Part shown: one piece after another, positions 1 through 40,590 of the stretch
How the letters are laid out: every line of letters starts with the position of its first letter
Numbering within the stretch: position 1 is the first letter of the stretch
IMG/VR virus record: IMGVR_UViG_3300031539_000112
Span: 1-40,590 of that record
Reading direction: 5' to 3' (one strand)
Length of the DNA stretch: 40,590 nucleotides
From: a virus
Notes under the pieces: generated by a model
Told to the model about the DNA's origin: nothing
What the model saw: only the letters and a program-made list of their open reading frames with translations
The model's database searches: none
Made by a program: the position numbers and the translations under genes

Positions 1-1103
1 TAGATGCGGATGGGTTAAATGAGGTAGACTTAGGAACTGGAAACGCTTATACTCCTGAAGATGCATTACGATTGTATTTTCAAACTGGTAGTGTTGTGGG
101 TAGGAGTTATACTCAAGATGGTGAGTTTAATAACGCTAGAATCCCTATTCAACAACTTACAGCTAATAGCGGTGCAAGTAAAATGCAAATGTTAATTGCT
201 AATTATAATCATTATTTAGATATGATTAGATCAGTAACAGGATTAAACGAAGCTAGAGATGGCTCAACGCCTGATCCTAATTCTTTGGTTGGTGTTCAAA
301 AATTAGCAGCTTTAAATTCTAACACAGCTACAAGACATATTTTACAGGGTAGTTTATATATTACTAGAACAATAGCAGAGTGTTTGTCAATAAGAACGGC
401 TGATATATTAGAGTATGCTGATTTTAGAGATGAGTTTGCTATGCAAATAGGGAAATATAATTTAAAATTATTAGAAGACATTAAAAATCTTTATCTATAT
501 GACTTTGGTATTTTTATAGAAATGGCCCCAGATGAAGAGCAGAAGGCTATGCTTGAGCAGAATATTCAAATGGCATTATCTCAAAAAGATATTAACTTAG
601 AGGATGCTATTGATATTAGAGAGATTAACAATCTTAAAATGGCTAATCAATTTCTTAAATTAAAACGTAAGAAAAAACAAGAAGCTGAACAACAACAAAG
701 GCAGCAAGAGCAACAAATGCAAGCGCAGATGCAAATGCAAGCACAGCAAGCAAAATCACAAGGTGAAATGCAAAAGATTCAAATGGAGTCTCAAGCTAAA
801 ATTCAATACAGACAAGCGGACGTGGCTTTTGAAATTGAAAAACTTAAAAATGAAGCTGAACTTAAAAAACAATTGATGCAAATAGAATTTAATTTCCAGA
901 TGCAGCTTAAAGGTTTAGAGCAATCAAATTTAAGTCAAAGAGAGCAGGATCGAGAAAAAGCAAAAGACCAAAGAGTAAGCCAGCAATCGACAGAACAATC
1001 AAAATTAATAGAACAGAGAAAAAACAACTTACCTCCTATTAGCTTTGAGTCAAACGAAGATAGTCTAGATGGCTTTGATTTAGCAGAGTTTGATCCGAGA
1101 TAG
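1..1103 (+). CDS. Phage portal protein, C-terminal part (5' end cut by window)
   Basis: The frame is open from base 3 with no convincing start, so the gene begins before the window; the TTG at 72 is only an internal codon. About the first 155 visible residues (YFQTGSVVGRSYTQ, then a helical segment with MIRSVTGLNEARDG and VGVQKLAALNSNTATRHIL) look like the wing/stem region of podovirus and crAss-like portals, the dodecameric ring through which DNA is packaged and ejected. From about residue 200 the chain is Gln/Lys/Glu-rich coiled coil, fitting a portal barrel or crown, and it ends with an acidic tail (SLDGFDLAEFDPR). It lies directly before scaffold-like and capsid genes, the usual order. 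The family call is by eye. Confidence 0.8.
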   Translation, partial: DADGLNEVDLGTGNAYTPEDALRLYFQTGSVVGRSYTQDGEFNNARIPIQQLTANSGASKMQMLIANYNHYLDMIRSVTGLNEARDGSTPDPNSLVGVQKLAALNSNTATRHILQGSLYITRTIAECLSIRTADILEYADFRDEFAMQIGKYNLKLLEDIKNLYLYDFGIFIEMAPDEEQKAMLEQNIQMALSQKDINLEDAIDIREINNLKMANQFLKLKRKKKQEAEQQQRQQEQQMQAQMQMQAQQAKSQGEMQKIQMESQAKIQYRQADVAFEIEKLKNEAELKKQLMQIEFNFQMQLKGLEQSNLSQREQDREKAKDQRVSQQSTEQSKLIEQRKNNLPPISFESNEDSLDGFDLAEFDPR

Positions 1104-1153
1104 GCTAAAAAAATGATGTAAATATTGTTTAACTTTATTAAAAATTTAATTAA

Positions 1154-2284
1154 ATGGAAATAAAAGTAAAAGACCTAGGATTGGTCGAAGAAAAATCCCG
1201 TGCTGAAGTTGAAGAACAACTTTTAAAAAAGCATGAAGAAAAGTTTGAAGACACTCCAAGGCAAGAATTTTTTGCTGAAAAAGTTAATACAAGCGAACCT
1301 GTTCAGGAAGAAAATACTGAACCTGTAGAAAATAAAACTCCGTCATTAGAGTTAAATGATGACAACGTTCTTTCTTATATTAAAAATAGATATAACAAAG
1401 ACATTAATTCGGTTGATGAATTGTTTGCGGAAAAAGAGGCAAACGAAGAGTTACCAGAAGATGTGTCTGCGTATTTAAAGTACAAAAAAGAAACCGGTAG
1501 GAACATACAGGATTTTTACAATTTGCAAAAAGACTATGATTCTATGGATGATGATTCTGTACTTGCTAGCTATTACTCTACAACTGAAGAAGGTTTAGAT
1601 GCAATAGATATTCAAGATATTATTGAGGATAAGTTTGACTTCGATGAAGATGTTGACGATCCAAAAGATATTAAGAAAATTAAGTTAGCGAAAAAACGAG
1701 AACTTGCGAAAGCTAAAAAGTTTTTGAATGAACAAAAAGATAAATATAAAATTCCTCTTGAGTCAAGTGGGGGTGGATTGTCTGCTGATCAACAAGAAAA
1801 TTTAAATGCTTATAAAAGTTATATTGATAAATCTAAAACTACGCAAGAGCAAACTAAAGAAAGGTATAATTATTTCTTAGATAAAACCAATGAGGTTTTT
1901 AACAATGATTTCAAAGGTTTTGATTTCAATATTGGTGAAAATAATTTTACTTATAAGCCAGGTACGGCTGATGAGCTTAAAAACGTTCAAAAAGACGTTG
2001 CTAATTTTATCAACAAGTATATGGATGACAAAGGATTAATATCGGATGCAAAAGGGTATCACAAAGCCTTATCTGTTGCTATGAATCCTGATAAATTTGC
2101 TCAGTATTTTTACGAACAAGGTGTTTCAAATGCCGTAGATAATGTTTCTAGAAAATCTAAAAATATTAATATGGATATAAGACAGGCTCCGCAATCCGTT
2201 TCTAAAAACGGAATGAAAATAAGGCCAGTTGGAAATACAGATAGTGGAAGAGGACTCAGAATTAGAAGTATTAAAAAAAGTTAA
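1154..2284 (+). CDS. Putative capsid scaffolding protein
   Basis: A 376-aa, highly charged, low-complexity protein between portal and major capsid protein, which is where scaffolds sit. The N-terminal ~120 residues are acidic (many E/D/N). The middle is predicted helical and Lys/Glu-rich (DDPKDIKKIKLAKKRELAKAKKF), and the C-terminus is basic (GRGLRIRSIKKS), like the capsid-binding tail of known scaffolds. There are no membrane segments or catalytic motifs. It would organise procapsid assembly and then leave or be degraded. Scaffolds diverge quickly, so the call rests on position and composition; a virion core protein is the alternative. Confidence 0.6.
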   Translation: MEIKVKDLGLVEEKSRAEVEEQLLKKHEEKFEDTPRQEFFAEKVNTSEPVQEENTEPVENKTPSLELNDDNVLSYIKNRYNKDINSVDELFAEKEANEELPEDVSAYLKYKKETGRNIQDFYNLQKDYDSMDDDSVLASYYSTTEEGLDAIDIQDIIEDKFDFDEDVDDPKDIKKIKLAKKRELAKAKKFLNEQKDKYKIPLESSGGGLSADQQENLNAYKSYIDKSKTTQEQTKERYNYFLDKTNEVFNNDFKGFDFNIGENNFTYKPGTADELKNVQKDVANFINKYMDDKGLISDAKGYHKALSVAMNPDKFAQYFYEQGVSNAVDNVSRKSKNINMDIRQAPQSVSKNGMKIRPVGNTDSGRGLRIRSIKKS

Positions 2285-2304
2285 ACTAAAAAAATTAAAA
2301 AACA

Positions 2305-3753
2305 ATGGCAGTAAATTTAACCCCAGGTTTTGACTTACAACCAAGTGCACAACAAGTGCCTGTAAGTACAAACTACATTACTAACTTTAATTTCTTGAAT
2401 CAGTATCTACCAGATACTTATGAAAAAGAATTTGAAAGGTATGGTAATAGAACAATTGCATCTTTCCTTAGAATGGTAGGTGCTGAAATGCCTTCAAACT
2501 CTGACCTTATAAAATGGGCAGAACAAGGTAGATTACATGTGAAATACACAGGATGTACTTCAGGAGCAGCAGCAGCAGCTGTAGAGGGCACTTGGACTAT
2601 TCCCAACGCTAACTTTAATCCAGCGCTAGGAACACAAAACACATCAGCTTTAAGAGTTGGACAAACAGTTATGATTAGCGATAACACTCCAGGATCTTCT
2701 TTATCTAACAAAGGTATTGTAAAAACAGCATCTACGGCGGGTGGAGCTCAAACAGTAGTTATAGCTTACTATGAAGCAGCTGGACAAGCTGTTGCGATAG
2801 GTATATCGTGTGATATATTTATATATGGATCAGAATTCAATAAAGGAACAAACGGAATGGTTGGTTCTAACGAATCTGATGACTTAATTTTCCAAAACAA
2901 ACCAATTATAATCAAAGACAAATATTCTGTTTCTGGTTCTGACATGGCTCAGATTGGATGGATTGAAGTAACAGGTGAAGACGGCGTAAGCGGATACCTT
3001 TGGTATTTAAAGTCTGAGCATGACACAAGATTAAGATTTGAAGACTATTTAGAAGCAGCAATGCTAGAAGCAGTACCAGCAGCAGTTGGATCTGGAGCAG
3101 CAGCCCTTTTACAAGGAGTAGCTCCTGGAGCAACTTTAGCAAACCTTAACGGTTCTGATGGTGTATTCTTTGTAGTAGGAAACAGAGGAAACGTTTGGGG
3201 CGGTGGTAACCCACAAGTTCTTAGTCAGTTTGATAGCATTATCCAAAGATTAGATAAGCAAGGATCAATTGAAGAAAATGTAATTTTCGTAAACAGAGAA
3301 TTCTCTTTTGATATTGACGATATGCTTGCTGCTCAAAACTCTTACGGAGCGGGTGGTACATCTTATGGTCTTTTTGACAATGATAAAGACATGGCTTTAA
3401 ATCTTGGATTTACAGGATTTAGAAGAGGTTATGACTTTTACAAGTCTGACTGGAAATACCTTAACGATCCTACAATGAGAGGTGACGTTGTTGGTGGAGC
3501 AATCAATGGTCTATTAGTACCAGCTGGTTCAACTACTGTATACGATCAAATCTTAGGTAAGAATGCTAAGAGACCTTTCTTACATGTTAGATATAGAGCT
3601 TCAGAAACTGAAGACAGAAGATACAAAACTTGGATTACTGGTTCTGCCGGTGGAGCAAGAACTTCTGACTTGGATGCAATGGAAGTAAACTTCCTATCTG
3701 AAAGAGCTGTATGTACTTTAGGTGCAAACAACTTCTTCTTATTCCAAGACTAA
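2305..3753 (+). CDS. Major capsid protein
   Basis: A 482-aa protein. Its N-terminus (FNFLNQYLPDTYEKEFERYGNRTIASFLRMVGAEMPSNSDLIKWAEQGRLHVKY) has the character of crAss-like/marine Bacteroidota-phage HK97-fold capsid proteins, and length and position after the scaffold also fit. Residues about 110-175 (LRVGQTVMISDN...DIFIYGSEFNKG) look like a small beta insertion typical of this group. The segment around residues 320-345 (ENVIFVNREFSFDIDDMLAAQ) belongs to the conserved core. Codons are slightly richer in C/G-ending forms than in neighbours, as expected for the most highly expressed gene. A hairpin lies just downstream at 3770-3794. Confidence 0.82.
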   Translation: MAVNLTPGFDLQPSAQQVPVSTNYITNFNFLNQYLPDTYEKEFERYGNRTIASFLRMVGAEMPSNSDLIKWAEQGRLHVKYTGCTSGAAAAAVEGTWTIPNANFNPALGTQNTSALRVGQTVMISDNTPGSSLSNKGIVKTASTAGGAQTVVIAYYEAAGQAVAIGISCDIFIYGSEFNKGTNGMVGSNESDDLIFQNKPIIIKDKYSVSGSDMAQIGWIEVTGEDGVSGYLWYLKSEHDTRLRFEDYLEAAMLEAVPAAVGSGAAALLQGVAPGATLANLNGSDGVFFVVGNRGNVWGGGNPQVLSQFDSIIQRLDKQGSIEENVIFVNREFSFDIDDMLAAQNSYGAGGTSYGLFDNDKDMALNLGFTGFRRGYDFYKSDWKYLNDPTMRGDVVGGAINGLLVPAGSTTVYDQILGKNAKRPFLHVRYRASETEDRRYKTWITGSAGGARTSDLDAMEVNFLSERAVCTLGANNFFLFQD

Positions 3754-3769
3754 ATTGTTACATAAATTT

Positions 3770-3794
3770 TACCCTCGTTTTAAAGACGAGGGTA
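3770..3794 (+). terminator. Hairpin after the major capsid gene
   Basis: A perfect 9-bp stem, TACCCTCGT (3770-3778) pairing with ACGAGGGTA (3786-3794), encloses a 7-base loop 17 bases after the capsid stop codon. The 3' flank is AATATTTATTATT rather than a pure T run, so it may be a partial terminator or a 3'-end stabiliser of the capsid mRNA. Confidence 0.6.
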
Positions 3795-3832
3795 ATATTT
3801 ATTATTATTAAATTAAATTAAATTATATTATT

Positions 3833-4585
3833 ATGAAAAAAAACACTACCCTAGTAACTAAAGCATATAAATTAATGAGAGAAGAAAGACCTCTCGCTTA
3901 TATGTTATCCTCAAGACATTCAATTAGATCTCCTTTATTATACTTTGACGAAGAGCAAGGTGTTAATAGACCTTTAAGATATGCAAGAAACCAGAAAACT
4001 CCATTTGAAGACGAGCAGGATGGGAATGCTATATTAGAGCCTATTGTATTTGAAGACGGAATGTTGGTGGTTCAAAGAGAAAATCAAGTGCTTCAAAAGT
4101 TTTTACATTATCACCCAGGAAATGGAATGGTATTTGTTGAAATTGATAAAGCTAAAGATGCTAGTAAAGAATTAGAGTCTGTTGAAAAAGTATTAGACGC
4201 ACAAATATTAGCTAAAAATTTATCTACAGAAAAATTAATATCTATTAGTAGAATTTTAATGGGAACTTACGCTAACAACATGACTATTCCTGAATTAAAA
4301 AGAGATATTTTAGTATATGCTAAAAACAATCCAGATGAGTTAATTGAAATTATTAATGACCCTTTGTTAGAAATACAAAATGATATTAGAGAGTTTTTAG
4401 ATAAAGGTTTTATAGCGTTTAGAAACAGTCAAAGAGATGTTTATTATAGCTTACCTAACAATAAAAAGAAAATGCTATCCGTACCTTTTGGCGAAGATCC
4501 ATATAGCGCAATTACTTCTTTTATGCAAAGCAATGAAGGTTTAGAAGGATACAAGTTCTTGCAGAATCGCTTAAAAAAAGATTAA
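3833..4585 (+). CDS. Conserved head-module protein, function unknown
   Basis: A 250-aa soluble protein after the capsid gene. The N-terminal half carries a motif set I associate with a conserved marine-phage family found beside capsid genes: SRHSIRSPLLYFDEEQGVNRPLRYARNQ, then DEQDGNAILEPIVFEDG and LQKFLHYHPGNGM, all within residues about 25-105. Residues 115-200 are helical and contain a short HeH/SAP-like stretch (ISRILMGTYANNMTIPELKRDILVYAKNNP). No enzyme motif is visible. A structural or packaging accessory role is likely from position. The start ATG follows a TAAATT-repeat leader without a Shine-Dalgarno sequence. Confidence 0.7.
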   Translation: MKKNTTLVTKAYKLMREERPLAYMLSSRHSIRSPLLYFDEEQGVNRPLRYARNQKTPFEDEQDGNAILEPIVFEDGMLVVQRENQVLQKFLHYHPGNGMVFVEIDKAKDASKELESVEKVLDAQILAKNLSTEKLISISRILMGTYANNMTIPELKRDILVYAKNNPDELIEIINDPLLEIQNDIREFLDKGFIAFRNSQRDVYYSLPNNKKKMLSVPFGEDPYSAITSFMQSNEGLEGYKFLQNRLKKD

Positions 4586-4606
4586 TTGCTTATAAGGAAA
4601 ATTTTT

Positions 4607-4736
4607 CTTAGATTTACAACGTTAACCACTCAAATGTTTAACGTCATCAGTTTTTTACGAAACTGTAAATCTAAGGCTACTTGCTTTCTTCGGATGGTAA
4701 ACAGAAATCCACCTCTAAAAAAGGTGGTTTTTTTTT
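4607..4736 (+). ncRNA. Candidate structured RNA with three-arm fold and its own terminator
   Basis: The gap 4586-4776 has no convincing ORF but much complementarity. A perfect 12-bp closing stem pairs CTTAGATTTACA (4607-4618) with TGTAAATCTAAG (4664-4675). Inside it are two hairpins: ACGTTAA (4619-4625) with TTAACGT (4638-4644), and CAGTTT (4648-4653) with AAACTG (4660-4665); the last two bases are shared with the closing stem. A short linker leads to a strong terminator at 4709-4736. The layout suggests a small phage RNA or a processed 3' UTR of the upstream gene. I do not recognise the family. No TAnnTTTG promoter is seen before it. Confidence 0.5.
4709..4736 (+). terminator. Rho-independent terminator
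   Basis: CCACC (4709-4713) pairs with GGTGG (4723-4727) around a 9-base A-rich loop, followed by nine T residues at 4728-4736. Flanking AAAT/TTT can extend the stem. It ends transcription from the capsid/250-aa gene region and the candidate RNA, and is followed immediately by a promoter-like box. Confidence 0.8.
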
Positions 4737-4738
4737 GT

Positions 4739-4746
4739 TATCTTTG
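4739..4746 (+). promoter_or_regulatory. Bacteroidota-type -7 promoter element
   Basis: TATCTTTG matches the Bacteroidota -7 consensus TAnnTTTG. It lies two bases after the terminator T run and 30 bases before the ATG of the 140-aa gene at 4777. I see no clear TTG -33 box at the usual spacing, so it may be a phage variant. Confidence 0.55.
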
Positions 4747-4776
4747 TGCTTTATTAACCCATTAACATTATTACTT

Positions 4777-5199
4777 ATGGAAAAGTTTATCAAATTATTT
4801 AAGTCTGGTGCCGGACAAAACAAAGGCAACATTTTAGTTCCTATAAATGGAATTAGAGAAATTAAGCAAGAAAGTGACACCGTAGTCAATATTTTTTACG
4901 ATGTAATTTCTAGTGCACAAGCAGGGTATGCTATTGCAAACGATGGTTCAGCTACAGTTACTGCTGCAACTAATGTTGCGCAAACGATTAAAATTACTCA
5001 CGGAGCAATTGTTGCTAATTCATCTTCATTCAAAGATTTCTTGAATGATTCTATTGAAATAGCTTTCCAATTATCTTGGCAACAACCAGTTTATGCGCCT
5101 TCAGGTAGTGGTTATCCACCGTCTCTTGCTGACGCAATGGTTCCTGTAACTATTACTGCAATAGAAATGGGAGTTAAAGCTGCTGTGCTACAAACATAA
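4777..5199 (+). CDS. Small virion-module protein, function unknown
   Basis: A 140-aa protein. The start at ATG 4777 (MEKFIKLFKSGAGQNKGN) is chosen because an upstream in-frame TTG at 4681 would put the terminator and promoter inside the gene. The sequence is Ala/Ser/Thr/Val-rich and beta-like (NILVPINGIREIKQESDTVVNIFYDV, ATVTAATNVAQTIKITHG), resembling small capsid decoration or head-completion proteins. It forms its own transcription unit with a promoter box before it and a strong terminator after it, which suggests high, separate expression such as a decoration protein would need. No family was recognised. Confidence 0.7.
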   Translation: MEKFIKLFKSGAGQNKGNILVPINGIREIKQESDTVVNIFYDVISSAQAGYAIANDGSATVTAATNVAQTIKITHGAIVANSSSFKDFLNDSIEIAFQLSWQQPVYAPSGSGYPPSLADAMVPVTITAIEMGVKAAVLQT

Positions 5200-5223
5200 G
5201 ATTTATTTTCTTATTAATTAAAC

Positions 5224-5257
5224 AAGGGGTTACAAAAAAAGTAACCTCTTTTTTTTT
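5224..5257 (+). terminator. Rho-independent terminator
   Basis: A 10-bp stem (bases 5224-5233 with 5241-5250, one G-T pair) closes a loop of seven A residues and runs into a T tract at 5249-5257. It lies between the stop of the 140-aa gene and the next promoter-like box. Confidence 0.85.
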
Positions 5258-5260
5258 GAC

Positions 5261-5268
5261 TATATTTG
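5261..5268 (+). promoter_or_regulatory. Bacteroidota-type -7 promoter element
   Basis: TATATTTG fits TAnnTTTG and sits three bases after a strong terminator and 15 bases before the ATG at 5284. It probably drives the tail-gene operon that starts there. No obvious -33 TTG at the expected distance. Confidence 0.55.
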
Positions 5269-5283
5269 TAAAAAGAATTTAAC

Positions 5284-6279
5284 ATGATTAACTCGGTTAG
5301 AAATACTGTTTTAGCTATAGCTAATAAAAATAATTACGGATATATTTCTCCTCAAGATTTTAATCTTTATGCGCAACAAGCTCAAATGGATTTGTTTGAA
5401 GATTATTTTTATCAATACAATGCGTGGACTAATAAAGAAAACCAAAGACTTTCAGGAACAGGATATGCCGATATAGTAAAAGGATTGGTTGAGGTAATTG
5501 ATAATTTTTCAGTTACAAGAAGTTTAGCGCAACAAGGAGCTAACTTATTTAATTTACCTAGTGATTATTATCTAGTTAATAAGATTAATTATTATCCAAC
5601 ACAAATAACATCTGGAACAACTACAGCCGCGGCATTAAACACATTAACAGATGCGAACGCCACATTTGTAACCAGTGGTATTAAGGTTGGACAACAAGTA
5701 GCTAACACTACAGCTACATCAAGCTACTCAGGTTTTAGTGGTTTTGTTATAAGTGTAGATAGTGAAACACAATTAACATTATCATACTCACCTTTTGGCG
5801 TTGCTGCAACTATAGGTAACACGTATGGAATATTTAATACCACAGGTATTGTTGAGGTTGAAAGAGTAAATCAAAACAAAATATTTTATCTAAATAATTC
5901 ACCGCTTACAGCGCCTTCTACTGGCTTTCCAGCTTATGTATTGGGTGGAGCAAGTTCATCAGTTATTGGTGACGCTAATACAGGTAAATTAGGAAATACC
6001 ATTACGGTTTATCCTTCTACCATAACAAATAACGGAAGTGTAACTGCTGAATATATTAGATACCCATTATCACCAAAATGGACATATCAAACTTTAAATT
6101 CTGGAGAACCTTTGTTTGATATTAATCAAGCAGATTATCAAGACTTTGAATTGCCTTTATCAGATGAACCAGGCATTGTATCTAAAATTTGTCAGTATGT
6201 AGGTATTGAAATTAGAGAAGGAGATGTTTATAATTTTGGAAATCAAGAAGAAGTAAAAAATAACCAAATACAAACGTAA
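5284..6279 (+). CDS. Head-tail connector (ring/adaptor) protein, crAss-like type
   Basis: A 331-aa protein. The N-terminal helix-rich part (residues 1-60: YISPQDFNLYAQQAQMDLFEDYFYQYN) and the C-terminal part (VEYIRYPLSPKW-like ITVYPSTI...VTAEYIRYPLSPKWTY, then LSDEPGIVSKICQYVGIEIREGDV) fit adaptor/ring proteins beneath the portal in crAss-like podoviruses. Residues about 107-188 (TDANATFVTSGIKVGQQVANTT...VISVDSETQLTLS) look like an inserted small beta domain. It starts the tail operon and is followed after 3 bases by the 306-aa gene. The ring assignment is inference from order and sequence character. Confidence 0.65.
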   Translation: MINSVRNTVLAIANKNNYGYISPQDFNLYAQQAQMDLFEDYFYQYNAWTNKENQRLSGTGYADIVKGLVEVIDNFSVTRSLAQQGANLFNLPSDYYLVNKINYYPTQITSGTTTAAALNTLTDANATFVTSGIKVGQQVANTTATSSYSGFSGFVISVDSETQLTLSYSPFGVAATIGNTYGIFNTTGIVEVERVNQNKIFYLNNSPLTAPSTGFPAYVLGGASSSVIGDANTGKLGNTITVYPSTITNNGSVTAEYIRYPLSPKWTYQTLNSGEPLFDINQADYQDFELPLSDEPGIVSKICQYVGIEIREGDVYNFGNQEEVKNNQIQT

Positions 6280-6282
6280 GAT

Positions 6283-7203
6283 ATGGCTTATATAAATGAT
6301 TATGCATATTACGCAAATTCAGGTGCAATACCTGAAGACAAGAACTGGGGATCATACCAATACGTTTCATTAAATGATGTTGTCAATAATTTCATGTTGA
6401 TGTATCAAGGAAATCACGAGTTAATTAATAACCTTAATAGATACCAAGTTTTATTTCATGCTAAAAGAGGGATTCAAGAATTGAATTACGATGCAATGAA
6501 AGAAGTTAAAGTTTTACAATTAGATTTAGATGACAATTTAAGATTTATATTACCATCTGATTATGTAAACTGGGTAAGAATATCACAATTTTTAAATGGT
6601 GTATTATATCCATTAACTGAGAATATACAAACAGGTTGGGCTACAACTTATCTTCAAGACAATAATTCTAAAATTTTATACGATCAAGATGGAAATGTTT
6701 TAAAACCACAGTTTTCTCAAGTAGATACTTCGTTTACTAGTGGCGCTAAAACTATTTATTTAAACGAAAGCAGTGCCTACAATACCCAATCAGGGTGGAA
6801 TGTAGATGGACGTTGGTATTTTGATTTTGCGGTGGGCGCAAGATTTGGATTAAACACCGAAACAGCAAATGCAAATCCTACGTTTAGTATAGACAAACAA
6901 AGAGGAGTTATAAATTTTAGCTCTATAGGTGGAGGCGCATCAGTTGTCGTGGAATATATATCAGACGGAATGGAGCAAGGGGAAGACGGAAGTATAAGTG
7001 TTAATAAATTATTTGAAGAATATTTATATGCGTATGTCAGGTATTCTCTTTTAAATGGTAGATTAGGTGTACAAGAATATGTTGTAAACAGAGCAAGAAA
7101 AGACAAATCATCATTGTTAAGAAATGCGAAAATTAGATTAAGTAATATTCACCCTGGTCGTCTTTTAATGAATATGAGAGGACAGGATAAATGGTTAAAG
7201 TAA
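6283..7203 (+). CDS. Tail tube / ring protein (gp4- or gp11-like position)
   Basis: A 306-aa protein starting 3 bases after the previous stop. It has N-terminal YVSLNDVVNNFMLMYQGNHELINNLNRYQVLFHAKRGIQELNYDAMKEVKVLQLDLDDN, then LRFILPSDYVNWVRIS. This is typical of the tail-tubular-A/P22 gp4-like proteins of crAss-like and marine podoviruses. The C-terminal part (GVINFSSIGGGASVVVEYISDGME, then a helix with RYSLLNGRLGVQEYVVNRARKDKSS) resembles the same family. It would form a ring in the short tail between adaptor and nozzle, and its gene directly precedes the nozzle gene. Confidence 0.7.
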   Translation: MAYINDYAYYANSGAIPEDKNWGSYQYVSLNDVVNNFMLMYQGNHELINNLNRYQVLFHAKRGIQELNYDAMKEVKVLQLDLDDNLRFILPSDYVNWVRISQFLNGVLYPLTENIQTGWATTYLQDNNSKILYDQDGNVLKPQFSQVDTSFTSGAKTIYLNESSAYNTQSGWNVDGRWYFDFAVGARFGLNTETANANPTFSIDKQRGVINFSSIGGGASVVVEYISDGMEQGEDGSISVNKLFEEYLYAYVRYSLLNGRLGVQEYVVNRARKDKSSLLRNAKIRLSNIHPGRLLMNMRGQDKWLK

Positions 7204-7204
7204 G

Positions 7205-10200
7205 ATGCCAATAGTAAATACAAATTTTATTGCAGGTAGAATGAATAAAAGCGTGGATGAACGATTAGTTCCTCCAGGTGAATATATAAATGCAATTAAT
7301 GTTAGATTAGGGTCAACAGAAACTACTGAGGTAGGAGCTGTAGAAAACTCTAAAGGAAACACGCAGCTTACTACATTATCTTTTGGCGGCCAAAATTTGT
7401 CTGACAATGCTATTTGTATTGGAGCTTATGAAGATGGGGTTAAAGAAACTATTTATTGGTTTATCCATGATTCTAATAATCCAGTTATAGGTGGTAGGTT
7501 AGATTTAATAGTTTCATTTAATATTCAATCTCAAGCTATAACATATCATGTTACTAGTAGACAGGTTTTAAATTTTGATCCTAAATTTTTAATTACAGGT
7601 GTAAATAAGATAGAAGATTTATTATTTTGGACAGATGACAAAAATCCTCCTAGAAAAATAAATGTAACACAAAATTATCCTGATCCCGTTGGAATGAATG
7701 AGGGGATAAAGGAGACAGATATAAGTGTTATTTTAAAACCACCAGGCTTTGGTGCTATAGATACATTATCAGCACCAGCGGTAACATTACTTGATGTTCC
7801 AGGTCAAGAAAATTATATAAATACTAGATTTATAACTTTCGCCTATAGATATAGGTATATTAACAATGAATATAGTGCTACATCATTATTTTCTGTTGCA
7901 GCATTTCAACCTGGGCCTTTTGAATTTGATATAAACAACTTCAATAATGCTTCAATGACTAACACTTACAATTCAGCTGAAGTTCAATTTGAAACAGGCT
8001 CTAGTAAAGTGATTGAAGTAGATTTATTATTTAAACCTAGTAATAGTAATTCTATTTATGTAATAGAAAGATTTGTAAAAAAAGATTATGGATGGGGAGA
8101 CAACACAAAACAAACTTATACGTTTACAAATAGTAAAATATATACAGTTATTGGGTCAGATGAGTTGTTAAGACTATATGATAACGTTCCTAAAATAGCT
8201 AAAGCTCAAACAATACAGGGCAATAGGCTTATTTACGGAAACTATACTGATGGGTATGACATAATAAATAGTTCTGGTCAAGATATAGCTATTAATTTCA
8301 CAACATCTTTAATAACTAAGGATTTATTATTTGAAGATTTAGCAGAGCCTGCTTTGTCTACAGGAGAAGTTTACACAATAAATCCAAATACTACTACAAC
8401 TATTCAAAACTCTAAAATTAGTTTTGATTTAACAGAGCAAGCTGGAAAATTATTGTCTGGAACCTCTATATCGTTTACGCTTTCTATTGAACATTCTCAA
8501 TTAAATGGAGATACAGCAGGAGTGTGTTATGATTCAGCGTTTAACAATATTCCGTTTGAATTAAGAATAATATTTCCTATAAACCAAACTTATACTTCTG
8601 TATATGAAATGGTAAACTCAGCTGCTTTTGCGGAGCGTGTTGGAACTGTATTAAATACAAATTTTCAACCATTAGCTACTTCAGCTGACGGAACTTCATT
8701 AACAGATTTATTTAACACTGTGACTATAGTTCCTATTAACTGTGTGTTTACAAAAGCTAATAGTAGTATTGATTCTCAAACTCAACAAGGGTTTAGAATA
8801 GGATCATCTCCAGGATCAAATATTTTTTCTTTACAAATTTTAGCAATGAAATATGTAGACAATCCACAGACAACGGATGTTTATGAATATTTCCGATTTT
8901 CTGGAGGTCAAGGCACCTTTACCTCTAGTCAAGATACATCTTCACTACACAGTAATAGAGATTATGAAACGGGTATTGTCTACATGGATGAATACGGAAG
9001 AGCTTCTACTGTATTGGTATCTGAATTTAATACAACTTTTGTTCCTCCATCGGCATCTGTAGATCAAAACAAGATTAAAGTTAATATAGAGAATTATCCT
9101 CCAGCATGGGCTACAAGATATAAATTTGTTTTAAAACCTAGTGAAGGTGGATATGAGACTATATATTCTAATTTTTATTATCAAAGCTCTAGCACTAGAG
9201 TTATATATTTTAAACTAGAGGGAGATAATCAAAATAAAGTACAAAAAGGAGATATATTAATAATCAAAAGAGATGCTAACGGGCCTATAAATAGAGAGGT
9301 TACATGTCAAGTTTTAGATGTTTCAGCGGAATCTTCAAATTTTTTAGAAGACGAAGGGGAGGCACCATTTGAGTCAAACCAATTAGCTGGATTATATATG
9401 CAAATTAGAGCTCAAAACTTTAGCATTAATTTAGACGAATATGCCGTGATTGATGAAGGTGAAATTAAAGAGCAAGGGAGCGACAGAACATATTGTAATC
9501 CTTTTTTACAATATCCTGCCTTTACTACAGACCCAGATACAGCTGCAACCACTAATTATACAATTCCAGCACAATCTAGTATACAAATGAAATGGAGGAT
9601 AGGAAGGTTTGACAGTGGGTGTGATGGTATTGAATATAAATGGAATCAAGATTATGTAGCTTCTAAAAATTATGATGATTTACACGCTTGGTTTGTTGGT
9701 GACTTCATAAATCCAGCTGTAGGACAAGTGATTGACGATGGTGGTGGAAACTTTCAAAATCCTGTATTTATCAGCACTATAGCTGCAAGTGGAGCGGCAG
9801 TTCAATGTCCAGATCCATGGACTCCAAGCTTTCAGTTTTGGCAAGCAACTCCGGGAGATACAGCATCTCCATTATATCTAGCCTGTAGAAGTGGAGTTAT
9901 TGCGTGTTCAGCAGGAACGTGGTTTATAGAAGCCGAGATTGTTGTAGCAAGAGCTAATAACTTAGTTGTATGGGAAACAGAGCCAGCTGATGCTGATCCT
10001 AATTTATTCTATGATTCTTCTGAATCTTATGATATTATAGGCGGTTTTCATAGAGGCGGCAATGGTGACGGGGATCAGGCTCAAACTGCATCTCAAGACG
10101 CTATAGTGACGTTGCCATTTTTTAATTGTTATACTTTTGGAAATGGCGTTGAAAGTTATAAAATATTAGACGCATTAGATGGTCAAGCTGTAAATTTAGG

Positions 10201-12373
10201 TGAGCGAGTGCTAGCTGTGTCTAAAGAAGATTATAAAGAAGCTGACAGATTTGCTGAACTTACATACAGTGGAATATACAGCAGTAATTCAAACTTAAAT
10301 AATTTAAATGAATTTAATTTAGGTTTAGTTAATTATAAAGACTTAGAAACAAGCTTTGGCCCTATAATGAAATTACATTCAAGAGAAACTGATATTCTTG
10401 TCTTACAAGAAGACAAGATTAGCTATGTATTGACAGGTAAAAACCTTATAAGCGATTCAACGGGTGGAGGAATTATTGCTTCCGTACCTCAGGTGTTAGG
10501 AACTCAAATAGCTAGAATAGAAGAATATGGTATAAGCTATAACCCAGAAAGTTTTAGTTCGTATGGGTATGACATGTATTTTACAGACGCTAAAAGATCA
10601 GCCGTTATTAAACTAAAAGGCACGTCCCCTAACAATGATGCTTTAGAAGTTATATCTAACAAAGGTATGAGATCTTATTTTAGAGATCAATTTGCCGGTC
10701 AATTAAATACACAAAAATTAGGGTCTTATGATCCATACATGGATGAATATGTGTTAAGCACAAATACAACAAGCGTTCCATTGCCGCCGGTAATTATGCC
10801 TTGTGGCACACAAAAGTCTTTAGTAAATTCAATAAGTCAACACGACTATACTATTGAGTTAGGAAGTGTGATAGGAAATGTAGTAATTAATTATACTATT
10901 AATAGCGGAACAATGAGTGTTGCAGTTTCTTGGGATGGAATTCAAGTGGCTTCAGTTACAAATGCAACCACTAGTGGTACATTAAATTTTGATAAAACTA
11001 AAAATTCTCCTACTACAGCCATTATAAGTATTACACCAAACCCAACTGTAAGCTATGATTTAACTGTAGATTGTCCTACACAGAAAGCGCTTACTATAAT
11101 ACAAATAGGATTAAATTCAAATGAAGATGATGGTAAGTTTATTCATAATGAATTTAGATGGAACGACGCTTTGGTTACGAGTCCACTAGCATCAAACATG
11201 ATGACTTTTGGAGTTGACTCACAAGTGGCTTCTCAATATATTGTTCAAACAGGCATTAGGTCTACAGGGGTATTCCCGTATACAGGAACTGATGTTACTT
11301 TAAGATCTAATAAAATTAATTTTGATGATTACAATTGGATAGTAAATAATGATAATTTTGCTTGGTTGTCATCAAACATATTATATACTAATACTAGTAC
11401 TAATATTGCCGCTTTAATAGCAGCTGCTACTATAATCCCGCATAATGATGTAAACAATCCTTCAAGTGGTTTATACCAAACTACAATATCTTCTATTACG
11501 TTGCCGGATGCAAATCAATATTTGTATTTAATATACGATTATAGAACAACTAATTCAGCTTCGATTTGTTATGATGCAACAAGTGAATTGTCAGCTTGTT
11601 GTGGTTGTGGATCTTTTTGTACGCCTTATGCCTCTAGTACGGTTCAATCTTCTATTAGTATAGCTTGTGTACAACCAGCTAATCAAACATATAACCATGA
11701 TGGTTTAAATAATTTGCCAACTGTTGGAGACACAGTATATTCGTCTTCGACATGTGATGATAGTGAAACCAGTACAAAGCTTACAGCAGGTTTCTATGAA
11801 ATAGGGGCTGCTAATGAATGGATTAGAGTAAACGGAAGTGGTGTTGTAATAAGTTCAGGTAGTTGTGCAATAAAAGCATTTAGCTCAAGTATTAATGATC
11901 CTCAAATTGCTTCTATTTGTACGCAAGCAATAACAAAAACATATTATCACTCAGGTGCAGCTACGGCTCCAGTACAAGGAGATTTCTGTTTTTCAGATCA
12001 AGGACAGACTATATTGTCTGATGGTTATTATAGAATATCATCTACTGAGTTTTTAAATATAAATCAAGGAACAGGACAAGTATATGCTGTAGTTACATGT
12101 CCTACAGTTACTTACTATCCTTTTGACACAAAGCAACAACCAAATCCACCAACAGCATGTTATTATACAGGTGCATTAGACGATGTTTATTATACAACTA
12201 CTCCAACAGGGGTTAGTGACGGAGCTGGAACTGTAATATACAGTGATAATGCAGGAACAATTGCAACATCTATTTTATTATTATATAGTGTAGGGTCTGG
12301 AGGAACGCCTAATGTATGGTTTGCAACAGATGGTTCGGGAGAAATAGATGGAAATGGATTACAAAATTGTTAA
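7205..12373 (+). CDS. Tail nozzle / muzzle (phage stabilisation) protein with repeat-module C-terminus
   Basis: A 1722-aa protein. The N-terminus (VNTNFIAGRMNKSVDERLVPPGEYINAINVRLG) and internal landmarks fit the beta-propeller-like stabilisation/nozzle proteins of crAss-like phages (P22 gp10/T7 gp12 role): GNRLIYGNYTDGYD near residue 340, TGIVYMDEYGRASTVLVSE near 588 and YKDLETSFGPIMKLHSRETD near 1042. Such proteins form the tip of the short tail. From about residue 1290 a beta linker leads into two units of the module found in the next genes (TYNHDG... and TYYHSG...), preceded near 1453 by ICYDATSELSACCGCG. The usual C-terminal KGW-SFY region is absent but appears in the 271-aa gene downstream. 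The gene begins one base after the 306-aa stop. Confidence 0.78.
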   Translation: MPIVNTNFIAGRMNKSVDERLVPPGEYINAINVRLGSTETTEVGAVENSKGNTQLTTLSFGGQNLSDNAICIGAYEDGVKETIYWFIHDSNNPVIGGRLDLIVSFNIQSQAITYHVTSRQVLNFDPKFLITGVNKIEDLLFWTDDKNPPRKINVTQNYPDPVGMNEGIKETDISVILKPPGFGAIDTLSAPAVTLLDVPGQENYINTRFITFAYRYRYINNEYSATSLFSVAAFQPGPFEFDINNFNNASMTNTYNSAEVQFETGSSKVIEVDLLFKPSNSNSIYVIERFVKKDYGWGDNTKQTYTFTNSKIYTVIGSDELLRLYDNVPKIAKAQTIQGNRLIYGNYTDGYDIINSSGQDIAINFTTSLITKDLLFEDLAEPALSTGEVYTINPNTTTTIQNSKISFDLTEQAGKLLSGTSISFTLSIEHSQLNGDTAGVCYDSAFNNIPFELRIIFPINQTYTSVYEMVNSAAFAERVGTVLNTNFQPLATSADGTSLTDLFNTVTIVPINCVFTKANSSIDSQTQQGFRIGSSPGSNIFSLQILAMKYVDNPQTTDVYEYFRFSGGQGTFTSSQDTSSLHSNRDYETGIVYMDEYGRASTVLVSEFNTTFVPPSASVDQNKIKVNIENYPPAWATRYKFVLKPSEGGYETIYSNFYYQSSSTRVIYFKLEGDNQNKVQKGDILIIKRDANGPINREVTCQVLDVSAESSNFLEDEGEAPFESNQLAGLYMQIRAQNFSINLDEYAVIDEGEIKEQGSDRTYCNPFLQYPAFTTDPDTAATTNYTIPAQSSIQMKWRIGRFDSGCDGIEYKWNQDYVASKNYDDLHAWFVGDFINPAVGQVIDDGGGNFQNPVFISTIAASGAAVQCPDPWTPSFQFWQATPGDTASPLYLACRSGVIACSAGTWFIEAEIVVARANNLVVWETEPADADPNLFYDSSESYDIIGGFHRGGNGDGDQAQTASQDAIVTLPFFNCYTFGNGVESYKILDALDGQAVNLGERVLAVSKEDYKEADRFAELTYSGIYSSNSNLNNLNEFNLGLVNYKDLETSFGPIMKLHSRETDILVLQEDKISYVLTGKNLISDSTGGGIIASVPQVLGTQIARIEEYGISYNPESFSSYGYDMYFTDAKRSAVIKLKGTSPNNDALEVISNKGMRSYFRDQFAGQLNTQKLGSYDPYMDEYVLSTNTTSVPLPPVIMPCGTQKSLVNSISQHDYTIELGSVIGNVVINYTINSGTMSVAVSWDGIQVASVTNATTSGTLNFDKTKNSPTTAIISITPNPTVSYDLTVDCPTQKALTIIQIGLNSNEDDGKFIHNEFRWNDALVTSPLASNMMTFGVDSQVASQYIVQTGIRSTGVFPYTGTDVTLRSNKINFDDYNWIVNNDNFAWLSSNILYTNTSTNIAALIAAATIIPHNDVNNPSSGLYQTTISSITLPDANQYLYLIYDYRTTNSASICYDATSELSACCGCGSFCTPYASSTVQSSISIACVQPANQTYNHDGLNNLPTVGDTVYSSSTCDDSETSTKLTAGFYEIGAANEWIRVNGSGVVISSGSCAIKAFSSSINDPQIASICTQAITKTYYHSGAATAPVQGDFCFSDQGQTILSDGYYRISSTEFLNINQGTGQVYAVVTCPTVTYYPFDTKQQPNPPTACYYTGALDDVYYTTTPTGVSDGAGTVIYSDNAGTIATSILLLYSVGSGGTPNVWFATDGSGEIDGNGLQNC

Positions 12374-12380
12374 ATAAATT

Positions 12381-13604
12381 ATGGCAACAAGATCAACATA
12401 TTATTTTGATGGATTAAGCTTTGCAACTGCAATAGCTTTATTTACTGATCAGGCTTTAACTATTAAAGCTGCTGATGGGTACTATTCATTAGGAACTATT
12501 TCTAGAAGACAAGTAAACGGCTTGCTACAGGCAGGCGTTAATTGTGCTAATTGTAGTGACCCACTTGTTTTATGTTATGATGCTACTTCTGTAGATGATT
12601 TATGTTGTACTGGATGTACTCCTGGAGCTAATTTAACTGCGTTTAATTCATCAATAATTGGTAATTTTCTTGGCGTATGTGACATTGATCCAACAGAGGT
12701 TTATTATCATAATGGCTTAGGAACTTATCCCGCTGCGAATGATTTTGTTTTTACAGACTCAATAGGAACGACACCTTTATCTAATGGATGGTATCACTAT
12801 ATTTCGCCATCAAATAAATACAGAATCACTAATGATACCGGTTATGTTGCCGATGCAATATCTTGTGAATCTAATTTAACTGCATTTTCATCATCTGTGT
12901 TTTATACAACTTCTGTAGGAGCATGTAGTGGAGTTGAAAACCAAACGTATTATCATAATGGTTCAGGTAATGATCCTGTCACTTCAGATGTTTGTTATTT
13001 GTCTGATGGGGGATCTTTTTTAGTAGATGGATATTATAAAATATCATCAACTCAATATATACGAATAACAGGTGGAGCAGGGGTAGTTAATAATGTAGGA
13101 ACATTCTCATTAGGAACATCTTTTAGTGCTAGCACAACTCAAACAAGTGGGGCTTTTGCTTGTGCAACTTTAATAGGTCAAACGTATTACCATAACGGCG
13201 GATCATCATTACCGGTTGCCGCAAACACATGTTATACCAATCAATGTAAAACAATAATATTAAGTAATGGCTTTTATAAAATATCATCAAATCAATATCT
13301 AGAAATAACGGGTGGAGCAGGAATTGTATCAGCAGTAACAACATGTCCAACTGTATTAAACGACTATGATTCTTCACAAACAGCGACAACATCACCAAAT
13401 GCATGTTTTGCTTCTTTAGGAACAACATATTATCATGATGGTGCAGCAGGTGCAAATCCGGCGGTAAACGATACTTGTTATTTAGATAGCGCAGGGGTGG
13501 ATACTCTTCCTATAGGGTGGTATAGGGCTAATAATATAGGAGGTGATATAAAATACAATGTAAATGATGACGGTGTAGTGCAATCCGTTATATTGTGTGT
13601 TTAA
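12381..13604 (+). CDS. Modular Cys-containing tail protein (repeat array, five units)
   Basis: A 407-aa protein with no enzyme motif. Residues 1-60 are a TYYFDG...FTDQALTIKAADGYYSLG unit. A Cys cluster, LCYDATSVDDLCCTGC, follows near 64-79. Then come four related ~65-aa modules from about residue 97 to the end, with the pattern C-x(5-7)-TYYHNG, a D-x-C-Y or V-F-T-D turn, L-x-x-G-[YFW]-Y-K-I-S-S, then ITGGAG[VI]V. Homologous units occur in the nozzle C-terminus and the next genes. It begins 8 bases after the nozzle stop. A role as tail fibre, spike or surface-binding beta-module string is inferred. It has no signal peptide, as expected for a virion protein assembled in the cytoplasm. Confidence 0.65.
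   Translation: MATRSTYYFDGLSFATAIALFTDQALTIKAADGYYSLGTISRRQVNGLLQAGVNCANCSDPLVLCYDATSVDDLCCTGCTPGANLTAFNSSIIGNFLGVCDIDPTEVYYHNGLGTYPAANDFVFTDSIGTTPLSNGWYHYISPSNKYRITNDTGYVADAISCESNLTAFSSSVFYTTSVGACSGVENQTYYHNGSGNDPVTSDVCYLSDGGSFLVDGYYKISSTQYIRITGGAGVVNNVGTFSLGTSFSASTTQTSGAFACATLIGQTYYHNGGSSLPVAANTCYTNQCKTIILSNGFYKISSNQYLEITGGAGIVSAVTTCPTVLNDYDSSQTATTSPNACFASLGTTYYHDGAAGANPAVNDTCYLDSAGVDTLPIGWYRANNIGGDIKYNVNDDGVVQSVILCV
13032..13408 (+). repeat. Duplicated tail-module DNA, copy 1
   Basis: This stretch inside the 407-aa gene matches 14998-15383 inside the 301-aa gene in direct orientation. A 30-base run is identical at 13032-13061 and 14998-15027. A second run starts at 13095 and 15061, and a 47-base run is identical at 13362-13408 and 15337-15383. 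The offset is 1966 bases at first and 1975 later, so there is a 9-base (three-codon) indel between the copies. Such identity points to recent duplication or gene conversion. Confidence 0.85.
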
Positions 13605-13621
13605 AAATATATAAAAAAAAT

Positions 13622-13637
13622 GTTGTAAATTTACAAC
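13622..13637. promoter_or_regulatory. 16-bp perfect palindrome before the 329-aa gene
   Basis: GTTGTAAATTTACAAC is a perfect inverted repeat in the 58-base gap between two tail genes, 25 bases before the ATG at 13663. It could be an operator, a small RNA hairpin, or a promoter, because the centre contains TAAATTTA, which is close to TAnnTTTG. It shares ATTTACAAC with 4612-4620 in the candidate RNA. Confidence 0.4.
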
Positions 13638-13662
13638 TCAATACATATAAAAACTAATATAA

Positions 13663-14652
13663 ATGGCTACACAAGGAACATATTTTTTAAACGGTACCGT
13701 ATGGGCATCTGGCGTTGCTGGATCTGCAACTATAATATATACTGATGCAGGCTTAACAACTCCCGCAGCTAACGGATGGTATAAAAGTGGAATTGTTTAC
13801 AGACAAGCAACTGGAAGTACTGGGGCATTAGGTGCTTCAGCATCTTGTACTAGTTGTGGAACAGCATTTACATTAGGATATGGATCTACAGCTTTTGTAG
13901 CTTGTTGTTCTGGAACAACTGCTACTTTTTATTTAGACACTACTAGCTTTACAACTGCAACTAGTGTATGGACTACTCCATTAATGGCTACTAAAGCAGC
14001 TAATCAATTTTATTCTTTTAGTTCTCAGAGTAGAAATAAAGTTTCGGATTCTAACTTTGCAGCTGCAACCGCATGTGTTACATGTTACCCAGCAATTGGA
14101 TTATCATTCTCATCTGCCGATGCTGCAACAGCTTGTTGTGCGGGTACAGCAGGGACTTATTACATGAACCAGACAACTTTTGCTGCTTCAACAATATTAT
14201 ATACGGACGGATCTGGATCGACAACAGCGAGCAATGGATTTTATTCTTATGACGCAGGGTCAGGAGGTACAGTAGTTAATAGACCAGTTACAGGCGGATC
14301 TGGAGTTTTAGGAACTCAAGCGAATTGTGCAGCATGTGCAACTAGTATTTCTTTATGTTTCGGAAGTTCAACTGATGATGTATGTTGTACTGGATGTGCG
14401 ACTTTAGGTACAGTAGTAGGATCAGGGATTAGTAACTTTAATGGTGTATGTTCAGCAACACCAGTAAGTACAACTTACTACTTTAACAACACTGGAACTT
14501 ATCCAGTTGCAGGAGACTCGGTATTTACGAATTCTGGCGGAACAGTTGCATTAGGAGCGGGATATTACAAAATTAATACAGCCGCAACTAGCGAAAGCTG
14601 GATGAAAATTACGGGAACCAATGGATATATTGCGGAGGTACAAGATTGTTAA
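13663..14652 (+). CDS. Modular Cys-containing tail protein
   Basis: A 329-aa, Thr/Ser/Ala/Gly-rich beta protein. It contains about three copies of a module type with TYFLNG/TFYLDT/TYYMNQ openings, an I-x-Y-T-D-x-G turn, then NGWYKSG or NGFYSYD. The copies are separated by Cys pairs (CTSCG, ACCSG, CVTCYP, ACCAG, CAACA). Near residue 233 is LCFGSSTDDVCCTGC, matching the Cys motif of the adjacent genes, followed by one YYFNNTGTYPVAGDSVFT...GYYKI unit. It lies between two other modular tail genes and has a palindrome in its leader. Function unknown; a distal tail or fibre component is inferred. Confidence 0.6.
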   Translation: MATQGTYFLNGTVWASGVAGSATIIYTDAGLTTPAANGWYKSGIVYRQATGSTGALGASASCTSCGTAFTLGYGSTAFVACCSGTTATFYLDTTSFTTATSVWTTPLMATKAANQFYSFSSQSRNKVSDSNFAAATACVTCYPAIGLSFSSADAATACCAGTAGTYYMNQTTFAASTILYTDGSGSTTASNGFYSYDAGSGGTVVNRPVTGGSGVLGTQANCAACATSISLCFGSSTDDVCCTGCATLGTVVGSGISNFNGVCSATPVSTTYYFNNTGTYPVAGDSVFTNSGGTVALGAGYYKINTAATSESWMKITGTNGYIAEVQDC

Positions 14653-14670
14653 CGGAATTAAAATAAAATA

Positions 14671-15576
14671 ATGCCAACGCAAGCAACGTACTGGATAGAC
14701 ACCTCGTCGTTTGCTACTACTAGTAACATATACACAGACTCCGGTCTTACTATAGTAGCGAGCAATGGATGGTATAAAAGCGGTGCTTCTTTTAGACAGC
14801 TCTCAGGAGGAAATTTAGGTTCTACTGTTTATACGTGTGAATGTACTACTTTTTCATCATCAACACTTCAGTCAACTTCGTCAGCAGCATGTACTGTTAC
14901 TCAAAGTCAAACGTATTACCATACGGGAAGTGGGTCAACACCAATAGCTACTAATGTATGTTATTCTGATCCAGGACAAACTGTTTTAGGAAATGGGTAT
15001 TATAAAATATCATCAACTCAATATATACAAATAACAGGTGGATCTGGAGTTGTAGCTGCTGTAGGAACATTCTCGCTAGGAACATCTTTTAGTGCTAGCA
15101 CAACTCAAACAAATGCAACTAATGCATGTGCGGCGTCAATTAATCAAACATTCTATCATAATGGAGGAGCTAGTTTACCGGTTGCTGCAAACACATGTTA
15201 TACTGATCAGTGTAAAACAGTATTTTTAGGAAATGGATATTATAAAATTGGAACTGTTGGTGATAATAAATATATGCAAATAACAGGTGGAGCAGGAGTG
15301 GTATCAGCAGTAACAACATGTCCAAGTTTGCTTGAAGACTATGATTCTTCACAAACAGCGACAACATCACCAAATGCATGTTTCGATTCATTAGGAACAA
15401 CATATTATCATGATGGTACAGCAGGTGCAAATCCAACGCTTAATGATACTTGTTACACAACAAGCGCAGGAACTACAACTCTTCCAAGTGGATGGTATAG
15501 AGCTAGCAATGTGGGTGGTGATATAAAATACAATGTAGATTCAAGTGGGGTTGTTCAATCAACACAATTATGTTAA
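14671..15576 (+). CDS. Modular Cys-containing tail protein
   Basis: A 301-aa protein. It opens with one TYWIDTSSF...YTDSGLTIVASNGWYKSG unit (residues 1-50), a C-E-C motif, then three modules of the TYYHTG/TFYHNG/TYYHDG type with GYYKISS and ITGGSGVV/ITGGAGVV signatures. It is a close relative of the 407-aa protein and shares long identical DNA runs with it (see repeats). It lacks the LCYD...CCxGC cluster internally, but the next gene starts with exactly that motif, as if one longer polypeptide had been cut at this joint. Confidence 0.6.
   Translation: MPTQATYWIDTSSFATTSNIYTDSGLTIVASNGWYKSGASFRQLSGGNLGSTVYTCECTTFSSSTLQSTSSAACTVTQSQTYYHTGSGSTPIATNVCYSDPGQTVLGNGYYKISSTQYIQITGGSGVVAAVGTFSLGTSFSASTTQTNATNACAASINQTFYHNGGASLPVAANTCYTDQCKTVFLGNGYYKIGTVGDNKYMQITGGAGVVSAVTTCPSLLEDYDSSQTATTSPNACFDSLGTTYYHDGTAGANPTLNDTCYTTSAGTTTLPSGWYRASNVGGDIKYNVDSSGVVQSTQLC
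14998..15383 (+). repeat. Duplicated tail-module DNA, copy 2
   Basis: Partner of 13032-13408, in direct orientation and in the same reading frame relative to the protein modules. Differences cluster in short islands, including a three-codon insertion around 15253-15270 where KIGTVGDNKYMQ replaces KISSNQYLE. Confidence 0.85.
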
Positions 15577-15586
15577 ATAAATAATA

Positions 15587-16402
15587 ATGGCACTAGCTTT
15601 ATGTTATGACGAAACTTCTGCTTACGATGTTTGTTGCCCTGGATGTACAGATTTAGGAGATTTACAGACATTATCGTACAGCGACGGCAGTAAAGGCTGG
15701 CCTTCATTCTATACGTTCTATCCAGATTACATGATAGGAATGAATAGTTATTTTTATTCATTTAAAGGAGGAAATTTATTCCGTCACAATACAAATTCTT
15801 TAAGAAACAATTATTATGGTATTCAAGGATCATCAAGCATTACAAGTGTATTTAATCCTAGACCAACATTAGATATAAAATTATTTAAAACATTGTCATT
15901 AGAGAGTGACGACAGCTGGACTGTAACAGGTCTTAGCACAGATTTAAATAGTGGTTCAATGGCTAGCGCTTATTTTGAAAAGAAAGAAGGAGAATGGTTT
16001 ACTTTTATTAGAAGCAATGCCTCTACAGTAAACTGGAACTTCAGATCCGCTAATGGATTAGGTTCAGCGTCTAATGTAACTGGGGCTGCAAATGCAACAG
16101 TTATAATATTTACAGAACCCGTAGGAAGTATACTAAGTATAGGTGATGCCATCTATGCTAAGACAGATCCTGAATTAGTAGGGTCAATTACGTCAATGAC
16201 GGCTAATACAATAACCGTAGATGCATCAGCTACAAATGCATATATCCCTGTACAGGGAGACTTTATAATGTCGTATAAAAACAGTGTTGCTGAATCTCAT
16301 GGAGTATTAGGTTATTACATGGAATTTACTTTAACAAACAGCAATACAAGCCCTGTCGAACTCTTTTCAGTGGGCAGTGATATAATGAAAAGTTATCCTT
16401 AG
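15587..16402 (+). CDS. Nozzle C-terminal-domain-like tail protein
   Basis: A 271-aa protein. It starts with LCYDETSAYDVCCPGC (residues 4-19), the Cys motif seen in the nozzle, 407-aa and 329-aa proteins. Next come LQTLSYSDGSKGWPSFYTFYPDYMIGM (about 25-50), NSYFYSFKGGNLFRHN, and FNPRPTLDIKLFKTLSLESDDSW. This segment resembles the C-terminal domain of crAss-like stabilisation/muzzle proteins, though here it is a separate gene three ORFs downstream. Residues 160-230 (SILSIGDAIYAKTDPELVGSITSMTANTITV) look like a small beta insertion. It probably works with the 1722-aa nozzle at the tail tip; the homology is judged by eye. Confidence 0.6.
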   Translation: MALALCYDETSAYDVCCPGCTDLGDLQTLSYSDGSKGWPSFYTFYPDYMIGMNSYFYSFKGGNLFRHNTNSLRNNYYGIQGSSSITSVFNPRPTLDIKLFKTLSLESDDSWTVTGLSTDLNSGSMASAYFEKKEGEWFTFIRSNASTVNWNFRSANGLGSASNVTGAANATVIIFTEPVGSILSIGDAIYAKTDPELVGSITSMTANTITVDASATNAYIPVQGDFIMSYKNSVAESHGVLGYYMEFTLTNSNTSPVELFSVGSDIMKSYP

Positions 16403-16409
16403 AATTTAG

Positions 16410-16417
16410 TATCTTTG
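16410..16417 (+). promoter_or_regulatory. Bacteroidota-type -7 promoter element
   Basis: TATCTTTG, identical to the box at 4739, lies 8 bases after the stop of the 271-aa gene and 9 bases before the chosen ATG at 16427. It would drive the cupin-like and internal-protein genes. A -33 box is not obvious. If used, the mRNA would be nearly leaderless. Confidence 0.5.
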
Positions 16418-16426
16418 TTTATATTT

Positions 16427-16951
16427 ATGCAATTACAAGAAACTAATATTGCTAATGAAGTTTTAGGAGTCATACCTATGATAAGGGGTATGATGTGGGA
16501 AAAAATAAAAGAGTTTCAAAATAAATTAAATGAAATTGAAGGAGCTTTAAATCACACGGCTGGTAACCCGCAAAGTGATGAGATGAAAAAAGCTTGTCCT
16601 TTAAAACAAAACATAGAAGGAGGTTTATATACTAGAGAAATTTTTGTAACTAAAGGAAGTATAATTGTTAGTATGATTCATAAACAAGATCATCCTTCAT
16701 TTTTATTAAAAGGAAAGGTATCTTATGTTACTGACGAAGGTGAAATTAAAACAATTAGTGCACCTAAAACAGTATTTACTAAAACAGGAACTCAAAGAGT
16801 TTTTTATGTACATGAAGATACTCAATGGTGTTGTGTAAATAAAACAGAAGCAAAAACTTTTGAAGAAGCTGAAGCTGATGTTTATACAAACGACTATAAT
16901 GAGTTACCAAAAGAATTAATACATAAAAACAAATTATTATGGCAGCAGTAG
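16427..16951 (+). CDS. Cupin-like virion-module protein
   Basis: A 174-aa protein. ATG 16427 is preferred over the in-frame TTG at 16415, which lies inside the promoter-like box. Residues 60-140 have a cupin-like beta pattern: GGLYTREIFVTKGSIIVSMIHKQDHPSFLLKGKVSYV, then TISAPKTVFTKTGTQRVFYVHEDTQWCCV. The H-x(4)-HP...LLKG stretch and late H-E-D-T resemble jelly-roll metal sites but are not a full metal-binding set. Similar small proteins occur beside tail genes in marine podoviruses. The role is unknown; a tail-associated or assembly factor is possible. Its last 13 bases overlap the next gene, suggesting translational coupling. Confidence 0.6.
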   Translation: MQLQETNIANEVLGVIPMIRGMMWEKIKEFQNKLNEIEGALNHTAGNPQSDEMKKACPLKQNIEGGLYTREIFVTKGSIIVSMIHKQDHPSFLLKGKVSYVTDEGEIKTISAPKTVFTKTGTQRVFYVHEDTQWCCVNKTEAKTFEEAEADVYTNDYNELPKELIHKNKLLWQQ

Positions 16952-17841
16952 CAAGTATAGTTTTGGGTAGTGTAGCAGCAGCAACAGGATTAGCTAGTTT
17001 CGGCATGGGACTAAGTAATGCTAGTAAAGCTAGAGAGGCTCAAGCAAAAGCAGAAAAAGAATCAAAGTTGTTAATGGCAGAAGCTGAAAAAAAAGCAGAA
17101 AAAAACTTTTACGAAGGCTTAAATGTTCCATTAGATGCATTTAACGCACAATTTGAGCAACAATTACAACAACAACAACAAGGATTACAAGCTTTACAGG
17201 AAGGTGACGCTAGAGCTGTAGCTTCTGGAGTTGGTAGAGTTGGCGCTTTAGCTGGCCAACAAGGTGAACAAACAAGGATTGCAATGGGCGAGGCATTATA
17301 TGCAAATAATAAAATGAAAGCTGATGCAAAACAAGCTGTCAATCAACAATTGATAGGAATGAATGTGGGACAAGCAGCAGATCAAAACATAATGAGAAGA
17401 GATGCGATGAGGCAAGAAAATCAAGCTATGGGGCAGGCTATGGGTGGATTAACTTCAGCTCTTTCAGCAGGTAATGATATGGTAAATCTTCATCAGGGAG
17501 ATGAAAACACTAGAGCATTTGGAAAATTAACTGAAGCTCAAAAAGCTAAATTTGTTGGCGCTAATAGCATACGAATGACTGATGCTGAAATTTTAGAGCA
17601 AATTAAAAACATGACTCCAGAACAAAGAAAACAATTAAAACAAGGTGATGGATCGGCATCTGACGAATTTGATTATAGCCAGGTTCAAGTTGGAAACAGC
17701 ACTTTAGGTTCTGCGGCATCAAGTATATTTTCTCAAGCTAATGCTTTAGATCCTACTATACCTAAACAATTAGTGTTAGATCCCAACTTAATGGGAGTAG
17801 GAGGTAACTCTTCTGGTTTTAATTCTGTATATAAATATTAA
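16939..17841 (+). CDS. Putative internal virion (ejection) protein, small
   Basis: A 300-aa protein with a hydrophobic, Gly/Ala-rich N-terminus (VASIVLGSVAAATGLASFGMGLS, residues 4-27) followed by Ala/Gln/Lys-rich helices (KAREAQAKAEKESKLLMAEAEKKAEKN; FEQQLQQQQQGLQALQ) and Ala/Gly/Met-rich helices to about residue 190. This matches the short ejection proteins of podoviruses (T7 gp14, P22 gp7 role), which leave the head early and form a channel in the cell envelope. It overlaps the cupin-like gene by 13 bases and is followed by two larger proteins, mirroring the small-medium-large order of ejection-protein genes. Confidence 0.6.
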   Translation: MAAVASIVLGSVAAATGLASFGMGLSNASKAREAQAKAEKESKLLMAEAEKKAEKNFYEGLNVPLDAFNAQFEQQLQQQQQGLQALQEGDARAVASGVGRVGALAGQQGEQTRIAMGEALYANNKMKADAKQAVNQQLIGMNVGQAADQNIMRRDAMRQENQAMGQAMGGLTSALSAGNDMVNLHQGDENTRAFGKLTEAQKAKFVGANSIRMTDAEILEQIKNMTPEQRKQLKQGDGSASDEFDYSQVQVGNSTLGSAASSIFSQANALDPTIPKQLVLDPNLMGVGGNSSGFNSVYKY

Positions 17842-17845
17842 TATT

Positions 17846-19873
17846 ATGGCAGAAAAACAAAGAGGTAATGAGTATTCGGTATATGCTGGAATAGATGATT
17901 CACCTCCAATTAATTGGGGAACAATTGCAGGCACTATAAGTGACCAGTTACTAACTGTAAAAAAAGACAGAGAAGCACAAAAACAAGCTATAGAAGAAGC
18001 TACTGTAGAACAAATGGCTCAATTAAATAAATTGCCAGATGTAAACGATAGATCTTTATCTAAAATACTTATTGAAGGAAGTGACCGTTCAAAGCAAGAA
18101 TTACTAATGAGAATGAAATTAGTAAAGTCTGGGGCTATAAAGCCTAAAGACTATACTTTGTTTATGAACGAACAAAAAAACGGATACTCTGAGTTTTCTA
18201 ACGTAATAAAAAACTGGGACAAGTGGTATGAGAAGAAAATGGAGTCTATTAAAAATGGCACCGCCTCTGCTTTCGACAAAGCCAACGCTCTATCCATAGA
18301 GGCTTTTGGTAATTTACAAAACAAAACTATAATGACTAATCCTGCTAACGGACAGTTACAGGTTGTTACTATGTTAAAAGACAAAGACGGTAAGTATACT
18401 AAGATGCCAAATGCCAAGACTAACCCTGAAAACTTTGCAGCTCCTGTAACATTAAACTCTAGAATGGCTTTTGATGAAGAAAAAAAGGTTACATCTGAAT
18501 TAGTTAATAAAGAAGTTGCGTTTATAGGAGAAGAAATAAAAGCAAGGAGTTTAGGAAATGGTATTGTGGAAACGGTAGAAGATTTTACTCAGTCAGCTGC
18601 ATACCCTGATTGGAAAAAAGCTAGTATAGCAAAGCTTACAAGCAACGATTATGATATTGTACAAATATTAGCAGAAGATCCTAGATATGTTATAGCGTCT
18701 TCCCAGGCTGAGTTTGAAGAAAAAAACCCAGGAGTAGATTTAAAGTTTTTTATAGAAATGGATCAATCAGGTAATAATCCTGTTCCTAAATTAAGAGAAG
18801 GACAAAAGAAAGTAGCCGAAGGTATGGTAGACACTCTTATTGAATCGCAATTAGGTAGAAAAGAAACAAGAACCCAAGGGTTTAATAATAATGAGAACAA
18901 CAAGAATAGAACAACTACTTTCAAAAAAGGAGGCGTAATAATTGACAATTTAGATAAAGTGTATTCAGGAAATCAAGCTGAAGTTGATGTAGCTCTAGAT
19001 TCATTGTACGCATCATCTGGATTTAGATATGATAGTTTTGAGGATATGGGAGATTATTTTGATGTAGTTTACTATGATGGCGAAAATAACAGAAAGACTC
19101 AAAGATTGTCTAAAGGCGAAAGTAAAGAAGACTTCTTGAAAGCAGGTTATTCATTTTTTCAAACGGATACAAATGGGGCACAATTTAATGATGCTAGAAA
19201 TAATGCAAATGTATCTGGATCTGGGCAATCTGACTATGCAATGAACGAGGCGGGTGAGAGAAAGAAATTTAAACAAAATGCCAATGGAGAGTTTATAGGT
19301 AGTGATGGTAAACCTACAACAAGACGATCGCAATTTGTAGAAGCTGAAAGATCAAAAGTAGTTAATGAAGATGGAAATACTTTCTGGGATGGTACTTATA
19401 AAGAGAAAGGAAAAGAGTATAAAATTAATAAAAAAAGAAAAACTGGATCACAACAAAGACAAGAAGCTAGAGAAGCTATTACTTCTAATTCAACTATAGG
19501 ACAGGGTAGTAATTCTGTAGAGGTTAGTAGCTTTTATTCAGAGATAGTTAAAAAAATAGGCGATAATTGGGGTATGGGAAGTGGAGGCGGTTCTGAGGGA
19601 CAAATGGGACAGCTAGAAGGAGGGATTAGAACTGCGATTAATAAAGCTGCTGAAGCTAAAGGAGACACTGCTGCTGCCCAGAATGTAACTGTTAGTACGT
19701 CTGGAAAAATTATTACAATAACTGCTCCTGGTAAAGAAATTATAATTAAATCTACTAATGATGGATCGTTAATGTCAAAAATTAATAAAGCTGTAGATGA
19801 AGTTTTAGGAATAATATTACCAGCACAAGCAAGTGGATATAGCAATAGTGGTGGTGATAATGGAATGGGTTAA
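17846..19873 (+). CDS. Putative internal virion (ejection) protein, medium
   Basis: A 675-aa soluble, charged protein with few Cys and no membrane segment. Residues 1-30 (YSVYAGIDDSPPINWGTIAGTISDQLLTVKKDR) resemble N-termini of internal virion proteins in marine podoviruses. Most of the chain is helical and Lys/Glu/Asn-rich, with a Gly-rich stretch around 573-590 (GMGSGGGSEGQMGQLEGG). The end is disordered (QASGYSNSGGDNGMG). It sits between the small and giant putative ejection proteins, so it is probably packaged in the head and delivered with DNA. No catalytic motif was recognised. Confidence 0.55.
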   Translation: MAEKQRGNEYSVYAGIDDSPPINWGTIAGTISDQLLTVKKDREAQKQAIEEATVEQMAQLNKLPDVNDRSLSKILIEGSDRSKQELLMRMKLVKSGAIKPKDYTLFMNEQKNGYSEFSNVIKNWDKWYEKKMESIKNGTASAFDKANALSIEAFGNLQNKTIMTNPANGQLQVVTMLKDKDGKYTKMPNAKTNPENFAAPVTLNSRMAFDEEKKVTSELVNKEVAFIGEEIKARSLGNGIVETVEDFTQSAAYPDWKKASIAKLTSNDYDIVQILAEDPRYVIASSQAEFEEKNPGVDLKFFIEMDQSGNNPVPKLREGQKKVAEGMVDTLIESQLGRKETRTQGFNNNENNKNRTTTFKKGGVIIDNLDKVYSGNQAEVDVALDSLYASSGFRYDSFEDMGDYFDVVYYDGENNRKTQRLSKGESKEDFLKAGYSFFQTDTNGAQFNDARNNANVSGSGQSDYAMNEAGERKKFKQNANGEFIGSDGKPTTRRSQFVEAERSKVVNEDGNTFWDGTYKEKGKEYKINKKRKTGSQQRQEAREAITSNSTIGQGSNSVEVSSFYSEIVKKIGDNWGMGSGGGSEGQMGQLEGGIRTAINKAAEAKGDTAAAQNVTVSTSGKIITITAPGKEIIIKSTNDGSLMSKINKAVDEVLGIILPAQASGYSNSGGDNGMG

Positions 19874-19883
19874 AAAATAAACA

Positions 19884-22800
19884 ATGAACGACGAAATATT
19901 ACAAAACATTTGGAATCAGCTTACTTCTGATGGAATGACTGATAGTGACTTTGGAATATGGAAGTCCAATTTTGCTGGAAGTGAAGAAATACAAACAAAA
20001 GTTCATGCGTATTTATACAAAAACGGTCACACAAATAGTAATATAGAGGCTTGGAGTACTAATGTGGGTTTAAAAAAAAAAGACAATTCCGAACTTACTT
20101 CTCCCGAAGGAGTATTGGGATTGAATACAGATGGGGTTCAAATACCTGGTTCTACGGATGGTTCCGAGGTAATTGACGAACAAATAATTGAGGAAACTCC
20201 AGCAGGCGTAGAAGACGAAGGTTTTGATGAAACTATTTTAGAAAATCAAAACAAATTATTAAAAAACCAAAATAATTTAGATATATTAAATTCTATAGGG
20301 TTTTTTGATTCTAAGAAACCTCAAATGGAAACTTTTGAAGAAGCTAAACTACTTACCTCTAAAGAAGGAGGCCCAGAAAGAAGATACCAAATAAAAGATT
20401 TAGAAACGGGGCAATTTTCTTCTAAAAAAGAATCAGAAATTCCTGAGAATATTTTAAATGCTATTAAGTTATATGAAAAAGCAAATCCAGATGTTGTAAA
20501 AAAAGAAGAAGTATTATTGACTAAGGAGGATTATAACAACTCAGACACTATAAGTTCTGAAATTTTAGCTGAAAACAATGTAAGCCAAGAGGATTATTTA
20601 AAATGGGAGAAAAAAAACACAAGACAAGAAGGGTCTGTATATAAATTTTTTAAAACTCTTTTACCAAGCGACGAAGGTAATCAATATGAATTAGAAAAAA
20701 GACAATACGAAAAAATACAATCCTATAACGCCTCTAGATTAAACGCTGTTACAAACAAGTTATCAGTAAATGCAGCTGCACAACAATTAAGTGTTAATCC
20801 TGAAGAGATAAGAAGGTTAAAGCAAGAAGCGAAAGTTATTCAAAATGAATTTATGAATGTCTATTCTTCTTTAGAGACAGCTATAGATTCCTTTCCTACA
20901 TATAAAGATAAAAGTGTTGATGATGATTTAAAAAAAAGAAAAGATCTATATAATGCTGTTAATGCTGGTGGGGTTTCTGAGATTTCAGCTGGGACTATAG
21001 AGTTAGTGAAAACAATAGGGACAGCAATAACTTCTTTTTCAACAGATGTTATGGCAGGGCTCCCTGGTTTTTTTGATCAAAGACTGTCAAATATAGGATT
21101 TAAAAAGAAAGGTTTTTTAGCAGGACTAAGCAGTGCTATAAAAGATAGTGGAGATCATTTAGAGATGGATTTAGGGGAAACAAAAAGACCGGCTTTTCAA
21201 TCAGGTAAACCCGTTATGTTTGAAGGAAAAGAATTTATAGTTGATGAAAACGGTACTGTCTATGATAAAAATTCAAACATTAGAATGGATGGAATAATAT
21301 CAGATGATAAAATAAAAACCATTATTAAAAGGTCTAAAGATGTTCCTAAATCTGAGATTAATTGGACTGGAGGATCTTTAACGACGAATGGCGTTAGTAC
21401 TTTGGTTAATTTATATGCTTTAATTAGGGCGGGGGGAAAATTTAACAATGCTACTGGTTTAAGTAAGTTTGTTAAGCCTGCTACTGCAGGTAAAATAGGA
21501 ATGGGAGTTGCTTCATTTACAAGTGGAGTGGTTAATAATGTAGAGGATATACGAAGTCAATTAATGGCTACAGGAATGAGTGAAAATGAAGCTATGGATA
21601 TAGCCGTAAATGCAGGTCAGGCTATATCAACTTTAGATGCTGTTTTTTCAGGGTTAGCAGGAAGTAATACGCAGTTACTTACAGGTTTTCAAGCTATAAA
21701 AGATGAAGTAAAAAACTTAGCCATTAAAGGTGGGAAGAAATTTACTAAAAAACAATTAATAGATAAAGGATATGCGTTAGCTAAAGAAAATGCTAAAGAA
21801 TTATTTGTGGAAGAATTGCCTGTTTATTTTTCAGAAAAAGCTATTAATAATTTAGTGAATCAAAAAATAGGTAATGAGGTGTTAGATCAAAAAGTAACTT
21901 GGGCAGGAGTTATTGAAACGGGTGTTATGACAATAGGAGCAACATCATTTTTAGGAAGCACTAACTTGCTTAGGGGAAACAAAAGAAAAGATTTAGTTAG
22001 AACTCTTGCAAAAGATGTACAAGATTTAAAAAAAACATTAGATGTTTTAGTTAAAGAAGGTTCTTTAACTAAGCAAGAGGCTGCAAATGCTTATAACGAA
22101 ATATATAATATGCAATCTGCTGAGTTAAAAACTAAAGGCACTATTAAAATATCTGAGAATGTGGAGGAAGCTGCTGATTTACTTACGCAAAGACAAAATT
22201 TAATGTTTCAAAAAGAAGGTTTAGAAGGGCCTTTGAAAGAAGATATTGATAGTAGAATAGAAGATGTTGATGCGCAAATAAAAAAACTACAACAACGAGA
22301 TTTAGCCCAGGCTCAAGCTATTGTTGATGGTGAAAAAGACGGCGAAAGAACTGTGGAGGTAACAAAAGAAGAAGCTGCGGATGCTTTAAAGGAAGAAAAC
22401 CAAGTAAGATTAAAAGCTGGGCTCCCTGCAATTTTAGAGTCTAAAACTAATATAATTAAAAAACAAGACGAACTAATAAAAGATAAACAAGATGCCATTC
22501 AAGAGTCAAGCACAGAGAGCGTGGATGTACGCCAACAAGCCAGAGATGGCAAAAAAGTGGTCGAAAGAGACGCCACCGGGGCCGTTACCAACCAAACTAC
22601 CCAAGAAAACAAAAGTCAAACAGAAAACAAAGAGACGGAAATAGTTGCTAGAGAAAGAATAGAGCAGCCGATTCGAGTTCCTAAAACTAGTATGGATGTA
22701 AACTTAAATCCAGACGGAAGCGTTAAAAGTATTGTTAAAAAAGGAACTAAAAAGTCCGCCACTAAAGTGGGAATAAAAAAAGCTGGGAAATTTATATTGA

Positions 22801-25800
22801 CTGATGTTATAGATGTAAATGATGGTAAAAAAGCTGAAATACCTGAGGGAGTTAATTCACCTGAAGAAGTTACTGATATTATAGCAAATAAGTCAGACAA
22901 CGTAAAAGAGGTGGCTTCAGCAATAGAATCAGAGAAAAAAAGATTTGAGGAAGAAAAAAACGATAGAAATCAGATGACTGATGAAGGAGGGATAAATGAA
23001 ATAATAGGCATGAAGTTTACTGCTGAAAGCTGGGAACAAAAGACAGGGAATAAGCCTTCAGAAGACGGAGTTAGTTCTAGATGGATAAGTAATAAAGGAA
23101 AAAGTATAGAAGACGGATGGGTAGATGAAACCACGGGGTTAACTTTAAAAAAGGTAACCGATTTTATAAAACAATATCCTACAACGGAAGCAATAAAAAA
23201 CTATCAAAAGGGAGACTCTGAAATATCTAACTCTATTGAAAAATTAAAAGAAAGGTTTAAAAAACTAACAGGACTAGAGGCTACTGATGCTAATATAGGC
23301 ACAGTTATGTCTATTGACCCTAACAGAGAGCCTATTAATGTTACAAAAGAAAAGGCCAGGACTCAAGCTTCAAAAGATTCTACAGACCCTAATGTTCCAG
23401 ACTTTGGTAAAAAGAAAGGTCCTTCAGCTAAAAAAATATTAGGGATAGAAGATAAGAAAAAAATAGAGGTTGATGAAGTTAAAGGCTTAAAAGATGTTCT
23501 TAGGAGGGAGATAAAAAGGGCTAAGGATTTACTTTTAGACCAGTCAAAAAGAAGAGAAGCGTTAGCAACTACTATAAAAATGTTAGCAGACATAGGAAAC
23601 ATAACCACTAAAAAAGCTGCAGCATTAGCAAAAGCAATATCAGGCGTTAATGTAAACAATGCATCTGCTGTTTTACGAGTAACTAATTATGTAGAAAAAG
23701 TATTTCAGAATGCTGCTAATGTTAAAAAACTTTCTACCGCAAACAATATTAAAAAAAGAATTAATAAAATACTAAACTCTAAAAAGATTGAAGCAAACGT
23801 AGAGGCTTCTGTTGAGCAATTTTTAAGAATAAGCCCTGAGCTTGTTAATGATTTAGATTTATATTTAGAGAAATTGTCTGATGTATTTTATAAATTAAAG
23901 CCTACGAAAGCACAAATATCAGGTATTCAATCAGACCTGGATGGAATAGAGTTAATAAACGAGCCTGATGCTAAAATTAAAAAGTTTAACAAAAGAGCAA
24001 GTGTTAATCCTCAAGCTGTTAATATAAATGATTTAGATTCTTATTCAAACACTGCTTTAGAAGAGCAAAAAGAAAAATTATTTGATGCTGAAAAACAAAT
24101 ATTTGAAGATTTAACGGGTTTAGATTCTAAAGAATTTAACCTTGAAGAAATGCGAGAAATGTTAACTTCTTTAAAGCCAGATGAAACTCCAGATTTTGAA
24201 AATTTAAAAATAAAACCGGGGGCAGTAAAAGAGGCGGTAATAAAGGCATTTGATAAGTTTGGAGCTTTAGTTCAAGGAGAGATTGATAATGACACAGATC
24301 CTTTAACTGGAGAAGAATCAAAAATGAGTAAGGAAGATAAAGTATTATTACAAAGTTTTCTGGATATGGATTTAAACTCTTTAAATCCTGAACAACAAAT
24401 GAGAGCTTTAGATGCGTTAGTTAATTATGCGACTAACAAAACTAATGGAGGAATGAAACGGATGATAAAAAATTATGAAGGAATTACTAAAGCTGATGCT
24501 CTTTCTAAAGTTAAAGGTTTTGTTGCTAAGAAATTAAAGTTTGCTGTAGGCGGGAAACTAGGCGCTGAGTTTTGGGCTAGTCAATTATCTACAATAAACA
24601 GTGTATTTGAATCAATTTTTGTTGGTCAAGGTAAGGCTTTACGGGCCGAACAAGCGTCTGGGTTTACAGAGTTAAAAAACGGAGCTGCTAATGCTACTAA
24701 ATTAGCTAATGATATTATTGATACTTACTCTAAAAAATTTATAGCAAGTGAAGGAAGGTTTTCAGATGGAATAAAAAATGTTTTTAAAAGTAAAGCTAAG
24801 CCTAAGCCAAATGGAGAATTGTTTGAGTCTTTATATAATGACATTGAAAGAGGATTATTTTCTTTTATGCGAAGAACCAAAATAGGGACTGAAATCGAGC
24901 AAAAAAATGAATTTAATAGAAGGAAAAAATTAATAGAAGATAGTATAAAAATTTTAGAAAAAGGTGATAGTTCTCAGCAACGTTTAGCGGAAGCTTATCA
25001 AAAAGCTTTTGATAAAGTTGCTAAAGACAGTGAAACTATAAATGATTTAGAGTCTAAAGTTGATCCTATCAATGTAGAAGCAGTGGATTTTATCACACAA
25101 GAATGGGCAAAAAACAGAGAAGCCTTAGATGATGTTTCTTTAAATATATATAATAAAATATTAGGCACAGATCTTAATTATACTACCGACGTTTATACAA
25201 AAGTAGGTGAGACTGAAAGTGAAGTAGATTTAGGGGAGTCAGTTTTTCAAGGGCAACAAAAAACTATTTACGATAAAAAAACCGGGGTATTAATGGAAGC
25301 TACAAGACCAAATAGTCTTCCTAAAAATTCTATAATAGATTTAGGATTTGATATAGCTCAGACCAGAAGTTTAGAAAAAGCATTAACTGATATATATACA
25401 GCTCCAGCAATACAGCAAATAAAAGGATTTGTAAACTCTGAAGGGTTTAAAAAATTAATACCTAATGAAAATGATAGGAATTTACTTAAAGACAGAATAA
25501 AAAATTTCGTAAATCTTAAAAGAAAAATTAACCCAGAGTTTGATCAGGTAGCAGGAGTCAATGTGCAAAAAGTAAAAAACCTAGTTGACTACGTTGCAAG
25601 TTTAGGGGTTTCAAGAGCTTTAGGGTCTATTGTTCAGTTTCCTAAACAGCTAGTTCCTTTAATAGCGACTGCTTGGAATGCGGGGGGAAAATTTACTGCT
25701 ATGGGTGTAAATTTATTGAGAAGATCTGAGGTTCAAGAATTTTTAAATAATAGTGGTTATGCAATTGCAAATAGAGGGGTGGCAAATATAACAACTCTTG

Positions 25801-26933
25801 ATGGAACAAATAAAAAGCTAGAAAGAGCTGCGGATGGTAATATGTCTAAAATTGCAAGAGCTATAGGTTCTTTAAATCAAACTTGGCTACAAAGCTTGTT
25901 AGTTAAGCCAGATAAAATAGCCGCAAGAGGGTCTTGGATTGCATTTTACATGAAAGATATAAAAAAACAGGGTTTAGATCCTGGAAACATAGAATGGGAT
26001 GTAAAAAAACTTAATAAGCAAGCCGCTGATTATGCGCAACAACAAGTAGATAGACAGCAAAATACATCAGATGCTGATTTGCAGGGCAGATTTTTTACTT
26101 CAAAAGCTTTAGGTCAATCTGTAGCAAGAAAAGCTCTTTTTGCTTTTTCTAACTTTTTAATAAATCAAAAAACTAGAATGTATAATGACATTGGAGTGTT
26201 GTCTAGTAAGCTTGGAAACCGAGGAGACAAAACATCAGCTATTAAATCACTTGCTGGGTTAATGACAGAAACTTTAACTTTTAATGCAATGGGATATGCT
26301 TTAGGTCAAGCTGTATCTGAAATGTTTTTTGGAGATGACGAAGATGAAGAAGATAAAGAAAAAACAAGACAGAATAGAATTAAAGGCAGAACGGGTAATG
26401 TAGTAAAGGATTTACTATCTCCTATTCCTTTAACAGATCCTTTGGTTATAAAAGGGGTTAATAAGTTAATATCTATTACGAGCGGATCTGATAAACCTTT
26501 TCAGTTTTTTACAAATGACAGAAGAACTTTTAATGAGTCAATGGGAGTTTTAGGGATTCCTGTAGAAAACGCAGAAGTTTTGTTTGAAATGGTAGAGATA
26601 GGTCTTAGTGGCACATACAACGTTGAGTTTATGGGTTCTTTAACTAAAAAGAAGTTAACTCCTGAAGATCAAGATAGGTTATATTTTTTATTTACTTCAT
26701 ATTTAATGTACTCTACGGGTATGGTACCGGCAGATGTTGGGCCTATTATAAAAAAGAAATTAAAACTTCTTAAAAAAGGAAGCGCGGATAAAATAAAGCA
26801 AGAAAAAAAGAACGTATACACTTTGCCTAAAAAGAAATCAACTACAAGAAAAAAACAAAGAAATACTTCTGCTGGCCCTTCTCCGGCTTTTAGTAATAAA
26901 AAAAATAACAAAATGCCTCAATCACCTTTTTAA
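19884..26933 (+). CDS. Giant internal virion protein, LPD38-like C-terminal region
   Basis: A 2349-aa protein. Residues 1-66 contain two related helical units (ILQNIWNQLTSDGMTDSDFGIWKSNF and KVHAYLYKNGHTNSNIEAWSTNV). Residues about 370-400 and 530-555 are amphipathic/hydrophobic (TAITSFSTDVMAGLPGF; KIGMGVASFTSGVV). Residues 680-920 are coiled-coil and linker. The C-terminal part, about 1900-2170 (RALGSIVQFPKQLVPLIATAW; DKIAARGSWIAFYMKD; ADYAQQQVDRQQNTSD; KALFAFSNFLINQKTRMYND), resembles the large-polyvalent-protein domain family LPD38 of phage ejected proteins. A basic Lys-rich tail ends it. It is probably the largest ejection protein. No RNA polymerase DxDxD-type motif was seen. Residues about 872-912 are encoded by unusually GC-rich DNA. 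Confidence 0.6.
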   Translation: MNDEILQNIWNQLTSDGMTDSDFGIWKSNFAGSEEIQTKVHAYLYKNGHTNSNIEAWSTNVGLKKKDNSELTSPEGVLGLNTDGVQIPGSTDGSEVIDEQIIEETPAGVEDEGFDETILENQNKLLKNQNNLDILNSIGFFDSKKPQMETFEEAKLLTSKEGGPERRYQIKDLETGQFSSKKESEIPENILNAIKLYEKANPDVVKKEEVLLTKEDYNNSDTISSEILAENNVSQEDYLKWEKKNTRQEGSVYKFFKTLLPSDEGNQYELEKRQYEKIQSYNASRLNAVTNKLSVNAAAQQLSVNPEEIRRLKQEAKVIQNEFMNVYSSLETAIDSFPTYKDKSVDDDLKKRKDLYNAVNAGGVSEISAGTIELVKTIGTAITSFSTDVMAGLPGFFDQRLSNIGFKKKGFLAGLSSAIKDSGDHLEMDLGETKRPAFQSGKPVMFEGKEFIVDENGTVYDKNSNIRMDGIISDDKIKTIIKRSKDVPKSEINWTGGSLTTNGVSTLVNLYALIRAGGKFNNATGLSKFVKPATAGKIGMGVASFTSGVVNNVEDIRSQLMATGMSENEAMDIAVNAGQAISTLDAVFSGLAGSNTQLLTGFQAIKDEVKNLAIKGGKKFTKKQLIDKGYALAKENAKELFVEELPVYFSEKAINNLVNQKIGNEVLDQKVTWAGVIETGVMTIGATSFLGSTNLLRGNKRKDLVRTLAKDVQDLKKTLDVLVKEGSLTKQEAANAYNEIYNMQSAELKTKGTIKISENVEEAADLLTQRQNLMFQKEGLEGPLKEDIDSRIEDVDAQIKKLQQRDLAQAQAIVDGEKDGERTVEVTKEEAADALKEENQVRLKAGLPAILESKTNIIKKQDELIKDKQDAIQESSTESVDVRQQARDGKKVVERDATGAVTNQTTQENKSQTENKETEIVARERIEQPIRVPKTSMDVNLNPDGSVKSIVKKGTKKSATKVGIKKAGKFILTDVIDVNDGKKAEIPEGVNSPEEVTDIIANKSDNVKEVASAIESEKKRFEEEKNDRNQMTDEGGINEIIGMKFTAESWEQKTGNKPSEDGVSSRWISNKGKSIEDGWVDETTGLTLKKVTDFIKQYPTTEAIKNYQKGDSEISNSIEKLKERFKKLTGLEATDANIGTVMSIDPNREPINVTKEKARTQASKDSTDPNVPDFGKKKGPSAKKILGIEDKKKIEVDEVKGLKDVLRREIKRAKDLLLDQSKRREALATTIKMLADIGNITTKKAAALAKAISGVNVNNASAVLRVTNYVEKVFQNAANVKKLSTANNIKKRINKILNSKKIEANVEASVEQFLRISPELVNDLDLYLEKLSDVFYKLKPTKAQISGIQSDLDGIELINEPDAKIKKFNKRASVNPQAVNINDLDSYSNTALEEQKEKLFDAEKQIFEDLTGLDSKEFNLEEMREMLTSLKPDETPDFENLKIKPGAVKEAVIKAFDKFGALVQGEIDNDTDPLTGEESKMSKEDKVLLQSFLDMDLNSLNPEQQMRALDALVNYATNKTNGGMKRMIKNYEGITKADALSKVKGFVAKKLKFAVGGKLGAEFWASQLSTINSVFESIFVGQGKALRAEQASGFTELKNGAANATKLANDIIDTYSKKFIASEGRFSDGIKNVFKSKAKPKPNGELFESLYNDIERGLFSFMRRTKIGTEIEQKNEFNRRKKLIEDSIKILEKGDSSQQRLAEAYQKAFDKVAKDSETINDLESKVDPINVEAVDFITQEWAKNREALDDVSLNIYNKILGTDLNYTTDVYTKVGETESEVDLGESVFQGQQKTIYDKKTGVLMEATRPNSLPKNSIIDLGFDIAQTRSLEKALTDIYTAPAIQQIKGFVNSEGFKKLIPNENDRNLLKDRIKNFVNLKRKINPEFDQVAGVNVQKVKNLVDYVASLGVSRALGSIVQFPKQLVPLIATAWNAGGKFTAMGVNLLRRSEVQEFLNNSGYAIANRGVANITTLDGTNKKLERAADGNMSKIARAIGSLNQTWLQSLLVKPDKIAARGSWIAFYMKDIKKQGLDPGNIEWDVKKLNKQAADYAQQQVDRQQNTSDADLQGRFFTSKALGQSVARKALFAFSNFLINQKTRMYNDIGVLSSKLGNRGDKTSAIKSLAGLMTETLTFNAMGYALGQAVSEMFFGDDEDEEDKEKTRQNRIKGRTGNVVKDLLSPIPLTDPLVIKGVNKLISITSGSDKPFQFFTNDRRTFNESMGVLGIPVENAEVLFEMVEIGLSGTYNVEFMGSLTKKKLTPEDQDRLYFLFTSYLMYSTGMVPADVGPIIKKKLKLLKKGSADKIKQEKKNVYTLPKKKSTTRKKQRNTSAGPSPAFSNKKNNKMPQSPF

Positions 26934-26936
26934 TTA

Positions 26937-27191
26937 ATGAAACGTTTTGATGAACATGCTTTAATGCTTCAAAGTTATTATGTTATAACCAATCAGGTGG
27001 GTTACAAGCAATTGTTGAATCAAGATACGAAAGTGACATTAATATTTGATCCTACTAAAGAGGGTGAAGACAGGAGCCATGTGTTTAATGATTTGATTAG
27101 TTACTTTGAAGGCACTGAAGAATATGAGAAATGTGCAGAGCTTTTGTATTCAAGAAACTTAATAAATAATTTGTCGCTTCAAAAAAAGTGA
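26937..27191 (+). CDS. Small protein at end of virion operon, unknown
   Basis: An 84-aa soluble protein starting 3 bases after the giant gene's stop. It is acidic/mixed (HALMLQSYYVITNQVGYKQLLNQDTKVTLIFDPTKE; FNDLISYFEGTEEYEKCAELL), probably helical with a helix-turn-helix-like spacing but no convincing family match. Its last 13 bases overlap the 3' end of the oppositely oriented phosphoesterase gene. The tight spacing and coding-like composition support it as real. Confidence 0.6.
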   Translation: MKRFDEHALMLQSYYVITNQVGYKQLLNQDTKVTLIFDPTKEGEDRSHVFNDLISYFEGTEEYEKCAELLYSRNLINNLSLQKK

Positions 27192-28279
27192 GTTAATCTA
27201 GCCACTTGTCCAAGCTCTTTGTGGTGTATAAACGCCTCACAGGCCTTAGGAGCGCCTGTATAGCCTTTTCGTGAGTGCCAGCTGTCAGCAGCCGAAGGAG
27301 ACCTCATGTACTCTACAGTGACTCCTATGAAGTCCTTAGCGTCTCTCCACTTATGTTTCAATTTATGGTGTATATGGTGTAGATACCAGTATCTAGTCTT
27401 GGTGCTAGCCCACATATGGGGTTTTTCTTGAGCCATAAGAAGAGGTAAGTTATCCATTTTAGCACCATCTCCATGCTCTAATCCTATTAAAGAAGTTCCG
27501 TATTTATAATATTTTCTGTGAGCTACAGTCACATCAAAAGTAATATCATTCGCATTTCTAAACCATGCCTGTAACGTGTGTGCTAAATGAAACCCTGATT
27601 GATAGTCGTGATTACTCATACTGTGTACCACATCAACAGGAGCAATTAAACGCAAGGTCTCTATACACTCTACGTATAAAGCTAAAGCTAATTCATAATG
27701 CTCCCACCACTTACCATCAGTGTCTTGATGAGTTCCTTTAGTAGTGGTATTATAAACATTATCAATATGCAACACATCATTACCTATACAAAATAAAATC
27801 TTTTCAATTTGAAACCCTTGAGCTTTATTTATTAATCCTTTAATTCCTTCCATTACTCTTTGAATAGCTATAGAGCTATTATAATCTTCACCGGTTTCGG
27901 TAGAGTTGGCATATTTACCAATATGAATATCAGCTGGATTAACAACTAAAAGATGCGGATCTGTTTGTGGTGTTCTTTCTATAGTATGATAAGCTGGAGC
28001 ATATTCATTAACAAAAGTATTTACTTTGTCGAAAATGTCTTTCTCTTTAATCCCTACATTTTCTTTAGTAACAATAGAAAATCTATAATCTCCACCAGCA
28101 CTTTGCCAGTGTTTTACACTAATAACATCGTCTTGGTTAATACCTCTTTCATTAAGATGAGTGGATAATGCAGAGTTGTCGTTTATGTTATCTATTTGGT
28201 TAGCACGAAGCTCACGGATCATATCAACCTCTTCGATTGATAATCTTAAACGTGGGCCTTCAGCCTTTCTAGACTTCAT
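27179..28279 (-). CDS. Calcineurin-like metallophosphoesterase
   Basis: A 366-aa protein with the dimetal phosphoesterase motif series: ADIHIGK (116-122), IGND (165-168), SNHD (222-225, variant of GNHD), GLEHGD (266-271) and HHIHH (301-305). This is the Mre11/SbcD-like superfamily, using two metal ions to cut phosphoester or phosphodiester bonds. Residues 1-100 form an N-terminal extension with an HTH-like stretch. Similar proteins are frequent in marine and crAss-like phages, where the substrate is not settled. It is last in the early operon, and its start overlaps the previous gene by 11 bases. The DNA coding its C-terminus is GC-richer (about 45-58% over 27241-27360) than the surrounding genome. 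Confidence 0.85.
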   Translation of the reverse strand: MKSRKAEGPRLRLSIEEVDMIRELRANQIDNINDNSALSTHLNERGINQDDVISVKHWQSAGGDYRFSIVTKENVGIKEKDIFDKVNTFVNEYAPAYHTIERTPQTDPHLLVVNPADIHIGKYANSTETGEDYNSSIAIQRVMEGIKGLINKAQGFQIEKILFCIGNDVLHIDNVYNTTTKGTHQDTDGKWWEHYELALALYVECIETLRLIAPVDVVHSMSNHDYQSGFHLAHTLQAWFRNANDITFDVTVAHRKYYKYGTSLIGLEHGDGAKMDNLPLLMAQEKPHMWASTKTRYWYLHHIHHKLKHKWRDAKDFIGVTVEYMRSPSAADSWHSRKGYTGAPKACEAFIHHKELGQVARLTHFF

Positions 28280-28463
28280 CTGATAAAGAGTGAATTAAAT
28301 CTACCATAATTTTACATATGTTTTGAGCTTTGATTTTAGCCTGATCATGGTCTCTTTCCATCAAGTCTTCATACAACTCAGTTACAAGGTCGTGAGAATT
28401 ATTTGTCACATAATTTATGTGATTAATCGCATTTATATCGTCTGCTGAAATTTTATGAGCCAT
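28269..28463 (-). CDS. Small protein, unknown
   Basis: A 64-aa helical protein (NAINHINYVTNNSHDLVTELYEDLMERDHDQAKIKAQNICKIMVDLIHSLSDEV). It overlaps its neighbours at both ends: its ATG shares one base with the stop of the 77-aa gene upstream, and its 3' end overlaps the phosphoesterase start by 11 bases. Such coupling supports a real gene. No family recognised. Confidence 0.7.
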   Translation of the reverse strand: MAHKISADDINAINHINYVTNNSHDLVTELYEDLMERDHDQAKIKAQNICKIMVDLIHSLSDEV

Positions 28464-28696
28464 CAGTTATCCATAGATTGTAAAAACAACTTGCCTAATT
28501 GGGGATTAATTTTGCCAATTGCTTTGTAAATATTTTTTGATTTGAGTTTAGTTTCTTTTTTTTCTTTGATAGAAGAATCTATTCCTAATTGAGTGTAAAG
28601 GGTACAATCGATAAAAAGTAAAGTGTCAACTTTTTTTCGTCCTGGCCAAGTTTTGTAGCTAGCAATCTTGTTTATATCCTGGTATTTGTATTCCAT
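28463..28696 (-). CDS. Small basic protein, unknown
   Basis: A 77-aa Lys-rich protein (YKTWPGRKKVDTLLFIDCTLYTQLGIDSSIKEKKETKLKSKNIYKAIGKINPQLGK). The aromatic/basic patch YKTWPGRKK and overall charge would suit nucleic-acid binding, but this is a guess. Six bases before the ATG is a minus-strand TATCTTTA (28702-28709), close to the Bacteroidota -7 box, so a short-leader promoter is possible. Confidence 0.65.
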   Translation of the reverse strand: MEYKYQDINKIASYKTWPGRKKVDTLLFIDCTLYTQLGIDSSIKEKKETKLKSKNIYKAIGKINPQLGKLFLQSMDN

Positions 28697-28715
28697 TTAC
28701 ATAAAGATAGTAAAA

Positions 28716-28979
28716 TTAATTAATACTTTTATTATAAATATGATAAGACATGGATTTATTCTCTTTTTTTAATGAATTTAAATCATAAATAATTTTTTGT
28801 ATTCTAGAAATTTCTTTTAAAACACTTAACAATTCCCCTGTGTCTAACCTGATTCTATCTTGAAGCTTAGATGGTTTAATATAAGCGCAATTGTATATTA
28901 TAAATTGATTTAATTGAGTTTTGTAATTATCATAATATTTGATTTCTTTATCAATATTTTCAATTACATCTTCTTTCAT
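28716..28979 (-). CDS. Small coiled-coil protein, unknown
   Basis: An 87-aa protein, mostly helical with heptad-like spacing (NIDKEIKYYDNYKTQLNQFIIYN; SVLKEISRIQKIIYDLNSLKKE). Its ATG overlaps the stop of the preceding 106-aa gene by four bases (ATGA). Unrecognised. Confidence 0.65.
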   Translation of the reverse strand: MKEDVIENIDKEIKYYDNYKTQLNQFIIYNCAYIKPSKLQDRIRLDTGELLSVLKEISRIQKIIYDLNSLKKENKSMSYHIYNKSIN

Positions 28980-29296
28980 TTATCTTTTATATATTTTTTT
29001 TTTAACATTAAATCTAGATAATAATCCATGCTAATAAATTTTAAATCTGAAAGAGTTATATAATTTCCAGATTCTTTAACAATTTGAACAGCAAACGTAA
29101 TAGCTTCATTGTTGTAATGAACTAATCCTCCTAAAAAATATGGATACCTAGACTTAGGTTTGTAGTCAAATACATTTTCTTCAAGAAATATAACTATATG
29201 CGCAGCCAAAGCCCTGTCGATATTTTCCAATGCTTCCAAAAAATCATCTTCAACATCATAACCTTTATCCTTTATATATTTCTGTTCTAAACCCAT
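28976..29296 (-). CDS. Small protein, unknown
   Basis: A 106-aa acidic protein (KDKGYDVEDDFLEALENIDRALAAHIVIFLEENVFDYKPKSRYPYFLGGLVHYNNEAITFAVQIVKESG). The only ATG puts its first 32 bases inside the 3' end of the nuclease gene, an unusually long but plausible coupling overlap. No family recognised. Confidence 0.6.
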   Translation of the reverse strand: MGLEQKYIKDKGYDVEDDFLEALENIDRALAAHIVIFLEENVFDYKPKSRYPYFLGGLVHYNNEAITFAVQIVKESGNYITLSDLKFISMDYYLDLMLKKKYIKDK

Positions 29297-29504
29297 AGCT
29301 TTCTAATTCTTTTAATCTATATTGTTGTAATCTTGATAATCGACCTTTGTGTGTTTTAATTTCTGAAAACAAAACCTCACAGTTTTTAGGCAATGCCACA
29401 AGATCAGGAATGCCATTCTTATTAGTCTTAATTAATTTCAAAACATAATAACCCTCAGCTTCTAGTTCTTTAATTCTTTTATATTGTATTTGCTGCTCTG
29501 TCAT
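29265..29504 (-). CDS. VRR-NUC domain nuclease
   Basis: A 79-aa single-domain protein of the PD-(D/E)XK fold: an N-terminal helix (EQQIQYKRIKELEAEGYYVLKLI), the motif GIPDLVAL (31-38, catalytic D34), then VLFSEIKTHKG (44-54, E48 and K50), and LSRLQQYRLKELESYG (56-71). This is the standard VRR-NUC layout, the family of stand-alone phage nucleases and the nuclease of FAN1. It probably cuts branched or flap DNA during replication or recombination. It sits in the early operon downstream of the helicase and winged-helix genes. Confidence 0.88.
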   Translation of the reverse strand: MTEQQIQYKRIKELEAEGYYVLKLIKTNKNGIPDLVALPKNCEVLFSEIKTHKGRLSRLQQYRLKELESYGFRTEIYKG

Positions 29505-29515
29505 TAATATTTTTT

Positions 29516-29653
29516 CTATAAAGATACATCATCCCATAAATTATTTTCTGTCAAATAAACAGGATTCATCATTGGAATCCACATAAGCTTTGGTCTACCA
29601 TAAACCCACTGAGTATAAGAATGTTCTCCTAATATTTCTTTAGTTTCTGTCAT
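29516..29653 (-). CDS. Micro-ORF, 45 aa, between winged-helix and nuclease genes
   Basis: The minus strand from ATG at 29653 to TAG at 29516 encodes 45 residues: MTETKEILGEHSYTQWVYG, RPKLMWIPMMNPVYL, then TENNLWDDVSL. It exactly fills a gap between genes on the same strand and is rich in Trp and Tyr in a folded-looking pattern, so it is probably a real small protein of unknown function. A TATCTTTA promoter-like sequence (29519-29526) overlaps its end. Confidence 0.6.
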   Translation of the reverse strand: MTETKEILGEHSYTQWVYGRPKLMWIPMMNPVYLTENNLWDDVSL

Positions 29654-29658
29654 TTTTT

Positions 29659-30069
29659 TTATATTATCTTGATTAAATCAGCAACTATTTTCCAGTCTTC
29701 AGTTGTGCTGTTATCTTTGTTTTTATATAACATACGAAAAGAATTTATAGCATCATTAATTCTCTGTTTTTTTGTTTTATTCTTATTCTTAAAATTTACA
29801 GGTAATCTATCTGTTAAATCCCATTCTATTACATTTCTTCCTGTTATTCTGCATAATCTTTCGCCTTTTTCATAAATTACCCCTAAATCTCGCAATTCTG
29901 TAAATCTTCCGCTTTGATTTGTTTTAAGATTTTTGTCATTAAAAACTTCTGAAGCTGTGCAGGGAGCATAATTAAAAATTGACTCATATACTTGTAATCT
30001 TCTTTTACTCAACAACCCTTCTTGTTTAATTTTATTAAAGCATTCTATTGATGTTTTTCTTGTATTCAT
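29659..30069 (-). CDS. Winged-helix DNA-binding protein
   Basis: A 136-aa protein. Residues 19-75 fit a winged helix: LLSKRRLQVYESIFNYAPCTASEVFND, then NQSGRFTELRDLGVIYEKGERLCRITGRNVIEWDLT, where the RF-x-EL-x-DLG-x-I stretch is the recognition helix and wing. Similar domains occur beside helicases and nucleases in phage early regions. The C-terminus is basic (FKNKNKTKKQRINDA). It may regulate early genes or take part in replication. It lies 5 bases downstream of the SNF2-like helicase gene. Confidence 0.7.
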   Translation of the reverse strand: MNTRKTSIECFNKIKQEGLLSKRRLQVYESIFNYAPCTASEVFNDKNLKTNQSGRFTELRDLGVIYEKGERLCRITGRNVIEWDLTDRLPVNFKNKNKTKKQRINDAINSFRMLYKNKDNSTTEDWKIVADLIKII

Positions 30070-30074
30070 GTTAT

Positions 30075-31310
30075 TTAATTTAGAATTAATAAATCTCTTC
30101 TAAAATGATTAAGAGTATAATCTTTCTTGTTAATTACTGTTTTATAGATTTGATGTTCTATCCCATTTTCAGCAAATATCCAATAAATTTTATTATACTT
30201 TCTATCTTTAGTAGTCATCCTATCTCTTGATTGCCAGTAGCTTATCGCACTAAAATCTATATTATAATACACAAGAGCTTCAGCTTCTTTAAGGCTTATT
30301 CCTTCTCTTCCTGCAACAATCTGTAAAGCAATAGACTTGTCAGTGTTTTTAAATTCTTCTAAATCATCAGTAACATTATCTCCAAATATATTTTTAATTG
30401 CATCAAGCTCTTTTTTAAATTTATAAAAAATAGCAATTTTTTTACCTTCAAAATAAGCTTTTACAAAATAAGCTTTACTTAAATCAGTTACCTCAGAATT
30501 CCCGCTTTCAAATTTTACAGTTCCTGAATATAATTGATGTATTTTAGACATAAGCTTAACGGCTGTATCAGCTAACACTACTTCGTTTTCTCCCTCTAAT
30601 ATTCTATCTTTTTTTAACCTAACAATCATTCGGTGGGTTTGAGGAGCAATTTCAACAGTCAAAATCTCTTCCATTACCTCTGTTTTAAACCCCGCTTCTT
30701 TTTGTGTAAAAGAAATTGTGTAATCTTCCATCATGTCAAGTACGTCAATAGATGCATCAGAATAATCATTAATACTTATTGGCCCAATCTTTTTTTGAGT
30801 AACATTTACATATTCTTTTGCAAAATGATAAAAATTCTTGTATTGACTAAAAGGACTTCCCGGTATAGCATAAACTTGGTGATACATTTGAGAGTAAGAT
30901 TCAGGTGTTGGAGTTCCAGATAATAAAATTACATAAGGATTGTTATTTGCTGTAATTAAAGACTTGACTAATTTAGATCTCAAGCTAGGTTTAGGATATG
31001 CCCCCATTCCATGAGCTTCATCACATATTATAACATCGTAAGGGCAACAATCTATTTTATGAAGCGACTCGTAGTTAATAATATTAATGCTAAAATCAGG
31101 ATTGAGTAAGTTGTAGTCATCTTGTATACTTGATATTGCTTTCTTTTTAGTAATAAATAAGACGTTAGAAACAGCAAGAGTCTTACTAATACTCAAACTC
31201 GTAAGCGTCTTGCCAGTCCTAACTTCCATGGCAAGATAAACAAATTTATGCTCTTTTAAAACATTTACACCTAATCTAACAATCTCTTTTTGATAATCTC
31301 TTAATTCCAT
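30075..31310 (-). CDS. SNF2-like DNA helicase/translocase
   Basis: A 411-aa superfamily 2 ATPase. It has Q-motif-like LRDYQKEIV (3-11), a Walker A variant LAMEVRTGKTLTSL (26-39), Walker B/DEAH IICDEAHGMG (94-103), motif III LLSGTPTPES (129-138) and motif VI YWQSRDRMTTKDRK (about 358-371). It is compact, lacking the large accessory domains of chromatin remodellers, and matches the small SNF2-family helicases common in phage replication modules, including crAss-like phages. It probably helps origin melting, fork restart or recombination with the adjacent primase-helicase and nuclease genes, and begins 3 bases after the primase gene ends. Confidence 0.88.
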   Translation of the reverse strand: MELRDYQKEIVRLGVNVLKEHKFVYLAMEVRTGKTLTSLSISKTLAVSNVLFITKKKAISSIQDDYNLLNPDFSINIINYESLHKIDCCPYDVIICDEAHGMGAYPKPSLRSKLVKSLITANNNPYVILLSGTPTPESYSQMYHQVYAIPGSPFSQYKNFYHFAKEYVNVTQKKIGPISINDYSDASIDVLDMMEDYTISFTQKEAGFKTEVMEEILTVEIAPQTHRMIVRLKKDRILEGENEVVLADTAVKLMSKIHQLYSGTVKFESGNSEVTDLSKAYFVKAYFEGKKIAIFYKFKKELDAIKNIFGDNVTDDLEEFKNTDKSIALQIVAGREGISLKEAEALVYYNIDFSAISYWQSRDRMTTKDRKYNKIYWIFAENGIEHQIYKTVINKKDYTLNHFRRDLLILN

Positions 31311-31312
31311 AA

Positions 31313-33721
31313 TTAAAATTCTATTTCTAAGTTAACCTCTAACTCGTGTTTGTTTCTAAATCTAATCCACCTACCTGTGTCTTTTCCCTCTTCAGGATCA
31401 CAGTCATATTTAAATTGATTGTATGCTACAAGCCACTTATAAAACCTGGCTCTTGATACGGTCATTTTAGCTTTTGGCGCAAAATCAGGGTTGTCTTCTG
31501 TAAAGTCAACATATAAATCTTGTTTATAAATCCTTCTGTTTACTTCTAATTTGTCATTAAGAGGCATACCTTTTACAAGCCCACACCACTCTATAAATTC
31601 ATGACATGACTCAGCAGACAATCTTCTAATTTTTAAATTAACAAATTCACTTTTAATTAATCCATGAGCAAGATAAATTTGCAAAGATTCAATCATGTAA
31701 TTATCAAAACTACACCATTCTTCATCATCCCATTCGCCAAACATTAACTTTCCGAAATCTCTTAAAGGATTAAAATCCTTGGTATAATGTTGCGCTAATT
31801 CTAATTCCCATTTTCTTCTTTCAAAAGAACTACCCTTGCCTCTAATCGCATAGTTTGTTGTAATACATACTTTTGGAGATTTACTAAAAGGAATCTTAAT
31901 AGCATCTTTATTTTTCTTTTCTAAAGTTAAACCCTCTGTTACTACAGAAAACAACTTTTCAAAATTAAAATGTTTACTAACATCATCAAAACAAAGTATT
32001 TGTGTGTCAGCTGACACCAATTGATAAGCAAAACTTTTGTCAAAATTAAAAGACTTTCCATCAATTACAACTAATTTTTTCATTTGCCCTAATGCAGTCA
32101 TAAACAATCCTTTACCAGTACCACCTTCAGGATTATCACTTATAACCTCATCATTTAATATTGTTGCCGGGCAGTAAGATAAATTTTTCCATGCATGAAG
32201 CAAGTATCCTATAGTAGACCTCATAGAGTTAATTCTACTTTTGTCTTTACCACAAATATTCTCTATAAAAGATTTATAGTCACAATCAGTAGACTCACAA
32301 GAAATATAAGCTCTGTCAATCACATGGTCTTTCCAAACGTATCCTCCTAAATCTAAATAATCAATTGAAGTTATGTTGTCATGTGTAATTTTTACAGCTG
32401 AATTATTAAAGTACAAGTAAGCAGTAGATTTTGTGTCTTCAATAAAATAAACATCAATAGAAGATAATAAGGTTAAAAACTCCTCTCTAAAATACCTTGT
32501 GTTTTCAGCAAAATAATTATAAGCATCGAGCTCGTCTAAGTTTATTAGATGATTTAATATAAAATCTTTAATTTCTTTTTCAGATGTATGGTCAATTAAA
32601 TTGTTAGTAACTTTAACAAAAACATAATTTTTACTACCCTCAGGATTAAACTTATAAAACCCATGTTCTTCTAAGAAATGTTTAAACAGTATGTGTTCTA
32701 TTTTTATAACACCTTTATCCGATTGTGTCCAAAACCTTGAGTTAGACTGTTCTTCTTCGATTCTGCTAATAACATTATCAATTACTCCGACCTCAATTTT
32801 CGAACCTTCTAATTCAGATCGTATTTCCTTTTTTGATGCTCCTCTTTTTAGTTTTGCTTTAATCTTATCTATTTGCTCCTGGTCTTCATAATATTTAGTG
32901 CCAAAGTTTTGCACTTGCTGATAAGCAGAGGTTATAGTTCTTTTAATTTCATTATCATTAAAATCTTTACTTGAATAACCATTCAATACATACTGGGCTA
33001 AAGTTTTAGAAATACCAAAGTCATTGAATGCGGAAGCTAAAACAAAAACATTATGATTTCTTTGCCCCTCTATCATAGGGTATTTTTTTTGCCACCATTT
33101 AGTTAGTATATCTACAATTTTATTTTCGTCTGTAATGGGTATAGTGGGTATGTCTACATGCTTTTCAACCTCTGTGTATTGCTCTTCGTAAATTTTATCC
33201 CATATACTTGATGTTTCGTTAACATGAATTAAAGGATCGTAAGATTCATAACAGACTCTTGAAATATTTTTTGATGTCTTATCAAAATAGTCAGATCCAA
33301 AATAAGTCTCCAGGCTATTAAAATAATTCTTATGATTATCTGGTTCTTTAGGAATTTTAACCAAAGCTTTTAATCCTTGTCCACTAGGAGAAATAAAAAC
33401 ACTAAAAACAAATTTATCTTTACATAGTTTCTCTTTTTCCATTAACATATCTTTACTTGAAGGGTAACCATCAAAGTCCAAACAAATTAATCCGCTGTGT
33501 TCTTGCAGTGCGCCATCGTTTCTTTTATTGAACGTACCACTAAAGCAAACTGCCGGAAGTTTTTGTTTAAATATGTTTCTGTTTTCTTTGTTTTTTTCGC
33601 TTCTTATTTTTTTTACTAAATCTTTAGAAGCTCCTTCTCTTATCCTTTGAATAATTACCTCTACATTTCTGTAAAAAGGCTGAGAAGTCTCTTTAATATC
33701 TTTAAATATAGTGATCTGCAT
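31313..33721 (-). CDS. Primase (BT4734/VirE-type)-SF3 helicase fusion
   Basis: An 802-aa bifunctional replication protein. Residues about 55-165 match the BT4734/VirE N-terminal domain: SGLICLDFDGYPS (76-88, DFD probably binding metal), VFISPSGQGLKALVKIP (108-124) and NISRVCYESYDP (152-163). This domain is considered related to archaeo-eukaryotic primases. Residues 195-275 resemble a PriCT-like linker. The C-terminal part is a D5/SF3 helicase: Walker A PEGGTGKGLF (531-540), Walker B QILCFDDV (574-581), motif C KVCITTNY (617-624) and arginine-rich SFERRKWEL (632-640). It probably primes and unwinds the phage genome. A tRNA-like folded element lies just before the ATG. Confidence 0.87.
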   Translation of the reverse strand: MQITIFKDIKETSQPFYRNVEVIIQRIREGASKDLVKKIRSEKNKENRNIFKQKLPAVCFSGTFNKRNDGALQEHSGLICLDFDGYPSSKDMLMEKEKLCKDKFVFSVFISPSGQGLKALVKIPKEPDNHKNYFNSLETYFGSDYFDKTSKNISRVCYESYDPLIHVNETSSIWDKIYEEQYTEVEKHVDIPTIPITDENKIVDILTKWWQKKYPMIEGQRNHNVFVLASAFNDFGISKTLAQYVLNGYSSKDFNDNEIKRTITSAYQQVQNFGTKYYEDQEQIDKIKAKLKRGASKKEIRSELEGSKIEVGVIDNVISRIEEEQSNSRFWTQSDKGVIKIEHILFKHFLEEHGFYKFNPEGSKNYVFVKVTNNLIDHTSEKEIKDFILNHLINLDELDAYNYFAENTRYFREEFLTLLSSIDVYFIEDTKSTAYLYFNNSAVKITHDNITSIDYLDLGGYVWKDHVIDRAYISCESTDCDYKSFIENICGKDKSRINSMRSTIGYLLHAWKNLSYCPATILNDEVISDNPEGGTGKGLFMTALGQMKKLVVIDGKSFNFDKSFAYQLVSADTQILCFDDVSKHFNFEKLFSVVTEGLTLEKKNKDAIKIPFSKSPKVCITTNYAIRGKGSSFERRKWELELAQHYTKDFNPLRDFGKLMFGEWDDEEWCSFDNYMIESLQIYLAHGLIKSEFVNLKIRRLSAESCHEFIEWCGLVKGMPLNDKLEVNRRIYKQDLYVDFTEDNPDFAPKAKMTVSRARFYKWLVAYNQFKYDCDPEEGKDTGRWIRFRNKHELEVNLEIEF

Positions 33722-33741
33722 TTGTTTGTTTAATTAAATTT

Positions 33742-33832
33742 AAGTGGTAATTGGCGCCAAAAGAGGAATCGAACCTCAATTACTTGTCAGTAAATCTTTA
33801 CCACTTTTAGTGTGGCATTCCTGATTTGGTGC
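33742..33832 (-). ncRNA. tRNA-like structured element (degenerate tRNA or leader RNA)
   Basis: On the minus strand the T arm GAGG-TTCGATT-CCTC (33777-33763) has the conserved TTCGA loop of tRNAs. The bases after it (TTGGCGC) pair with GCACCAA (33832-33826) as a 7-bp acceptor-like stem with one A-C mismatch. Between them are a 7-base-loop hairpin CCAC-ACTAAAA-GTGG and a TTAC/GTAA hairpin like a class II variable arm, but there is no D arm and position 33 would be C. A competing 9-bp pairing, AAGTGGTAA (33806-33798) with TTACCACTT (33750-33742), and a palindrome TTGGCGCCAA (33751-33760) also exist. It may be a decayed tRNA or a 5' regulatory element of the primase gene. Confidence 0.45.
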
Positions 33833-33840
33833 TTGGTTAG

Positions 33841-34077
33841 TTAATAGTCTTCCTTCACAGGTGGCTTGTATTGATTAATAGCCACAGAATGCGTTTTACC
33901 ATACTGATCTGCTTCTTTCTTTTTACTTACTTTTAGCTTTACATAGCTTTTGCCATTGTACTCAAATCTATGTTCGATAGCTAAGTCTGAAAGGCATACA
34001 GATATTTCTATCAAATTACCATTAAATTTCTCAACTCCACTTCCTACATAAATAGGTGTTGTTCCTTTTTCACTCAT
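33841..34077 (-). CDS. Small conserved phage protein in recombination module
   Basis: A 78-aa beta-rich protein (YVGSGVEKFNGNLIEISVCLSDLAIEHRFEYNGKSYVKLKVSKKKEADQYGKTHSVAINQYKPP). The YGKTHSVAINQYKP ending recurs, to my memory, in small proteins next to annealing proteins and exonucleases of Bacteroidota phages. An OB-like or ssDNA-related role is possible but unproven. It is the last gene before the tRNA-like element. Confidence 0.65.
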   Translation of the reverse strand: MSEKGTTPIYVGSGVEKFNGNLIEISVCLSDLAIEHRFEYNGKSYVKLKVSKKKEADQYGKTHSVAINQYKPPVKEDY

Positions 34078-34078
34078 A

Positions 34079-34267
34079 TTATTTTAATTTAATTATATGC
34101 TCCAATCTATTAATAGTGTCAATGATAATTTCTTCTTTTTCTTTGACAGATCCGCAGGTATTTGGAACATCTACCCACGCAGTTTTTTGTCTTGTTGTTT
34201 TTTCTATTTTACACTCATTAAAGAATTTCTTTATGAATATAGTTATTAATGTCATGACTTTTATCAT
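34079..34267 (-). CDS. Small protein overlapping the exonuclease gene
   Basis: A 62-aa ORF beginning inside the last 50 bases of the 252-aa exonuclease gene; a second ATG at residue 5 shortens the overlap to 38 bases. The N-terminal part (MTLITIFIKKFF) is hydrophobic because it is read in a shifted frame. The non-overlapping part (VDVPNTCGSVKEKEEIIIDTINRLEHIIKLK) looks like a short helical protein. It fills the space up to the next gene. Function unknown. Confidence 0.5.
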   Translation of the reverse strand: MIKVMTLITIFIKKFFNECKIEKTTRQKTAWVDVPNTCGSVKEKEEIIIDTINRLEHIIKLK

Positions 34268-34976
34268 TACTAAAAAATTTATTATATATTTCTGTTGCTT
34301 CTTCTACTTTATTTTTACCTCCCTCAATAAAGTGAGGGGAACAATCGTAGATTCCTAACTGAAATGTTTGTTTATCTATTACATAAAACCTTAATGGCTT
34401 ATTAAAAAACCTTTGATATAAATAGGCTTGTGAGTCGTAATTATACGTTTTACAACTGTATATAAATTTACTTATGTCATTGGTGGTTTTAATATCTATA
34501 ACATAATCTTGAGTTATAATATCCGCTTTGCCTTTCCACTCATTACCCATAATATTATCTATAGCCGGGATTTCATACTGATTGCCTTCAGCATAAATAT
34601 CGTCAAATATTTCAAGATTATCTTGCATTGTATTGACCAGGCTATCTAAGTGTTCTTTTTCTTTTTGAAGCAACAGAATGTCTCCTTCTGGACACGCTTC
34701 TTTGTATGCTTTAGTAGACCTAGATGCTACATCAATAATTTGATAGTCTTTTAATTTCTCTGGCTCTAACATTGCTGTATGAAAGTAAGAACCCTCCAAC
34801 ATGGCTTTTGATTTAGGTTGAGGAATTCTAAATAACTTAGGAAATTTTAAAAGATTATAAATGTTAGAGTTAGACAAAAATTGTTGTCCATATTCCCCAT
34901 AGTAATCTTTATCATTCTTAAGTTTTTCTATTATTTGCGTCCCATGTGGCACAACTTTTAAAATACTTCTAGACAT
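34218..34976 (-). CDS. PD-(D/E)XK exonuclease, RecE/DUF3799-like
   Basis: A 252-aa nuclease. Motifs: LSNSNIYNLLKFPKLF (34-49), GSYFHTAMLEPE (62-73), EWKGKADIIT (146-155, D152), VIDIKTTND (159-167, D161 and K163), and NYDSQAYLYQRF (179-190). This set matches the Cas4/RecE-type PD-(D/E)XK family PF12684. It probably resects double-stranded ends 5' to 3' to give ssDNA for the annealing protein encoded just upstream, whose gene overlaps it by 8 bases. Together they form a lambda Red/RecET-like recombination pair. Confidence 0.86.
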   Translation of the reverse strand: MSRSILKVVPHGTQIIEKLKNDKDYYGEYGQQFLSNSNIYNLLKFPKLFRIPQPKSKAMLEGSYFHTAMLEPEKLKDYQIIDVASRSTKAYKEACPEGDILLLQKEKEHLDSLVNTMQDNLEIFDDIYAEGNQYEIPAIDNIMGNEWKGKADIITQDYVIDIKTTNDISKFIYSCKTYNYDSQAYLYQRFFNKPLRFYVIDKQTFQLGIYDCSPHFIEGGKNKVEEATEIYNKFFSNDKSHDINNYIHKEIL

Positions 34977-35559
34977 GAGTAGATAATTCTTTTTTTACTT
35001 CTGATGTAATTTTATACTTAGTAGATAAGGTTTTAACAATCTTCTCTAATCCGTCTCCTCGCTTTTTAGATATGTAATTAAGAACTTTATCCCAATTCTC
35101 GTCTCCAACCTTTAAAGTGTATACAACTTCTTTATTAGGCTCTTCAGGTGCGTTAGGTCGAGGAGTGGCTATATTTACTAAATCTTCACCTTTAAATATA
35201 GCTATACCTAATCCATGCATTGCGATAGCTTTAGCAGTAGACCTTTGTATAGCAGTGTTAACATCCATAGATGTAATTTTAGCTATAGGAATAGAATTAT
35301 TTCTGTAATCCATTACAGGCAAGTAATCAATATGCTCTATTTGATTTACTGTGATTCCCACTTTTACTGAAGCGGTTTTTCCGTCAGTAAAATACGGAAG
35401 CTCTGTCTGTGCTGACTCATACACTTTTCTTTGTGCATCAGGATAGTTTTCTTTAATTAATGCCCAAGCATTTGCCCACGACAAATAATTAAAATTTCCT
35501 TTCTTTTCTGCCATTCCTTTTACGTTGATGGCTGACAACTTTTTAAAGTAATTTTCCAT
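34969..35559 (-). CDS. Single-strand annealing protein, DUF1071/Sak-like
   Basis: A 196-aa protein. Residues 23-45 (FNYLSWANAWALIKENYPDA) carry the signature of DUF1071 (PF06378), a Rad52-like phage annealing family. Following parts fit the fold: VKVGITVNQIEHIDYLPVMDYRNNSI, then DVNTAIQRSTAKAIAMHGLGIAIFKGEDL (about 98-130). The C-terminal 60 residues are a basic, variable tail, often used for partner binding. It binds ssDNA and pairs complementary strands for recombination and recombination-dependent replication. The overlap with the exonuclease gene indicates coupled synthesis. Confidence 0.86.
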   Translation of the reverse strand: MENYFKKLSAINVKGMAEKKGNFNYLSWANAWALIKENYPDAQRKVYESAQTELPYFTDGKTASVKVGITVNQIEHIDYLPVMDYRNNSIPIAKITSMDVNTAIQRSTAKAIAMHGLGIAIFKGEDLVNIATPRPNAPEEPNKEVVYTLKVGDENWDKVLNYISKKRGDGLEKIVKTLSTKYKITSEVKKELSTHV

Positions 35560-35962
35560 TTGATTTTATTTGATTTAATTTGATTTTATTTAAAGTATAT
35601 TTCTGAAGTATATTTTCTCTTCTTGTTTTTAAATTCTGAATATGCTTATCATTTTTTCTGGTGTTAACTTCAGTTTTAATTCTTTCCTCAATTATTTTTA
35701 ATTTGTGTAAACAATTATTAATTTTAACCTCATAACACCCTATAAGCCAACCTCCCTCATAAAAAAAATCGTACTCTTCCATAGTACATTCTTGAAAATA
35801 GTCGCCACCTTTCCCCATGTTAAGAATTTCAATACGATCAGAAAATTTTTGAATTTTAATTCCATTAGCAATAACAGAATGCATTTTTTTAGTCTGAGTC
35901 TTTATTGCTTTTTTGTCATTTAATGCCTCTTCAAATATGTAATATAATTCTTCAATTATCAT
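35543..35962 (-). CDS. Protein upstream of the annealing protein, unknown
   Basis: A 139-aa protein. Residues 1-75 are mixed alpha/beta (FSDRIEILNMGKGGDYFQECTMEEYDFFYEGGWLIGCYEV), and 76-139 form a basic coiled coil (LHKLKIIEERIKTEVNTRKNDKHIQNLKTRRENILQKY). It overlaps the annealing-protein gene by 17 bases and its own start overlaps the DnaA-C-like gene by 11, so it belongs to the replication operon. No family recognised. Confidence 0.65.
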   Translation of the reverse strand: MIIEELYYIFEEALNDKKAIKTQTKKMHSVIANGIKIQKFSDRIEILNMGKGGDYFQECTMEEYDFFYEGGWLIGCYEVKINNCLHKLKIIEERIKTEVNTRKNDKHIQNLKTRRENILQKYTLNKIKLNQIKSNGKLL

Positions 35963-36269
35963 TTAAAGAAGTCTTTAAACGTTTTTGAATATCTAAAATC
36001 ATTTTCTTAAAATCAGGATCGCTTTCTATAAGTTTTTTAGATTGTTTATATCCATAATCTATAGTAGAGTGAGTCACAATATACCCATGATATTCTAAAA
36101 ATGATTGTAAATAACTTATTTTAATTGGTCTCTCAATACATAAGAAATACAATAATTGTCTTGCGTCAACTATATGGCTTTTTTTGGTTTGAGTAAACAT
36201 TTCTTCTAAAGAAATATTAAACTGACTTGCTATTGAGTTAGCATAATATTCAAAAATTTTTTCTTTCAT
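35952..36269 (-). CDS. DnaA domain IV-like DNA-binding protein
   Basis: A 105-aa protein resembling only the C-terminal DNA-binding domain of DnaA. FNISLEEMFTQTKKSHIVDARQLLYFLCIERPIKISYLQSFLEYHGYIVTHSTIDYGYKQSKKLI (17-81) follows the family pattern, with VDARQ at 34-38 and the signature helix THSTIDYGYK at 66-75 (host form D-H-[ST]-T-V-x-x-A). The AAA+ ATPase part is absent. It could bind DnaA boxes in the phage or host origin, either to direct phage replication or to compete with host DnaA. A GAAA-loop hairpin lies upstream at 36300-36321. Confidence 0.75.
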   Translation of the reverse strand: MKEKIFEYYANSIASQFNISLEEMFTQTKKSHIVDARQLLYFLCIERPIKISYLQSFLEYHGYIVTHSTIDYGYKQSKKLIESDPDFKKMILDIQKRLKTSLNDN

Positions 36270-36299
36270 TAAATTTAATTAAGTTTTATACCACTAAAT

Positions 36300-36321
36300 C
36301 CCCCTAGTTTTCACTAGAGGG
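36300..36321 (-). promoter_or_regulatory. Strong GAAA-tetraloop hairpin before the DnaA-C-like gene
   Basis: On the minus strand CCCTCTAGT-GAAA-ACTAGGGGG forms a 9-bp stem with one G-U pair and a GNRA loop. The G-U pair and GAAA loop only make sense in minus-strand RNA. It has no downstream T run, so it is more likely a 5' UTR stabiliser, processing site or translational control element than a terminator. The remainder of the 36270-36347 gap is plain AT-rich sequence. Confidence 0.55.
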
Positions 36322-36347
36322 TTAGCGCAATTTAAACAAACACTGTT

Positions 36348-36428
36348 TTATATAAATAAAAAAGAAGTTCCATAAAATTCTTCATAATAATTATAAAACT
36401 CTTCTAATTCAGGATTAATTTTTTGCAT
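36348..36428 (-). CDS. Micro-ORF, 26 aa
   Basis: ATG at 36428 to TAA at 36348 encodes MQKINPELEEFYNYYEEFYG plus TSFLFI. It is acidic and aromatic, lies in a gap between same-strand genes, and starts 13 bases after the previous stop. Too short for family recognition; reality uncertain. Confidence 0.35.
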   Translation of the reverse strand: MQKINPELEEFYNYYEEFYGTSFLFI

Positions 36429-36440
36429 AGTAGAGTAAAT

Positions 36441-36767
36441 TTAGTTTATTTTATTATCAATTCCAAATGGATTTATCTTATAAAAACCTACTTTTTGATT
36501 TTTTTTTGCTGATTCAATATTTTCTTCATATTCTTCATCGCCATCAGCATATCCACACGCCTCAGCATCTACATTACTATAAACTTCGCCTATGTAATTG
36601 CCATAAACTCTAAACCAATTTAACTTGTCTGTAATCTTGGCTTTTTCATCTAAGATTTTGTTCATTTTCTTAGTCATTTTAACAATCTCGTCTTGTTTTT
36701 CAAGAAGAGTGCCTTGTAAGTCTATTAAATTCATATCTATTATTTTTTTAAAGTTATAAGCATCCAT
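36441..36767 (-). CDS. Small coiled-coil protein, unknown
   Basis: A 108-aa protein. Residues 1-50 are a Lys-rich coiled coil (DLQGTLLEKQDEIVKMTKKMNKILDEKAKITDKLNW). The C-terminal half is acidic with GYADGDEEYEENIESAKKN. Its first 28 bases overlap a 39-aa ORF that ends here. Function unknown. Confidence 0.65.
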   Translation of the reverse strand: MDAYNFKKIIDMNLIDLQGTLLEKQDEIVKMTKKMNKILDEKAKITDKLNWFRVYGNYIGEVYSNVDAEACGYADGDEEYEENIESAKKNQKVGFYKINPFGIDNKIN

Positions 36768-36859
36768 ATTTTTTTTAAAAAAGAAGCCTCATTAAATTTT
36801 TTCTCTTTAGCTTCTTGCCTTTCTCTAAGAATTTGTATTCTGTGTGTTTTTTTATTCAT
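36740..36859 (-). CDS. Micro-ORF, 39 aa, basic
   Basis: ATG at 36859 to TAA at 36740 encodes MNKKTHRIQILRERQEAKE followed by KKFNEASFLKKIWMLITLKK. It overlaps the upstream 46-aa ORF by 8 bases and the downstream 108-aa gene by 28, consistent with the coupled packing of this operon. Strongly basic and helical; function unknown. Confidence 0.5.
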   Translation of the reverse strand: MNKKTHRIQILRERQEAKEKKFNEASFLKKIWMLITLKK

Positions 36860-36992
36860 AACTATTTTCTATTAAAAATTGAACGTCATCTATTTTGCTT
36901 AAAATATCTTCTCTTCTTTTAGAGTCAGGAATTCTATCTGTTATTTCCTCATAAACATTGTCAAGCATTACTATTATATATCTATAACTCAT
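36852..36992 (-). CDS. Micro-ORF, 46 aa
   Basis: ATG at 36992 to TAA at 36852 encodes MSYRYIIVMLDNVYEEITD, RIPDSKRREDILSKIDD, then VQFLIENSYE. It overlaps the stop of the zinc-ribbon gene by 11 bases and the next small ORF by 8. The helical, charged sequence looks like a real small protein. An internal ATG at 36968 is an alternative start. Confidence 0.55.
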   Translation of the reverse strand: MSYRYIIVMLDNVYEEITDRIPDSKRREDILSKIDDVQFLIENSYE

Positions 36993-37290
36993 TACTACCC
37001 TCCTCTCTCCTGAAAATCTCTTCTTCGTAAGAGAATTCAGGGAATCCTAAGTCTCTATAATATTCTTTTGCATCTTGATCGGATTCAAACTTCTCACATT
37101 CATCACATTTTTGAATTTCATCGTTCCCTTCTTCGTCGTTACTATGAACATATCCTTGTCCATAACAAACATCACACTCTTCTAAATCTTCATCAACAAA
37201 TTCACAATTTTCTTTACAATCACTGCACCTACCATAATCGGTACTGCCTAAATAGGGTGTTGCTCCACAACAATCTGATACAAAACTCAT
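36982..37290 (-). CDS. Cys-rich zinc-ribbon protein
   Basis: A 102-aa protein with Cys clusters arranged as paired ligands: SDCCGA (6-11), RCSDCKENC (21-29), CDVCYGQGY (39-47, the DnaJ-type CxxCxGxG) and KCDECEKF (61-68). It should bind one or two zinc ions. The acidic C-terminus (EFSYEEEIFRREE) suggests a protein-binding surface. Such proteins are common in phage early regions and may act as small adaptors. The start overlaps the preceding stop by four bases. Confidence 0.7.
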   Translation of the reverse strand: MSFVSDCCGATPYLGSTDYGRCSDCKENCEFVDEDLEECDVCYGQGYVHSNDEEGNDEIQKCDECEKFESDQDAKEYYRDLGFPEFSYEEEIFRREEGSNEL

Positions 37291-37595
37291 GATTCTAAAT
37301 ATTTATCATTAACCGATAGTGTAGGACATGACTTTATGTCTTTCATAAAATGCACGTCTAACCCTCCACCTTCATTACCTTCGTCATCTGACTTTGGCAC
37401 TATCCAATATTCATTATCAAGTTCAATACCGATAGGTCTTCTTTCCCAGTAATTCTCTAAAGTTTCTTCTCTTGATAAATATCGAACCCCAGTTATAGTT
37501 TTACCTACTAATTTTTTAGCTTGGTTAGTCCAATACGCCTCTAACCCACCTTCTTTTTTTACTTGTTTTTCCCAAGAAGTTAATTTTTTTTTCAT
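37287..37595 (-). CDS. Small protein, unknown
   Basis: A 102-aa protein with SWEKQVKKEGGLEAYWTNQAKKLVGKTITGVRYLSREE and PIGIELDNEYWIVPKSDDEGNEGGGLDVHF. The second part looks like a small beta sheet with a Gly-rich turn, like short phage proteins of unknown role. It is the first gene with the conserved AT-rich leader (37596-37614). Confidence 0.65.
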   Translation of the reverse strand: MKKKLTSWEKQVKKEGGLEAYWTNQAKKLVGKTITGVRYLSREETLENYWERRPIGIELDNEYWIVPKSDDEGNEGGGLDVHFMKDIKSCPTLSVNDKYLES

Positions 37596-37614
37596 AATTT
37601 ATTATTTAATTTAA
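37596..37614 (-). repeat. AT-rich leader repeat, copy 1
   Basis: Plus-strand AATTTATTATTTAATTTAA, exactly repeated at 37994-38012 and 38559-38577, each directly in front of a minus-strand ATG. In mRNA sense each gene begins TTAAATTAAATAATAAATT-ATG. It may be a translation-initiation or promoter element. Confidence 0.75.
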
Positions 37615-37624
37615 ATTAATTTAT

Positions 37625-37993
37625 TTATAAATGCCCTCCAGTTGGCATTTTACCTAACACTGTTTCTCTTACTGCATCAATTCTCCACTCAGAATCTTCA
37701 TCGTTATATGTCCAATGATTATCATCGTCCATTCCACGCCCAAAAACAAATTCTTGTTCATTTAATTTATGGTCAATTTCATCAATCCACGTGTCTTCGT
37801 TCTCTATAATCCATTCCTGAATTTCCTCAAAAAAAGCATCTTTGGGTACCGGAACATCTATTTCAATTTGTGCAATCTTGTGATAAACACTTCTCTGTGT
37901 AATTTTTACCTTCATTGTTGGCTCAGATGGTACATTAATTACTCTGTTTCCAAATGAGTCTTTCATCATTTTGTCAAATTCTGTTTTTTTCAT
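37625..37993 (-). CDS. Small acidic protein, unknown
   Basis: A 122-aa protein (MKVKITQRSVYHKIAQIEIDVPVPKDAFFEEIQEWIIENEDTWIDEIDHKLNEQEFVFGRG), with a beta-strand pair, an acidic helix, and a C-terminal HWTYNDEDSEWRIDAV part. It reads like other phage early accessory proteins; no family recognised. The N-terminal MKK starts right after leader copy 2. Confidence 0.65.
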   Translation of the reverse strand: MKKTEFDKMMKDSFGNRVINVPSEPTMKVKITQRSVYHKIAQIEIDVPVPKDAFFEEIQEWIIENEDTWIDEIDHKLNEQEFVFGRGMDDDNHWTYNDEDSEWRIDAVRETVLGKMPTGGHL

Positions 37994-38012
37994 AATTTAT
38001 TATTTAATTTAA
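37994..38012 (-). repeat. AT-rich leader repeat, copy 2
   Basis: Second exact copy of AATTTATTATTTAATTTAA, in front of the 122-aa gene. The similarity continues for six more bases (GTTAAT versus ATTAAT in copy 1). Confidence 0.75.
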
Positions 38013-38018
38013 GTTAAT

Positions 38019-38315
38019 CTATTGTTCCTGACGTTCTTTTTCTTTTATTCTCTCTTTTTTTGCTTTGGCATGACTATAAGTCTGTAACTCAAAATAACCC
38101 CTTAATTCTTCCATAATTTCATCGCCATAGTTTTTAAATGTGTCGTGCAGAATTTTATCATAGTCTTCAAATGTTAAAAAAGTGTTTGCATTGTTTATGT
38201 CAGGATAGGTAATATCTAAATTTTCAGCTATGGACTCAATGTCTTCTGTTGACCAGATCATTTCACTACCCCTATAATCTGAATATTGGTAAGTGGTTTT
38301 AGTTTCTTTTTTCAT
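38019..38315 (-). CDS. Small protein, unknown
   Basis: A 98-aa protein with WSTEDIESIAENLDITYPDINNANTFLTFEDYDKILHDTFKNYGDEIMEELRGYF and a highly charged C-terminal helix (KAKKERIKEKERQEQ). Similar lengths and charge pattern occur in phage early regions; no function can be read. Its leader is a shortened variant of the AT-rich repeat. Confidence 0.6.
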   Translation of the reverse strand: MKKETKTTYQYSDYRGSEMIWSTEDIESIAENLDITYPDINNANTFLTFEDYDKILHDTFKNYGDEIMEELRGYFELQTYSHAKAKKERIKEKERQEQ

Positions 38316-38327
38316 AATTTATTTAAA

Positions 38328-38558
38328 TTAATTAATATTATCTTTTTCCATTTGTTCTTCTATCATCATATATAATTCTCTTATAGTCATATCATCTATC
38401 TCATCCTCGCTAAATCCTTTACTCCTTAAATAATCGAATATTGGTGGTAATCCAATTCCATAGTTTTTATGGATAAGGTTGAAGAAATAATCTCCAAATG
38501 TTTCATGTTCAGGCTCTTTAGTGGTAATCCAATTCCATAGTTTTTGTATTCTTTTCAT
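38328..38558 (-). CDS. Small protein, unknown
   Basis: A 76-aa protein (LWNWITTKEPEHETFGDYFFNLIHKNYGIGLPPIFDYLRSKGFSEDEIDDMTIRELYMMIEEQ). The C-terminal helix pair resembles a short protein-interaction domain. It follows leader copy 3. Unrecognised. Confidence 0.6.
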   Translation of the reverse strand: MKRIQKLWNWITTKEPEHETFGDYFFNLIHKNYGIGLPPIFDYLRSKGFSEDEIDDMTIRELYMMIEEQMEKDNIN

Positions 38559-38577
38559 AATTTATTATTTAATTTAA
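38559..38577 (-). repeat. AT-rich leader repeat, copy 3
   Basis: Third exact copy of AATTTATTATTTAATTTAA, in front of the 76-aa gene. Confidence 0.75.
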
Positions 38578-38605
38578 TTTAAATTCTTGTGATCTTAGGG
38601 ATTTT

Positions 38606-38626
38606 TTAGGGACTCCCTAATTTTTT
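38606..38626 (+). terminator. Terminator-shaped hairpin opposing the early operon
   Basis: TTAGGG (38606-38611) pairs with CCCTAA (38615-38620) across a 3-base loop and is followed by six T on the plus strand. The T run suits plus-strand transcripts, i.e. against the direction of the surrounding genes. On the minus strand it would be a stem without a T run. Confidence 0.4.
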
Positions 38627-38679
38627 CTTAGTACTTCTTTCCAAGTATCGTTTTCCCAATAAAATTTTTCTTTACTCAT
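38617..38679 (-). CDS. Micro-ORF, 20 aa
   Basis: ATG at 38679 to TAG at 38617 encodes MSKEKFYWENDTWKEVLRKN. The aromatic/charged sequence and its place between same-strand genes make it possible, but the length is marginal and its stop lies in the hairpin at 38606-38620. Confidence 0.3.
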   Translation of the reverse strand: MSKEKFYWENDTWKEVLRKN

Positions 38680-38681
38680 AA

Positions 38682-38882
38682 TTATATATATTTTTCAAAT
38701 TTATATCCTAAAGAGGTTGATAACCTAACCTCTCCCTCTAACTCATACCCAGACTCTCCTTTTCTGGAACATTCTACCCCATCTATCCACTCGTTTTCTC
38801 CCTCAGGATATTTATTGTCTGTTCTTACCGGTAAGTCTTGAGGTAGTTTTTTTAACTCCTCGATTAATTCTTTTACGTTCAT
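38682..38882 (-). CDS. Small protein, common phage type
   Basis: A 66-aa protein starting MNVKELIEELKKLPQDLPV, an opening frequent in small phage proteins, followed by a beta-rich part (NEWIDGVECSRKGESGYELEGEVRLST). Its role is not known. Its ATG overlaps the stop of the 73-aa gene by four bases. Confidence 0.65.
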   Translation of the reverse strand: MNVKELIEELKKLPQDLPVRTDNKYPEGENEWIDGVECSRKGESGYELEGEVRLSTSLGYKFEKYI

Positions 38883-39100
38883 AATTTATTGTATTTTAAT
38901 TTTTGTTTTGCAAATAATATCACTGCCTCGTGAAAATCTAAGTCTTCGCCCTCCCATTTAAAATCGTGAGGATAGATATATTGGAACTTTTCAGCTATTA
39001 AATACGCCAGATCAAAAGTCTGGAACACGCTTCCACCTAAAATATCCTCATCTATTATAAGAGCAGTTATCAATGCTAAATCTTTTTCTTTTTCGTTCAT
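38879..39100 (-). CDS. Small protein, unknown
   Basis: A 73-aa acidic helical protein (KEKDLALITALIIDEDILGGSVFQTFDLAYLIAEKFQYIYPHDFKWEG). Four-base overlaps at both ends tie it to its neighbours. No family recognised. Confidence 0.65.
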   Translation of the reverse strand: MNEKEKDLALITALIIDEDILGGSVFQTFDLAYLIAEKFQYIYPHDFKWEGEDLDFHEAVILFAKQKLKYNKL

Positions 39101-39303
39101 AATTGTTCTAATTTCTCAAGTTTTCTTTCTAATAAAATTCTCATATATTCCAAGTCGTAAATTGGATTGCCATTTTCGTCAGGCACATAAGCAATGCAAA
39201 TAGTTATTGTGTCTTTTCTTTTTTGGTTTAACTTTCTATTCTTTTTTAATAGTTTGGCTCTATCTTTTTCTAATTGAGCAATTTTTATTTCTAATTGATT
39301 CAT
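39097..39303 (-). CDS. Small coiled-coil protein, unknown
   Basis: A 68-aa protein: a basic coiled coil (LEIKIAQLEKDRAKLLKKNRKLNQKRKDT), then ITICIAYVPDENGNPIYDLEYMRILLERKLEKLEQL. Part of the overlapping gene chain. Function unknown. Confidence 0.6.
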   Translation of the reverse strand: MNQLEIKIAQLEKDRAKLLKKNRKLNQKRKDTITICIAYVPDENGNPIYDLEYMRILLERKLEKLEQL

Positions 39304-39305
39304 AT

Positions 39306-39566
39306 TTAAAATTTATTATTGATTAAAATTGTTTTGATTTTATAAATATTTTCTTCTTCCTGATCCATTAAAAAGTTTTTTAAATCTCGGTCTGGAAAAA
39401 GTTTTCTATTGTTGTGGTAATAGGTCAATTTCTCTTGACTATTTAAAAGAGTATTAATAAGTTTTTCTCTTGTTTCTTGACTTAAAAATATTTCTTTCTC
39501 TTTTTCTGGTTTAACGTTTTTTAATTCATCTCTCATCTTCTCGAAGTAATTTTTATTTGATTTCAT
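39306..39566 (-). CDS. Small basic protein, unknown
   Basis: An 86-aa protein from ATG 39566 (MKSNKNYFEKMRDELKNVK). A longer in-frame reading back to 39662 is rejected because it runs through the neighbouring 84-aa gene and the AT-rich leader. The sequence is helical and Lys/Glu-rich (PEKEKEIFLSQETREKLINTLLNSQEKLTYY). Unrecognised. Confidence 0.6.
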   Translation of the reverse strand: MKSNKNYFEKMRDELKNVKPEKEKEIFLSQETREKLINTLLNSQEKLTYYHNNRKLFPDRDLKNFLMDQEEENIYKIKTILINNKF

Positions 39567-39582
39567 ATTTAATAATTTAATT

Positions 39583-39837
39583 TTACTGTTTAGAAACAAT
39601 GTCTTTGTCTGCGTAAGAAACATCGGTTGCATACTCGTAAATTTTCTCAAACATATCTTCATTTAAATAGTCCCAATAAAATTGAGTAATGTCAATGTCG
39701 TTTAAACGCACTCTTTTAATATCTAAGCGATCCTCAAAAGGGTCTTCATGCGTTGGTGCTTTATAATAGTATTCATAATCTACCTCGATAGTGAAATTAA
39801 AATATTCTTTAATTACATAAGTTCCTTTTACTTTCAT
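39583..39837 (-). CDS. Small acidic protein, unknown
   Basis: An 84-aa protein with beta strands (GTYVIKEYFNFTIEVDYEYYYKAP), then an acidic segment with RVRLNDIDITQFYWDYLNEDMFEKIYEYA. Function not known. Confidence 0.65.
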   Translation of the reverse strand: MKVKGTYVIKEYFNFTIEVDYEYYYKAPTHEDPFEDRLDIKRVRLNDIDITQFYWDYLNEDMFEKIYEYATDVSYADKDIVSKQ

Positions 39838-39839
39838 GA

Positions 39840-40037
39840 TTAAAGGTTTTTAATTAATAAATAAATTTGATATAATACAGTTAATAGTAATAATAATATA
39901 AAGCAAGTTATTAAAGCCATTCCCACAGATTGTCCCACTGTTTGAACTGTGGAAGCAAGTAAGATCATTATATTAATTATATGAAAGGATAAAAATACCC
40001 AGACAAAAGAAATTATTATAATTGTTATTTTTTTCAT
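39840..40037 (-). CDS. Small membrane protein with two transmembrane segments
   Basis: A 65-aa protein with hydrophobic stretches at residues about 4-28 (ITIIIISFVWVFLSFHIINIMILLA) and 40-62 (ALITCFILLLLLTVLYQIYLLI), joined by a short polar loop (STVQTVGQSVGM) and ending KNL. It is predicted to sit in the host inner membrane. A holin-like or superinfection-exclusion role is conceivable, but its early-operon position argues against a classical holin. Confidence 0.6.
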   Translation of the reverse strand: MKKITIIIISFVWVFLSFHIINIMILLASTVQTVGQSVGMALITCFILLLLLTVLYQIYLLIKNL

Positions 40038-40047
40038 AATTAATAAT

Positions 40048-40284
40048 TTAATTGAAATAGTGTTTTATATTTATTATATCATCATACAAATCAAAACCTA
40101 AGCTTTCAATATGCTCATGATTTTTATTAAATTTGTCGTAAACTACTCCCTCAACATCATATTTTATCTGTATATAATTACCGTTATTTAATTCTATAAT
40201 CTTATATTCATTATTTAATAAATACTTTCTTTGCTCTCTCTGTTTCTTTGCGTGGTGCAAAATGTTTTTTTCTAATCTGTGCAT
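40048..40284 (-). CDS. Small basic protein, unknown
   Basis: A 78-aa protein from ATG 40284 (MHRLEKNILHHAKKQREQRK). A longer reading to 40374 lies inside the neighbouring gene and is rejected. Residues 1-22 are basic, and 25-78 are beta-rich (YKIIELNNGNYIQIKYDVEGVVYDKF). The start overlaps the next gene's end by 13 bases. Unrecognised. Confidence 0.55.
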   Translation of the reverse strand: MHRLEKNILHHAKKQREQRKYLLNNEYKIIELNNGNYIQIKYDVEGVVYDKFNKNHEHIESLGFDLYDDIINIKHYFN

Positions 40285-40590
40285 GATGTTTGTTTTAATG
40301 TTTTTATTTTTGCTTGTTCTCCGTTTAATTCTATAAAATCCTCCATTTGTTCTAACGTTGCCCAATTGTCGCAAAGAATAGTATAATATTTATATTCTGA
40401 GCATCTTGCAATAGGTTTAAAACCCTTTTCTATTAAATAATTCAAACCTTGCTGGGCAATGTCCCCAATTTCATAATCATAAGACAAAATAATTGATTTT
40501 GTTTTGTCGTTGTTGTATCTTTTAGGTTCTGTTATTTTTACTCTTGTCCCTCTCTCGTTAGTAGGACTTAAGACTGAAATATTGAATTTT
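40272..40590 (-). CDS. Unknown phage protein, 5' end cut by window
   Basis: The minus-strand frame is open without a stop from base 40589 to its TGA at 40272, giving at least 105 residues. The last ~70 include LSYDYEIGDIAQQGLNYLIEKGFKPIARCSEYKYYTILCDNWATLEQMEDFIEL, and the preceding part is beta-like (VLSPTNERGTRVKITEPKR). The TTG at 40487 is an internal codon; the true start is probably beyond the window. No family recognised. Confidence 0.6.
   Translation of the reverse strand, partial: KFNISVLSPTNERGTRVKITEPKRYNNDKTKSIILSYDYEIGDIAQQGLNYLIEKGFKPIARCSEYKYYTILCDNWATLEQMEDFIELNGEQAKIKTLKQTSCTD

Follow-up and report, generated by a model that had tools for sequence, protein, structure and literature searches.

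A recombining array of cysteine-rich modules at a single site of the split muzzle gene in a podovirus related to Flavobacteriia phages: a probable receptor-binding kit

The window analyzed here, that is, the whole stretch of 40,590 nt (40.6 kb) held in the virus record IMGVR_UViG_3300031539_000112, is treated as a genome fragment, and its portal, coat, tail, and replication genes are of the podovirus type. As judged by sequence comparison, its kin are the Pachyviridae, the Pervagoviridae (phi38:1), and Elemovirus, Flavobacteriia phages near the Crassvirales that infect marine and freshwater Bacteroidetes; another phage, phi13:2, has served as outgroup in an analysis of crassviruses (PMC10172136). 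Five consecutive plus-strand genes, whose frames, lengths, and coordinates had all been given correctly in a sequence-only reading of this DNA, make up the locus. The first is a muzzle (nozzle) gene of 1722 aa (7205-12373), consisting of a muzzle core (7205..10756; phrog_14478, E 4e-250), which ends at the presumed propeller strand GSYDPYMDEYVL, and of inserted sequence, the junction between the two being set by comparison with the unsplit muzzles of phi38:1 and Elemovirus. The insert opens with a stalk-like region of ~270 residues (10757..11566) common to the insert-bearing relatives, including the module-less locus L090, in which this region stands alone; the cysteine-rich region, previously placed from 11560 onward, thus starts further upstream. 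There follow a CC motif, CYDATSELSACCGC (11567..11608), at muzzle residue 1455 (estimated earlier as ~1453), and three H-type modules (11666..12370; units at 11666-11866, 11918-12100, and 12146-12370) that end the muzzle chain, the third of which is weak (E 0.007), while the first two are independently recovered by profiles from outside the clade.

Gene 2 (12381..13604, 407 aa) has the architecture T-CC-H-H-H-H, with a T module at 12393-12554, the CC motif CYDATSVDDLCCTGC at 12573-12617, and four H modules at 12678-12866, 12924-13103, 13161-13346, and 13404-13598; the last three H modules are a lineage-specific expansion, and T-CC-H alone (~166 aa) is found in relatives. Ahead of gene 3 lies the palindrome GTTGTAAATTTACAAC (13622..13637, without strand), a candidate promoter or operator by its sequence and position, whose core GTAAATTTAC is kept at the same place in the clade members viewed. 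Gene 3 (13663..14652, 329 aa; T-CC-T-CC-T-CC-H) carries the CC motif CFGSSTDDVCCTGC and two weaker copies, and matches the phrog_21885 profile (E 1.6e-5), as does gene 4 (14671..15576, 301 aa; T-H-H-H; E 1.4e-13), a paralogue of the gene 2 tail. Gene 5 (15587-16402, 271 aa) encodes a separate protein with the C-terminal part of the muzzle: behind an N-terminal CC motif, CYDETSAYDVCCPGC (15602..15646), absent in the close relatives examined, the muzzle sequence resumes (TLSYS..KGWPSFYTF..; 15671..16402), as seen both from the alignment with unsplit muzzles and from the match to crAss_MUZ_C (Pfam PF25729, E 4.6e-11, 43.5 bits against a gathering cut-off of 27). The joint motif reported for the nozzle and the 407-aa, 329-aa, and 271-aa proteins is therefore present in all four, and the proposed spread of modules over five genes holds for four of them, the fifth having the motif only and being otherwise the muzzle C-terminal part. 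Next to gene 5 lies a short tail fibre or adhesin-like gene (16415..16951, plus strand, 178 aa; phrog_12032). The 1603 inserted residues contain 63 cysteines; seven other virion genes, with 4693 residues in total, contain 4, and the muzzle core has 10 in 1184 residues.

In total, the window holds 16 modules of 54-75 aa each, 11 of H-type (pattern TYYHNG..GYYKI..ITGGxGVV; one of them weak) and 5 of T-type (YTDxGLT..NGWYK). Profiles built from relatives alone, with the window's own clade excluded, recover 10 H modules (E 2e-15 to 2e-8) and all 5 T modules (8e-23 to 1e-11), far below the best single match among 2000 shuffled proteins (E 0.002), and the array is therefore real rather than a product of chance. 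The H and T seed profiles align with each other in a single comparison (hhalign probability 96%, E 1.7e-9), and the two types have the same predicted strand order, compared without superposition, both in a moderate model of T-CC-H from the window (pLDDT 80, pTM 0.57) and in one of T-D-H from the relative L034 (pLDDT 88, pTM 0.81). Profiles and predicted models thus support the view that H and T belong to one family with a shared fold, as had been suggested at the outset, and not to unrelated folds. The CC motif, on the other hand, had been taken for a free-standing joint and proves to be the N-terminal part of a CC-T repeat of ~80 residues, seen most clearly in the 329-aa protein.

None of Pfam, NCBIfam, and PHROGs assigns the modules a function, the sole PHROG match being the unnamed phrog_21885, and RicinB, SlpA, Allene_ox_cyc, and EIIB appeared in these libraries as sub-threshold noise and were rejected as identities. 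Searches of the PDB by sequence and by fold gave no significant match to the modules; the collagen-binding domain 3jqw (fold match E 0.09, probability 0.94), which presumably matched the D domain of L034, was likewise set aside. A search of Rfam gave no match, and no BACON domain was detected by Pfam at E up to 1 in the proteins examined. One scan of GTDB, made with nearly the same motifs as had found 139 viral relatives, returned no bacterial relatives, and a bacterial origin was set aside on this single scan.

The sequence-only reading had overlooked that the entire array sits at one point of a crassvirus-type muzzle gene, between ..YDPYMDEYVL and TLSYS..KGWPSF... These flanking blocks lie 4914 bp apart in the window (10757 to 15671). 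The muzzle is unsplit, a single gene, in phi38:1 and Elemovirus elemoA, where TTAYS or TWSYS comes almost directly behind the corresponding ..EYVM or ..IYIM; in the other relatives it is split. Both ends could be placed in 116 loci, 75 of them non-redundant, and every H and T module of the muzzle region falls within the gap. Among the 75, the insert ranges from 18 bp, in a single intact gene, to the 4,914 bp of the window, the largest; wherever it is large, the muzzle is encoded by two genes, separated by 0-3 module genes. Core and MUZ_C are encoded separately in the window and in every large-insert relative, and membership in the muzzle lineage, as read from these alignments, is a matter of descent and position, not of identical make-up. 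The flanking blocks are presumably neighbouring strands of the muzzle propeller, an informed guess from the known architecture of the muzzle, since no PDB chain was found to match by sequence.

The gap contains first the conserved stalk region, then CC, T, and H modules ending the muzzle chain, and then the module genes. In these the opening module is a T, starting near residue 5, except in L063/L068, whose second gene takes in the last muzzle domain ahead of CC-T. In L071, L073, and L081 the muzzle chain ends directly behind the CC motif and T opens the following protein, whereas in L064/L065 CC-T runs through one continuous chain, so that the gene border is considered to fall inside the CC-T repeat. 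As a separate observation, the gap of some relatives contains a gene for a GlcNAc-type glycosyltransferase (PF11397), a 2OG-Fe(II) oxygenase, or a hydroxyproline arabinosyltransferase-like protein (HPAT, 25.2 bits, cut-off 23.9). A Pro/Thr-rich run in the T or MUZ_C protein accompanies such genes at 12 of 12 loci and occurs at 0 of 100 loci lacking them, the 12 being related loci (two groups by eye) rather than independent events, with the enzymes sought by similarity to few queries.

The array turns over rapidly. A muzzle-core tree (71 rows, built by a quick method and with some long branches) requires at least 22 changes of module count and at least 27 changes of architecture, and with 16 modules the window exceeds all other loci compared. 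The three H modules of gene 4 recur in gene 2 as a diverged copy, aligned over ~690 bp with ~81-86% DNA identity over the best stretches. Identical codons are clustered in runs, especially in the inter-module linkers; the longest run is 15 codons as compared with 7.6 in shuffles (P 0.006), and the sum of squared runs was equalled in 0 of 2000 shuffles. Codon identity between L001 and L022 is 80% in gene 3, as against 47% in the muzzle, 40% in gene 2, 39% in gene 4, and 55% in MUZ_C, and the relation is reversed between L001 and L002 (muzzle 57%, gene 2 78%, gene 3 39%, gene 4 55%, MUZ_C 76%); these sequence comparisons support exchange of gene 3 as a whole between relatives. Smaller units are swapped as well. 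L029 and L031 share 97% identity over 6957 bp; the 3′ ends of the middle gene that follow are unrelated to each other, that of L029 bearing a further D-H stretch, after which identity resumes at 94%, a pattern of cassette swapping repeated in L081/L084 and L085/L076 (three pairs of loci in total). On the left, the swap begins within the final few codons of an H module; on the right, it ends at the stop codon or the next start. Assembly artefact is ruled out as the source of these patterns by the 81-86% identity of the gene 2 and gene 4 copies, by the open frames, and by the occurrence of like swaps in independent contigs. The initial proposal that the array grows and shuffles by recombination is thus strongly supported by variable module number and order, by the copy shared between genes 4 and 2, and by the exchange of genes and cassettes; a number and order fixed in all relatives was not what the comparison gave.

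As to the agent of this recombination, all module copies lie on the plus strand, and the region 7205-16402 contains no more than two inverted pairs, both weak (72-76%), so that there is no sign of a shufflon or invertible cassette; no motif for site-specific recombination was seen by eye at the breakpoints beyond the module ends and stop codons, and no reverse transcriptase, as in a diversity-generating retroelement (DGR), was found among the larger genes scanned in this genome fragment. The window does encode, in adjoining minus-strand genes, a Sak single-strand annealing protein (34969..35559; PF06378, E 7.5e-35), a candidate recombination engine, and a PDDEXK nuclease-like protein (DUF3799; 34218..34976), its presumed partner, and it is plausible that the two drive module exchange.

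For the 56 loci that have a single module gene, comparison of pairs whose muzzle cores exceed 0.7 identity gives a mean identity of 0.83 in the T module and 0.84 in MUZ_C, but of 0.46, with a minimum of 0.10, over the final 80 residues of the protein encoded by the module gene; a conserved N-terminal anchor followed by a variable C-terminus is the pattern of receptor-binding proteins. Close pairs are under purifying selection, for example, with 56 synonymous versus 20 nonsynonymous codon differences. It could be supposed that the modules are simply a stalk or spacer, stiffened by disulfides, that extends the short tail across the capsule, binding being left to fibres or to the 178-aa short tail fibre. 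Strings of similar small cysteine-rich units, the fibre adhesin gene next door at 16415, and the suggestion that a longer tail barrel helps crassviruses to cross the capsule (PMC10172136) would agree with such a role; however, exchanged C-termini and unrelated end domains would be superfluous in a spacer, and C-terminal identity falls to 10% between nearly identical phages, so we regard a purely mechanical function as unlikely.

Modules of the family are also found elsewhere. Short proteins encoded beside large tail-fibre genes contain H modules, in some instances combined with D. They lie upstream of genes that resemble, as judged by eye from sequence, those for GroES, terminase, and portal, and one of the fibre genes, in L134, has a Peptidase_S74 chaperone; in two examined cases, fibre-side modules share a contig with a module-bearing muzzle (L200 with L002, L201 with L113). 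In L124/L125, H modules are joined to VWA-like regions that lie below the Pfam cut-off, and in the Cellulophaga siphophage phi18:1 H modules belong to the last tail gene, before holin and endolysin. This reuse at fibres and siphophage tail ends favours a role in host contact. A less specific one, in which the modules are generic low-affinity decoration in the manner of Ig-like domains, holding virions on particles, mucus, or polysaccharide close to hosts with no receptor specificity, would be in keeping with the recurrence of small, beta-rich repeats across different virion contexts, comparable to the BACON repeats of crAss-like phages (PMC6949934), but fits poorly with their quick turnover and with the placing of all muzzle-region copies at one site of a tail-tip protein and of the others beside fibre genes; we give it slightly less credit than the spacer. 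That the cassettes are instead enzymes or cargo (a depolymerase, injected proteins) is very improbable: a middle gene annotated as 'putative glycosidase' in L102 and a cupredoxin-like insert read by eye in L028 point that way, yet the former has no Pfam match and Pfam, NCBIfam, and PHROGs find no enzyme family in the module proteins.

The system is worth comparing with those already described. The window core together with gene 5 is of the same protein lineage as the crassvirus muzzle (gp44 of phiCrAss001; crAss_MUZ_C). The crassvirus-type muzzle is defined as a seven-bladed propeller hexamer with a crass fold at the tail tip. The known length variation of crassvirus muzzles lies in the crass and IG2 domains (PMC10172136), whereas here the protein is split at one point by a module array and extra genes. 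The BACON repeats of crAss-like phages (PMC6949934) resemble the array in being tail-associated tandem repeats that grow by duplication and transfer and presumably bind, but the array is of another sequence family, spans several genes, is cysteine-rich, and sits in the muzzle gene. Domain shuffling in receptor-binding proteins (PMC10684548) likewise combines a conserved N-terminus with an exchanged C-terminus and recent mosaicism between close relatives, in a fibre or spike, however, rather than in an array of short modules growing one by one in a split nozzle gene. Matches in BFVD to the T-CC-H model are unnamed phage proteins, including S0A289 (145 aa, of unknown function) of Cellulophaga phage phi17:1, which has an H-type module (structure match over 85 columns, 2.2 Å rmsd) and, from its length, is presumably a member of phrog_21885; unlike the array, it is a short single, uncharacterized protein of another phage group. 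The principle of recombining modular receptor-binding proteins is thus known, and the module family and its mounting site appear, from sequence, to be new; no description of the H/T/CC family or of a muzzle opened at one site was found in the open-licence literature.

Taken together, we consider it probable (about two chances in three) that the array is an expandable receptor-binding, or adhesin, kit in the tail muzzle, diversified by recombination. The adhesin reading stems from the position, the pattern of conserved N- and variable C-termini, and the reuse beside tail fibres; the location at the tail tip follows from the crassvirus muzzle, a tail-tip assembly thought to touch the cell surface and to vary by insertions (PMC10172136). 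Binding by the modules themselves is assigned by analogy, since no solved structure matches them and no library gives them a function. In the predicted arrangement, the two adjacent blocks between which the muzzle gene is split would be strands of its beta-propeller, which gene 5 would complete in trans; the N-terminal T module would dock each extra protein at the tail tip, and the C-terminal H modules (in relatives also D and others) would be turned towards the host and bind glycans or proteins of its surface. The cysteines may form disulfides outside the cell, making the small modules rigid, and homologous exchange would be driven by the Sak annealase and PDDEXK nuclease that the phage itself encodes. 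We offer only tentatively, as a doubtful extension, the complete picture of a two-chain tail-tip propeller with an open-ended series of adhesins in its gap, joined by half-modules (CC end and T start) and re-tooled at the tip by 3′ cassette swaps, the gap in some relatives also holding enzymes that would hydroxylate and glycosylate Pro/Thr-rich linkers of these proteins.

The split muzzle suggests how a broken nozzle gene can still work, and the family, which has no solved structural match, is common to muzzle, tail-fibre, and siphophage tail contexts. Single and easy to recognize, the YDPYMDEYVL / TLSYS site marks the fastest-changing tail-tip proteins of a widespread group of environmental Bacteroidetes phages, and would ease the prediction of host range and its experimental testing.

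Beside the two related Cys-rich module types, T and H, a third exchanged domain (D) of about 150-200 aa, predicted to be β-rich, is carried by the middle gene of loci L003, L029, L034, L053, L073, L081 and others among the relatives compared at the muzzle region, and is also found at the muzzle end of the crassvirus-outgroup phage phi13:2 (L103; E 2.6e-13); a D-H unit is repeated, as judged by eye, in L073 and L029. VWA-like regions, matched in Pfam below the cut-off at L124:2438-3931, L125:6005-7498 and L063:2187-6959, are fused to H modules or situated in the muzzle insert. At L028:6439-7971, an H module of gene 4 is broken by an insert of about 120 residues that by eye looks like a cupredoxin (..HPFRLS..YYYCQYHSGMGG..), while a Pfam scan of L028 6964-7380 gave no match.

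Gene 3 of the window (13663-14652) is preceded by the palindrome GTTGTAAATTTACAAC (13622-13637), which is a candidate for an operator or an internal promoter. The window has a single copy of GTAAATTTAC, and the clade members viewed keep it at the same place. After the tail genes lies a cysteine-free protein of 2349 aa (19884-26933) with no match in Pfam, whose position suggests ejected cargo or a virion RNA polymerase.

Within the muzzle gap, relatives carry genes for a GlcNAc-type glycosyltransferase (PF11397), a 2OG-Fe(II) oxygenase or an HPAT-like protein (L066, L069, L070, L078, L082, L091, L094-L097, L099 and L100). Pro/Thr-rich runs in the T or MUZ_C (muzzle C-terminal) protein were present at 12/12 of these loci, which are related and not independent cases, and at 0/100 loci lacking gap enzyme genes. 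The enzyme genes are thus restricted to loci whose T or MUZ_C protein has such runs, a pattern suggesting that the encoded enzymes may hydroxylate or glycosylate the tail-tip linkers.
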